This document shows, in pieces, positions 1 through 64,000 of a stretch of DNA of 64,000 bases. Below the pieces are notes generated by a model. It saw only the letters and a list, made by a program, of their open reading frames with translations. It was not told the DNA's origin and searched no databases. Origin of the DNA: Deuterostichococcus epilithicus. Taxonomy: Eukaryota; Chlorophyta; Trebouxiophyceae; Prasiolales; Stichococcaceae. The position numbers and the translations under genes are program-made. Within the stretch, counting starts at the first letter, position 1; every line of letters starts with the position of its first letter. Where the stretch lies: positions 682,001 to 746,000 of the forward strand of contig JAVTLE010000015.1 of NCBI GenBank assembly GCA_033439295.1, read 5' to 3'.

Positions 1-416
1 CCTCTGGCGCGTCCGGCCCCGCGCCCACAAGCTGCCGCGGGTGCGGAGCAGCGTGTCAGATGAGGCTGAGGGCGCAAACAATGCCTTCCAGCATGCTCAC
101 CAGGCGTAGCATGAGCCGTGCGCTCATGGCGACACTGCCATCGTTGAACACTGCGCCGGCCCGGCGGGTCGGCGGGCCGGAGGTGATGCCGTGAAGCCAG
201 CATGTGCCGGCGGCATGCAGGGCAGCAGCCATTCAGGTTGTCTCAGCCTGTCAGAGGGTGCGGCTAACCTCACATGGAAACGCGTACTGACAGCGCAGGG
301 ACACCCTGGAGTAGCAGATGTGTCAGGCGCACCAGGCCATGCTGCGATGCCCATACCACTGCGTCCTGAGCCAGCTCCTCGAGCGACGGGTGCACGGCAT
401 CACCGGCGGCCGCCAT
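1..416 (-). CDS. GSH2: glutathione synthetase, 5' end only (runs off the left edge)
   Basis: ATP-dependent ligase that joins gamma-glutamylcysteine and glycine to make glutathione. Only the first two exons are in the window. Exon 1 (416 down to 333) gives MAAAGDAVHPSLEELAQDAV followed by VWASQHGL, and exon 2 (31 down to 1) gives LVGAGPDAPE. Joined in phase 0 they read DAVVWASQHGL-LVGAGPDAPE, which matches the conserved N-terminal 'DAvvWas.HGLvvG' block of eukaryotic glutathione synthetases. The donor is GTGCGC after position 333 and the acceptor is GCAG before 31, giving a 301-base intron. The ATG at 416 is the nearest plausible start. The frame stays open upstream, so a longer targeting peptide cannot be excluded. 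The family call rests on about 35 residues, so it is good but not certain. Confidence 0.7.
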
Positions 417-683
417 GGTCCACTGGCGACGCCGCGCCGATCTGCCTGGTCGGACGGATCTGTGACTAAGGGGCAAGTGTGGACGCCTGCTATGAGGTGC
501 ACGCCCTGCGGCGGCAGCCGCTGCACCCGAGACTGTGCGCCGAGAGGTAGATGCGGCGATCGGCGGCCTCCACGCACACAGTGGATCGTTTGTGGATGTA
601 TATCCGAGATTGAGAGTTCCCGTCGCACGAGGCAGGCACCGGCTGCGACCTGGGCACGACCTGAAGGCTGGTGATGCACCCGG
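417..683. promoter_or_regulatory. divergent intergenic region between glutathione synthetase and F-box gene 1
   Basis: This 267-base interval separates the start of a minus-strand gene from the upstream-most ATG of a plus-strand gene, so it should hold both promoters. No TATA box or recognisable element stands out. Confidence 0.35.
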
Positions 684-3053
684 ATGATCGCGGACGTGTT
701 GCTCCGGCAGACGTCTGGTTCCTTGAAAGACCATCACACTAGCGACGCTGCCAACGTGCAAGCTCGTAATGCACTCCCCTCGCTGCAGTTCAGCTCATCA
801 ATATGTGAGCACCGCTTCCTGCTGTCGTACCGTTCGCGCCAAATCGCTCCTCCCAAGAAGAAGCTGGTGGAGCGCGACCTCGTAGAGCTTGCGCCACTTG
901 CAGTGTTTGTGTCGTTCAGCAAGGTTGGAAACGTACCTTTCATGCAGTGGCTCGATACGGCGCGCAGTACATTGCGAAAGTGTTTTGTCAAGCTAGCTAC
1001 AACTAGCGACAGTGGTGCAGCATCTCAGCCCGACACCGTAAGCATGCTGGCTGTGCCTGTGAGAGGTCCTGCAGCAGACGATCTAAGCCTTGCCAACTCT
1101 GTTCTCGGCGACGATGAGCTCATGCGGATATTCGACCTGTTGTCGCCGAAAGAGCTGCTCACTGGGCCAGCCCTCGTCTGCCGCAGATGGTGAGCACCTG
1201 AGTCAGCAGCTGATGCATTTTCACGTTGAAGCACAGCCGTGTTCATGCCGGCAGGCCGGCAGCATTGCCTGCTTCTGCCTTGCCAGGTCGGCGCTGAGGT
1301 CGGCCGCATGCTGGACTCAGAATGAAACAACGCACCTGCAGGGCCAGCATCGCACAGAGCGACGAGGCCTGGCAGCCAAGGGTACCAGCAGCGGATTGCG
1401 CTGCGCTGCGGGACGCCGGCGAGCTGCTGCGTGTGCTGCCGCTGCGGCGCCTCTTTCCGTTGTTCATCCCATCAAACCTGCTGCGCAACTCGCTGCTGCA
1501 GTCATCGGCGCAGACTCCGCCCAGCAGATCGGCGTTCGTCACGGGCCCTTGGCAGCACACGATGCACCGGGGCCAGGGGTGGGAGTGGCATCCGCAGGGC
1601 GGCGTCGGCATCGAAGCCTTCCTCAACACCCTGCTGCCGCTGCCTCTGCCCGCTTTGGGAGAGCAGCCTCCGCCACAAGGTAGTCCTGGCATACCGACTC
1701 CACGTGACTGGCCAAAAACGGTCGGTGCTGTAGAATGCCATGACGCACACTGTGACGCAACCCAATCTCGGAAATAGCATCATTCTGTGAATACTGTGTG
1801 CCAAGACCCAGACACGAGCGAGGTACAACGGTCGCATGTTGTCAAGGCACTAGGCCAACTGATGCCCGCATTGCATCCAACAGGCGAGATGCCCGGCACA
1901 GTGGCTGCATCGTACGACTGGTGCGAGCTGATGCAGCCCGTCGATCTGGTGGCGGCGCTCCAGGAGCGCGGATTCGATGCGGCGGAGGCGCACCAGCTCC
2001 TTGATGGCGAAAAAGCCCCGCCGCTGGAGTTCAGCGTGTGCATCGGCGCGCGCGCCGACTGCCGTGCCCAGGCCGAGGTGAGCTTCTAGATCTGTCAATT
2101 CTGTGCTTGGTATGAGCAGGTAGTCGATGTCTTTGAGTGCACCAAAGTACTTTGGCGCCCACAGCTCGTGTATGCGCGCTGGCTGGTCATAAATCCGATC
2201 ATTCGCCTGCTGCGCACCCAACCCTGGTGATAAGAGAGAGCCACACCACCTAATTTGTTGGGTATACTACTTGAAAAAGCACAAACCCAAAGAAAATACC
2301 ATTCAGATACAATATGAGCAGACGTTGACATAGGATTAGCAGGTATATTATCATCAGGGTCTGGTTGCGGAGTTTGGTCAGTGCAGAGCATGCCCTGCTC
2401 TGTTCATGCAAAAAGAATCATGCCAGGGGCGATGCCGTCTTGCGTTGACTGCATGCCGCGGCAATACAGGTGATGGTCGTGCTGGACGACGGATCGCAGC
2501 CGCTGCCGGGGTATGTTGGTCGTGCGTCATTCCCCTGGGACCGCAGCAGCCTGGCAGCATGGAAGTCCGGCCCCTTGTACCCTGACCTCGGCGCCTGGCA
2601 CTCCATCTCCACCTACTTCCAAGGTCTGCCCCTGCATCCCCAGTCAAGATGCACAGTTGAGGAGACACCTGCATGGCGCCAGCGGGCAGAACCTTTTCGA
2701 CTGATCATTTTCAAGACCGAGGCAGTGACCGCCGTAGTGCCCTGTAGGTTACCCGAAAGGCGTGCGGAGGGTGCTGGTCGTCCTGCGCGGCAAGGATCAG
2801 CAGGTACTACTCACCAGCCTGCCAATTGGGTTGCGATGTTCATGTTGGCTCGGATTCAGATCGACTTGTCAAGCTGCTGGTTCGCTCACACTCTGGTGCT
2901 GGCACGCAGTTCTGGGCAGGGTGTTTTGGCGCGAAATTTGCTGCGCCACAGCTACGCATCTTGACGACATCCCAACTGCCAGCCGCCCTGGAGCATCAAG
3001 ACCAGCAGCTGCAAAAGCTTGCGCCGGCGGACGTAGACGCAGCGGCGCAGTGA
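684..3053 (+). CDS. F-box protein with FBA (FBXO2/FBXO6-type) substrate domain, copy 1
   Basis: Probable substrate receptor of an SCF-type ubiquitin ligase. The first exon (to 1189) ends with an F-box: [19 protein letters not shown]...VCRRW. Exon 2 starts at 1342 (phase 2; reads [11 protein letters not shown]) and carries the start of an FBA domain (NLLRNSLL, then [13 protein letters not shown]). Later exons give [14 protein letters not shown]...LLD (about 1906-2010), [13 protein letters not shown] (from 2473), [19 protein letters not shown] (about 2750) and [18 protein letters not shown] (about 2910). The order matches the animal FBA domain: NLL.N, then WCe..Q.vDL, then YgpGvR, then fWaG.yGak. 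The stop is TGA at 3051-3053. The N-terminus is uncertain: ATGs at 684, 942 and 1042 are all in frame. In animals this domain binds N-glycans of misfolded glycoproteins; whether that holds here is unknown. A homologous gene lies directly downstream. Confidence 0.75.
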
Positions 3054-3473
3054 TGTTATGAATGACCTTGAATGACCGAAGCCTCGTTGCTTTTGGGTTT
3101 GGCTTGATATTTCCCTCCTCGACTTAACGGCGGCGACAGCCCTGAATTGTCGCTTTGTTGTCAATATTGCAACCGTCGCGCCTTGCTACTGAGGCCTCTG
3201 CATGACCTATGATTTGGCGGAACGTGCACTCGATGAGAACCTACCATGTATCGCTATCTGTTGTAACATTGTAAGCTGCGAACAGCCGAAGACGCGAGGA
3301 GCAAAGAATACTACTGCATCCCAGCTCATCTGCGCACCCTGCAGCATTGCTGACATGGTATTGCTGAGTTAGCCACACTCACGCTTGCGGACAATTGGTG
3401 CTGCACAGCAAGAGTAGAAGCCGACCAAATTCCGATTGCTATCGCGGTCACCTCGAGGTGTCCCAGGCCTGTC
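3054..3473. other. intergenic stretch with candidate polyadenylation signals
   Basis: No coding support on either strand. Two copies of TGTAA, the usual green-algal nuclear poly(A) signal, lie at 3262-3266 and 3270-3274, about 210 bases after the F-box gene 1 stop. They are reasonable 3'-end signals for that gene. Confidence 0.4.
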
Positions 3474-3731
3474 ATGAGCAATCTGCAACCGTACCTGAAC
3501 CTTGCGCCCGATCAGGAGCTCGCCTTGAGGCGTTACACGAACAACATCAACCTGCTCAAAGAGCTGTTTCCGACCTATCACCAGTCGACGGCAGGCAAAG
3601 TCGAGGCAGAGGCCAGCGTGAGCGCTAAGGAGGCGCTCTCCGGTGCGCCACAGAACACTGCAGGCGCAACGGCACCCCTGCCACAGCAAGCGGCAGAAGC
3701 AAGCAGGAAGGCCCCTGAAGCAGACCGCTGA
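3474..3731 (+). CDS. small hypothetical protein (85 aa), uncertain
   Basis: This ORF begins MSNLQPYLNLAPDQELALRR and continues with an amphipathic stretch (YTNNINLLKELFPTYH) and a Glu/Ala/Pro-rich tail. Its composition is more protein-like than that of neighbouring ORFs. It could be a free-standing small gene, or an upstream exon of the second F-box gene, whose F-box exon starts about 130 bases later in a different frame. No family is recognised. Confidence 0.3.
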   Translation: MSNLQPYLNLAPDQELALRRYTNNINLLKELFPTYHQSTAGKVEAEASVSAKEALSGAPQNTAGATAPLPQQAAEASRKAPEADR

Positions 3732-3864
3732 GAGGAGAAGCAAGGCATTCGGCAGACTACTGGCAAGTAGTACAACTGGCGCCGCGATAGGACGCTGTGC
3801 GTCATGTCAGGTGAGACCATCTGCTTCGCTGCAGACCTTGCACCCTCAGACGGCGCTGCTCGAA

Positions 3865-5931
3865 ATGTGCTCTCAAATGTCATCCGTGAAAGCGCAGCAC
3901 GCCTTGGTGCATGCAGGACCAGATGTTGCTGCATCCACAGCGCTGAGTGCCGACCTTGAGGGTTTGGGATTCGGCATGCTGAGTGACGATCTGCTGGCGA
4001 AGATCTTCGAGGCCCTGGACGCGAAGCAGCTGCACAAGAGCGCTGCTCCAGTCTGCCGGCAGTGGTGACAGCTCTGTGCAGAGCATGACGGCACACTGGC
4101 TCGCATCGACACGGCATGCTAAATCTTCAGCGAAGCCAATGTGGAAATGCAAGTAGGCAGTGTTAGTCAAGCCTGTCCTTTGTAATCTTGGCCCTCTGAT
4201 GCACAGGGCTGAAGTTGCCCTGGGAGACCTCCTCTGGCTGCCGCAACTGCCGCCTCCTGTCTGGCAACAGGCAGCAACACGACGAACAGGTCGGGCGGGC
4301 GTGTGACGTGAGCACAGGCACAGGCATGGGTGTCCCTGCTTGAAGGACGACAGATGGAGATTCATAAATCCCGCGCACTCAAATCCAGCTTCGGTTCAGA
4401 TCAGTGAAGGTCTCTGGAATGTTGTCTTGCAGGGAGGGGCGCAGCACGCTTGTACCTGCTGCTGTACGCCACCAATTTGCTGCAGAACCCCTGCTTCCTG
4501 CTGTCGCAGCAGATCACGAAGGGCATTGGCGTCAACGTGCGGGCAGCTGCCCCCATACTCCCCTGTGTGACTGCTTCCTGTTCCTGATCTGGAGCTATGA
4601 ACATTGACAGATACCTGCCTGCTGTTTTCTCGGACGAGCCAACGATGAGACGCCCGCCCTCCTGAGTTGCTCTGCAACACCGTGTCTTTGCCGCTCGAAC
4701 AGGCCGTCACGGCTCCCTGGCAGCACTCTGGCTTCGACCGCAAGGCGTGGGTGTGGGAGCCGGACGATGTGAGCGGCAACCCACACGACATCCACGTGGC
4801 ACCGCCGCTGCGCCCCATCAACGCTCCCCGCCTGGCGGCGGAGGCCCCAGGTGCAGGCACCGCCTGGCAGCGCCGATCACCATCGTGATAGCTTGTCCTT
4901 GACGTGCAGAACAAGCCTGCGCAGGGCATCGTCACTGGATGCTGGTGCCGTTGTTCTGCTGGCGGCCCCTCGCACACGCGTCCGCCGAGGCGGCCGCCTG
5001 CCACCGCGCAGGCGGGGGCCGGCCGCGCGCAATTGCGCCGACGCGCGTGTGGTGCGAGATCACGCAGTCGGTCGACCTCATGCAGCAGCTGCGGGCGCGG
5101 GGGCTGGGCCTGTCGGCGGCGCTGGCCCTGCTGGAGTCAGGCCCCACGCTGTGCTTCAGCGTGCACTTTGGGCAGACCGGCTGGTCCACCGGCAACCGGC
5201 TCTACTACGAGTGCGAGGTGCGCTGCACGTGTGTTGGGTAGCACGCCTCCGCCGTGACATTTCTGGGCTGCAATCGGGTCAATGCAGGGAGCAAGGCGGC
5301 AGGGGGGTGGCTGCCACCCCCCGGCCTGCACGTGGTGCCAGCGCCAATACACCCTTGCCTGCGTGCCACCGACCGTGCACCGCACTGCATCGGCAAAGCC
5401 GGAGACTCATTGTGCTTTTGGACTCTGAAGTCTCTTGCGCCTCTTGCGTCCTGACCCAGGTGGCGCTGGTGCTGGATGACGGCTCGACGCCGGTGCCACT
5501 GGCGGATGCGTGCGAGGCGCTGCGTCCAGCGGCGGTGGCTGTCGTCGACTTCAGGCCGAACATGGAGACGAGTTCGCGCTGGGGCCAAGTCTCTGTGCGG
5601 GTGTGCATTGCGGGACTCGAAGTTGCCCCACAGCCGCTGAACTGGTGCAGATGATCGGTGACACCTCAAGATGCCACACTGCGGCGTGAGGCCCTGCCCC
5701 AGGGCCCTGACCTTGGCGACACGCGAGGCCAAAGCACCAGGTGCGTCAGCTCCGTCTTTCGCACAGACTCTGTATTGGTCTGTGCAGACCGGACGCGGCT
5801 ACGGCGCGGGCGTGCGGCGAGCAGTGGTCATCATCCGCGGGCGCTCCTACCCCAGCCTGTTTGGCGGCATGTTCGCGTCGCCGCAGCTGACGCTGCTGCC
5901 GGAGGCTGGATGCCGAACGGCGGGCGTGTGA
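3865..5931 (+). CDS. F-box protein with FBA (FBXO2/FBXO6-type) substrate domain, copy 2
   Basis: Tandem paralogue of the preceding F-box gene and likely another SCF substrate receptor. The ATG at 3865 leads to an F-box, MLSDDLLAKIFEALDAKQLH...VCRQW, with the exon ending at 4064 in the same phase as in copy 1. Later exons give RLYLLLYATNLLQNPCFLL (about 4446), APWQHSGFDRKAWVWEPDDV (about 4709), TRVWCEITQSVDLMQQL...LLESGP (about 5041-5145), VALVLDDGSTPVP (about 5461) and YGAGVRRAVVIIRG...FGGMFASPQLTLLP (about 5800-5902). These correspond block for block to copy 1 and to the animal FBA domain. The stop is TGA at 5929-5931. An in-frame ATG further upstream (3643) is possible. Conserved order with low sequence identity points to an old duplication. 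Confidence 0.75.
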
Positions 5932-5961
5932 GGAGCGGCCTGAGCAGAGCCTCACAACCTG

Positions 5962-5966
5962 TGTAA
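5962..5966 (+). terminator. candidate poly(A) signal TGTAA of F-box gene 2
   Basis: TGTAA lies 31 bases after the stop codon of the second F-box gene. This pentamer is the usual nuclear polyadenylation signal in green algae, but the assignment is by position only. Confidence 0.35.
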
Positions 5967-6927
5967 TTGTATACCACTAGTTTTCAGTTGAGAGCAGTCT
6001 GAAGCGTTTCACAATGTGGCACGATGTCTGCCGGCGCCACACGGCCGCGGTGTACCTCAAGGTTGACAGCAGCATACCTGACATGCTTGGCTGGATGCCA
6101 GCATGGCACACGTGCCATGTTCGTGTCGTATAGTTGCCGCCGAACAGCTACTTCAGTGAGGTCTTGGCACCCAAGGTTGTAATGCTGTTGCCGGCGCCGC
6201 CATCAATGCTCCAGATGCAGGAAGCAGCCAAGATGACCTGCTTGCCAAGTCACCACGCCGGGGCAAATTACGGATCTGCACCAAGCATCGCGGCGCAACA
6301 GGCACGGCCTCGACTGGCGAAGAGGTCGCAAGGTGCACAGCGGCCGAGTAAATATTTGCCTTGGTCGCATTCCTCAGAGTGTTCTTTCAGCTGGCAGCAC
6401 GACAGCCGCAGCGCGCGGGGAGAGTGAGCGGTCCCACGGTGAGGAGCCTATGACTGCTGCGGTGCTGGAGGATCAATGCATGGATCTCGTGCCGAGGCGC
6501 TCGATTGATTTCGGCACATATCCCTGAGCACCTGAACGGGCAAACAGCTACGGTAGCAACTACAATCGCCTTTGCGGCGCACGTTCGCTGCAGTCGCGCT
6601 TTGTGAAGCCCTGGGATGCTCGGCTTTGCTGAGCTGTAGCCGTGCTGGCCAAAGCAGGAGTTGCAATTCAGACGGTAGACCGCCGCAGTTGTCTAGGGTG
6701 CAGATTAAAAGAACTGGGGAGAGAGGGCAACGAGCTAACTCGTTCCTTATCTACATCATGATGCAAGGAAATGGAGAGTTTGCACTAACATCAGGCTGTT
6801 GAAAATTGCTAAGCAGGCTAGTGCGTCTGCAACGGCACTGGGCGCCTCCACAGCCAGCTGCAGCTTGACCTGTGCAGTCACCCCTTGACCACGTCCTCGG
6901 TGGTTCAGCCCGTCCGTGCACGCGCAG
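5967..6927. other. intergenic region, about 1 kb, no gene seen
   Basis: Short open frames exist on both strands, but none has a recognisable domain or a convincing splice structure. The right end should contain the promoter of the small lysine-rich protein gene. Confidence 0.4.
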
Positions 6928-7492
6928 ATGTCGAAGAAGAACAACCAGGGGACGCGGCGCAAGCAGCACGACTTCGACCTGCAGCGGGAGGCGGCGGCTC
7001 GCAAGAAGGCTGCAGACAAGGCGAAAAAGACGCAGAAGCAGCTGGCGGCCAAGGGCGCGGTGTCCAAGAAGGTCAAGAAAGCCAAGGGCATCCGCATCAA
7101 GAAGAACGTCACCGTCGCGGTGTGTGTGACCTGTCTGCAGTCCCGAAGCAAGCGCCACGGCCCCTGCCATGCCGCCATGTCCGACTACAGACTTCGTGAC
7201 CAAAAGCCGCACACTATGGAAGCCGCACGCAATGACTGCTGTGTTGTTGCGAGGCGCAGCCAAACATTCGTCGCTCGTGGAGCCCCTGTTGCATGGCATT
7301 GATGCGAAAGGCAAGCATGTGCGGGTGGGTAGTTCAGGATCAGTAGTTGAGTATCAAGGGGCCTTATAGACTCGGTACCCCGTGACATAGGGCATCAAGG
7401 TGAAGGACGCCGCCAGCAAGCGCGCCGCGCGCGAGGCCGTCAGGGCGCGCCGCGATGTTTCCGGCATGGAGCTTGACGATGCCGACAAGTAG
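6928..7492 (+). CDS. small conserved lysine/arginine-rich protein (97 aa, 2 exons)
   Basis: Exon 1 (6928-7119) encodes MSKKNNQGTRRKQHDFDLQR followed by a Lys/Ala-rich helical stretch ending KGIRIKKNVTVA. Exon 2 (7391-7492) encodes GIKVKDAASKRAAREAVRAR and ends in the acidic tail MELDDADK. The intron is GTGTGT...ATAG, phase 0. I cannot name a function. The highly basic, probably helical core with a short acidic end is typical of small nucleolar or ribosome-associated proteins, which is inference only. An in-frame ATG at 6916 would add four residues. The next gene starts only 83 bases after the stop. Confidence 0.7.
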
Positions 7493-7575
7493 GCGTCGCT
7501 CCCTGTCGCCTTCCAGCACGCCGCCGCCTCGTCAGCGGCGGACGACAGCAGCGGGAGGCTGACGGCCGGCGCACC

Positions 7576-10500
7576 ATGCCGCAGCGCCACCGCCGCCTGG
7601 CAGGCCTGCTGCGGGCCGCCAGCGGGGGACTGGGCAGCGCAGACCGCGCCGGCCCGCTGGCGCCGGCGGCGTGCCAGGCGTTAGCAACGGCGCGTGGACA
7701 TGGCAGCGCAGCATGGCACGGCCCTGGTGCAGCTTCCAGCAGCAGAGACGGCAGCATGGGCGGCGCCGGCATAGACCTGCGCTTGAACTTCACCGCACTG
7801 AGTCGTTCAGTCATGCGCTGCACCGCTGCGGCTGAGCGCTGCAGCGATGACGCGCCCATATGCCGCCAGCTGCACAGCAGTGCAGCGCAAGCGAGCAGCA
7901 ACGGCGGCGCAGGCAGCGATATGGCGTCGGCAGTGCAGGACGGCGCCTCTGAGCGGCGGCCGCAGCCCGGTGCAGCGCGGGCGGCGCCCGGGGGCATATC
8001 TTACCCAAGGCCCTCAAACATGGCGGCACAGCCGCCTCGCCAGGGCCGTAACACCTCCACAGGCAGGTGGCAGCCGGAGACGGCGGAAGACCGGCGGGCG
8101 GCGGGAGTGGCAGACCGCATGAACGCGCTCGTGGCGGCCGGCAACGCCGACGCGGCGGCGGCGCTGTTCGACCCAAGCACCAAGGTCAGTTCGTGTCCAT
8201 GGTGCATGCATCCCACGCAGAGAACGGCCCTGCAAGATGCAGTCTGCACACTTGCTCTCCGTGGCTGACCCTGCTCAACTCCAGCCGCCCGGGCGCCGCC
8301 CCTGAGCACGCCTGCCTCCGCTCCTCCTCTCGACGGCGATGGCCCACGCTGCGAGCTGCAAACTCAAGACCACCTTCTGCAGGCGTCCCGCATGGCGCTG
8401 GCGGGGCTGCACGACGCCGCGCTGGCGGCGGCGGCCGCGCGGGGCGACGCGGACAGCGCCGTGCGGCTGCTGCGCGACATGCTGCGCACAAAGCTGCCGG
8501 CGGGCTACGTCGCGCACGGCTCCGTGCTCAAGGCGCTCTGCGCCGCCGGTCGCCTGCAGGTGCACATGTTTAGGGTTTGGAGTTTGCGGCCCTGCTTGCA
8601 GCCAAATGTCCAGACGGGCAACGACAACAACCGTGATGGTGGTGCAGCCAGCCAGCGTCCGCCCGCCTCTGCGCGTGCTGCGCGTAGGCTGCTGCGTCAG
8701 TGAGGCCCCTGGGGTCCGCAGGCCCGCTACAGGACCAGCGTCAGGGACCGCGATGTGTCGGACCCGACACCCAATCGTGTCTCCGCAACCTGCTCTGGAG
8801 GCTCTGGTGCCGCCGGATCGGGGGGTGCCGGTAGTCGCGCAGGCTCCAGATCTGGCAACTGAATGCCTCCTCACCCTCTCGCGACACCACTCAGAAACCC
8901 AATATCACAGGAGGCTCTGGTGCACCTGGACCGGCGGGTGGCGGCGGGGCGGGTGACGCCCGCGATGTGCCGCACCGTCGCGGTCGCCGCGATGCGCGCG
9001 GGCGACACGCTCGCGGCGGACGCCGCGCTCGCCGCGGACGACGCCGCATGCAAGCTGAGCGGGTGGCCGCGTCAGCGCGACACCTGGGCCCAGATCATCC
9101 GCCTGAAGGTGGGCCGGGACGGGAGGCACCCGTCGAAGCGAAGCACAGCAAGTGTTGGGCGTGAGCAGCGCCTGCAGCAGAGCGTAGGCTCGCGATTGGC
9201 GGCGACCCCTGCACATTTAGGGCAGGCTGCAAAAGCCGGCGCCAAACGCTGCATGAGCATGGCTTTCAGCCGTGCGACCAGCCACGGCTAGCGCCCCACC
9301 ACAGAACAGCTGAGGGATGGTTTGTGGCGCGGTGCAGGGCATGACGGGCGGCGCGGCCGCAGCGGAGGCAGCCTTCACCGCGGCGCAGCTGGCCGCCGGC
9401 CCGGCGCCGGTGCTGCATGAGGCGTATGTCGCGTCGCTCGCGCGGGCGGGCGAGCTGGCCATGGCGCTGTCTGCGCTCGAGGATTTTGTGGATGCGCTGC
9501 CGCGGCCGCCGTCACCGCCCACCGGGCTGCTGCGGGGCGCATTTGCGGCGGCGGCGGCGGCGGCCGAGGGTCCGGCAGGCGGGCAGCGTCCCAGCCGCTC
9601 CGGCAGGACAGGCGCGTCGGCGGCGGCAGGGCGGGTCCCGATCGACGCATCGCAGGCGGCGTCTGAGGTCGCTGCCGCAGCCGAGGCGGCCGGCGATGCC
9701 AGCACCGCCCGTGCCATTATCGATCTCCTGCTGCAGGTGCGCAACAGGATGGTTGTCAGCGCTGCCTGCCATCGTGGCGAATGCACGCAATTGCCTGCGC
9801 TGCTCTGGCGCTGCAGATGCGTGGGTCACCTTCGGAAAATTTGCTGCCCCCAAAGTGTGGGTGGCTTTGGCGCGCTCGCCGGCGCCGCTGCTGAAAGTGT
9901 GGGCCCCTGTGCATCGCAGGCGGGGCACGATGTGGAGGTCAACATCTGGAACTCGGCAATGCGGGCGGCAGTCAAGTCGCACGTAGACCCTGCCGTGCTG
10001 GATGACCTATTCGAGGACATGCTACTGGCGGGTGGGGTTTTAGGTTGTCCAGGCAAGGCGGACGACTGCTGTGCTTTCGTGCTGCCTCCCACTGTTGCAC
10101 ACCCGTACGCTGTGGAGTTTGGCGCTCCCGTAGCTCAGTTGACAGACTGGCGGACGGCTGCGCAGTGTCTTCGTGTTGCGGGTGGCCACACTAGCGGCTG
10201 CCGGCGAGAGTCGAGCTCGCTGTCGCTCACGACCCGAACGCATCAAGTCCTACTTCCTGCTGGATTCCTCCCGCAGGCGTCCCGGCGGACGGGCACACGT
10301 ATGTGGCTCTGGCGCGAGGCTACGCGGGGGCGGGCGACCTGCCGCGTGCCTTCGGCGTGCTGGACCATATGGCCGACTCCGGTGCGTATTCAGACACGTT
10401 TACGGTTTAGGGTTCACACGTTGTGCGCTCGCGTGTTGCTGCAAAGCTGTGACAGATGCCTGCCGTGGTCTTCGACCTCCTCGGCGCACAAGCGATGCGG

Positions 10501-13500
10501 CACCAGGTTCCTTTTCTTCCCCCCTGGTTGCCCTCTGCTGCGGTCCCGAGAGCTGTGGCGAGCATTCTCGCGCCAAGTCACGGGATGGCGAGCATTCTCG
10601 CACCAAGTCACGGGATCATATCATGCAGGTGTCGGCGCGGGGCGCTATGCGTACAACGCTCTGCTTGGCGGCGCCGCCGCCGGCGCGGACATCGCGCTGG
10701 CCCAGCAGCTGTACGCCCGCATGGCGGAAGCGCAGGTGCCGCCTGCCGTCGTTTCTCCCAGCCGCGCCATCGAGCAAAGCATCGGTTCTGCTTGCGGAGG
10801 GCCTGTTCATCACATGAAACGTTTCGCATGGGGCACTCCCTGCCGACACGATCTGCAAGCATGCACCTGACTCTGGAGCTGCCTTTACAATTTGTGATGC
10901 AAAGCGTCGCGATGTGGGTGCTCTGCTGCCGAAGTGCATTCCACGTGCCAGCAAGCTGTGCGGTTGCCGCACGCAGGTGGCGCCAGACCAGGCGACCTTT
11001 GCGGCGCTGTTTCAGTGCGTCAAGACCGCCGGTGCCGCGATGCTGTCGCAGCGCCACGCCGCCGTCCCGGAGGCCCCGGGCTTCCCGGAGGGGTCCAGCT
11101 CGGGCCACCCGGAGGGGGGCGGGCCGCTGGGCGCCGCCTCCGATGGCCAGGAACAGCAACAGCTGCAGGAGCAGCACGGCGCCACCTGGGCGCAGCAGGG
11201 CGATGAATCTCGCGCCGGCAGCGGCGCGGGCTTTCAGTCGGCCGGCAGCGGGTCTGCCGCCGGCGGCTCGACGGCCGCCGGCGGGGCGCGGCGGCCGCCG
11301 GGCGGCGATGACGAGGAGATCAGCCCAGAGTACCATGCGCGGCTGCAGCAGCGCCAGGTGTGCAAGGCTCATGAGAGACCCCAAACGCTGAGACACCAGC
11401 GCTGGATGCTCGCTTGTCTTGCTGTGCCACTGCCTCACTGCCAGTGGCGGCCCGTGCGCATGCAGTGCGGCGCTTGAGCATCGCAGCGACACACATGCTC
11501 CAACGGCCTGGGCCAGCCTTGCCAGGCACGCTGCAGTATTCCATGGCGCCGGCTGTCATTGCAGCCGTCACAACCGCTGAACGATCGCGAGCGCCGCTGT
11601 CAATTGCAGCCTTCACAGGCGCTGAACGATCTCGGCGCCGCTGTCATTGCAGGAGCTGCAACTGGTGCTGGAGCGCTGGGTCGAGGACTTTGGCGCATCC
11701 GGCCTGCATCACTCCGCAGCAACCCTTGCCTCCCTGGTCCAGGTGGGGCTTTGGCCCGGCCTCCAGGGGCGCCGCATTGCAGGGCTTCCGTCCGCTGCCG
11801 AGTCCGAGGCTCTCCAGCATGCCACCATTCTCAGCGAGTGTCCTCTGTGACGAGCACGGTGCCAGATCCAGGCTGTCCTCTCTGAACAAGCAGACTACCC
11901 AGAGGCCAACACCCGAGCTGACCGGCTCACTGGATGCGGCATCCACACAGGCGTACGGGCACACGCACCAGGCGCCGCGGGCGCTGAAGCTGCTACGCCG
12001 CGCCGGCGGCTGGTGCGGCGCGGACGGGCAGCCCGTTGCGGGCGGCCCCGCCTACGCCGCGGCGCTGTCGGCCGCTGCTCGGCTGGCTGACGCCGCCACC
12101 ATCGCAGGCGTCCAGGTGCAGCTGCTCCCGACGATGAGCTCGCCCAGTTTTGCTCAGCAGTGCCTCGAGGGGGCTTCCAGCAGCGGCTTGACTCATGTGG
12201 ATGCCGTCAAAAGGGTACTGACAACCTGGCGCCATGCAATGCAATGGGGCAAAAGGGAGTGGGCAGCATGCGAAACAACAGCCTTCACAGGCGCGCATTA
12301 CTCCGACGCTCTGCGCAGGAGCTGATGGCGGAGCGGCGGGTGCCGCTGGGGGCGCATGCCTACGGGGCGCTGATCTCGGCTTGTGCCTTTCCCAAGGACC
12401 TGCAGCGGGCCCGCGCGCTGCGGGCCGATATGGACGGTGCGTCGCCTTGGTCGGGGGCCACAACCCACTTTCTCCTCCCAAATGACAGGCAGACTCGCAG
12501 ATGTGAAACGAGGCTGCTGCTTGTTCAGACGTGTTGATGCCCGCCTGGCTGTCCGTCTGACTAAGCCTGCCGGCGGTAGCATGTACAGTGCGGATGGCAC
12601 GGAATCCACCTCGAAAAGCCTGTCCCCTGGTTTCAAGGCCGGCTTGGCCTGACGATGCACTGCCTGTAAGCATGTTAATGAATGTCGAAGCAGGGTTGCG
12701 AGTGTCTCGTCGCGATCGGGGCTGTGTCTGCGCCGCAGACGCCGGCGTGCGGACCAATGTGCACATCGAGAACGAGCTCATGCGGGTGTACTGCCACTCC
12801 GGAGACCTGGCGGGCGCGCTGCACGTCTTGCAGGTGCGTGCTCAGGGTCGATATGACTTGGGATATAGGCCTGGCACCTCCCACCCCATAGCCAATCCCC
12901 ATGATCCTCCTCTTCCTCACGACTGGCATGGTGGATTCCTGTGACTTAGTGAGCGGCGCCGATGTACTGAACAAGACAGTTTTGGGATTTTTTTTTGGGA
13001 AAGTAAATGTGAACGGCGCCCACAGGTGCGTCACCATTCTTGCAGTGCTCTTAAAGCTTCCACGTCGCCCTGACCCGCCGCCGAGGTTGGCGTAAACCCT
13101 CTCCTCTGTGTCGCACACCCACGCTGCTGTGAGTGGCGTTGCTGGGCGCCTGCAGGAGATGCCAGCGGCGGGCCTGGAGCCTAACCGGCAGTCGTGGGCG
13201 GTGCTGCTGTCGGAGGCGCGCCACACGCTCAACGCCGACTTTGCTGCCCAGGTGCCATCCGCTTCCCGCTTGCATCCACAGCGCATTCAGCTTCCGCTGC
13301 TTGCGGCTGCCTTCCTCTGCTTGGCTTGTTCTGCATCCAGCACCGCATCCCTCCGATGTGCAATGCAGGCGTCGACTGAGACCTTCGCCATGCATGAGCT
13401 TCGCTGAACTCGTGAGCAGGAACATGGTAGATGTGTATGTTGCAATGTTGCAGGTGCTGGCACTTATGCCGGAAACAGAGGCGCGCTACTGGCAACCACG

Positions 13501-13579
13501 CTGCGATGGCTGGATGCACCAGCGGCAGGCACCGCCGCAGCCGCTTTACGACTCGTCCGACGACGAGTGGGGCTGGTGA
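7576..13579 (+). CDS. pentatricopeptide repeat (PPR) protein, probably organellar
   Basis: Helical-repeat RNA-binding protein of the type that acts on chloroplast or mitochondrial transcripts. The N-terminus is Arg/Ala/Ser-rich and lacks acidic residues at first, which suits a transit peptide. Many short exons each carry one or two 35-residue helical hairpins. The clearest are around 9940-10030 (VNIWNSAMRAAVK...LFEDMLLAG), 10275-10380 (GHTYVALARGYAGAGDLPRA), 10630-10735 (RYAYNALLGGAAAGADIALA), 12322-12435 (AHAYGALISACAFPKDLQRA) and 12745-12833 (NVHIENELMRVYCHSGDLAG). An Ala/Gly/Gln-rich insertion lies at about 11050-11358. The last exon ends YDSSDDEWGW with TGA at 13577-13579. The start at 7576 is the first ATG; later in-frame ATGs (for example 7756) are possible. 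No catalytic DYW or SMR domain is visible. Confidence 0.75.
10557..10616 (+). repeat. 30-bp tandem duplication in a PPR intron
   Basis: The unit (GGCGAGCATTCTCGC followed by RCCAAGTCACGGGAT) occurs twice in direct tandem with one mismatch, just upstream of a splice acceptor (ATGCAG, near 10627). Confidence 0.75.
11546..11652 (+). repeat. 2.4-copy tandem repeat carrying a splice-acceptor motif
   Basis: Units start at 11546, 11591 and 11635, a period of about 45 bases. Each contains a GCGCC(G)GCTGTCATTGCAG-like block. The last, truncated unit supplies the apparent acceptor at 11652 for the PPR exon beginning GAGCTGCAACTGG. The two upstream units therefore carry unused or alternative acceptors. 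Confidence 0.75.
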
Positions 13580-14237
13580 AACGGAGTTCAAATGGAGTAT
13601 AGAGGCTTTCTGGTCTGAGGCAGGAGGTAGCTCGATGCGCCGCAAGCCCGAGCAACAATGGTGCAAAAGGACGGGCAGTCTGACGAGAGGGGGCACGGCA
13701 ATTAGCGTTTCTACACTCGCCATCATTGGCCCCGTCCACATAATGTCCAGGCGTGGCTGCCTGGAGAAACTTTACAAGAGTCACTAATGAGCATAGCCAA
13801 TGAGCATAGCGGACGTGCAATCTTGCAGCTTGAGGCCAAATGAAAAGCAAACCGACCCAGTGACGGTACTTTGTTCCTCAAAGAATGCAGCGCTACTAGG
13901 ATGCGAAACCACGTTGTACCTATCCTGTCAGACACTGACACTGGGCATGCTGTGTTGAAAGAATTGCAAGCTGGAGCATGGCACAGGCACAGGCCAGCGT
14001 CTGTGCGCGGGAGTCATGTGTAACATGATTAGGCGGAGCCCTCCTCAACAGATGACCTTGTGGTCTGCCGGAGCCAGCCATAGGGCCATGTGCAGGCCGC
14101 ATACTGCTCCACACCAGGCCCTGCTCGAGGGCAGGTCCGGTGGGTACTGGTGCTCCTCGAGCACCCCTGGGAGGCTGCTTGTCCACTCGCGACGCCGCTC
14201 GCCAAGACTACGCCAAGCGCCGGCGCAGCCGCGCCGC
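13580..14237. other. convergent intergenic region between PPR and carrier genes
   Basis: Holds the 3' ends of two converging genes. No ORF has coding character. A short direct repeat (AATGAGCATAGC, twice) lies near 13787-13811. TTACA at 13772-13776 could be a minus-strand TGTAA signal for the carrier, but it is 460 bases from that stop. Confidence 0.4.
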
Positions 14238-16774
14238 TCAGCGGTTGGTGATGTTGGTTTGCACGCCCAGCATCTTCTTCATGAGCTGCAGTGAGTGTCA
14301 CAGATGTCAGCACAACCCGCGCCACGACTCCACTCGATGCAGGACGCGGTTGTGAGCCGACTGGGTGTCGCGAGCACCGAGGCATGCAGGCGCCTGGCCT
14401 TCAACCCTGCAACCTTCCCCTCCATGCCCACCTCGTAGGAGCAGAAGGCAATGGCGACGCCCGGCACCACTTTGGCGTACTCCGGGATGATGCCGGCGTA
14501 GAGGCCCGCGACGCCGCGCTTAGCGTAAATCTGGCGAAACACGTCCGGGTAGCTGGTGTACTTGGCGCACTTGCCGTGCTGCCCTTGCAGCTGCACGCAG
14601 CAGGCGGGGGCTGTCAAAAAGTAGGGTTTTACAGCGCTTGTCGACGAGGTTGCACGGGTTCCCTCTGCATCGCGAGGTGCTGGGCTGACGAAGGGACTGA
14701 CTGCGAAGTGGCTGCCTAACTTTGTGACGCGCTGCAGAGCAGCCGGCGGCGCCTGGGAGGGTGCACAAGCTCAACTTCACAAGGAGGAGGTGCTGCACCG
14801 CGCTGGCGCCGCACAGCGTCAAGGCCCAGCAGCAAAAGGAGGACCTGGGTGTGACCACACGACAGCCGGCAGCTGACCTGCATGCGGCGGCGCGCCAAGT
14901 CCAGCGGGAAGGTGGCGGTGGAGGAGATGAGGCCCGCGAAGCTGCCGCACAGCAGACTCATGGCGACGGTGGGGGAGGTGCGGTCTGGGAGGTGCGACAG
15001 CCAGTGCGACCGCAGCGTCTCGTAGGCGCAGTAATTTATCGCCAGGCTGGGCGCCACCTGCCGGTACAGGGGGGGCGGCGGTGTGATGATGTCTGTGGTT
15101 TAGCGGAGTTGGTAAAGTCGCACACCAACCGTGCTCATCCGGAGGGGTGCTGGGCGGCAGTAGGGTCGGTGGGCAGTGGCGGGCCGCGGCGGACTATCAC
15201 GACAGCAAATACAGGCTCCAACAACTGGCCGCCACCGTGTTCGCATTGGGCAGTCGCCGGCGTCCCGGGCTGCCGCCGGGGGCCGTGCCCGCTGCACACC
15301 ACGTGCTCATTCTCTGTGGTGTCCCCGATGCCCGGTTTCGATGCACGATGCAAGAGCCAATGCAAAGGGTGGAAGTGCGTGCGCGCGCCTGGATGAGGGT
15401 GGCGCCGAGGCCGCGGTATAGCCCGGCAAAGCCCTCGTCGCGCACGATGGTGGCCAGGCTGCTGCTAATGCCGCTGTAGTAGCGGCTCGTCGTCTGCGCT
15501 GCCAGCCGCGTCCGCAGCAGGTCCAGCGGGTACGCCTGTGTGTTGGAGGGTTACATGCATTCAATGAACGAAAATCCAGCGCCCAGCGAGTGCATATCAT
15601 AGCCGCCATGTCGACATAAATAAGCTGGTCCCTTTGAATGCATCCGGGAGCTCGCTACCCTCGACGACCAAGGCTCGGAATCTATATCACATATACCGAG
15701 CAGTTAGACTCGCAGCACATGCGAAACTGCAATGGCAACACATCCCGCCCTTCAAGCAGGAGGCGGCCGTTCGATCCCACAGCAATCGGGTTGCTCCACG
15801 ATGTGCAGAAGTGAGTCGGACCGACATTCGACTGCAGGCGACTCACTACTGTGCAGGCGCACATGCCGGCGGCGCCGCCCGCCGTCAGCCGCCGCGCGAC
15901 GTCCATGCTGTGCGAGTGCGGCCGCTCCGGCGGCAGCGTCGCGTTCCACAGCTCTGTCAGCCGCTCATAGGCCCAGAAGTTAATGGCGGAGTAGGGCAGC
16001 CGATGCATGATGGTGGCGCCGTTGCCCTTCCACAGTGCGCCGATGCCTTCGGACCGCACAATGGCCGAGAACGCCTGCCGCATGCTCGGCGGCCGTGCGT
16101 CCGCCACCACCCCGGGGCTAGTCGCGAAGCCGTGAACCTGCGCGCACGTGAAGGCTTTGTGATGAGTGTATGTAGACACGCCGCGTGCATCTTCTGCATC
16201 TAATCTCGATGCAGGGCCACAGGAAGGGGTGGGAGGAGGGCTGCGGTAGGCGCTGCAAATTTCACGAGCCGAAACGACGGCTGAAAGGACCTCGCTCTGC
16301 CAGCGTCCTCCCTCTCCTCGCAGCGATGGTATTGCATTGTTGACCGGCAAAGTCGATCGCCGTGTGGGACCTCTGCTAGGGCAGCAGCAACCAAGCGCTC
16401 GGCCGGTGGCTGCGGCGCAACCTAAGTGCATGCATTGACAACGTCACCTGGTACAGGATGGTAAGGCGTGCCAACGGTGCAGTGCATGACTTCGAGACCG
16501 CTCCAGCCACGCCACCGGCCGCCAGCAGCTTGCCCGTCTCGAGCGCTTCTGCTTGCAGATTGCGATGGCTCCCAGTCGATGCCACCGAGTGCCCGACGGC
16601 TGCCCCGGCCGCGCCACCTGCTGCACCCAGCGCGCCATTCCTGACGCTGTCCAGCGGCTTGGCATAGCCGCCAGCGTCGCTGCTGCTGTGCAACGCCCTG
16701 GGTTGGGCTGGCTCCTGTTGAGCGGCTTTCAGGCCCGCAGCTGTGCTGGCAGCCTTTCGACGGGAGGCTGCCAT
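14238..16774 (-). CDS. mitochondrial carrier family protein (SLC25)
   Basis: Inner-membrane solute carrier built of three repeats of two transmembrane helices. Exon 1 starts at 16774 with a Ser/Ala/Arg-rich extension and then GKLLAAGGVAGAVSKSCTAP followed by LARLTILYQ, the first carrier signature. Next come the matrix-loop exon around 16000-16140 (FSAIVRSEGIGALWKGNGAT), the second signature AYPLDLLRTRLAAQ (about 15500-15540) with YRGLGATLIQ, the exon VAPSLAINYCAYETLR (about 15000-15055), the third signature TFPLDLARRRMQ (about 14880-14915), then KRGVAGLYAGIIPEYAKVVP. The last exon is LMKKMLGVQTNITNR with TGA at 14240-14238. The closest type I recognise is the plant ATP/ADP- and CoA-like carrier branch with 'CTAPL.RLTILfQ'. 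Substrate cannot be deduced. Confidence 0.85.
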
Positions 16775-17334
16775 CTCCGGATCTATGATGGCAATCTTCT
16801 GAGTCGCTGCACGCAGGCGTTGTATCGCAGCAGTCAGCTAGACGTGAAGCAGCGAGGTATCCGCGCACAAGATACCGCCGAGACAATCTGAGGCTGAGCT
16901 GCGCAGCGTGCAACTGTAAGGTCACAAAGCGTATTGAGCAGAGTATTGTAAATGCATTTGCAACTTTGCAGTTACCGGCGAAGAACTTGAACTTGCCTTC
17001 AAACGTTCGCAGACGTGTCCCTTTCAGAAATGGCACAATACTTCTGCCGTCTGGAAAGGCGGACGGTGAAAGGCGAATCCTGGTGAGGTGGCCCTGAGCG
17101 CTGAGCCCCTGACGTTCCCTTGGTTCCCTCGGATCATAACTCGAAGTTGCAGGCTGCATAGCCGTACGCGCTGCTTGTCTGTCGTCGCGCAGGCAGTGAC
17201 AAGCGAGACCATCTCCCACAGACGTACTGTCCGTGCCGGGCGGATTGGCCGATTGGTGTTGCTTTGCATGCACGTGATGCACTGAAAGCCGCAGAAGTAC
17301 CACAAAGGACGTCCCTGCCAGTGGGTTAGCCACC
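16775..17334. promoter_or_regulatory. divergent promoter region, carrier / methionine synthase
   Basis: 560 bases lie between two divergent start codons. Parts are locally AT-richer (about 16915-17045) than the surroundings, as expected near transcription starts. No B12 riboswitch-like or other named element could be recognised by eye. Confidence 0.4.
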
Positions 17335-18388
17335 ATGGCGCCCCCGGCTGGTGCACAGCGGGGCCTGCAGCAGCTCACGGCCTGGGTTCAGCAGCACCCC
17401 GCCTGGGTCGCAGCTCTGTTGGCTGCCTTGTACCCAGCGGCCCTCGTCCTTCGCCCGCTGCTTCTTTCAGGGCTGCCTTACGTGCTGGCGGTGTTGGCGC
17501 TGGGCACGGTACGATCAGAGCTGGTTTTCTGTACTAGCAATTCTGGACCTCGTGCAGGGTCCAGTGGTATGCCCAACAGCTGTTCACGTCCAGTGGTATG
17601 TCAAACAGCTGTTCACGTCATCGCGCAGGCCGGCGTCCTGCTGCAGCCAGCGCAGGGCTCGCAGCCGCAGGAGCAGGCGCCTGCGTCCACAGGTCATTGG
17701 CGCTTGAGCTCGCCTCTGTCGCCACTGCCCTTCGTTCTTGTTCACCCCGACCTGTACACCTCGCATAATTCCTGCACAATCATTCCTGCCTTCGCACATT
17801 GCAGTAGAGCGCTCTGCGCACCCAGCAGAGGCGTCTAAGGAGGCAGCGCCACTGCCGCCAGCGGCAGCGGACCGCCAGCCGCACGCGGCCCCGCCCGGCG
17901 CCGGGGCCGTGCCGCCAGCAGGCGCCGGCCCGGCGCAGCCGGCCAGCTCCGAGGCGAGGCCGCAGGCAGCCAAGGAGGCAGACCAGGTCGCGGCTCAGGC
18001 GAAGGCCGCGGTCCTCGATGCGCCCGCCGGCACGCTCCCCGGCATCTCCGGAGAGGCTGACGAGCAGCCCGCTGATGCGGAGCAACCGCAGCCAGAGCAG
18101 GAGCTGCCGTCCGCGGTGAACTCCGGCAGAGCGACCAGGAGCGCAGACACAGCCCTGGCGGTGGAGTCGCCGCAGCAGGCTGCGGACGGCGCTCAGCTGG
18201 AGAGGCAGCCGAAGATTGGCGCCGGCCCAGCAGCGCCCACGGCCGGCGCGGCCACGGCGGCCGCCGCCGCGGCGTTTGCAGCGTCAGAGTCGGCCAAGGC
18301 ATCGCCTGTTGCGGAGGGCAGCCCGGAGCAGCCCGCACCGGTGCCGGCGCCGCTGCCGGCGGATGTGCCCGTTGCAGACAGCCCCCCG
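17335..18388 (+). other. N-terminal extension of METH: hydrophobic segment plus Ala/Pro/Glu-rich linker
   Basis: Three exons encode about 274 residues not found in ordinary MetH. Residues 26-57 are strongly hydrophobic ([15 protein letters not shown] then [16 protein letters not shown]), like one or two membrane spans. They are followed by a long low-complexity Ala/Pro/Gln/Glu linker. The three exons join each other in phase (0, then 1) and join the first MetH exon in phase 0 through a GTGAGC donor at 18389. The alternative is a separate upstream gene, but no stop codon is seen before the MetH exons. Confidence 0.55.
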
Positions 18389-21300
18389 GTGAGCCGAACA
18401 TCCACAGCATTGAGGGCCTCGTCACTTGGGGCCGCGATTCGAGGGGAGCATTGAACAGGTCCTACCGCCCTGACTCTGAGAGGCAACCTCCAGCACAGTC
18501 CCACCAGAAGCGACAGTATTTTTGGACCATAGGATGTCCACCACTTGCAGCCTTTCATCGCTGATGCATGTGCTCCCAGATCGTCGTCGAGGTGCCTGGC
18601 TACAAGGCCTGGGTGGACCCGCTGCAGCGGTCGCCGGCTTTCGGGCAGCTGGAGGCGCTGTTCCAGTCACGAATAGCGTACATTGACGGCGCCATGGGCA
18701 CGTCCATCCAGAAGTACAAGTGAGTCCATTCGAGCACAGCACGTGTGGCATGGCTCCTTTTACCCTGGCGATCTTCTGCTCAGCATCATTTGGTATTGCT
18801 ATCATCCAGGTCGCACAGGGCTCGAGGCGAAATAGACTGGCGATCACTGACCCTGCTAAGCTTGGCAATACTCGTGCTTCCAAGAGCTGCACACGCCAGG
18901 GGATGGGTCAGCATCAGTGCACCTCCCAAGATGCGCAGCCAACTGCAGGGGCTCTGGCAGCTGGCCAATTCTTGAAAGCCTACCAACGCTTGGTCGAAAT
19001 GCAGGCTGGAGGAGGAGGACTACAGGGGCGAGCGGTACGCCAACCATCACAAGGAGCTCAAGGGCAATAATGACCTGCTGGTCATTACTCGACCCGAGGT
19101 GGGCAAGCTCGGCTGGACACTTTTTTAGCAGCGTGCAGCTGCTTGCACAAATCGCTGACCGAGAGCACAGGCCCGAAAGCTGCTGGCTCACAAGCTGAAG
19201 CCCGCAAGCCATTTGGGACCAAGGCAGGAGCTCACGTGGTGCCGGTTCACAATGGGGGTCTCACGGCTGCCGCGCCGCCCTGCCCGCAGGTGATCGAGGA
19301 GATCCACATGGCCTTCCTGGAGGCGGGCGCAGACATTTTGGAGACTAACACCTTCAATGGCACCACCATCAGCCAGGGCGACTACGAGCTGGACATCCCC
19401 GAGGAGGTGGGCAAACTTGCAAACACATCGTCAAGTGCGTCGGGTGTGTTTCTCCCAGGCGGTGTGCGCATGCATGGCATGTGTGTGCGTGCGCTTGTGC
19501 ATGCGTCAGGGGCTCTTTGGGCTCTCCAGGCAAGTAGGCGGCTGCCGCGAGAAGGCTGGGGAAGACCGTGGACTGCTCTGTGCTTTGTGTGGGAGCGCCG
19601 AGAAAGCCCAGCCTTCGCCTTGCATCGTGGCCATGGCCAGCCACACGCAACAGCGGCCGAGGAATGCGCCGCTGCGCAGGTGTACCTGATCAACAGAACG
19701 GCGGCAGAGCTGGCCAAGAAGTGCACTGCCCAATACATGGAGGCACACCCTGGCACCGTCAAGTTCGTGTCCGGCGCCATCGGGCCCACCAGCAAGACGC
19801 TGTCGGTGTCGCCAAGCGTGGAGAACCCCGCGTTCCGCGGCTGCACCTACGACGAGATCGAGGAAGCCTACTATGCACAGGTGCGGTGTTCCTTCGAGTC
19901 GGATTGCGCTGAGGCTTGCATGGGAGGACGGCAGCCAACAGCTGCGCTGCCGGCGGCGCCAATGATGAGACAACCCATGTGACACCCCGTACATGGTTCG
20001 TTGCACTGGCAGTCAGTTGCTGGATAGATACCGATGCAAGCTCTGTGTGTGGCGGCAGGCGGGCGCGCTGTACGACGGCGGCGTCGACCTGTTTCTGGTG
20101 GAGACCATCTTCGACACGCTCAATGCCAAGGCGGCCATCTTCGCGCTGGAGCGCTTCTTCGAGGACAAGGGCATCCGCATCCCGGTCTTCATCAGCGGCA
20201 CCATCGTCGACAAGTCCGGCCGCACGCTCAGCGGCCAGACCAACGAGGCCTTCTGGCTGTCCATCCAGCAGGTGGGCCACTGCCTTGTTGTGTCCCGACA
20301 TGCTCCTCCCATTCGTCCCATGTCCACAAGGTTTCACTGTGCATGCCAGTCAACAGGCTGGCACCCATAGGCCGCACCAGATCCTGAGCTGCAACGCGGT
20401 CAAGCTTTCGTCTCCTTGATCCGCAATAACTGGCAGTGTCGTCATGAGTTCGTGAATGCTGAATGCTGCCTGCCACAGGCGCGGCCATTTGCGGTGGGTC
20501 TGAACTGCGCGCTGGGCGCCTCAGACATGCAGCCATACATCGCCAACCTGGCAAAATGCGCGGACTGCTACGTGTTTGCATACCCCAACGCCGGGCTGCC
20601 CAATGCCATGGGCGGCTACGACCAAAAGGATCACGAGATGGCTGCAGGTGAGCCACTGTTCGGTTGAGCCACTGGCCGCCTGTACTGGAAGGCACTTGCC
20701 TTGGGCTCCAGATGCAGGATGCACTCGAACCATGCTTCAGGCGGGAATTGCACGAAGCCACTGTGCCCTGAACCCCTGATTCCACAGCCAGAACAGCAGG
20801 TTCTCGGTCGCAGCGACATCTGGCTGCACAGCCTGCCTGGGTTGCCTGTCTTCCTTCCGGCCGACACGGCTGCTCTGGGATATGAGCCTTCGACTGCCTC
20901 AGCGCCACGAGACTCCATCGCCTGGCGGTGGTGCTTGTGCAGAGGTGAAGCCGTTTGTGGAGGCAGGCCTGGTGAATGCGCTGGGCGGCTGCTGCGGCTC
21001 GCGCCCCGATCACATCGCCGCCATCGTCAAGATGGCCACCCCGTGCGTGCTCGCCTTCCTCCTCTTGCAGCCACTCCCTTGGTTGGGTCCTGTCACCTGT
21101 CAATGGTAGGGCTGCCTTCACGTGTCACTCCCTCCGTGGGCTGACACAGCCAGCACAAGGTGAAGCATGCCATCGACGACGGCCTCCCTTGGTCGACTCC
21201 TGAAGACTCCGCAAGCATCACATTGCTGCGGCATCCTCCCTGCAAAGCCAGCGAGCCTCTGATGCCTCCCACACCGCCGCAAGGTCACACATCGAGCTGC

Positions 21301-24300
21301 TGGTGCGTCATGCTGTAGGCACATATGCTGTGCTGAGACACCACGCCCTCTCGATCCTCAGGTTCCCGCGGAGGGAGAAGCACGGCATCGAGCCTCTCAT
21401 GCGGCTTTCCGGCCTGGAACCGATGGACTACCGCCCCAATGCCGATGACATGCGGTCCACCTTCCTGTACATTGGCGAGCGCTGCAATGTGGCCGGCTCC
21501 AGCATCTACAAGAAGGCCATCGTGGACGGCAACTATGACAAGGCGCACTCCATCGCGCTCAAGCAGGTGGGCCCTGGACGCTACCTCATGCAGACCCTCG
21601 CGATCAGGCAGAGCGGTCGTGCATGCCACCGTCAGAACCTGGTGTGCGGAGGCATATGAGTGGTGAGCGGGCAGCTGTTGGCAACAGCTTGCCCTTGGGC
21701 TGCAGCCTGGGTGTCTGCGCACAACTGCACATCTCGTAGTGCCTTCCTGCTTCTGCAAACGGCTCACAGCAGAGGCTCCTTCTGCTCTGCCCTGTACAGC
21801 TGTGCCGAGCTCTGGTCGGTTGGCAATTGTTTGCGGCGTGGGCCCTGCGCTCGACTGCGTTGCTTCTCCTGTCTCGTGCACAGGTGGAGCAGGGCGCCCA
21901 CATCCTGGACATCAACATGGACGATGGGCTGATCGAGGGCGTGCCCGCCATGACCAAGTTCGTCAACCTGCTGGTGTCGGACCCGGAGGTGTCGCGCGTG
22001 CCCTTCATGATCGACAGCAGCAAGTTCGCCATCGTGGAGGCGGGGCTCAAGTGCTGCCAGGGCAAGGCCATCGTCAACTCCATCTCCCTCAAGGAGGGCG
22101 AGGAGGCCTTCCTGTGAGCCCATCTGCAGCCTTTCTGACTTGGCACCCGCAACCATCTGTGCCGGCCATCTGGCCTGCATATAGTGGTTGGCCCAACTGC
22201 TGATGCCCGCGAGACAGGCTATTCGCGAGGAGCTTCCTGGTCGCACGTGCAACGGATGTGCCTCTTGAGGTCTGCATCTGCAGCATCTTCTGGCTGAGCA
22301 GCCATGTGCTGCTTGACTGCAGGCACCATGCGCGCATCGTGAAGAAGCATGGCGCCGCTGTCGTGGTCATGGCATTTGACGAGGAGGGCCAAGCCGCTAC
22401 CCGAGATGACAAGGTGACACACCCCTCTGGCAGTTTAGTGTGTGGATTGCCACAGGCTGCCAGGCACACTGCTCAGGCAGTCCTGAACATACCCAATTTA
22501 CACACCTTCAGTCTGCAGCAAGGGGCGGGCTGCCAGAGACATCAAGGGGCAGATGCACAGTCAGCCCTGACCGCACCCCGTCTGCACACCCTGAGATGCA
22601 GCAGACTGAATGTGCCCACGGCACACTTTCTGTGAGACATCGTGGCACTGCGGTTGGCCTGCGCCAGCTGGCCTGCTGTGACAGATCCATTCGCCTCGCA
22701 AGGTTGCTTCTGCTGCCGTGCCTTTGAGAGTTCCTTGGTTCTGTCAATTAATGCTTCTTCACTGGATGTTTGTGGCGTCGTACACGCTACTTTGACATCT
22801 TCGCTCGATCCTCCTCGCAGGTCCGCATCTGCTGCCGCGCCTTCAAGATGCTGGTGGAGGTCGTCGGCTTCAATCCGGAGGACATCATCTTCGACCCCAA
22901 CATTCTCACCATTGGCACCGGCATGTCGGAGCACAACAACTACGCGGTGGACTTTTTCGAGGCGACTGCCGAGATCAAGCGCTTGTGCCCAGGCTGCAAG
23001 ATCAGCGGGGGCGTGTCCAACATCGCCTTTTCGTTCCGCGGCAACGAGCCCGTGCGGCGGGCCTTCCACTCCGCCTTCCTGCACCACGCCTGCAAGGTGC
23101 GTGTTGCTGCAGGCTCCCTCCTGTCGGGCTCCGCGCCCTGAGTGCCCCACCGGCTGTGCGCTGATTTTCTGCGCTTTTGCTTCTGCCCATTGCTGCCACT
23201 GCAGCACCCAGCACTCGTCTCCTCCAGCAACAGTTGTCAATGTCCTGGACGCAAAGGCGGCAATCTGTCGAAGCATGACGCAGCCTCGCCCACAGGTCTG
23301 ATGCCGCTTGAACGCTTGCCGTCCTGACCAACGTTTGCCCCGACCGCTCCGCCCCCACTCGTGCCCGCAGGCGGGCATGGACATGGGCATCGTCAACGCG
23401 GCGCACTGCGTGCAAGACGTGTACGAGAAGATCGACAAGGAGCTGCTCACGCATGTGGAGGATGTGCTGCTCAACCGCAGCGAGGACGCCACCGAGAAGA
23501 TGCTGGACTACGCTGCCACACTGGTGGGTGGTCCCTTCGCAGATGCGCTGACTCTTTGCTGGGCTGCCTGACGGCGCAAGGCACCCCGCAAACATTGACA
23601 TGGTCAAATGCTCTCTATAGGTGCAGTTTCGATGGTCTCTTGGCGCGTGGTTGCAAACTCATATCGTATAGACGCATGCAGCCTCAGCAAGCGGCAAGCC
23701 AAACAGCAGTGCTAGAAGCGCGCCAGCTCCTCGGCTCTCTTCACAAATTGTTGGCAATCGATCGCAGGACCCCAAGAGCCGGCCGACGCAGCTGAAGAAG
23801 CTAAAGGAGGAGGTGATCTACACGCCGCGGCTCAACCCGGTGGCCGACGATGTCGACACCCTAGCGCCCGGCGACGACCTGCCGCTTGTCCCCGAGTACA
23901 AGGTCGGTGCCTGGAGTGCACATTTTGGTGCCTGTCAGCTTCAACCCTGTGTCGCTCTGCTGCATCTGAGGCTCCTGGTGCCGTCCCTGACGCTCTGCAT
24001 GTGCATGTCAGAGCCGCTGCCTTTGAGCAAAACGTTTGCAGAGCTACTGGTGGCGGTATCGAAAAGAAACCCTGTTCGAAGCTCCTGGTCTGACAATCGC
24101 TGTAAGATGCTGAGGTGAACTCTCCGCAGGTATGGGAGGACCCGCTGCCCAAGTCGGAGGCGTTTGGCCAACTGGAGGAGCTGTTCGAGTCGCGCATCGC
24201 CTTCATTGATGGCGCCATGGGCACCTCCATCCAGAAGTACAAGTAAGCTTCTGACCTGCCGCCGGCAGCCCAACAGTGCAGCCGGCCCTTGGTCCGCATG

Positions 24301-27300
24301 CCTGGGCGTGCAGCCACACAGAAGTATGTGTAAGCCATGCAGCCATGCAGCTGGATCTGATGTGCAGCCAGGCCCTTGGTCGACATGCAGCCTTTGACTG
24401 ATAATGTAGCAGCTCAGCAGATGTGCTGATGTCCACCATGTGTGTGTTGCAGCATACCCAGCCTCTTCAGCGCATGCTCTGTGCGCTCTGTTGTGCACTC
24501 AAGGTTGTGAGTTTCCCATGCTCGGCCCCCTTGACGTCAGTCGGAAATCTGCGGCACAGGCTGGAGGAGGAGGACTACAGGGGGGAGCGGTACGCCAACC
24601 ACCACAAGGAGCTCAAGGGCAACAACGACCTGCTGGTCATCACCAAGCCCGAGGTGCCTCCTGCACCTGCCTCGCATGCGTAGACGCCTGCCGGAGACAA
24701 GACCCTTAAATTTTCAAGGGCAACGGATGCTTTTCTGCGAGTGCTGCAGCGGCGCTGGGGTTCTGTGGCGTACGGCGGCGTGTCCTGACGCTGACGGCGG
24801 CGCTGGGCCTGCGACCACAGGTGATCGAGGAGATTCACATGGCATTTTTGGAAGCCGGCGCGGACATCCTAGAGACCAACACCTTCAACGGCACCACCAT
24901 CAGCCAGGGCGACTACGAGCTGGACATCGAGGAGGAGGTGCGTGTAATGAGAATCAGAACGAAGGAATCAGGACTCAGATCCAGCTTACAGTCTCAGGGT
25001 ATTGGAACCGCAGATTGTCAATTGAGCAGCTCGAAGTTGCAAAGCAGGTGCACATGGCAGCAGCAGCCTGCGACAGCCTGTGCATGTGTGTGCACACCGC
25101 TACCTGCCTGCCAGTGCTGCAGGCGCAACTGCAGGCGATGCCGGGCCAAAGACAGCGCTCCTGCTTTGGCGCAGCCCCCACATTCTCACCCTTGTGAACC
25201 TCGCTTGAGGGATTGGGACTGCACGCTGCGTGCAGGTGTACCTGATCAACAAGACCGCTGCGGAACTGGCCAAGAAGTGCACTGCCCAGTACATGGAAGC
25301 ACACCCTGGCGAGCGCAAGTTCGTGTCTGGCGCCATCGGGCCCACCTCCAAGACGCTGTCGGTGTCGCCGAGCGTGGAGAACCCCGCGTTCCGCGGCTGC
25401 ACCTACGACGAGATCGAGGCGGCCTACTACTCCCAGGTGTGTGATCCGGTCACGGACAAGAAGCGATCTGTGCTGTCTCAGGGTCTGGCGAAGTTGCAGT
25501 CTCTTATGTTGGACGAAAGCCGGACGTGGTCAGCTTGCTCCAGCCTGTCAGTCTCTGCCTGTCGCGGCAGCACCAAGGAGCCCCTGTTGTTGCCGCACTA
25601 GTATACATATAAGTGTGGCCAATGCATTGAGGCGCGTTTCTGTCCGTCGCTGGGCCCTGGCGGTGCCCTGGCGCCTTTTTGCTGTCAAGGCAGCCCGATT
25701 TGCTCGTCCACAAACGCCGCAGGCCGGCGCGCTGTACGACGGCGGCGTCGACCTGTTTCTGGTGGAGACCATCTTCGACACGCTCAACGCCAAGGCGGCC
25801 ATCTTCGCGCTGGAGCGCTTCTTCGAGGACAAGGGCATCCGCATCCCGGTCTTCATCAGCGGCACCATCGTCGACAAGTCCGGCCGCACGCTCAGCGGCC
25901 AGACCAACGAGGCCTTCTGGCTGTCCATCCAGCAGGTGGGCCACTGGCGGCTCTGCCGCCACAATTGTTGCATATTTGCCCCAAAGCTATATATCTCGTG
26001 GTTCCTGCTGGCTATGGGCATTCAAGCAGGAGCTTCATGTGAGTTGTGCCGCCGACATCATGCACACCAGAATGACACCATGAAGTATTCTAGCTTTTTA
26101 TTCGAGCGTTTCTGCCTGCCTGCACCAGGCGCGCCCGTTTGCGGTGGGTCTCAACTGCGCGCTGGGCGCCTCAGACATGCAGCCGTACATCGCCAACCTG
26201 GCAAAGTGTGCCGACTGCTACGTGTTTGCGTACCCCAATGCCGGGCTGCCCAATGCCATGGGCGGCTATGACCAGAAGGCCCACGAGATGGCGGAAGGTG
26301 GGCTTGCATGTGTTCATTATATGGGCGCCGTGACACAGAGGGACACTGGTTTCGCATCTCACATTTGCATGCAACAAGATATGTCTTGAGGTGTTTTTGT
26401 GCATCGACGATGTGGGCCCTGGGCTTACTGCACAGCCGCTCCGGGTTGCAGGAACACCCCGCCTGCCTGTGCTGCATCGTTTCTCATTAACACGTTGATG
26501 GACCCATGCGCTGGGCAGTCGCTTCCTACGGGTTGCAGTGCATCGACCCTCAATTGCATGGTTGGCGTTTACGCAGAGGTGAAGCCATTTGTGGAGAAGG
26601 GCCTGGTGAATGCGCTGGGCGGCTGCTGCGGCTCGCGCCCCGACCACATCGCCGCCATCGTCAAGATGGCCAGCGAGTGCGCTGTTTGTGCTTCTCCTTG
26701 GATCCTCTCCTCCTCTGTCTGTCACGTTGCCGTCAACAGTCGCCCGCCAGACATGCCTGCTCGTAGGAGGCGGACTTGTGCTTCTGATGGCGGGAAGGGT
26801 CGATTCCTGTAAGGCCGGCCATGTGGATGACATCCGCAGCTGCTGCTGCCCTCCAGACACCGGACAGACTGCCTGCACCCTCGCCGCAGGTTCAAGCCAC
26901 GCAAGAAGCACGGCGTGGAGCCGCTCATGCGGCTGAGCGGCCTGGAGCCCATGGAGTACGTGCCATCCGCCACCGACCACCGGTCGACCTTCCTCAACGT
27001 CGGCGAGCGCTGCAACGTGGCCGGCAGCATCATGTACAAGAAGGCCATCGTGGACGGCGACTATGACAAGGCGCACGCCATCGCGCTCAAGCAGGTGTGA
27101 TGAGGCAGATGGCACAGCCAGGCAGGCTAGCAGTTGACTGCAGAAGTTGTGGGCGACGCTGTGCCAAAGCATTCGCAGACACCTTGTAGGCGCATTGCAG
27201 GGTGCGATGTAATTTTCGGCCCTGCACAAAGCACAGCTCGCAGTGATGCAACATGGCACACTGAGGAACTCGACTGCTCCATCCAAGCCGCGGCGTCTGC

Positions 27301-28279
27301 CTCTGCATGGAAAGTTGCCCTGAACGAGCCTGCACGAGGTTTTTTGGTCCAAGCCGGGGAAGCGTCTTCCATGGTGTGAGGAGCAGCACCCTTTGAGGAG
27401 GTATTGACACATTCATGACTTGCAGTCTCGAAGTGATTTCTGCTGTGTCGTCTCGGGCCGCAGGTCGGCCAGAAGGCGCACATCCTGGACATCAACATGG
27501 ACGATGGGCTGATCGAGGGCGTGCCCGCCATGACCAAGTTCGTCAACCTGCTGGTGTCAGACCCGGAGGTGTCGCGCGTGCCCTTCATGATCGACAGCAG
27601 CAAATTCCACATAGTGGAGGCGGGGCTCAAGTGCTGCCAGGGCAAGGCCATCGTCAACTCCATCTCCCTCAAGGAGGGCGAGGAGGCCTTCAGGTCAGGA
27701 AATGTAGACGCCAACTGTTGTATGGCACTGTGCTTGCAGCCTGCCGAGTGCCAACAGACTGTCGAGCTGCCGCTACCCGACGCCGGTTTGCTGTTGTTAC
27801 CCTTGGCTGGCTGGTCCAGCAAACAAGCCCTAGAAGAAGAAGATTTGATTGCTATGCATCGCTCACTATCAGCTGAGTATGTCCGGCTCCTCGGCAGGCA
27901 CCACGCCAAGATCGTCAAGCGGCACGGCGCCGCGGTCGTGGTCATGGCCTTTGACGAGCGGGGCCAGGCTGCAGACTACGACGAGAAGGTGTGTATGGAC
28001 CCATGACTGGTACTCCACACTTCTGCATCGGGCACAGGGCATCCATGTTCGACGAGTCTCGGCTAAATACCAAGCCAGCTGCTGTGTGTGCGTCCCAGAC
28101 TGACCAAGCCCTTTGTGCAGGCGTGACCTGCGACACGCGCACCTCCCGAGTTGACTATGCACGATCTGCTGCGGCGCTCATCCCTGAAGTGCTGACGTGC
28201 TCCGCCGCTGTACCGGCTGCAGGTGCGCATCTGCTGCCGGGCGTACAAGATCCTGCGGGAGGAGATCGGCTTCGACCCG

Positions 28280-28312
<33 letters not shown>

Positions 28313-30508
28313 ATCGGCACCGGCCTCGCGGAGCACAACAACTACGCAGTGGACTTCATCCGGTGCGCCTTCCAACCCCATCAGCTGCACTGGCATGCAA
28401 TCATGCTGACGGGATCAGGCCTGAGTCTTGGCCCCGCCGCATTCACCAACTTGGATTTCCCTCAGTGTGATTCACTGCTTGGGTCCGGTGCATTGTGGTG
28501 CCATCTTGTGATTGTGGACTGGTTGAACACACTCATTCACCAACCTGCGTGCTAGTGGGCTGGTCGAACACACTCGTTCACCAAACTGCGTGCTAGTGGG
28601 CTGGTTGAACACACTCGTTCACCAAACTGCGTGCTAGTGGGCTGGTTGAACACACTAGTTCACCAACCTGCATGCCAAGAAACGCTGAGCTGAACTGGGG
28701 TCTCTGTGCGCAACCCCTGCAGGGCGACGCGCGAGATCAAGCGGCTGTGCCCCGGCTGCAAGATCAGCGGCGGGGTGTCTAACATCGCCTTCGGCTTCCG
28801 CGGCAACGACGCCGTGCGCCGCGGCTTCCACTCTGCATTCCTGCACTACGCCTGCAAGGTGCGTGCTGCGCCACATCGCAGCTGTACGTGAATGGCATGG
28901 TCTGCAGCTATTGTACACAGATATAAAGGCCGCCGGGTACACCTGCAGCGCACTTAGCAGACTTCCGGGCAGCTGCTTCCACGGGCAGCGGGCCAAGGCT
29001 GCTCCTTGCCTCAGATTCTGCACAGCATCACCGCCTGCTGACAGAAGGGACCCTCCACGTGCACCCTCAGACAAGACTGTTCAAGTCAAACCCCCCTTCC
29101 CGGCCCTGGCCCCACCCTCACCCCTCGCAAACAATACACTCAACCCTGAAATACTGCGCGCAGGCGGGCATGGACATGGGCATCGTTAATGCGCTGCACT
29201 GCGAGTCCGACAAGTACGAGAAGCTGGACAAGGAGCTGCTGGGCTTCATCGAGGACGTGCTGCTGAATCGCTGCGAGAACGCGACCGAGCGCATGATGGA
29301 GTACGCCGCAACCATCGACCCCAAGTCCAAGCCCACTGCCGTTCGCAAGCTCGGTGAGGAGCCGCAGCGGCGAGTTTGCTTCCGGATTTTGCCTCCTGTG
29401 CCAAGGCCCTGCCGCCATCTGCATGTGCGGTGCGGCGCTGTACCATGGCTCGTGCAGCGCCGGTGCACATTCGTGCATCTGCTTCTGCGCTCCGGACACC
29501 GTCGCAGGCTGTCCCACACGAGCAGCAACCCTTGTCGCCACTCTGATACGCGGTGCTGAGGCAGTTTAAAGGCACCCCATCAAGATTCCAAACCTCCGCG
29601 CATGATTCCAACCGGCGCAGGCGAGACGGGCGGCGGCGACAAAGCGGGCCCTAAGGCGGCCTCGTGGCGCGACGAGTCGGTGGAGAAGCGTCTGGCGCAC
29701 GCCCTCGTCAAGGGCATCGACGAGTTCGCCGTCGTGGTGCGCAGACAGATCACTTCTAGCCCGGATGCTCACGTGAACCGCCCCTCTGGCAGCTGGTCGA
29801 CTCCACTCCACCGTTTTTCCAGCCGCTGTTGGCCTGCTGCCAACATCCACCTTTGGCGGTGGCCCACACCCAACTGCGCCGTCCTCACGCCAAAGCCTGC
29901 ACATGATCATCGCTTATGGTGGCGATCGACAGCGGGTGAAGGGTCAACATGTGAAAACTGAGGAGGCGTTTGAAAGCGTGTGCGGCTGTGGCGGCAGGAC
30001 ACAGAGGAGGCGCGGACGTGCGGGCGGTATGACGAGCCGCTGCGCGTGATCGAGGGGCCACTCATGGACGGCATGAACATCGTCGGCGACCTGTTCGGCG
30101 CCGGCAAGATGTTCCTGCCCCAGGTGCACCCGCCGCCTGGCCCGCAATCTCACATCCGCTTGGGCCAACGCCAAAGCTGGTGACTGCTGGTCGCTTCCTC
30201 GTCCGTTTCCAGGCTGTTGCGTGGAGCGTTCCATGTGTCCCTCCCTCCAGCAGCTGGCATGCCGTGCGAGGCACCGGCAACGCACCACCCGGGTCGCACA
30301 GCCCAGCGCATCTTGGCTACAAACCAGGATCCACCTGCTGCAGGCAATGAAATGTTTGGATGGATGGTCGCTTGAACAGGTCATCAAGAGCGCGCGGGTG
30401 ATGAAGAAGGCGGTGGGACACCTGCTACCGTACATCGAGGAGGCGAAGAACAATGCAGGCGGCGTGGCCGGCGAGGACGACAATGCAGGCGTCATCATCA
30501 TGGCCACC

Positions 30509-30552
<44 letters not shown>

Positions 30553-33500
30553 CGTGCTCGGATGCAACAACTTCAAGGTGCCTGCGCTGCGGCAATATCG
30601 ATCTCCTTTTTCTGATCCCATATCAGCTCGGGGCTTACAAGAGTCGTTCTGGTTCGCGAGACTCAGTTTCAGCAGCTGTCCGTGTAGCAGCAGCTCCTGC
30701 CGGGTGCACACGTTCGCCTGCCATGCAAGGCAGATCCGGCAGAGGGCACGAGGAAAACATGCCGCCGGCATGTTGCAGGTCATTGACCTGGGCGTGATGA
30801 CGCCGTGGGAGAAAATTCTCGACGCGGCGGTGGAGCACAAGGCGGACATCATTGGGCTCTCGGGCCTCATCACGCCCTCGCTCGACGAGATGGTGACGGT
30901 CGCCAAGCGCATGGAGGAGCGGGGCCTGAAGCTGCCGCTGCTGATCGGCGGCGCGACGACCTCGAAGATGCACACCGCCGTCAAGATTGTCACCCAGTAC
31001 TCTGGTGCGTGCACCACGCCAAACAAGATGCCAAACTCCGGCAGTGGTTGCTGGCCATGTGTTTCTGCAGGGCGCTGCCTCTGCATTCTGACTTCCCACT
31101 GACCTCCCTGCACAAGTAGATTTTCTGTGGTGATTGCGCGTCATCTATTGATGTGCTGAAGTTCGAGGCCAATGGCGCATGTCGAATGGCATCTCAAGGC
31201 GCCGTGCGCCGGATATTGTGCAACCAGAGCTGCACAGAGATGCTGCTTTGTAAGATCGAAGTTTGGCGCACGGCGCTCGTGCAGAAGCTGTGGCAAAATA
31301 GATGCTTGTCCTATGCCTGGCGCTCCTTGCAGGCCACTGTCACTGGGCGTTGCCGTGCCGCAGCGCCGCAGGCAATCGTGCTGATGTGGCGCTGGAAGGC
31401 TCCTGGAGACACCTGCCCACACACGCCTGCAGCTGGCCTGTCATGTAAACACAAATGATGTCCTGCACCGCAGGCCCGGCGGTGCACGTGCTCGACGCCG
31501 CCCGCAGCGTGCCGGTCGCCCAGGTGCCGCCCTCCGCGCAGCGGTCGCACCACACACAACATCTCCCCAAAACGATTCAGCCGACTAAGCCCCCCCCTGT
31601 TCACTGACCCGCCGCCGTCCCCTGCTGCCGTGTGTGCGGACAGGGCCTGTAGTGTATGTGCTCGACGCGAGCCGCAGCGTTCCCGTGGCCCAGACGCTGC
31701 TGGACAAGGCGCGCGGCCCGGGCTTCGTGGAGGATGTGAAGGAGGACTACGCGGAGATGCGGGAGGAGTTCATGGCGGGGCTAGAGGACCGGCGGTACCT
31801 CACCATCGGGGAGGCCCGCAAGCTGCGCCTGCAGGTGTGCATTTGTGACGTAACCCCAGCTGCAGAATGAGGTTCCACGTGCATGTTGACGTGTTTGTGT
31901 GCCGTCCGGCTGCACAGGGAGGTTGCCAAGGGCCCATCCGGCAGCCACGGCGCGGCTGCGGCGGCAGTGAGGCCCTCTGCAATAATGCAGAGCATGTGTT
32001 GCAACGGGAGCATCATTGCTCCGAAAATCTTCTCTCAGCGGATACTTTGTTGCCCGCCGAGGTGTCGTGCTCAGCGGGCTGGAGCTCAGCGTCCGCACCT
32101 CTCGAACGGGCTGGTCTCACTGATCGCTTGCTGTGCGCGGCGTCCGCTAGGTCGACTGGAAGGCGCCGGAGAACAAGCCGGTGACGCCCAAGCTGACCGG
32201 CACCAAGGTGTTCAACGACTTCCCGCTGGATGAGCTGCTGGACTACATCGACTGGAACCCCTTCTTCCAGGTCCCTCTGGCCCTCGCTCACAGCGGCTGA
32301 CTGTTGAAGATTCCGAGCCTCTGGCGCTGTTGCACCGATTGGACACCCTTCTTCCGGGGCCCCTTAGGTTGGCTGTGCATGCATGTCCCGAGTTGCGGAG
32401 GTCATCTGGACCGCTTCTTCCTCTCATGTGCGCCTTGCGGAGCTCCAGAGGCTGGTGGGGTGAAGCTATTCTGCATTGTCGCTAGCAGTGTGGAGCTCTC
32501 TTGACAGCCGCCGGCAGCGTCAAGCCTGCGGAAGTGAGCTCGACTGTGCGACACCCCCAGCTGCCCTGCTGGCTGGGGTCCTCTGACTCGGAGGTGTCGG
32601 CGACTGTGTGCTGCAGACGTGGCAGCTGCGGGGTCGGTACCCCAACCGCGGCTACCCCAAGATCTTCAACGATGAGACCGTCGGCGAGGAGGCCAAAAAG
32701 CTGTTCGATGAGGCCCAGGTCATGCTCAAGGTGCGGTTTCCCGTCGCCTGGCTCTGGGTGTCGATCTCTGATGCGTTTCATGCCGTCACCAACCTCCAGA
32801 GGGCCCGCGGCTACTTCCTGCAACCTGCCTGCACGGCTGTGCTGCTGACGACGCCGCCAGCGCCTGGCCGCTCGCATGGGGACCTCGCGGTGCTTTGTGC
32901 GGCTTCTCTGTGAGCGTCCTGAACCCTTGAAACCTCTTCAACACCTGCACGTGATGCGCCGCAGGAGATCGTGGCCAACAAGTCGCTGCAGCTGAAGGGC
33001 ATTGTAGGCCTGTGGCCCGCCAACGCCGTTGGCGACGACATCCAGGTGCGCCGGGCACCGCAAGCACAGCTGTAGCCTTGGACTCTAGCCTTGGTCTGTA
33101 GCCTGACTCTTCACCTGTCCGCACCCCAACCTTTTGACAATCTCGAGGCTGCACCAAATCTGGCCTGCAACCCTGTGTCTGACGGTGCCGTCGATACAGC
33201 TGGGAACCCGCCGCCTGCTCGACGCTGCTGTGCAAGCGAGCGTTCTTGAGCATGTTCTGCAGTGCTTCCTGTGGAGCTGTGCGCGCACAAGGCACAGGGG
33301 ACCGTGCTGGCCGCCTTCCATGATGGGCGTCAGCCGCATCAGGCTCGCTGGTTGCTCGGGCCTGTGTGCCTGTGGACCGTTTGAATCGCGCATGATTGTG
33401 TCGACGCCTGCGCAGCTGTATGCGGACGAGGCACGGGGCGAGGTGCTGGCCACCTTCCACGGGCTGCGGCAGCAGGCGGAGAAGGACAACACCAAGGAGC

Positions 33501-35286
33501 CCTACTACTGTATGTCCGACTTCATTGCACCCAAGGCGCGCCCACTCTCCGTGTTGCCGCTGCCGTGCGCTGCACCTGCAGGGCCGTGCATTGCAGGTGA
33601 TGTGCTGCGGGTCGCTGGCTGAGCGTTGGGTACGGAAGGGTGATGCGACCCGGGCGTGTATTCAGAACCCACACACAGGCAGGTTGCATGTGCGGCAGTC
33701 GCATGGGCTGAAGCCGACGCACCGCTGGGACTGACTCGCTTGTTCTTGACGTGCGGCGGTATAGGAGTCCGGGGTCGGCGACTACCTCGGCCTGTTCGCC
33801 AATGCCGCCTTTGGCTTGGAGCCCATCGTGGCAGCCTACAAGGCCGCTGGCGATGACTACTCCTACATCATGGCGGAGGCCCTTGCCGACAGGTGCGGGC
33901 TCGTGCATGCTCATGCGCTGTGTGAACAGGGGACCTGGTCAGAGTAAGGACACCACTGTCGTGCACAGCGGCCTCGGGCTGCTGCTGTGCGCGGGGAGGA
34001 GGGGATGGCTTCGCAGCCGCACGGCGTGCCCGCTGGCAGAGCCGTCCAGCGAGCCCGCACAAACGCGCATGCCAGGCGACCCCGGCTGGGGGCCGCCTGT
34101 TGACTGCCTCCGCAGGCTGGCGGAAGCGTTTGCAGAGAAGCCGCACGAGATCGTGCGCGTGGTCAGGGCTGAGGTCTCTCCTCTGGCGGCACATTTGCAG
34201 GCTGGCGGAGGCGTTTGCAGAGAAGCTGCACGAGATTGTGCGCAAGGACCTGTGGGGTTATGCGCCTGACGAGGAGCTGTCCACCGATGACCTGCTCAAG
34301 GTCAAGTACCAGGTGGGTGCTGGTTTCTGAATCACTTTTGGGTGAGATCTGGGCCGAAAGGGTTGAACTTCGGCACAGGACATTCCCCCTACAGTGTTGG
34401 TGAAAGCCGTAGGAGGAGGCAAGGCACATAGGCCAGCATTTTGTGTCACGCCGCGCCTGTCTTCGCAGCCGCTTGCCGATCATTGTCCTGCAGCCAATCA
34501 TTCTGCGGTGCCGTGTGCTCCTGCCGGCGGTCGCCATGCTGAATACATGCTGCCGCCGTCCCTGCAGATGGATAGAAGATTAACATTGCAATACATACTG
34601 CAGGGCATCCGGCCGGCGCCGGGCTACCCGAGCCAGCCGGACCACACGGAGAAGGCTACAATGTGGGAGCTGATGGACGCAGAGGCACAGACGGGCATGA
34701 CGCTGACGGAGTCTATGGCGATGCTGCCCGCGGCGGCGGTTTCGGGCCTCTACTTTGGTGGCGCCCCCTCCACCTACTTTGCGGTGGGTACCCATGTATG
34801 AGACAACCTGCCTCCGCGGAAGGCGAGGGCCCACCGGGACCACACTGCGTCCGTGGCTTGCAAGGCTGGAGGTGGTGGCGAGCAAATAAGCGAAGGAGGA
34901 GGCTGATGCAGCATTGCATTTGGGCTGCAGGTCGGCAAGATCACGGCAGACCAGGTGAGTCCGCCACCCAACAGCATACCAGGGCCGTCCGACGCGGCGC
35001 ACTTTCGGATTGCCACGCGCTTCTGCTCAGGCCACGGCATGGGTCTCGCGGCTTCCAAATCATAACCTGCTGTCGTGGTCACAGGTGGAGGACTACTCCA
35101 AGCGGAAGGGGCAGGAGCTAGAGTTGACGCAGAAGTGGCTCAGCCCCATGGTGAGCTCTTTAATCATCTCACCTGCGCTGACTGAACAGAACTGATTTGA
35201 GCTGAGCTGAACTGGACCCACTTTCTGACTCAACCGAAGCGATGCTTGCCTTTTTGCCTTTTTTGCAGCTGAACTATGAGCCCTGA
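17335..35286 (+). CDS. METH: cobalamin-dependent methionine synthase with duplicated catalytic half (about 2,254 aa)
   Basis: Methylates homocysteine to methionine using 5-methyltetrahydrofolate through cobalamin. Exons read: 17335-17508, 17629-17692, 17805-18388 (N-terminal extension); 18580-18719, 19005-19098, 19290-19406, 19680-19880, 20059-20271, 20479-20647, 20943-21042, 21362-21566, 21884-22113, 22323-22413, 22821-23096, 23371-23523, 23768-23902 (Hcy and folate modules, copy 1); 24130-24242, 24560-24653, 24821-24937, 25236-25436, 25723-25935, 26129-26297, 26577-26676, 26890-27094, 27464-27693, 27898-27988, 28223-28362, 28723-28858, 29164-29353 (copy 2); 29621-29736, 29998-30123, 30380-30577, 30779-31004, 31644-31834, 32151-32270, 32617-32730, 32965-33045, 33416-33535, 33765-33892, 34201-34312, 34604-34783, 34931-34954, 35085-35150, 35269-35286. 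All phases join and the total is a multiple of three. Motifs include VGLNCALG and GGCCGS (zinc Cys) in both copies, [11 protein letters not shown] (B12) and GIRPAPGYP (AdoMet domain). One intron (after 33535) is GC-AG. The exon 1-3 extension is the least certain part. Confidence 0.88.
17562..17619 (+). repeat. 29-bp tandem duplication in METH intron 1
   Basis: CAGTGGTATG-(C/T)C(C/A)AACAGCTGTTCACGTC is repeated twice in tandem (17562-17590 and 17591-17619) with two differences, ten bases before the acceptor of exon 2. Confidence 0.75.
18580..23902 (+). other. METH catalytic module, copy 1 (homocysteine + folate domains)
   Basis: Thirteen exons encode about 708 residues. The homocysteine domain runs from [13 protein letters not shown] (18690) through [38 protein letters not shown] and VGLNCALG to [13 protein letters not shown], giving the three zinc cysteines. 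The pterin/folate domain includes [51 protein letters not shown] and [13 protein letters not shown]. It ends in a linker unique to this copy (about 23785-23902: [16 protein letters not shown] then ...LVPEYK). No motif residue is visibly lost, so the copy looks catalytically competent. Confidence 0.85.
23903..24129 (+). other. METH intron between the two modules, open in frame almost to its end
   Basis: Intron starting GTCGGT and ending CCGCAG. If retained, the reading frame of copy 1 continues for 71 codons to a TGA at 24116-24118, just before the acceptor. No in-frame ATG able to start copy 2 on its own is present after that TGA. Retention would therefore yield a stand-alone N-terminal half and splicing would yield the double-module protein. 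Confidence 0.5.
24130..29353 (+). other. METH catalytic module, copy 2 (homocysteine + folate domains)
   Basis: A second full set of the same domains, starting [15 protein letters not shown], which is homologous to [15 protein letters not shown] at the start of copy 1. The same motifs are intact ([51 protein letters not shown]). Exon lengths and phases repeat those of copy 1 (for example 94, 117, 201, 213, 169, 100, 205, 230 and 91 bases). There is one extra intron at 28363-28722, and one intron present in copy 1 is absent here at 29316/29317. The copy ends with VRKLGE and continues into the cap domain, as in normal MetH. Confidence 0.88.
28516..28676 (+). repeat. 41-bp minisatellite, four copies, in a METH intron
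   Basis: Units begin GGCTGGTTGAACACACTCGT and recur at 28517, 28558, 28599 and 28640 with an exact 41-base period and few mismatches. The array sits in the intron that interrupts copy 2 but not copy 1 of the folate module. Confidence 0.9.
31474..31523 (+). repeat. duplicated METH exon fragment with its own splice sites (possible alternative exon)
   Basis: Encodes [17 protein letters not shown], a near copy of [17 protein letters not shown] at the start of the exon at 31644. It has a GCAG acceptor in the right phase and is followed by a GT donor. Because it ends in phase 0 it cannot join the 31644 acceptor (phase 1). It could join the internal CAG at 31691-31693, so inclusion would replace rather than add these residues. 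Confidence 0.65.
34116..34158 (+). repeat. duplicated METH exon start upstream of the exon at 34201
   Basis: Forty-three bases encode [14 protein letters not shown] (after the completed Arg codon) and match 34201-34243 ([14 protein letters not shown]) with three mismatches. The period is 85 bases. The copy includes a GCAG acceptor in the right phase and is followed by GTGGTC. Confidence 0.7.
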
Positions 35287-35784
35287 GCGAGATCTAACGA
35301 CCAGACAGTGAGTCGAGGCGGCACAGGCGCAGCTGGCGGCTGCCATTCTCTCGGCTGTGCGGTTATTCTGAGGTTACCAGTGCGTTGAGGCAACTTTGTA
35401 CTCCACCCAGAAGAACGATATTGATTTGATCCATCATCGAAAGATGAGATGCAGTGTCAGCTGTAAATTTGGCATCGAAATACAGGCGGCAGACCAACAT
35501 CCTTCACCTGCAACATGCAAGCGGCCATCGAACATTCCATTTCCATGTGCGTAGATCGATGGTATGCCCGTACACATCACAGATCTTCGTGTCGTCGCAG
35601 TACGTAGACTTGTCTACAGAGGCGCTGTGTGCCTCGATCTTGACCAGCGAAGCTCAGCCAAATTTACGTTTGGGTTGTCTTTACATGCTTCATGGTTGGA
35701 GCATTTTAAAGCGGGTATCCACGTCGCGCTTGCCTTGGGAGTTCAGTTCCCACCGGGACCCATCTCTGCACGCCACCACACCAC
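35287..35784. other. intergenic region downstream of METH
   Basis: No gene seen. TGTAA at 35462-35466, 176 bases after the METH stop, is a candidate poly(A) signal. The right part should include the promoter of the aminotransferase gene. Confidence 0.4.
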
Positions 35785-38700
35785 ATGTGCACTGCCAGGC
35801 TATTGAGCCAGCGTTTGCAAGCTCCTGCGGCAGTCCTTGAGCAGGGGCTCTGGCGCCGGTTGTATACACCTGGCAGGCAGAGAAGCATCTACCAGTCTTT
35901 TGCACAGCGGCCCTGCGTCAGCACAATGGCGGCAGGTGCAGTGGCGCCACAGGGGGCCAACCAGCTCGGGGTGCGGGCCTTTGCTTCATCTCGGCCTGCA
36001 ACAGCATCATACTCGCATGTCCCGAGTGCGAGGAATCGACCTGTACATTGAGGGCTATCCGCACAACAGGACCAGGACCCTGCAAAGTTGGCCATGCATG
36101 AAACAGTGACCGTGCGACTGCCGGTGTGCAGACCTCGAGGCGGGTGCAGGTGACGGATGCGCCGGTCATCGGCAAGACGAAGGCGCTCATAGCAGGCGTT
36201 CAGGGAGTGCAGTCGCTGGCGCAGGGTGCGATGTCCGCTGTGCAACGGATGCGGTGCTGTGCTGGCCTGGTAAAGGGGCTAGCACTAGCTCTGCTTCCTT
36301 TATTCTGCTTCGATTGCCAGACACGGCGATCAAGGTGCTCAACCATGCACGACCACCAATGGCAAATCGTGCGCGCTCTGCCGCTGGAGTGCTCACAGCA
36401 GCTGCTTCCAAATGCAGGCATAGTGCACTGGATGCCGCCGCAGGCCGCACTGGAAGCGGTCGCAGCAGCGGCGACCGACCCTGCCCTCAGCCAGTATGGG
36501 CCAGACGCCGGGATGCCCCTGCTGCGGCAGGCTCTCATTAGCAAGCTGGCGGCGGAGAATGATGTCCAACAGGCGAGCCCCTGCGGCACTGCGGCGGTGG
36601 CACCCTTTCACGCGAGGGCACATCGGCATGTGTGGAGGCCGTCTCAGGCAGCACATGCAGGCCACGGGTGCCTGGACACAGCCGATCTTCCAGACCTGAA
36701 GAGCCGCGAAGCCGGTCGACCGCTCGCCCCTCTGCAGTTCGAACCAACATGAGGGTGGATGTGTGAAGAGGCTTGGTGCGGTCCTTTCGCAGGTGGACGT
36801 CATGGTGACTGCGGGCGCGAACCAGGCGTTCATGAACGTGGTGCTGGCCCTGCTGGACGAGGGGGATGCCGCCGTGCTGTTCAAACCCTACTACTTCAAC
36901 CACCTCATGGCGCTGCAGGCGCGCACCCGTGCTCCAATTTGCAACATCTGTGGGGTGCCAGGAAGGCTGCGCTCTGGTTGCCGCAGGGTTCGATTGGTCC
37001 GGCACGCCTCGGACATCGCCTTGCCTGCGGCAGCAAGCCTGGCAATGCACCGGCTGTGCTCGATGTGCTTGATGTATTAGTTCGTGGCTGCAGCTGATCC
37101 TGCATGAGCTTTGCTACAACATGCCGTGTGCAGATGACGGGGAGCGCAAGCAGCGTAGTGTTCGGCCCCTGCGACCCATCCAGCTGGCACCCCGACCTGG
37201 ATTGGCTGCAGCGGGCGCTGCAGGCGCCATCGCCGCCGCGCATGGTCGTGCTGGTCAACCCCTGCAACCCCACAGGCACACTTAGTTCATCACCGATTTT
37301 TGTCATGGATCCTTCTGTAAACTACTTGACAATTCGACCCTTTCACGTTGAACTGGCAGGCAGGTGCCGCGGAGGTCCTGGCGCCAACCTGCCTACACGA
37401 AAGTCGGCCCTCTCCCCAATGCACCAGCAAGCTCGGCGCCCTTGGGCCCGGGCCTCACACGCTGTCAGCAGGCAGCCTGCAGCTTTGCAGATATCGCATC
37501 CCTGCTCGACTGTGGTTGACGCTGTGCTGCCTGCGGGCGTGCTGGTGGACCCCGTCCGTCCCAACTGTGAAGCTTGCCAGCCAGCAGCTTACAGTATGAG
37601 AATCTAATCTTCCTGTGGCATCTCTGCTGATGTGCGCAGGCGTGCTGCTGGACCGGTCTGAATTGGAGCGAGCCAGCGCGCTGTGCGCAGCCGCGGGCGC
37701 CTGGCTGGTAGTGGACAACACCTACGAGCACTTCGTGTACGATGGCGCGGCGCACGCCTGCGTGGCGGGGCCGCACGTCATCAATCTGTTCTCCTTCTCA
37801 AAGGTGAGTGCGCTGCCGGCCTGTATCTGCCAGGCTGGGTGCCGGCGGCGGCGGCGCACGCCTGATGTAGCACTGCAGGGCGCATCTCCGGCGGCAGCCA
37901 GCACTGACCAGCTGCATCGCACATACATCCCAACAGCAACATCTGCTGCTTCGAGGGTCACGCCTGCCCCGCTGTCATCGTGGCCTTGCCCAGCATTGCC
38001 CAGCACTGCCGAGTGGCCTGAAGCAGGCGCGCCTTCGATCTGCAGGCTTATGGCATGATGGGCTGGAGGTGCGGGTACATTGCATACCCCACGCCGGAGG
38101 CCGGCGCGCCGGCGAGTCTTGGCGCGGAGCTCACCAAAGTGCAGGATACCATCCCTATATGCGCGCCACAGGCATGCTCCTGCGCAGCTGGCCGATTTCC
38201 GCTTGGTGACCGGTGACCTGCACACCTTTCTTACTGCACAACAAGCAACGGAGTCCTTCAGGCCACGCTCTGCTCGAAGGGTGCTTGCTGGTCGTTCAGC
38301 TGTCGTGCACTTTGACCTGCTCACTTGACAGCTCCAGGGGGTGGAAGGACCGCTGCTTCCACAGTCCAGTCACCAGCGCACACACACGAGACGGAACAAT
38401 CTACTCGGACTCTTAAGTGAGATGTTGCGCCCCTGTGTGACCGCAGGCAGGGCAGCTGGTGGCACTGAGGGCGCTGGCGGAGGGCCGCAGCTGGGTCACC
38501 GACAAGGTGGCCGCGCTGCAGGGCAACAGGCGCGCTCCTTGCTGACTTCCTCTGCTGTCCCCTTCCTGCGCCGTGAGGCGGAAGAGCCACTGGGGGGCAA
38601 GCCGCGTCGCCGCTGCCTGCGCTGCCGATGTGGCCACCCTGCACTGAGCTGTGCCACAAGCAGTACCCTTCGCGTGTGCTGTGACGGTGCCGATACCTGC

Positions 38701-39501
38701 AGGCTGAGTGGAACCCAGACGCTGTGAGCACAGTCTGTGAAAGATGTTTGCCACATCGAACTGCATCTGCATCCGCGTGCACTTGATGCGCAATGCAAAA
38801 CCACCACAGGGAGGCAGCGCTGCACGCCCTCCGCCCGCTGGACGGCATTGGCCTTGGCAGCGGACCACCCCTGCTGGATTGACATGCATTGAAATGTCGG
38901 CCCGCCTTGTCATGCAGGGAGGCAGTGCTAGACGCCCTCAGCCCGCTAGGCGGCATCGGCAGCGGAATCGCGGACGGCAAGGGCGCCATCTATTTATGGG
39001 CCAAGCTGCCGAATGGTATGTGTCTCTCCCAGCTTGCGGCGCACGAAGCGGCGGTGCCGTGTGGCTGTGTGATGCCTGGAACGGCACTCGAACGACCAGA
39101 AGGGTGCAGCGGAAGCATGCACCGAGATGCATGCCATCAAAACCAGCTCTCAGAGGCAGCCCCTCCCCCTCCCCCCCGCCACCATCCGCTCCCAGGACCT
39201 GCAGACTGAACCCTGGCCACGGATACAACGGCTATCCATCTGCGCAGGCTGCGAGGACGATGAGGCGGTCGTGGCGTGGCTTGTGCGGGCGCACAAGGTG
39301 TGCGTCATCCCGGGCTCCAGCTGCGGCGCGCCCGGACACATCCGTGCCGCCTTCGCCAATTTGCCGCCGGGGCCGACGCGGGCGGCGGCCNCGGCGCTCA
39401 AGGCCGGCCTGCGGCAGCTCGTTGACCAGGGGGCGGAGGCGCTGCGGCAGGCCGGCGCCGCCAGGCGACAGCCGCCAGATGGAAACTGGGCGCAGCACTG
39501 A
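35785..39501 (+). CDS. PLP-dependent class I/II aminotransferase, VAS1/ISS1-like
   Basis: Transfers an amino group using pyridoxal phosphate. Arabidopsis VAS1/ISS1 uses methionine to re-aminate aromatic oxo-acids; specificity here is inferred from similarity. Confident exons: 36132-36225 (TSRRVQVTDAPVIGKTKAL), 36418-36572 (GIVHWMPPQAALEA), 36793-36918 (VMVTAGANQAFMNVVLALL), 37134-37275 (MTGSASSVVFGP...VNPCNPTG), 37640-37803 (VVDNTYEHFVYDG...NLFSFSK, with the PLP lysine at its end), 38046-38171 (AYGMMGWRCGYIAYP), 38447-38529, 38918-39015 (GKGAIYLWAKLPN) and 39248-39501 (VIPGSSCGAPGHIR, TGA at 39499-39501). The N-terminal exon is uncertain; ATGs at 35785 and 35926 open an Arg/Ala/Ser-rich, presequence-like frame. 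Several introns have GC donors. One base (39391) is ambiguous, leaving one residue undefined. Confidence 0.82.
38810..38863 (+). repeat. duplicated aminotransferase exon start
   Basis: Begins after a CACAG acceptor-like site and reads EAALHALRPLDGIGLGSG, a diverged copy of EAVLDALSPLGGIGSG in the true exon at 38918. The period is about 108 bases. The copy lacks the rest of the exon and has no obvious donor that would keep the frame. Confidence 0.65.
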
Positions 39502-40327
39502 CGCCGCTGGCTGGGGGCCCTCGGCACCCCGGTAGCTGCTTTAGCAGAGAACACATAATGTGGCTGTCTCGTGAGGCGGCGCTATATATGGCGTGTCGAT
39601 ATTCTAGTGACCTAGTGCGCTTAATCGAATGCGGCATGGCTACTGACAATGCAAGGCTTGCGCACAACCCCCCAGGCATGGTAATGAGCTGACGAGACGG
39701 TCTCTCATGAGTGGGCTGCCACGTTGGCATTGCAGTGGGTACAAGTAGATTGCCTCGCACAGCAGGCATTGGCGATAGTGCAAACCATGGCGGAGCACTT
39801 CCAAAACGAATGCATGCTTTCATGCCGGGCGTTCCGTGTGCCAAGGACGATCGAGCAATCCTACACAAAATGTCAAACAATGCAAAATGCCTGTCAACCC
39901 GTCAGAACCCACCGAAAGCACCACATAAAGAAAACTGGCAGCCGCAGCATAAATCGCTGCCAAATGCATGGCCATTTTGTCTGCTATACCCTGAGTCGTC
40001 AGCTCGGTCTAAGTTTACCTACCCGAACGTCAGGTGCGCTTCACCAGAAACAGAATACATGTTCAGACAGCTCGCTGCTAAATCTGTTGTAGCATGCCAC
40101 GGCATGCGTGCTGACGCCTAGAGTCATTTGCTTTTCCGTCACAAGCTTAAAAGCCACAGCCTTCATGCCGCAGCTCCAGAGATGGCTCCGTCTGCTCCTT
40201 AGGTATTGCAGGTGAGCCGCCATCCAGGCTTTGGCATCGAGCGCCGGGCTCGACAAGCTGCTGCCTCGGCGCACGATCGCCAAACCGCCAGGGCAGCGGC
40301 TGCTGCGCTGCTGTGCCATGCGTGAGC
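39502..40327. other. convergent intergenic region, no gene seen
   Basis: 826 bases between the ends of the aminotransferase and hydrolase genes, locally AT-richer (39560-40120). ORFs of 80-136 codons occur but have no recognisable features or splice context. Confidence 0.4.
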
Positions 40328-42352
40328 TCAGTAGAGCCACCACTTGACGTCGCCCTCAAGCTCGGCTGCACGCAGTGCAATGGACTTTCAGTTGTCACCT
40401 GGCGGCCAATCTGCAGGTGCTTTACATGAAATGAAGTGCTACATTACGTGGGCAGCTTTGGCACGGTGCCGGCGAGCGAGTTGTGCGCGGACCTGCGTTG
40501 CCCAGCGAGTGGCCACCTCCATAGACTTGTAGGCTCATGGGAAAGCCCGGCTTCAGGATCCGCATCTGTGTCATGACCTCCCTAAGCCGCCCTGCAGCAA
40601 AGAGCATGCAGCAAAGCTGTTGGGACATAGTGCTCGTGTGCTTCCAAATCACGGTGCAGGACGTGTGGACACACTCGCATGACAGCCGGTGGATCGACCA
40701 GAAGCATTCACCTTGTGTGAACATGGGGTCTCTGTTGCCTGTGCTGAAGCGGATGGGCACCTTGTGCCACCCAATCTGCAGGCCATGCAGCATAGCGGCA
40801 TCAGAGAACAGCCCATGACAGTACCATGCCGCAATGCCAAGCCCAAGATGCACAGCGTTTTCTGCGTATGTGATGCGGCCACGACGTTCATGCGGTTGCT
40901 GCTATAGAGAGATAGGTGCAAGGTGCCTCTGATGTATGCTCACCTGCGAAGGGATAACGGCAGAGTGCTGCACCAGCGCGTGCGTCACATACGCTGTGCG
41001 TGACGCGAGCGCGCCCGCTGAGTAGCCGCCGCGGCTGAAGCCTGCAAGGCGAAGATGCCCAGCGGGCATATTATCAGCAGATGCAAAAGCTGGGGCAATC
41101 AAAACTGATTGTCGTCGACCTGTCCTTGCACTGCGCACACCCCATGCTGGCATGGAGTGAAAACCCAGAGCTGGTAGGGCATGGGAGGGCGAGGAATGGC
41201 GCACACCTGCGTACAAGATCTTTCTCCTGTTGATCTGCACGCCTGGCAGGCCGGTTACATACCTGTAGGACGCCTGCACACGCACAAGCAAAGCCGGTCG
41301 GAAGGGATTGAACCGTTGCAATGCTGTTGCACCTGTGCGCCCGTGCTTGCAGGATCTGCATATGCTCGGTATTGCTGACGACGCTCGAGGCACAGCTGCA
41401 TGTCGCGGTGCATGTGGAAGGTTAGTGCGCATTTCGAGGTCGCGGTCTCGGGCTTCTCTGTGACGCGCCTGCACGTGTTCCCAATCGGTGGAGAACGACT
41501 GTTTGGCGCTGCGCTGAGCCCAGACGAGCTTGTTCTTGGAGTCCGGCGCGACGATGATGAAGCTGCGACAGGCATCATTGACACCGCGCCTCAGGGCACA
41601 CCAGGCGACGGCTGGGCGGATTTGCTGCCGAGGCAAGGACACGATACCAATGGGTGGTGACGCCATGTTACAGTGTGAAAAGGTAACTTGCAAACGCAGA
41701 ACACCGCCGTAAGGCAGCTGTGCCCAGACCTTGCCAAAGGGCAGACACATAGTCGACTGGGAGGAAGCACAACGCACGCACCCGTACTTGTCGGCCAGCC
41801 ATGAGTAGTACTGCACCATCATGAGGCCGTTCATGCCGGAGCCGTGCAAGATGACCATGACCGGCAGCTGCCGGCCGCTGTAGGAGGGCGGGAGGTAGTA
41901 GTTCCCGAAGCGATCGCTGGCACCGATGTACCCCAGCGGGATGATGCCGCGGTAGCCGCCCGACCTGGTTTTCACCGCCGGCAGCACCCGCAGTTTGACC
42001 GTCGCGGCCGCTATTGTGGATGGGGCAGTCACGGCTGCGCGGCGGCAACAGCATGTGTCACGCCATGCCAAACGCGATGGCAATCACAATGCGAAGTGCA
42101 ACCGGGTAAGCCTGCTCCGAGCAATGAGCTGACGAGTGAGTCCCCCTGCCTATGGCAGCTGTCCGCGAAGCAATCGAACTATCTGCAATCTCGCCAGCTG
42201 TACATGCCATCGGAGGTGTCGTATGCCACGCGGGAGGGGTCGCCCAGCAGGGCAGCAACACAGGCGCAACCGAACGCACTGGCAATGGCCACGTCGACCG
42301 GAAGCATGATTGCGGCGCAAAGGATGGCCGAGAGGCAATGCGCCACCGCCAT
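40328..42352 (-). CDS. alpha/beta-hydrolase (esterase / PHB-depolymerase-like), N-terminally anchored or secreted
   Basis: Serine hydrolase. The ATG at 42352 gives a hydrophobic N-terminus (MAVAHCLSAILCAAIMLPVD then VAIASAFGCACVAALL), a signal peptide or anchor. A following exon around 41790-42030 contains the oxyanion strand VMVILHGSGMNG. Another (about 41490-41580) gives SFIIVAPDSKNKLVWAQR. The nucleophile elbow GFSRGGYSAGALASRTAYV (GxSxG) lies at about 40990-41045. FSTGNRDPMF (candidate Asp, about 40725-40755) and YGGGHSL (candidate His, about 40510) follow. The last exon appears to be AELEGDVKWWLY with TGA at 40330-40328, reached by a GC-AG intron. Reading through instead gives a stop at 40422. 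The exons linking the N-terminus to the first catalytic exon are not resolved. Substrate unknown. Confidence 0.65.
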
Positions 42353-43493
42353 CGCTGCTGGAGAGTTACGGCCCTGGGAGCAAATACACACCCGCTTGAG
42401 CGATGTTAAATCACAGAACAGTCTGCTGCAATATGAAATAAGGTTGTTGCAGCTCGTGCTGCAGGGCCGACCGTCGTGCGGCCAGCCCTGTCGGAGGTTC
42501 GAACTACTCCGCAGTCGCAGTTGCACCTCCTATACCGGACCGGATACGGCAGTGTATTGCCAGAGGGACGCAAGCCATGTGACATACAGCCACAAATTAT
42601 TGACATACGGCGAAGGATGGTGGAACAGAGAGGAGAGGGAGAAGAAGAATCAGTCCGCAAGGATCACAGGATCACAAGCGAAGCACTCGGGTGTCGCAGC
42701 GCCTGCATCTCAGGAGGCAATGCCGGTGACAGCGCGTAGCAGAGCTTTGCGGATTGTGCTGCGCTGCTCAAGGACTCTCCCGTGGTCCACACTGCAGTTC
42801 TGTGATGCGTTGCACATCGCCCATGTGCAAGCTGACCGGCAGGGGTCCCAGCGTCAGTGACGTCTGCCCAGATCAACACGAGCGCCGAGGGCTCCAGTAA
42901 CAATTGGATCTGCCGCAGGAGTACCACTCGGCAGGTGCAATCGTGCACCAGCCGCCGGCGCGCGAGAGCGGGATGCGGTTGTGCCGGGCAGCTGCAGGCG
43001 GTCAGACTGGAAGGTATGGAGCCTCGATGTATGGCTGGCGCAGCTCACGCCACCCATACGAGTGACACGGCATACGTCCGGCACGATCTGCTCAACAGAT
43101 CGGCGCTGTGATCTTAGCAAGACCAAATAGCAGCCCGTTGGTTGGAGGTGATTCGAAAGTAAAGCACGCCTGACCTGCGGCTACAGATGCACCAGCACTG
43201 CGTGGCGACCCCTGGTGTCTCAATGCGTCTACAAGACGACGCGCGCGCCGCACAGCCTCTCACGCGGCGACCGTATTGGAGCACGCTTCGCGTGAAGGCC
43301 CGCGCCTTATCGCAAGGCAAGGTGCAGCAGGACCCCTGCAGAGACGTTGATGGGTGGGCGGACACACGTTGTATGGCACGACCTACGCACTGCTGCGCGC
43401 GCTGAGGCGCTTTCGAGCATCCATTGAGCGTTGACTAAATGAACGGCACCAACCGAGGAAGGGTTTTGCCAGCACAACACACGTGGTATGACG
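42353..43493. other. intergenic region, no gene seen
   Basis: Over 1 kb without convincing coding signal on either strand. Several 70-90 codon ORFs overlap each other in different frames with no recognisable family. Confidence 0.35.
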
Positions 43494-43730
43494 TCACAGC
43501 CTTCGGTTGTCAGGCAATGTCAGCCGCAGAGCATCTTCGAGGCCGCATGCAGGGCGGTGTTGCTTGATTGAAAGGCCAACGGTGACTTGCATAAACTCCA
43601 GCTGTTCTCCGTCTGAGAAGCGCTTCACCGCTGAGACGTCGGAGTCGAAATACCCCAGACTTGACTGATAGAGAGACCGCAAGTGGGAAGAGGTTACGGA
43701 GTACATGTTCGGGACATGCAGCGCTTCCAT
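43494..43730 (-). CDS. small hypothetical protein (78 aa), uncertain
   Basis: From the ATG at 43730 the frame reads MEALHVPNMYSVTSSHLRSL and then DSDVSAVKRFSDGEQLEF, ending LTLPDNRRL. The amino-acid balance (Tyr, Phe, Asp, Glu, Val, few Arg/Pro/Ala runs) is unlike the noise ORFs around it. No family is recognised and no splice partner identified. It could be an exon of a longer minus-strand gene with its start nearer 44000. Confidence 0.3.
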   Translation of the reverse strand: MEALHVPNMYSVTSSHLRSLYQSSLGYFDSDVSAVKRFSDGEQLEFMQVTVGLSIKQHRPACGLEDALRLTLPDNRRL

Positions 43731-44068
43731 GGCGGATAACGCCTCTGTCTGAAGCAACAAAACAGCACAAGCACAACCGGCAGCGCACGAAGCGGGGCGA
43801 GAACACACTTCCTACGGCCTTGCAGCTACGCAGCGACGCCGCCCCGTCTGAGCTGGGCCTCGTAGCCGGACCGCTTTTGGATACGCACGGGCAGCATGCT
43901 CGGCCCCCCAGCAGCAGCGGCAGAGGAAGCATAAACCCCACGCCGTAGCACGGCAACCGCGACATGACACACGGCCACGCCCGACGAGTCGCTCCTCTTG
44001 TCGGGGCCTGAAGCGGCGCTGGGCCTCGCAGCACACCGCAGTCGGGCAGGGGCAGCATTCTACACGGC
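43731..44068. promoter_or_regulatory. upstream region of the tafazzin-like gene
   Basis: 338 bases immediately 5' of the acyltransferase ATG. Expected to contain its promoter and 5'UTR. No named element is visible. Confidence 0.3.
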
Positions 44069-46311
44069 ATGGCAGCGGCAGGCGATGGCGCGGACGACGC
44101 GGCGACGCGACCGCCTTGGGGCGAGCTCGGGCGCGTTGGCACGTTGGCCGCCATCGCCGCCGCCTCCAAACTGTATCTGCGCGTCCTCAACGCCACGTCT
44201 ATCACTGGTCAGGAGGAGTTTCACGAGGCGGTGCTGGAGCGGGAACGGGACCAGGGACTCATCACGGTGTCCAACCACACCAGGTGCTCCATTCTGATCC
44301 CAGCATCAACCCCGACTCTGCTGCAGAGCCAGCTGCCGGGCCGCTGCGGTGTCTGCGGTGCAAGCAGATCAATGCAAATATCGTGTCCGTCAGCCAAGCT
44401 GCCTCTTCAGCGCGTCCAGTCCGCTGGCCGCCGCTGCGGCCGCCGCCGCGAGTGACGCTGTGGCTGTCGCTGCGGTGCAGCACCACGGACGACCCGGCGG
44501 TCATCGCCGCGATGCTGCCGTGGAGCGCCTTTGCGCCGCACCGCCACCTGCGATCGGTGCGGTGGTCCCTGTGCGCACGGGAGATCTGCTTCAAGAACAC
44601 CCTCCTGAGGTGCGCCCTTGTGAAGCTCTCGCCTGCGCTGCCCTGCGCTCTCTGTGATGCGATTCTGCCAGCATCAGCCTTGCCTGCTGTATTGGTGCGC
44701 CAATGCCCTACAGTTCCGTCACCAGCTGCTGTGAAAGGCCCGACGTGCCAATGCCGCCGCTGGCTGTGCAGGCACTTCTTCCTGAACGGGCAAACGCTGC
44801 CGATCGACCGGGGGCAGGGCACGGGGCAGCCCATCATGCGGACTGCCGCGGTGCGTTCCGCTGGAAGCGGCATGGAAAAACGATGGGATCTGCGTCCCAG
44901 CATCTGCACCCTGTAGCATTGCAATTCTGTGTGCGCCCGTCACGCTGCAGCGCGGCGGCTGCTCAGCACGCAGTGACCATCACCGCGCCTCCGATGGAGG
45001 TCGCTGTGAAGCCAGGCCAGCCACACCTCGAGCCAGACCAGCCGCGTTGCGGCTGCGTCCTTCAAAACAACCATTGTCTGCTGGTGTCGGCGCAGGGCCT
45101 GGTGGCCGGCGGTGCCTGGGTGCACGTCTTCCCGGAGGGCCATGTCGGGTACAGCGGCCGCCTGGAGCCCTGCCGTTGGGGCGTCGGCCGCCTCGTCTGC
45201 GACGCCGCCACCTCCGCCGGCAGGTGGGCCCTTTGGCTTTTGCTGCCTCGCATCGTGGTGGAATTCCTACTACAGACGCATCTTCGTGAGCCTGTCCTAT
45301 GACTGTACCGGATGTGCCAGCCCCGTGCTCTCCAATCCGATTCGTTATGGCATCAAACGGTTGCACACAGTGTCCTCGCAGCGAAGACGCACACCCCCAA
45401 CGAAACAAGCGGGTAGGATGCACTCAAGCGGGGTCGGCCAAGCAGCGTGCAGACAAGAGAAAAACCCCAAACGATTGCACAGTGCATGCCGGCCGCTGTC
45501 ACGGCCTGCTGCTGCGAGGAGAGGCTCTGTGACGAGGCACCAGCGGTGGCGGAACAATGCAACGCCGCTGCCTGCGCCTCCCATGGCACCACATGACCAG
45601 GCTCGCTGGGTGGCGCCAACCCAAGGAGAGTCCTGCTGTTGTGTTCTTACCGGACCAAGCTTGTGATTTCGGGGTTTTGACATCCAGGGACCCGCTGGTG
45701 GTGCCCTTCTACCATTCCGGCATGGGCGTCATCCAACCGCGGGGATCCACATTCCCAGCCGTCGGGCGGCAGTTGCACGTGAGCATTGGGAAGCCGCTGC
45801 CGTTGAACGACCTGACGTGCCGGTGCGGCAGGGCCGGCGAGGACCAGCAGCAGGTAAGATCAGTGGGTAGCCCTGACCGTCTCATTCCCGTGGGGAGCGC
45901 TCCCGCAGATGATGCAAAACCAAGGACAAGGCAGCCATCTTGCTTGGAGATAAAGGGAGGCGTGTCTCTGGCTGTGGGTGATGGTTTGAAGTTTTGGGCT
46001 CGAGTCGTCTCTGACGGCAGATGCAACCAGCCGGCGCTCCTGTTGAGCGGCGTCGCCACATCAGGCCTGCTACCCTGATGTATCCTCAAACTGTTCACTT
46101 TTGTGTTCTGGGTCTTGAAACAATCTCAGCACGTAGACGTTATATCTTTATCATATGTGTCAGCTGCACAGTCGCCAACGTGTGCAGTCGCCAACTGTTG
46201 CAGGTGTGGATGGACATCACAGCGCGGGTGCGGGCGGCGCTCACCGACTTGGAACAGGAATCGCCGCCAAACGTGAGCCAGCTGGAGCCGGGTGCGCATA
46301 TTACCTTTTGA
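44069..46311 (+). CDS. TAZ: tafazzin-like phospholipid acyltransferase (274 aa)
   Basis: Family role: remodelling of cardiolipin and other phospholipids by acyl transfer, on mitochondrial membranes. Exons: 44069-44283, 44481-44609, 44772-44850, 45096-45223, 45688-45853, 46204-46311, all in phase. The exon 1/2 junction builds the catalytic HX4D block, LITVSNHTSTTDDP, typical of tafazzins within the PlsC family. Then come RSVRWSLCAREICFKNTLL, RHFFLNGQTLPIDRGQGTGQ, and the second conserved block WVHVFPEGHVGYSGRLEPCR followed by WGVGRL. PLVVPFYHSGMG is the usual 'lPlwH.GM' strand, and GRQLHVSIGKPLP follows. The stop is TGA at 46309-46311. The stretch between exons 3 and 4 is shorter than in animal tafazzins, so a small exon may have been missed between 44850 and 45096. 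Confidence 0.85.
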
Positions 46312-47932
46312 CAGACCATTCGCACATGCCGGCAGTCAAGGGCAGCCCTGCAAATGTTTGGTGTCTGTGGCGGTGTCTAGACGCCGCTGGCAACAGAGGC
46401 GACATTAATGGAAGATGCATGGAGCATCAGGTGGCATTGAGAATTCTGTGATGCCTTTCGCATCAGCGCGCATGGCACCCGCGCGATGGCAGCGACACCG
46501 GAATGGCGGCTGACAAAACCGACAGGCCTCGGACCGCGTGTGGCATGACAAACAGGCAGCATATCCCAAACTCTCAGCGCAGGCGAGAAGGCATGGAAGG
46601 AGCCGACGCTGCGGAGCAGGCGAGATCTGAAGGACCGGGACCCCGTGATGCCACCCAGCGGCGCAGTGTGAGTCGCGGTTGCAATTCAACCAGCGCAGCG
46701 GCCCCTGCAGCGACGCCTGGCACCCTTTCTGCACTCCTTTCTGCTGGAGCAGCAGCGAATTTTTAATTTCTTTCATTTGATGGCAAGGCAGGAAATGATG
46801 GCGGCAGGAGATTCCAGGCAGGGTTCAGGCAGGCAAGCATGCTTTCCAAGGGAGAACTGTGCGCACGGATGGTCTTAGGCAGTCCGTTGTCGGTGGGCGG
46901 ACCCAGGAGAAAACCTCGTGTGAAGTCTGAGAGCTGAGACAGCAAAAGCAGCGAAGGCATCTCCAGAATCGCATAGCACTTGATCAACCAGTGGACTGAT
47001 TTGGAAGTTACAGGTGTGCGAGGGCAGGTAAACAAGTCTGATCACAAAACAAACCAAATTCCCGTCTGAACAAGAGCGATGCGGCGGCGCACATCACTTG
47101 CGAGCAAATGTTAGAGGGCCGAGGCCTAGTCAGAAGCAAGCCGTGGTCAGTGCTGCAACACGCCCAATTTCAAACCAAGATGAGACGATATGTAAGCGCC
47201 CGAGTCTGTTGCCCGGGGGAAGAAATTGTTCGCCCGCAGATTCTCAAGGGGATGTGCAACATGGCGGGCGGGGCCAAGCCATAGGTTGCAGCATCCCGCT
47301 GAGCCACGAGGGGTGCAAGTGCGCGCGAAATCTGAGCCAGAATCCTAGAGTGTTGCAGGAACTAAGGTGTATCTCTTGGCCAGCCCCCCTCGTTGGGATG
47401 GGTCAGCAGGATCGCGAGCGTAGCCCGGGCGCCGCTGTCACACGCCCCTCCCACTCCCGAGACACGATGAAAAGCAGGTCCATCTCTACCACCAACGGAT
47501 CCAGGCTAGAGGTACATGCATGGGCGAGGGGTGCGTCAGCCGCCCCCGCAACTGACTCTGATGCCCAGCATAGTCGGCTCCGGCTGCCTGCCGGACCCAT
47601 GTGCGTCGACTCGCCATGACGCATGTATGTTTGTCCCTTGACGTGCCGGCTTGCCTGCCGGCTGATGTGCCATCGCGCAGGTGAGGCACGGCTGTAGATC
47701 CCTCCTGATGTGGGATTCACGCGGCCTCCAGCTGGTCGATGTTGCACGACTGGAGCCGCTTCCGTGGGGGCACTGAAGCAAGAGTAGATACATGCATATG
47801 TCAGCACCCTGACAGATATCAGCGTGCAGACCGGGACGCCCGTCACTGGGGTGCACAGATGCCGCAGCAGACTACAGTGCAGGTGCACTTCCGCAGTGCA
47901 CTGCACCATATGAGCTGCACACCTTGGCTTTT
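46312..47932. other. convergent intergenic region, 1.6 kb, no gene seen
   Basis: Lies between the 3' ends of the tafazzin-like and MYB genes. ORFs up to 197 codons are present on both strands but are Arg/Ser/Pro/Cys-rich antisense-type frames without domains. A T-rich run at about 46760-46780 is the only obvious compositional feature. Confidence 0.35.
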
Positions 47933-50900
47933 TCAACCACTTCGAAGAGCACTGCCTTTGCACTGAAGAGCACTGCCTTTGCGTTGTGAGCTGCACTGCA
48001 TGGCTCCGTGATCAGGTTGCCGCTCACCGTCGAGACGCACGCCGGAGACGGCGCGCTTAGCGTGGACCGGTAGCCCAGCGACGGAGTCAGCGCGGTAGGG
48101 CTGGAAGCCGGAGGCTGCAGAGGCGTTGCTGCTGCCGCCGCTGCCGCCCAGGTCCCCGCCGCTGCCCAGCGCCAGCGGCCCCGGGAGGCTGCCGCGGCTG
48201 GCCTTGGGCCGCGANGGCGGCAGCGCCGCTGCCGCGTCGTCTGCCGGGCGCTTGCGGTCGGACTTGCCGCCGCCGCAGCCGCGTGGGCTGTCAACTTTGG
48301 CGCCGCAGCCGCCGCTGCGCGCAGCACCGCCCGAGCGGCCTGACAGCACGGAAGCCGTCTGCTTGGCAGGGCCTGGACCGCGGAAGGAGGGCAGCGGCGT
48401 CTGCTGCGACGCCGGCTCGAAGGCGGAGTGCGCGGCCTGGTGGCCGGGCGCCGGATGCGGCCCCTCGATGGGGTGCTGGTACAGCGCCGACGCCTGCCGC
48501 TGCGCCTGCCGCTGGCGCAGCGCCTGTTGTGATGGTTCAGCGGCCCGTCAGCAGCGGCATGTTCAACAGCCACGGTGTGGTGCCATGTAGCAGCTGGCAG
48601 CTGGCAGGCGATTGGATGCCGATGCCCAACGGGAAGACCAGGAAACTAAGCCAGAGACAACGAGTTCCCCACACACGCGCAGCCTTGACCCCAGCCAGTC
48701 TGCCACCCGCACCTGGTGCTGGGCGGCAGGGTTGCCAGCGCCGAATGCTGGGACGCCGGTGATGCCGCTGCTCAGCCCGCCGGCCTGCAGCTGCGCCACG
48801 GCCGCCAACCAGGCGGCCGGGTTGGCCAAACCGCCGGCGCCAGCGCCCGTCGGATTGGCCAGCGCGCTGAGCGCGGCAGGATTGAGGGCTGCCGCGCTGG
48901 CGCCGAGCGGCTGCCCGGCTGCAGCGGCCGACAGCAGGAAGGGGCTGACGCACGCCTGCTGCGCAGCAGCTGCCTGCTGCGCGCTCATGCCCTGCAAGTG
49001 CAAGTGCAGCTCGTGTCAACCATCAGCTCGGGAGTCTGTGGGCAGGAGGTGCACACCCAGCGGCACACGCCACACAACCCTGTTTCTCAGGCCCAGCAGA
49101 CCGCGATAAACGCCGCGCAGCCTGCAACGCTCCAGAGGCTGCGGCAAGCACGAGCGGGTCCGCACCTGAGGCGCGCCGGCCCAGCCGCTCATGCTCGCGC
49201 TCGCGGCGGCGACCGCCGCGGAACTGGGCGGCATCAGCCCCGCAGCGTTGGTGAGCCCCTGCAGCGCCGCCAGCTGCTGACTGGCCAGCGACGGGTGCGT
49301 AGACTCGTGCGCGTGCGGGTGCGCCTGCGCATGCGCGTGTGCATGCGCCTTGCCGGCGCACTGCTCCGGCTCGGGGGCGCGGTCGCCGGGACGCAGCTTG
49401 CCAGGCGCCTTGCTCGTGCCGTCGCCTGCACCGGATCCGAGGCGGTGGGTCTGGCGACCTTTTGGCATGCAGACACGAGGTGGTCCGCAGGCGGAAGTTG
49501 GGCCTGACAGTGTGGTGTGCTCAGCCTCATGTGCGCGAAGGTCCTACTTTCAGCAGCGTCTGCCGTGTTGTCAACACAATTGCGGGAGGGGAGCAGGTTT
49601 GTGAGTTGTGAGTCCTGGCCCTGCTGTGACACACACAGAGAGAGCACGCACCGGTGCTGCCGTTGGGCTGCGGTGGGGACGGCTTGCGGGCGTCGTCAGC
49701 GCCGTCTGAGGAGCCGTTGCCATTGCCGTTGCTGCCAGCCAGGCCGTCGCTCGAGGCATTGCCTGCAGCGGAGCGTGAAGGGTCATTGACACCTCTGCAA
49801 GCAACAGGTTGTGCAGGTTCAACTGCTTCTCATTTTGGAACTGCTGGTGGTGGTGAACCATCAACCGCTTGCATACTGTGCAGCATTTCATCAGACATGC
49901 ATCAACCTTCGCCTCTGTAGGGTGGGCCGCACCTGTGGGGTTGGAGCCGTAGCCCTCTGCCTTGTCGGAGTCATCGCCAGCGCCGCCGTCGTTCTTAACG
50001 AGCACGCTATCTTGCGAGTCGTTGGAGCCTGCGGCGCCGCTGTTGGGCGTCTCGGACCGCCTATCTGGCTTGCCGGCCCCGGCGGTCACAACAGCTGCGG
50101 CAGGAGCATGCGGCTCCATATTGTTGAGGCCGCCGCTGCCGCTGTGCTGCTGCTGCGCCGCCGAGGCGGTGCCGGCGGCGCAGTCGTCGCAGGAAACCGG
50201 GCCTGAGGAGTTGTTGCCACCGCCGGCGCTGCCGCCGGAGCCGCCGCCGCCGTTGTTGGCGGCCTCGCCGCTGGGTGCAGGGCCGACGGGGGCGCCTCGG
50301 CGGGCACGCAGCTTGCCAGCGCGCTCCGCACGGCGCTGGGAGGTGCCGGGCGCCGCAGCCTTGAAGGGCGGCTTGAACAGGTGGGCGTGCGTCATCGGCG
50401 CGTCCGGCAGGCTTGCATCTGGGACAAGGCAAGGGTGTCAGAAGGACTTGCAGGCGTTTGTGGCATGGTCGAGTTGGTTCAACAACACACGGATACAACG
50501 CAATATGCAAAAACCGATGCAGCGGACAGGATGTCACAAATGTGTTGGCCAGCAAGCAGGACCGTTCACGTCGCAGACTCACGACCGCCAAGGTCACCTG
50601 GCGCCGGCGGCACGTCGGCAGGGAAGCTGCTGCTGGCGGCAGCCGCCTGCAGCAGCGCAGCAATGGGCAGCTGCGCCCACTGCGGCGGCATCGAAGCCGC
50701 GCGCGGGTTGCTGAGTGCGCCGCCGCCGCCCATGCCGTGGGCCAGGCCGACGGGCGCGAATGTCGCCGCCCGCGCCAGCTGCAGCGTGCGGGCGGCCTTG
50801 GCGGCGGACGCCGCGGCGGCGGCGGCCGCGGCGCCGCTGCCTGCCAGCAGGTTGTTGCCGCTGCCCGTGCGCAGGCTGACGCCGGTGGCCGGTGGCCCGC

Positions 50901-53267
50901 TGCACGTCTCCCGGGAGCAGGCGGAGTCGCCGTCGAGCTCCGAGCCCTGGCAGCTGTTGGCGCGCAGTCCGGGCGGCGCCGAGGGGTCGCTGGTGGCAGT
51001 CCACTCCATCTGGGCGGAAGGCGCAAGGTTGAGCAGGCCGCCCGCCAGGCCGCCGGCGGCGGCGAAGGCGCCGCCCCAGCCAGGGGCGCCGGATGGCGGC
51101 GACCGCGCGTGCGGCCGCTTGACGTGGCGCCCCAGCATCTGCTGCTGCTGCTGCAGCCCCAGGCTCGCCGCCGGCTGCAGGCGATGCGGATAGTGTCTCG
51201 CAGCGAGGCCCGCCAGCTGCGTGCTCGCCTGCATCTGGCTTGCAAAGTGCGCGAGCGCTGAGGGCGGCATGCCAAAGAAGGGGAAGCCCTGCGGCGGGTC
51301 CGCCTGCGGCAGGCAGGAAAGTTTGCCTTATGAGTAGTGCCTAGTGCCACGAGGTATAACAGATAGGAGAACCTCCTTCCTCGCACAAGAGACGCGTATA
51401 CTACTGCCGGAGGAGACAGAGGATAGATGCCTTGGCATTGAGGATACGACCGGGGCGACCGACTGACCTGCAGCTGCGCCTGAGTCGCCTCGTTGGCGGT
51501 GGCCACCACAGCGGCGGCGGCAGCAGCGGCTGCCGCCGACGCCGCCGCTGCGACAGCTGCAACGCCGACATCGACGCCGCCATGGTGGGCGCTGTGATGC
51601 GCCCACACGGGGCCGCCGTGCTGCAAGTAGGGGGCCGCCGCTGCCGGGCCGCCTAGCAGCGCCTGCGCGGGGGGTCCCATGTTCTGAGGCCCAGGGCTGG
51701 TGCTAGGCGCCGACGGCGGGCGGTTAGGCGCCGGTGACGCCACCGAGCCGCTGATGTGCTGCTGCTGGTGGGGTTGCCCATGGTTGTGGTGGTGGTGGGT
51801 CTGACGCAGCGGGGCGTCTGCACAGCCGTCATTGCCGGCGTTTATGAAGCCGGTGCCTGTGCCGGCGCCAGAGCCGCTGACCTCGGGCTCTGACTTTTTG
51901 GGGTATGGCCGGGCCGGCTTGCGCTTGGGACGCGGCGGCGGTATTGTCAGGTCTGTCGGCAGGCCTGCAAGAGAAGGAGCCCTCTCAGCAAAACGGCGAA
52001 TGCTCATTTGGGGGCACGACACCACTCTTTCGTACAGTCCAACCAGAGCCCAGAATGCGGTGTGAACACATGAGGATCGCACCGCACGACTTGTTGCCAC
52101 TGGCTTGCTCGCGCTCCAGCTTTGCGAAAAACTTCTGCGCGTGGCTGCGAATCTGCACGGCCGTCTTTGTGCCGATGTGCTCTGCGTTCGCAACAAGACC
52201 AGAGGTCACAAGTAGTTGCAAATTTGCCGAAACTGTGGCAAATGCATCTGAACGGAATCAACGGAACGGAATCATTTGACGCCATGCTCGCGTAGGGTGC
52301 CTTCAGTATTCCGTTGGGCGTCCGAGAATGTACGGTGACGCAGGGAAGTCACCCTCGATGCGTCGCCAGGCGCGGCCGTGCTCCCGGAGCGCCTCCAGGA
52401 AGAGGGCATGCTCTGCGTCCGTCCACCTTTCCCGCTGCTTCGTGATGGTGTAGGGCTTCCGTGTCTGGGAACAGGCGTCAATAAGCACAGTCAAGGTGAA
52501 AGCCCAGGCAAGAGCAAAGTCCACGCCGGCTGATCGGGCCGAAGTGCCGTTTGTGGCATTCCCGGAGTACGTTGACAGACAGAGCGCGCCCGCTCGCGGG
52601 CTTGGAAGCGACGGCACAGCCCAGAGGACAGTCTGCGAAGGCTTCAGCCGCTGCAGTGAACGACTGCGCAGGGTGGTATGGATCCCAAAGTCCGGAAGTC
52701 CGGCACCTTTTGCTCTCAAAAGCACTGAAAAAGCGAGCCAGGATAGGGCCGAGGCGCGAGCGAACCTCGAGAGGATCCAGTCAACAATTTGAGGCCCCAG
52801 AGGCCAACCGTTGTATCCCGGTGTCTAGAACGCCGTGGCTTGGCCACAGTTTGTATATCCGCCAAAGAGCTATTCAGGGCGCCACGCGGGACCCGCAGTA
52901 CGGCGGGCGGGCGCGGCGCCAGGCGCGGCAAGCACACCTTCGACCGTGCCCGCTTGACCGATTGAACTTTCGACAGAAGTTTTACCCACGCACGCGACAC
53001 CGCCCTGCCGCATTCGCACGGCGACCTCAGCAATCGTGACAAGGCTTGTTATGGGAGCGGAGGCAAGGCGAAGCCGGCGTGACCGCTGACCTTCTCGCCG
53101 GCGCCGCTGTCGGAAGGCGTTGCGCTGGGCGCCCCTTCCAGCCTCGCGCTTGCCGAGCGGGCGTGTGGCAGGCCCAGCTTCCCTGCGTCCCAACCCGCCA
53201 CGGCGCCTCCCCGCTGCGGAGCGGAGGTGCTGTGCACCAGTGGCCTGGCTGGATGCCTCTGCTCCAT
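47933..53267 (-). CDS. single-repeat MYB transcription factor, SHAQKF class, REVEILLE/CCA1-like
   Basis: Nuclear DNA-binding protein. The plant RVE/CCA1/LHY group binds evening-element promoters in the circadian clock. Exon 1 (53267-53091) ends AGEK. Exon 2 (52464-52353) gives TRKPYTITKQRERWTDAEH and RRIE. Exon 3 (from 52181) completes EHIGTKTAVQIRSHAQKFF, so the MYB repeat with its SHAQKF signature is whole. The exon near 51880-51965 encodes LPTDLTIPPPRPKRKPARPY, the proline-rich block that marks the REVEILLE/CCA1 group. The rest is long, Ala/Gly/Gln/Ser-rich with His runs (about 51790 and 49330), reaching a stop at 47935-47933. Total length is several times that of most plant RVEs, mainly low complexity. 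The exon 3 donor is either GT (weak) or GC. An ambiguous base lies at 48215. The start at 53267 is supported by phase only. Confidence 0.78.
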
Positions 53268-53676
53268 CGCTGCTGCTGCTCCTCAATTCGTCGGCATGCT
53301 GCTGTTCAGCGCGTGCAGCCTTGCAGATATCTAGCCCTGGCAAGCGGCGAAAATCCAGCCAGAAAGTGTCGATAAACCCTAACCAGGTAGCGCTTTTTTT
53401 ACCCAGAATGACTCTTTGTGGATGAGGCATTGTGCCACGTGTGCTGACGCGTAGGCGCGCGACTGTTGTGGGATTGCTTTGCTTTTTCGGCTTTTCTCTG
53501 GACCACGTAGTTCTATCCCAGAAAATCGACATGCAGGCGCCTGCAGTATCCCTAGTTTAGCAGTACGCCGAAAGCCTGTTCATCCCAGATCAAACAAGAT
53601 TGCTGCAGCTCACCACACAACCATCTCCGTCGTCGTGTTGGCAGGCACGTCCTTTCTTGTCACTCGCAGCTAGTCT
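53268..53676. other. intergenic region between MYB and biotin synthase genes
   Basis: 409 bases containing the 3' flank of the biotin synthase gene and the 5' flank of the MYB gene, both on the minus strand. No gene seen; locally T-rich at 53390-53410. Confidence 0.4.
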
Positions 53677-56600
53677 TCAGGCCATTGCCGCTGCGTCAGG
53701 GTGCTGCCGCTGCTGCTCAGCTGCCGCCATTGCTGCTGCTGGCATCTTCCCGAACTCTGAGCCGTCTGTGGAGGGCGCGCCTGCAGTCAGGACAGCAGCG
53801 CTGGTTGTACCTACACCGAAAGATCCCACACAGACCTGGTTGCAAAGAGTGAAACCAGCATCACAGTACGCCGGGCAGTGAATGTGCATACAAACCTGCT
53901 GGGTAGCCAGCGGGGTGGAACGCGGGGCGGCTGGTCAGGCCAAGCGCCTCGAACATGGCCAGGTCCTCAGAGCGCTCATTATTGGGCGTCGTCAGCAGCT
54001 TGTCGCCGTCAAAGATGCTGTTGGCGCCCGCCAGGAAGCACAGCGCCTGCACGATCGGGCGTGCATGTCTGAACTGCACTCCTGGTGAAATGCAATCCTC
54101 AACTGCATTCCCTGGTGCAGGTGCGCCGCCCCTGCCGGGCTCGGCAATCGCATGTGCAGTGGCATGCAGCGACTTCACACAGCAGGCGCGTGCGCACCGT
54201 CGCAACCCCCTCTGCGGCATACATTGTGGCACACAAAAGCCTCCACACCTGGTCTGCAAAAGAAAAGTTGAGGCGGCCGGCGGAAAGGCGGACGACCGAG
54301 CGCGGCATGGTGATCCGCGCCGTGGCAATGACCCGCGCCAGCTCCAGCCCGCTGACCGTCTCCCGTCCCTGTTGTTGCACGCTCCATATGTCAGGGTCAT
54401 GTCGAAACGGACGGCGCTTCCAGTGAGGCCAGTCTTACACGGACACAGTCGCCAAAGACTATCGTTGTGGGACGGTCTCCAGACACATGTGTGCCGCTGC
54501 TCGGGCTTGGCAAGCACGCAGCAGCAGCAGCAGCATCAGCAGCAGCGCGATGGCACGCACTTCCACGAGTGCATACCTCAAGCGGTGTGCCGGCCACCGC
54601 CACGAGCGCATTGATTGGCACGCTCTCAGGGTGCTCTGGCAGCGTCGCCAGCTGCACACAGAACCCAAGTGGTTCTGTCAGGCACGATCGTTGGTTCATC
54701 CGCCGGGGCAGAGTGACTTGGGGCATCGGAGCAACAAAGACACAGCATCTGCAGATCCAGTTGCATAGCCTCCGCAAGGGGCAGCCCACTGTGCAACATG
54801 CAGAATTCTCCAGGCGGCCTGACCTGGCCCAGAGTGGACACCCACCTTTGACTATCCAGTCGGCAGAGCCGAGACGCGATAGTGACAAGCAATGGAAGTC
54901 TGTGTGGGACTGCCATTGCATAAGCATTTACAGCGGGAGATGAGTTCAAGATGTGGCCAGCCTACCAAACCGAGACCCAAAGTGACCCCAAAACCCTGAC
55001 CTGGTGGATGAGGCCCACTCGATCCTTCTCCCCCTCGCCCAGGCCGATGATGCCACCAGCGCACACGCTCACGCCCGCCGCTCGCACCGCCGACAGTGTC
55101 GCGAGCCGGTCCTGCATCAGGACGACAGCAGTGCAGGAGTCAGCAGCAGCCTCGTCAATGGTGGACTGCCGCTCGCAACATAGCTGACACAAACGTGAAC
55201 ATGTATGCAGCAGGTCGACCGTCTCCTGGAACCACGATAGCTGCTGAGGCAGGGCAGCTGTTCCCGTACCAAAGATCAGTGGCAATCCAGTGCCGCACGG
55301 CTGGGCAGGCCCTCCTGGCGCACCCTATACTTGCAACTGGAGACAATATTGCTGTAGGACTCGGGGCTGGTGTCCTACATCATGGTGGTAGGTGGTGCCG
55401 AGGGTTCCAACACCCTCCATGCACCTCATACTTGCGACTGGAGGTGATCTTGCTGTAGAACTCGGGGCTGGTGTCCAGATTGTGGTTGTATGCGGACAGG
55501 CCCGCCGCCCGCAACTCCAGCGCCTGCTCCGGCGTCAGCATCCCCAGCGTCGTGCACACCTGCGGTCAGGGTTTCACGGCGTCAGGGTGTGAAGTTCCTG
55601 CGGTGTCAGCATCCCAGCATCGTGCACACCGGCAGGGGTGTCACTCAGGCGGCAGTTGACGGCACCCCCAGCGGCGCCCGCACAAAGCCTAAATGCTGAC
55701 GCGGTCGTGCTGAACACGGAACAACAGCGTCACCCGCCCGTCTGCTGCACCGCCACCACGCAGCAACGACGCATGGTCTGCTGGCTGCAAGGCAGTGAAT
55801 TCCAGGCTAGGTCGAAGCTTCAGACAGTGTCGGCGGTCCAGGCCAGCCAAAAATCGGATTCCTAACACTCGCCGCCCACCTCCATGTCCAGGCCGCGGAT
55901 GCGCTTGACCATGTCCAGCACGCGGCCCCACTGGCGCTGCCCCACCTGCGATGGGCCCCTCCAAGCGGCGCCCATGCAGAATCGCGTGCTTCCCGACGCC
56001 TTGGCGCGCAGCGCCGCCTGCGGTCTTAGCAGTGCTTTTTTGGTGCCTGTTGGCCGAGGCCCACCAGTTTTTGAGCGTCTTCGGATCCGGGCGCTGTGCC
56101 GCCACGCGAACATGCAGAGCGGCCATGCCGAGCTGCCCCAGCTGCTCAACCAGCTGGAGCAAGAGCAATGCCCAGAGGAACCGACCAAGGGGCATCGGCC
56201 AAGGGCAATGCCCAAGCTCGAGGATTTCCTTTGGGTTTGACAGCATAGCATCCCAGGCGCACCAGCAACCAGCAGGGGATTGGCACCAACGCTGAACTAG
56301 CGAGGGTACGGCGGCAAGCGGCAGAAGTGCTGCAGCAAGGTTGAGCCTGTCGGCTGAGGGTCCAAGCTGGGTTGCTGTGTGTGCAAGAGCTGGTAGGCGG
56401 ACCGCTGACCATGAGCGCTACCCCACTCAACCGGCATAGAGAAGGAATATCCCATCCCGAACAGGGGTCCTTTCTGAAGGAACAGAAAGGGCACCTGGTA
56501 CACTTCCTCCAGGTCCATGAGCTTTTCCGCCTTCATGCCAGTGGTCTTGCTCCAGGAGCTGCTCTGGGAGCAGTACGTGCACGTCTCTGGGCAGCCGCCC

Positions 56601-57263
56601 GTCTTGATGCTCAGCAGCGTGCACCGCTGTACCTGCGGGCGGCAGCGCGCGGGGCCTAACCCTCAGCATCAGCCATGCAGCATGCCTCTGCACAAGCTGC
56701 AGAACGCTTCCCACGACCGAGACAGACCGTCGCGCAGTGCACATTCCTCTGTGCACCACGCTGGGTGTACTGCGCACCATGCGAGGGTCGTTGTGCTGGC
56801 GGTGCACCGAAGCGGCGTGGAACACTAGGTCCAGCAGCGGCGCGTCATGGATCGCCGAGATCTCCTCCCGCCTGTTCAAGGGAAGCCACTCGTTTTCGCA
56901 TCTGTTCGACACGAGCCGTCATCTTGCCCGGACTAACCTTCGTTTGCACATGTGCAGAGGGAAATTATATTGCGCTGAGTTGCCGCGCGCGGGCATGCCA
57001 CATAGCAGCAGGGCAAGGAAGCCTCACGTCCAATCGTTGCGCACGGCGCCCAGATCCTTCCTCCAGTCGACGGTTGGCGGCCCGGCGGCTGCTAGATCCG
57101 GCAGCGGCTCCTCCGAAATCGGCTCAGGCACTGCTGCCTGCCTGCAGGCACATGTCGTGGAAATTGCCGTGCGCTGGATGCCTACAGCCAGCGCAGGCGC
57201 CACGTGCCTCAGCCGCGCCGAGCTGTTCTGCAGCAGGCGGCCCAGGGACGCTGCCAGCGCCAT
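53677..57263 (-). CDS. BIO2: biotin synthase (radical SAM), mitochondrial
   Basis: Inserts sulfur into dethiobiotin to form biotin, using a radical-SAM [4Fe-4S] cluster and a sacrificial iron-sulfur cluster. The ATG at 57263 opens [20 protein letters not shown], an Arg/Ser/Ala-rich presequence without acidic residues, then [15 protein letters not shown]. Next is [19 protein letters not shown]. The cluster motif [14 protein letters not shown] (CxxxCxxC) lies at about 56560-56600. Then come [39 protein letters not shown] (about 55530-55560), [25 protein letters not shown] (about 55040), [36 protein letters not shown], and [20 protein letters not shown]. The last exon (53780-53677) joins in phase 1 as [20 protein letters not shown] and ends at a stop at 53679-53677. 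All BioB motifs are present. Confidence 0.9.
55326..55375 (-). repeat. duplicated 3' edge of a biotin synthase exon
   Basis: About 50 bases match 55428-55476, the 3' end of the exon encoding [19 protein letters not shown], with a period of about 101 bases and roughly 80% identity. The copy lies in the downstream intron on the gene's strand. In it some codons become stops (for example the TTGCTGTAG region), so it is not a usable exon. Confidence 0.65.
55601..55631 (-). repeat. duplicated 5' edge of the same biotin synthase exon
   Basis: Matches 55530-55561 (encoding [10 protein letters not shown]) in the upstream intron on the gene's strand, about 70 bases away. It has a one-base deletion that shifts the frame, and it lacks an AG directly before GTGTGC. 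Confidence 0.6.
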
Positions 57264-57889
57264 GCCGACGCGGAACCGAGCCTCAGATCGCCGGACGGTG
57301 ACCTTGGCAAGCGGTCTACAAAAGCAGGGGGCCGCAAGATCCGGCTTGACGAAGCAAATGGTATGACAGACCGGTGTCCGATCGGCTGCAATATGCCGAT
57401 ATGGCGTTCTGCCCAAGACAGGACCGCTTGCGCGGATTTTTACCCAATTCTATTTTTTTCGCGTCCCTGGGTCTTTCGGTTCGACTCCCTTTCCTGCGCG
57501 GTCAGCCGGTCGCAAGCAGTATACACGGCTGCAGTCGGGTCGCATAGCTCTGAGAAGCACCGTTGAGCTGCTCGCTATCACACGTATCAGCGCGTACAAG
57601 CAGCGTCCCGCAAATCCGCGCTATCTGGCCGTGTGGTATGTGGTGATGGTACTATTTTGTAATTTTCATTAGCTTTGCACACACGGCTGTTGAGAGTGCG
57701 CAGATTCTTGGCTCTCTCTGCTATTCCGCTTGCTGATCCAGTACCTATCCGTCCACAGCTGGACCAACGTGTGTTGTAAGTCTGTTGCACGCTCGAGGCC
57801 ACAAACTGCCTGGACACAAGGCGCAGGCAGTCCTGCCGGGGGCAGTGGACAATGGCGCCGCATTGACGGCTTCACGGACTGGCTCAACC
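57264..57889. promoter_or_regulatory. divergent promoter region, biotin synthase / hydroxylase-family gene
   Basis: 626 bases between divergent starts. Contains T-rich tracts near 57440-57460 and an AT-rich patch at about 57645-57680, the sort of composition expected near transcription starts here. No specific motif is recognised. Confidence 0.4.
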
Positions 57890-60431
57890 ATGGAGGTCCT
57901 GACGCCGTCCGCTATCGTGACCGGCATGGGATGCGCGGCACGCAGCCTCGGCTTCGGCAATGGCGGCGGCGGCGCATGGCGCTTCCTGTCGCCCTTCCCG
58001 CTGTATGGCGGTGGCTTCATGACAGCGCTAATGCAGGTGAGCTGATTGACCTTCCTCTTTCCTGTTTGACGGTGGCTGTGTTGCTGGTGGCCATGTTCCG
58101 AGAGCACAGTTGGCCAAGCAGAACCGCTGGCAGCGCCGGCGGCACAGGGAGCACCATTTGAGCTCAAAACCAATGGTGATTCAACGAACAGTTGTCCAAG
58201 GACTGGCGAGGGTAGAGTCTCGAACTTGTTGCCCTCATGCCCAGGTGATGCTCATATACTATGGCGGGGCGTTTTTGCTGCACTATGCTGCGCCGCGGCT
58301 GCTGCCGGTGCAGAGCATTCAGGTCGGCAGCCGGCGCCCGGGGCAGGTCCGGCAGGAGGCCCTCAACAGCCTAGGTGAGTGGCGCCAGCTGCGGCGCGTA
58401 CTGGCTGCAATGTCGTTTTGTGAGCGTAAGGGCTGCGAGTCAGTGGGCAGCTCGAGACAGTGCAATGAACCACGGACACATGCTGTCCGAGCATGCAAGC
58501 AGGGGGCAGCAAGCCAGGCGCGCAGCACCCAGCAGCGTTCACTGCATGGCAACACGCAGCGCCCGACACTCAGTGGCAGCGTCTGAAGCATTGAGCGGCA
58601 GGCTGGGGTTGACAGTATGGAGCTGCCCGCCTGCTTCGCGGGAGGTGAGGGAGGTAGCCGAGGGGTGTCTCCGGCAGTCTGACGATGCAGTGTACCCCCC
58701 TTGATTGTTCAGGTGCCGTCACCGTCAAGGCGGCAGTCCTCACCGTCGTGGAGACGCTGCACAGCGACGGCTTTGGCAGAATGTACACCGGCTGGCCGCG
58801 GGGCTGGGCTGAGGTGCGTGACCCTCGCTGCATCCAGTCCTTCCAGTGTGCACTGTGCATTGCAAGTCTGACGCACGCGAGGCGGTGTCAGTGTTGGGGG
58901 AACGCTGCGGGCGAGGCACGCCGCGGAGCAGGCCGGCCAAGGCAGGACGTTTGCATGTAAGGATGTTGCAATCCCTCCTGCAATCAATCAGAAGATGCAT
59001 GCCGCAGCCAGACTGCAGCACGTGCATCAACATCGCGATGCAGATGTCTGCCAATCTGTTTTCCGCGCAGTGGGCGTACATTGTGTTCACAATCGTGGCG
59101 CTGGACTACCTGCATGACGCCTGGTTCTACTGGATGCACCGGCTGCTGCACTGGAAGCCCATCTTCCGCCACATCCACTACGTCCACCACCAGTGCGTCT
59201 AGCAGTGCCTTCCCGCTCAAGCACTGCCTGACCTCTCCTGGCCTGACGTGTGCCTCCCAGGCACCGGCCTGCTTGGTGTCCGGGCAGGGGGCTGTGGCTG
59301 TGGCGCAGAGCATCGCCTGCCCCAGTGTTCATCTGCTGCAGCTGAATGCCATGCCAAATGTGTAGAGCGGGCGGGCCACTGTCCGTACTGCGCCAGACAC
59401 GACGTGCCCCAGCCGTCGTTGCAACACCGCCCAGACACACACCAGTGCGACATACACAAACCATCCCGCCTGCAGGTCCGCGGTGCCGACGGCATTTGCA
59501 GGGTACAGCTTCCACATTTTGGAGGCAGCACTGGTCTTTGCAGACTACATCATCGAGATATTCCTGTTCCCCATCCACGCGGGGCTGCACCGCGCGTACC
59601 ACCTGTTGACCACGCTCATACACCTAGGTGCGTCTGATCTGTGCTTTGCTTTTTTGGCCCATTTCAACTTACAAAGACGATATGATAGATGTTGATGGAT
59701 TATCTGCATCTGCATCCCGCACCCGCAGCGGCTTGTTTTGTGACTTTTGTGAAAACATGAGCGGGCAATTGCAGCGTGGGCACGTGCTGGTACTGCTCCT
59801 GCCCTGCCATGCAGCACAGTCTATCGGGGAAGCCTCTTCTGCCTCTGAAGTGGAGCTCCGGCCACGGAAGCTCTATTGTGCTTCGGCCCTGCGACATGTG
59901 CCAACTGCACAACTGCGCCGGCTGCAGGCGGGCACGCGGGCTACGAAATGGCGCCGCTGGTGCCCACAGTCGAGGCTGTCGTCTGGGCGCTCATGTCGCG
60001 TGGCGCCCCCGCGACGGGGCTCAACACCGTGAAGCACCACGACATGCACCACCGCTTCAATCGCTTCCACTTCTCGCTGTACTTTACGCACTGGGACCGC
60101 TGGTGGGTCGCCTGTCTCCGTCGCCATGCAAGGCGCTCCTTGTGCTCTTCGCTGCTGTCGCTGCACTGCATGCACTAGAACCGCTGGTGGATTGCCGTCT
60201 CTGGCTTCATTCACGGACAGTGTCATCGCCCGTGCTTTGCTCTGGACCCTGCAGTTGCTGCCGACCTGTGTGTGGCGATGGCTGCGCCGCCCTGCTTTGC
60301 TGTTCGAGTCCATTGATGCTGTCGGCCTCAGCGGCGCAAACTTTTTTGCCGCAAGCAGGTGCGGCACGGAACACCCGCTGTACGTCCACCGCACGCTGTG
60401 GAGCAGGGTCAGGATTACAGAAGACGAATGA
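57890..60431 (+). CDS. fatty acid hydroxylase / sterol desaturase family membrane protein
   Basis: Di-iron membrane oxygenase family acting on lipids or sterols. The ATG at 57890 leads to MEVLTPSAIVTGMGCAARSL, then exons VMLIYYGGAFLLHYAAPRLL (from 58244), AVTVKAAVLTVVETLHSDGF (from 58713), and WAYIVFTIVALDYLHDAWFY followed by WMHRLLHWKPIFRHIHYVHH (about 59070-59190). Then FHILEAALVFADYIIEIFLF (from about 59510), and KHHDMHHRFNRFHFSLYFTH followed by WDRW (about 60030-60102), joined in phase 2 to CGTEHPLYVHRTL at 60360. The stop is TGA at 60429-60431. The three histidine boxes (HRLLH, HYVHH, HDMHH) fit the HxxxH / HxxHH / HxxHH pattern. Four hydrophobic stretches are visible. C5-desaturase, wax/alkane or other lipid hydroxylase roles cannot be told apart. 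An in-frame ATG at 57785 would add 35 residues. Confidence 0.82.
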
Positions 60432-61142
60432 TGGCAGCCACAATTATAGCAGAGAGGGGCAGGCGAAGTTTTCACAGGCTGGTAGCGGGAGAGCATATCG
60501 TTACGAACGAGATTACGGAGACCCTAGGCTGTGGCACCGGCCGCGCCCTGTCCATTCGTATAGGCAGCTGAAACCCAGAGCTTCAATTGTTGGGAATGGC
60601 AAAAGTGATTCAGAACATATGGGATTCTTCCCGATTGTCGCATGGCCGTTATGACTAGTTGACTGTTAGATGGGACTAGGCAGGTGACGCCTGCAGCACA
60701 GACATCCTGCAGCACAGGCTCTCTCCGGAATTGCACCTCGGTATGGGCGGCTTGAAAGGTGCAGGACGTTTACCTTGCTTGCTACACTTGCATACTGAAG
60801 CCGTAAATGCTGTGTGAAAGCAAAAGTCTACTCGAAAACCTATGCTACTCTGCTTTGGGTGGAGGCGGCGGAATGCATCTCCACACACCAGTCACAAGGC
60901 AGGCAGACCTGAGTTTCAAGCATGCCCACAGCATCCTCCACACTGCTGCACTGAGGACGCAGGCTTTTCATTGTGCTCAGTCATTAGTCATTGTTCGAGC
61001 TTGTTGTCAAGAGCTGCCGCTCCCAAGAGCCGCGCTGAGAGGGCTGCACCCTAAAGCTCGGTGTCTGGCACGCCCACCATCATCAGGGTTGCTCTCCGCC
61101 TCGCAGCAGCTGTGTGCCGCAAGTGCCATCCTTGACAGTGCT
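60432..61142. other. convergent intergenic region, no gene seen
   Basis: 711 bases between the hydroxylase-family gene and the 3' end of the minus-strand coiled-coil gene. No supported ORF. Confidence 0.35.
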
Positions 61143-63984
61143 TCACTCCCCTGCAGGAGCCCCCAGAGCTTCGATCCAAGGGCCGCCCAGGCACCCCGCC
61201 AGAGCGCCGTCACAGGTGCCGCCGCGCCACCGCCGACATTGGCTTGCGCGACGACTTTGCGGCCGCCGCCGCAGCGGCGGCCGCGGCGGGGTGCGGGCCA
61301 GCGCCGCCGCAGCCGCGCCGCTGCTGCGCGCTGGGGTGACTGCCACGCCGGTGCCAGCGCTGGCGCCGCCTGGCGTCCTCGGCTGGTGGTGGTGGTGGGT
61401 GGTGGGTCGCAGCGCCGCGCCAGACGCCCGGGCTCGCGCCGCTGACTCGCGGTCACACCAAGCCGCCAGCTCGCGCGAGAGGTGCGCAAGGTCAGGCGCC
61501 AGACTCCGAGCATGCGCGCCCATTTTAACAGACACGTAGCTGATCTGCGCAGACAGGAATGGTAGGCAGGTAATCGTCTGAAGATCGGGTGCGGCTCGAT
61601 GCACCAGCTTCAGCAACGGCTTGCCCGATCCCATTACGACCCGCGGGCTTGTGCGCTGCACCGCAGACTCGAGGAGCCGTCATGCCACAGGGACGCCTCC
61701 TCCAATCGGCTCCGCTGCAGTGGGGCTGGGCCGGCACACGCGCAGGAGCTCCGCGGGAGGCGGCCGCAGCGGGGGGTGCGCAGGGCATGCAGGTGCTCAC
61801 CCTAAGCGGTGGTGGCAGCGGCAGCAGCCAGGGCATTGCCCACAACGAAACCCTCCCCCGCAGCCGGCAGCAGCAACATATGGCGGCACGGAAGGAGACA
61901 AGGGTTCGGTTTTCAGAGCGCACGTAGCGGAACATGGTGTCGTTGACTGCCTGCACCGAGTCCAGCTCCGCCTCCGCGGCCCGGCAGTTGTCCGCCGCCT
62001 GCACGCAAAAATCAGAAGTGACAGCTCAGACGGGTGCTGATTGCAGCGCACGAGGCCATGCATCACGCCACACAGACAGCTCCTGCAGGTCTCTTTGTGG
62101 TCCTTGACTCTGCTTGCCACCCTCACATATCGGCCCCTCGCACACGGGAAAGCCCAGCTGCCACAGGGCAGGTTTCGCATCCCAGGAGACGGTCGCCCAC
62201 CTGAGCGCGCTGCGCGTCCATGTGGCGCGCGGCATTTTGCGCCGACGTTGCCCCAGCGCGCGCCTGCGCTGCCATGGCGGCGGCCGTCTCCTGCGCCTGC
62301 TCTGCGGCATGGGCCTGCAGCGCCACAACAAGACGGTTCCGGCGTCAAATGATGAGCTTGGCCAGTGTTGCCAAGCGCCACCGCGAACACACAGACAGAG
62401 CCATAGTGCAGGGCTCCTACAAAGCTACTGTGCACCAGCAGCCAGCTTGAACTGCAACAGATAACGGGCCAAAGCATCCGGTGTAGAGCAGCTAGCACAC
62501 GAGAGGCTAGTCATCTGCGCATGGCCTGACCGAACCACACCCGGGCTTCCGCAGCGTCAGAGCGCGCCGCGGCGTCAGCCGCCGCCCGGGTCGCCTCCGC
62601 CTCCGCCGCCTCCAGTCCCCGCTCTCGCGCCGCCGCTGCCGCGGACTCGTCCGCCGCCCGCCCCAGGGCCGCAGCCAGCTTCTCGGCAGCCGCCTGCCTT
62701 GCCGCCTCCGTCGCCTCCGCGGCCTGCCGCCTGTCGGACTCCTGCTGCCGCTCCGCCCTCGCCAGATGCTCTGCCGCTTCCGCCTTTGCCGCCGCCAGCT
62801 CCTCTGCAGCTTGCCGCCGCATGTTGGTCAGCTGCTCCTCGGCGGCGTCCCTCGCAGCGGCCACGGCCCCGGCCGATGCAGCTTCCGCCGCCTCCAGCTG
62901 CCCCTGCAGCTCCCGAATGCGGGCGGCGAGCACGCTCTGTGCGCCGGCGGCGGTCGCGGCCTGTGCCGTCGTGGCCGCCGCCGCCCTCCCGCCGCCGCAC
63001 CTGCAGTTGTGACCAGACTTTGCATCAGATCTCTCGCCAGCACATCCGGCATGGTGGCACCCACAGCCGCAGCAGTCCCCACCGACTTGCTTGAGCGTCC
63101 ATCCAAAAAATTCTCTTGGCCAGATCGTCCTGCTGCAAGGCCTTCTCCGGCGCTCGACACACATCCTGCCCTGCTTGAGCACCACCTTGACCAGCGACAT
63201 GCGTTTCTTACGAGTAGGCACTGTCGGCCAGGCATGCGTGACGATTCGCGTCTCTGGCAGCGCACCTCAGCTGCGAGCTCCGCCTCGAGCTCCTTGATGC
63301 GCTTTTCAGCGTCCAGCGCCGCCTGCGCCGCCCACTTCGCGTGCTTCCGCAGCTGCGCCATCTCCTGCGCTGCTGCCGCTGGCACCTCGTCCGCCGCCGC
63401 CTGCCGAGCCTCTGCCGCCGCTTCCGCGCCGGCGCGGGCGGCGTCGGCGGCCGCCCGCACCTCCGCCGCCTCCGCGTGCGCCGCCGCGAGCTGCTCGTCG
63501 CCCTGCTCGCACCGGGCCTGCAAGTGCGCTGCCGAGCGATGGGCAAAGACCCTGGCAGAAAGACTCCAGGTGCGGTACAGACCGAACTGACGCCCGCACC
63601 ATGAGGAAGCATGGCAAAACCACGGCGGCCTTGGGCGATGTGTTGAAGCGTTGAGCGATGGCGTCTCAGGTCACTGCAGCAACACAGCAATTTCCAACGG
63701 GCAGCGGCACTGGCTGCAGGTTTGGCCTCCTCTTGCCCCGCACTAGGCTGTGTAATGCCGACCCTGCACCCTACGACCTTATCAATTTCGACGGGGTCCT
63801 TGTCAATATGCAGAGCAACCAGGTCATCAGAGTCTACCACAATCAGTACCTTGAGTGCGTCCAGCTCCTGCGTCTGCGCCTGCAGCCGCCGGCTGCCGGC
63901 CTGGACCGACCCCTCGAGCTGCAGGTGTGTGCACACGGAGAGCTTTAGGGCCGAGAGGAGACACAGCTTGGCATCCTCGGACAT
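61143..63984 (-). CDS. alanine-rich coiled-coil protein, function unknown
   Basis: A minus-strand multi-exon gene made almost wholly of Ala/Glu/Gln/Arg heptad-like helix. The exon near 63984-63830 reads MSEDAKLCLLSALKL and, after a GT donor-like point, ...LQAQTQELDALK. The exon near 63517-63266 reads CEQGDEQLAAAHAEAAEVRA then AQEMAQLRKHAKWAAQ and RIKELEAELAAE. The exon near 62950-62520 reads IRELQGQLEAAEAASAGAV then EAAEHLARAERQQESDRRQA. Others at about 62320-62205 (AHAAEQAQETAAAMAAQA) and 62000-61915 (AADNCRAAEAELDSVQAVND then RYVRSENRTL). The last is about 61550 on (SYVSVKMGAHARSLAPDLAH) and grows low-complexity before a stop at 61143. The ATG at 63984 may be the true start, but it is 16 bases from the window edge, so the gene may begin outside. 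No motor or other catalytic domain is visible. The C-terminal frame is uncertain. Confidence 0.6.
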
Positions 63985-64000
63985 AATGTTGCTGCACTGT

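Follow-up and report, generated by a model that had tools for sequence, protein, structure and literature searches.

Available portions of two structural papers describe the homocysteine-folate (Hcy-folate) part of cobalamin-dependent methionine synthase (MetH) as a rigid body and state that the B12 module must swing among the folate, homocysteine, and activation sites (PMC10567725; PMC13376404). The human enzyme, MTR, has one Hcy-folate half according to the available portion of PMC13376404, whereas the modeled MetH gene of the green alga Deuterostichococcus epilithicus has two. Human MTR (PDB 9ssp and 4ccz) aligns to the second copy of this half together with the C-terminal half of the algal protein (14-1271, E = 0) and also to the first copy, or head 1 (23-663, E = 2.1e-234). 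From head 2 onward the domain order is the same in both, and linker 2 of the algal gene is longer than that of human MTR in the alignment. E. coli MetH has the same five domains, cysteines, and B12-ligand residues and is 54% identical to the part of the algal protein formed by copy 2 and the C-half; however, it is single-headed (1,227 aa), unlike the algal gene.

The Hcy-folate protein of the PDB 1q7m series is homologous to a head, and the folate methyltransferases 1f6y and 2e7f to the folate part of a head. Since these chains comprise 566 and 262 residues, respectively, they are too short to carry tandem heads, and their corrinoid partners are, we presume, separate proteins. Core-MetE, a bacterial core methionine synthase, makes methionine as MetH does, but it is a minimal form of MetE, with methylcobalamin as its methyl donor, and is not MetH, as far as the available part of its description goes (PMC7005905). 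Algal folate enzymes are the subject of another paper, judging from its accessible part (PMC6451014). The canonical five-domain layout has one Hcy-folate half per chain, and the algal locus departs from it with two halves in one frame. A second head match (HSP) occurred in 0 of 80 bacterial MetH loci, these being the best 80 of 588 relatives.

Organization of the methionine synthase locus

The genome searched comprised 46.8 Mb in 21 contigs, and the window, i.e., the whole 64,000-nt stretch that was analyzed, corresponds to C13:682001-746000. Exon-level matches to the chlorophyll a/b-binding family numbered 39 in this genome, as befits a photosynthetic eukaryote. Coordinates below are window positions on the + strand unless stated otherwise. 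A tblastn search with E. coli MetH detected the Hcy and folate exon series twice, at 18646-23544 and 24169-29307, and a single Cap/B12/Act series following both heads, in order, to ~35150. The gene model built on these matches has 41 exons (18580-35286) and a 1,980-residue frame with zero internal stops. Copy 1 (18580-23902) contributes 13 exons and 708 residues, and copy 2 with the C-half (24130-35286) contributes 28 exons and 1,272 residues, ending in LSPMLNYEP before the stop codon. Among the 40 modeled introns, 39 are GT-AG and one is GC-AG; their median length is 270 nt (range 118-639), and phases 0, 1, and 2 occur 28, 4, and 8 times. Most exon joins are the top-scoring splice joins. Those set by eye involve the final two copy 1 exons, the junction between the copies, linker 2, and the final three exons of the gene; for linker 2, the join 29353|29621, which ranked second by splice score, was adopted because it matches the copy 1 DPKS exon.

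In the spliced frame, Hcy-folate head 1 is followed by Hcy-folate head 2 and one Cap-B12-activation half. The homocysteine module of head 1 occupies exons 1-7 (18580-21042; Pfam S-methyl_trans, 2.2e-87) and its folate module exons 8-12, including linker 1 (21362-23523; Pterin_bind, 9.2e-57). The corresponding modules of head 2 lie at 24130-26676 (S-methyl_trans, 1.5e-87) and at 26890-29353, the latter including the start of the linker to the cap (Pterin_bind, 1.9e-53). All four of these domain matches are complete. The C-half has one match each to B12-binding_2 (4.3e-25; linker 2 and cap domain, 29621-30577), B12-binding (1.8e-19; cobalamin-binding domain, 30380-31834), and Met_synt_B12 (1.2e-120; AdoMet activation domain to the stop codon, 32151-35286). 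The activation part includes a mini-exon encoding VGKITADQ (34931-34954), and the last exon of the gene is at 35269-35286. At 34114-34164 and 34199-34312, the intron before one exon contains an incomplete near-copy of the start of that exon, a pattern that duplication of an exon fragment would produce. A candidate polyadenylation signal, TGTAA, which we take to be the signal used by green algae, lies 176 bases past the stop (35462-35466) and is the sole TGTAA within 35270-36200. Thus, tblastn, the splice model, and Pfam together bear out the claim of an earlier note that the N-terminal half of MetH occurs twice, in one frame, before a single C-half. They also support its reading of the order as Hcy-folate-Hcy-folate-Cap-B12-Act, which the DNA encodes under ordinary splicing.

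The earlier note had also begun the gene at 17335, and this start was not established. A possible N-terminal extension, of uncertain membership, is an in-frame splice combination at 17335-18388 with a weak codon signal. It consists of a hydrophobic exon (17335-17692) with an ATG in GCCACCATGG context, a strong one, and an Ala/Pro-rich exon (17805-18388). These two can be joined in frame to the exon at 18580, but the combination ranks sixth among eight listed (19.0 vs. 19.4 for the best), and the codon score of exon 17335-17692 is lower in its own frame (0.03) than in another (0.21). Searches of Pfam with 58 aa of 17335-17508 and with the Ala/Pro-rich exon returned no family match, and a nearer in-frame ATG lies at 18568, 12 bases ahead of 18580 (upstream frame *CMCSQ). 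The predicted protein is 1,980 aa without the 5' exons and ~2,294 aa with them.

Around the gene, exons of a mitochondrial carrier (PF00153) lie on the - strand at 14716-16443, head to head with the methionine synthase locus. A downstream gene at 36400-37300 (+) has an aminotransferase class I/II domain (PF00155, 5.9e-16, matched on a peptide assembled from three reading-frame segments), and the longest frame in the window uninterrupted by a stop spans 714 codons, at 50064-52205 on the - strand.

Across the genome, the five Met_synt_B12 matches listed all fall inside the MetH gene, as does the sole B12-binding match listed; these profile-search lists are lower bounds, with only the best candidates scored. 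Nine of the ten S-methyl_trans matches listed are in the MetH gene and one is on C18, and the eight Pterin_bind matches listed are divided equally between the MetH gene and C9. The seven matches listed for PF01717, presumably the catalytic family of MetE, are all on C5. Since B12 and activation matches were listed only at this locus and PF01717 on C5, the cell seems, from these profile matches, to have MetE plus one MetH, the two-headed gene. The genome search for MMACHC gave one match, below cut-off. In a check of viral contigs for stray algal DNA, a 76-aa folate exon of copy 1 gave 23 pattern matches, none of them a relative.

The junction between the two heads

Between the heads lie a linker exon (23768-23902) and a 227-nt, phase 0 intron (23903-24129). 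The first 12 residues of the exon match a copy 2 12-mer at 8 of 12 positions, and its 3' end, LPLVPEYK, is identical to the copy 1 entry, VVEVPGYK, at four of eight, a score equaled by 418 of 200,000 random 8-mers of the protein (the draws include both peptides). Since its start is like the end of a head and its finish like the start of one, this apparently chimeric exon looks like a bridge from one head to the next. Its in-frame codon score is gene-like (0.43), vs. -0.31 for the intron that follows. By a simple consensus score, the donor and acceptor of that intron (10 and 9.4) compare with gene medians of 10 and 9.6. A scan of the junction for bacterial promoters and terminators found nothing, a result of little meaning in a eukaryote.

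As the earlier note had stated, copy 1 has no stop and copy 2 no start: the two share one frame, and reading back from 24130 encounters an in-frame stop after eight codons and no ATG. The note had further described the EYK|VWEDPL junction as a phase 0 repeat of the copy 1 entry, GYK-AWVDPL, and this held only in part. The junction is phase 0, with a GT..AG intron, but GYK-AWVDPL is uninterrupted in copy 1, inside exon 18580-18719. Since that entry is continuous inside one exon, the repeat is one of protein and not of intron position.

The locus might instead consist of two neighboring genes, the first for a truncated head 1 and the second for a normal MetH. Read-through from 23902 into the junction intron would then add 71 residues to the first before a stop at 24116. 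However, 227 nt would have to accommodate the 3' end of one gene as well as the promoter and start of the next, no in-frame ATG precedes the copy 2 barrel, and the junction splice sites are ordinary. Therefore, with a linker exon whose finish resembles a head entry and a copy 2 that lacks an in-frame start, we consider two genes very unlikely.

A different concern is that one gene might yield mainly an ordinary, single-headed MetH, with a head skipped, or a head 1 truncated by intronic polyadenylation. Skips might run from 18388 to 24130, both phase 0, or from any copy 1 exon to the next homologous copy 2 exon, and since the 11 introns shared by the copies are equal in position and phase, a head-length skip would stay in frame. 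Such a skip would require an intron of >5 kb, several times the longest of the 40 modeled, and the low dN/dS between the heads (see below) suggests that both are kept. For truncation, the junction intron contains a TGTAA at 24101 that would allow early polyadenylation; but this TGTAA precedes the first in-frame stop, and six further copies lie in five of the remaining introns. We regard either outcome as the main product of the locus as improbable. Judged from sequence, it is likely that one chain carries two Hcy-folate heads.

Integrity and divergence of the heads

Both heads retain the GLNCALG and GGCCGS motifs in the spliced translation, as the earlier note had claimed, and the positions aligned to C247, C310, and C311 of E. 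coli MetH, to which we ascribe zinc-binding roles in the homocysteine domain, are cysteine in each. Each head therefore has a homocysteine domain with three cysteines, predicted to bind zinc. Positions aligned to D757, H759, and S810 of E. coli MetH, presumably the ligand histidine with its partner Asp and Ser residues, are kept in the single B12 domain, so that the cap and B12 domain is predicted to be equipped with ligand and partners, and Met_synt_B12 identifies the AdoMet activation domain. Each folate barrel is also predicted to have its pterin contacts, with one exception. The available portion of the human MTR study names R384, N470, D537, N579, R585, and R591 as MeTHF contacts (PMC13376404). 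Placed manually on the alignments, N470, D537, N579, R585, and R591 are conserved in each head; R384 is replaced by serine in head 1 and by isoleucine in head 2. Five of the six contacts named there are therefore kept in both heads.

For a broader measure of conservation, the best 80 of 588 bacterial relatives were combined with E. coli (81 sequences), and seven short translations were dropped, leaving 74. At columns ≥97% conserved among these 74 bacterial MetH, the consensus residue is kept in the homocysteine domain at 77 of 82 by head 1 and 78 of 82 by head 2, in the folate domain at 95 and 94 of 105, respectively, and in the C-half at 162 of 169. Each head departs at 15 such columns, 12 of which are common to both. 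At columns ≥90% conserved, four losses are private to head 1 (three folate, one linker 1) and four to head 2 (all folate), and five more columns are lost in both heads with different residues. The private departures of head 1 are R348 (Pro in 74 of the 74 bacterial MetH), Y381 (Asn in 72), F528 (Tyr in 72), and F566 (Ile in 71), and those of head 2 are K408 (Gly in 74), G582 (Ser in 72), G592 (Ala in 74), and Y600 (His in 68). Because each head departs privately at conserved columns, the folate site of one head, or of both, could be impaired. Of the 80 bacterial loci, five (L075, L079, L088, L105, and L107) encode only 336-360 residues before a stop that lies near the Hcy-folate boundary, and the relatives-scan match continues beyond it; in these, MetH is perhaps split into two genes.

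The private changes of head 1 (R348, Y381, F528, F566), together with attachment of the cap to head 2, would suit a head 1 that is a non-catalytic or regulatory module, binding folate or homocysteine or stabilizing the chain and never meeting cobalamin. This reading is compatible with one chain and overlaps the two-headed one. However, head 2 has equally many such changes (four vs. four columns at ≥90%), and the zinc cysteines and five of the six folate contacts named in the available MTR text are intact in head 1. We think such a role rather unlikely.

The two heads are 88% identical in protein over 666 codons (dN 0.089, dS 0.380, dN/dS ~0.23; Nei-Gojobori), and their exons differ at ~13-14% of nucleotides. 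Such a low ratio suggests retention of both heads. Eleven intron positions are common to the copies, with equal exon lengths between them, and therefore indicate a genomic duplication. Introns in AVDFI|RAT and at EYK|VWEDPL occur only in copy 2, and one in AATL|DPKS only in copy 1. Ten of the 11 shared intron pairs align no better than shuffles; the exception, intron 6, scored 27 vs. a shuffle maximum of 24, and intron 1 equaled its shuffle maximum. A 41-base minisatellite (28514-28675; four copies, 93% matches) sits inside the copy 2 intron 28363-28722, at a position where copy 1 has no intron.

The general risk attached to a single assembly is that haplotypes or reads are falsely joined, and nothing specific here supports it. 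Against such an error stand the exon divergence, the shuffle-like intron pairs, and introns that differ at three places. With 88% protein identity, unalignable introns, and a dN/dS of ~0.23, a false duplicate is extremely improbable, and we rejected both assembly artefact and pseudogene on divergence and dN/dS.

Divergence between the heads is uneven. Third-position differences at codons for the same residue number 103 of 561 overall but range from 2/70 in exon 5 and 5/70 in exon 9 to 10/23 in exon 10, an unevenness among exons equaled in 0 of 5,000 permutations. Differences between the heads number 45 in the folate part, 15 in the homocysteine part, and nine in linker 1. The simplest account would be that the copies arose long ago by tandem duplication of genomic DNA and that their introns then turned over, with exon-confined gene conversion or strong codon constraint acting as well.

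A proposed model for two heads on one cobalamin

In the model that we propose, the Hcy-folate half of cobalamin-dependent MetH was duplicated in tandem, in frame, inside the gene, and a single mRNA would be spliced across the junction. Head 1 would be tethered to head 2 by the ~59 residues between the end of its folate barrel and the start of the first barrel of head 2, and head 2 would connect to the cap via linker 2. Judged by length, the ~59-residue tether could let either head meet the B12 module. As in normal MetH, the Cap-B12 module would alternate among a folate site, where a methyl group is donated to cob(I)alamin, a homocysteine site, where the methyl group passes to Hcy, and the activation domain, and could use either rigid Hcy-folate head for docking. 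Head 2, as the closer of the two, would probably be the most used, with head 1 serving as a second docking site. Whether both heads are used in catalysis we judge to be an even question.

Exon-confined gene conversion may hold the homocysteine modules alike while the folate modules drift. A tentative extension, which we hold to be possible but doubtful, is that one swinging cobalamin serves two non-equivalent heads that differ in folate form or gating, with the homocysteine sites held alike by selection or conversion and the folate sites diverged. Suggestive of this is the folate-site divergence, which includes the stretch aligned with the folate-sensing loop, where the heads differ at four of nine positions (NAAHCVQDV in head 1, NALHCESDK in head 2). 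However, the available portion of the human MTR study reports no movement of that loop on folate binding, which counts against a difference in folate form or gating (PMC13376404). Specialization of the two heads is conjecture, and an effect on throughput, which the earlier note also raised, is hypothetical.

No MetH with two heads was described in the titles and opening abstract lines of the open-licence papers searched. Our best reading is that this is an architectural variant of MetH, with two heads sharing one cobalamin, that is new within the literature and bacterial loci searched. MetH moves one cofactor among three partners, and its control is under current structural study, as the available parts of two papers indicate (PMC10567725; PMC13376404). 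A two-headed chain, if true, would let one ask whether the number of sites limits docking, whether folate and homocysteine sites of different heads can share one cycle, and what distance the tether can span. It would also be an example of a B12 enzyme enlarged by an extensive in-frame internal duplication, in a host that has a MetE-like sequence as well.
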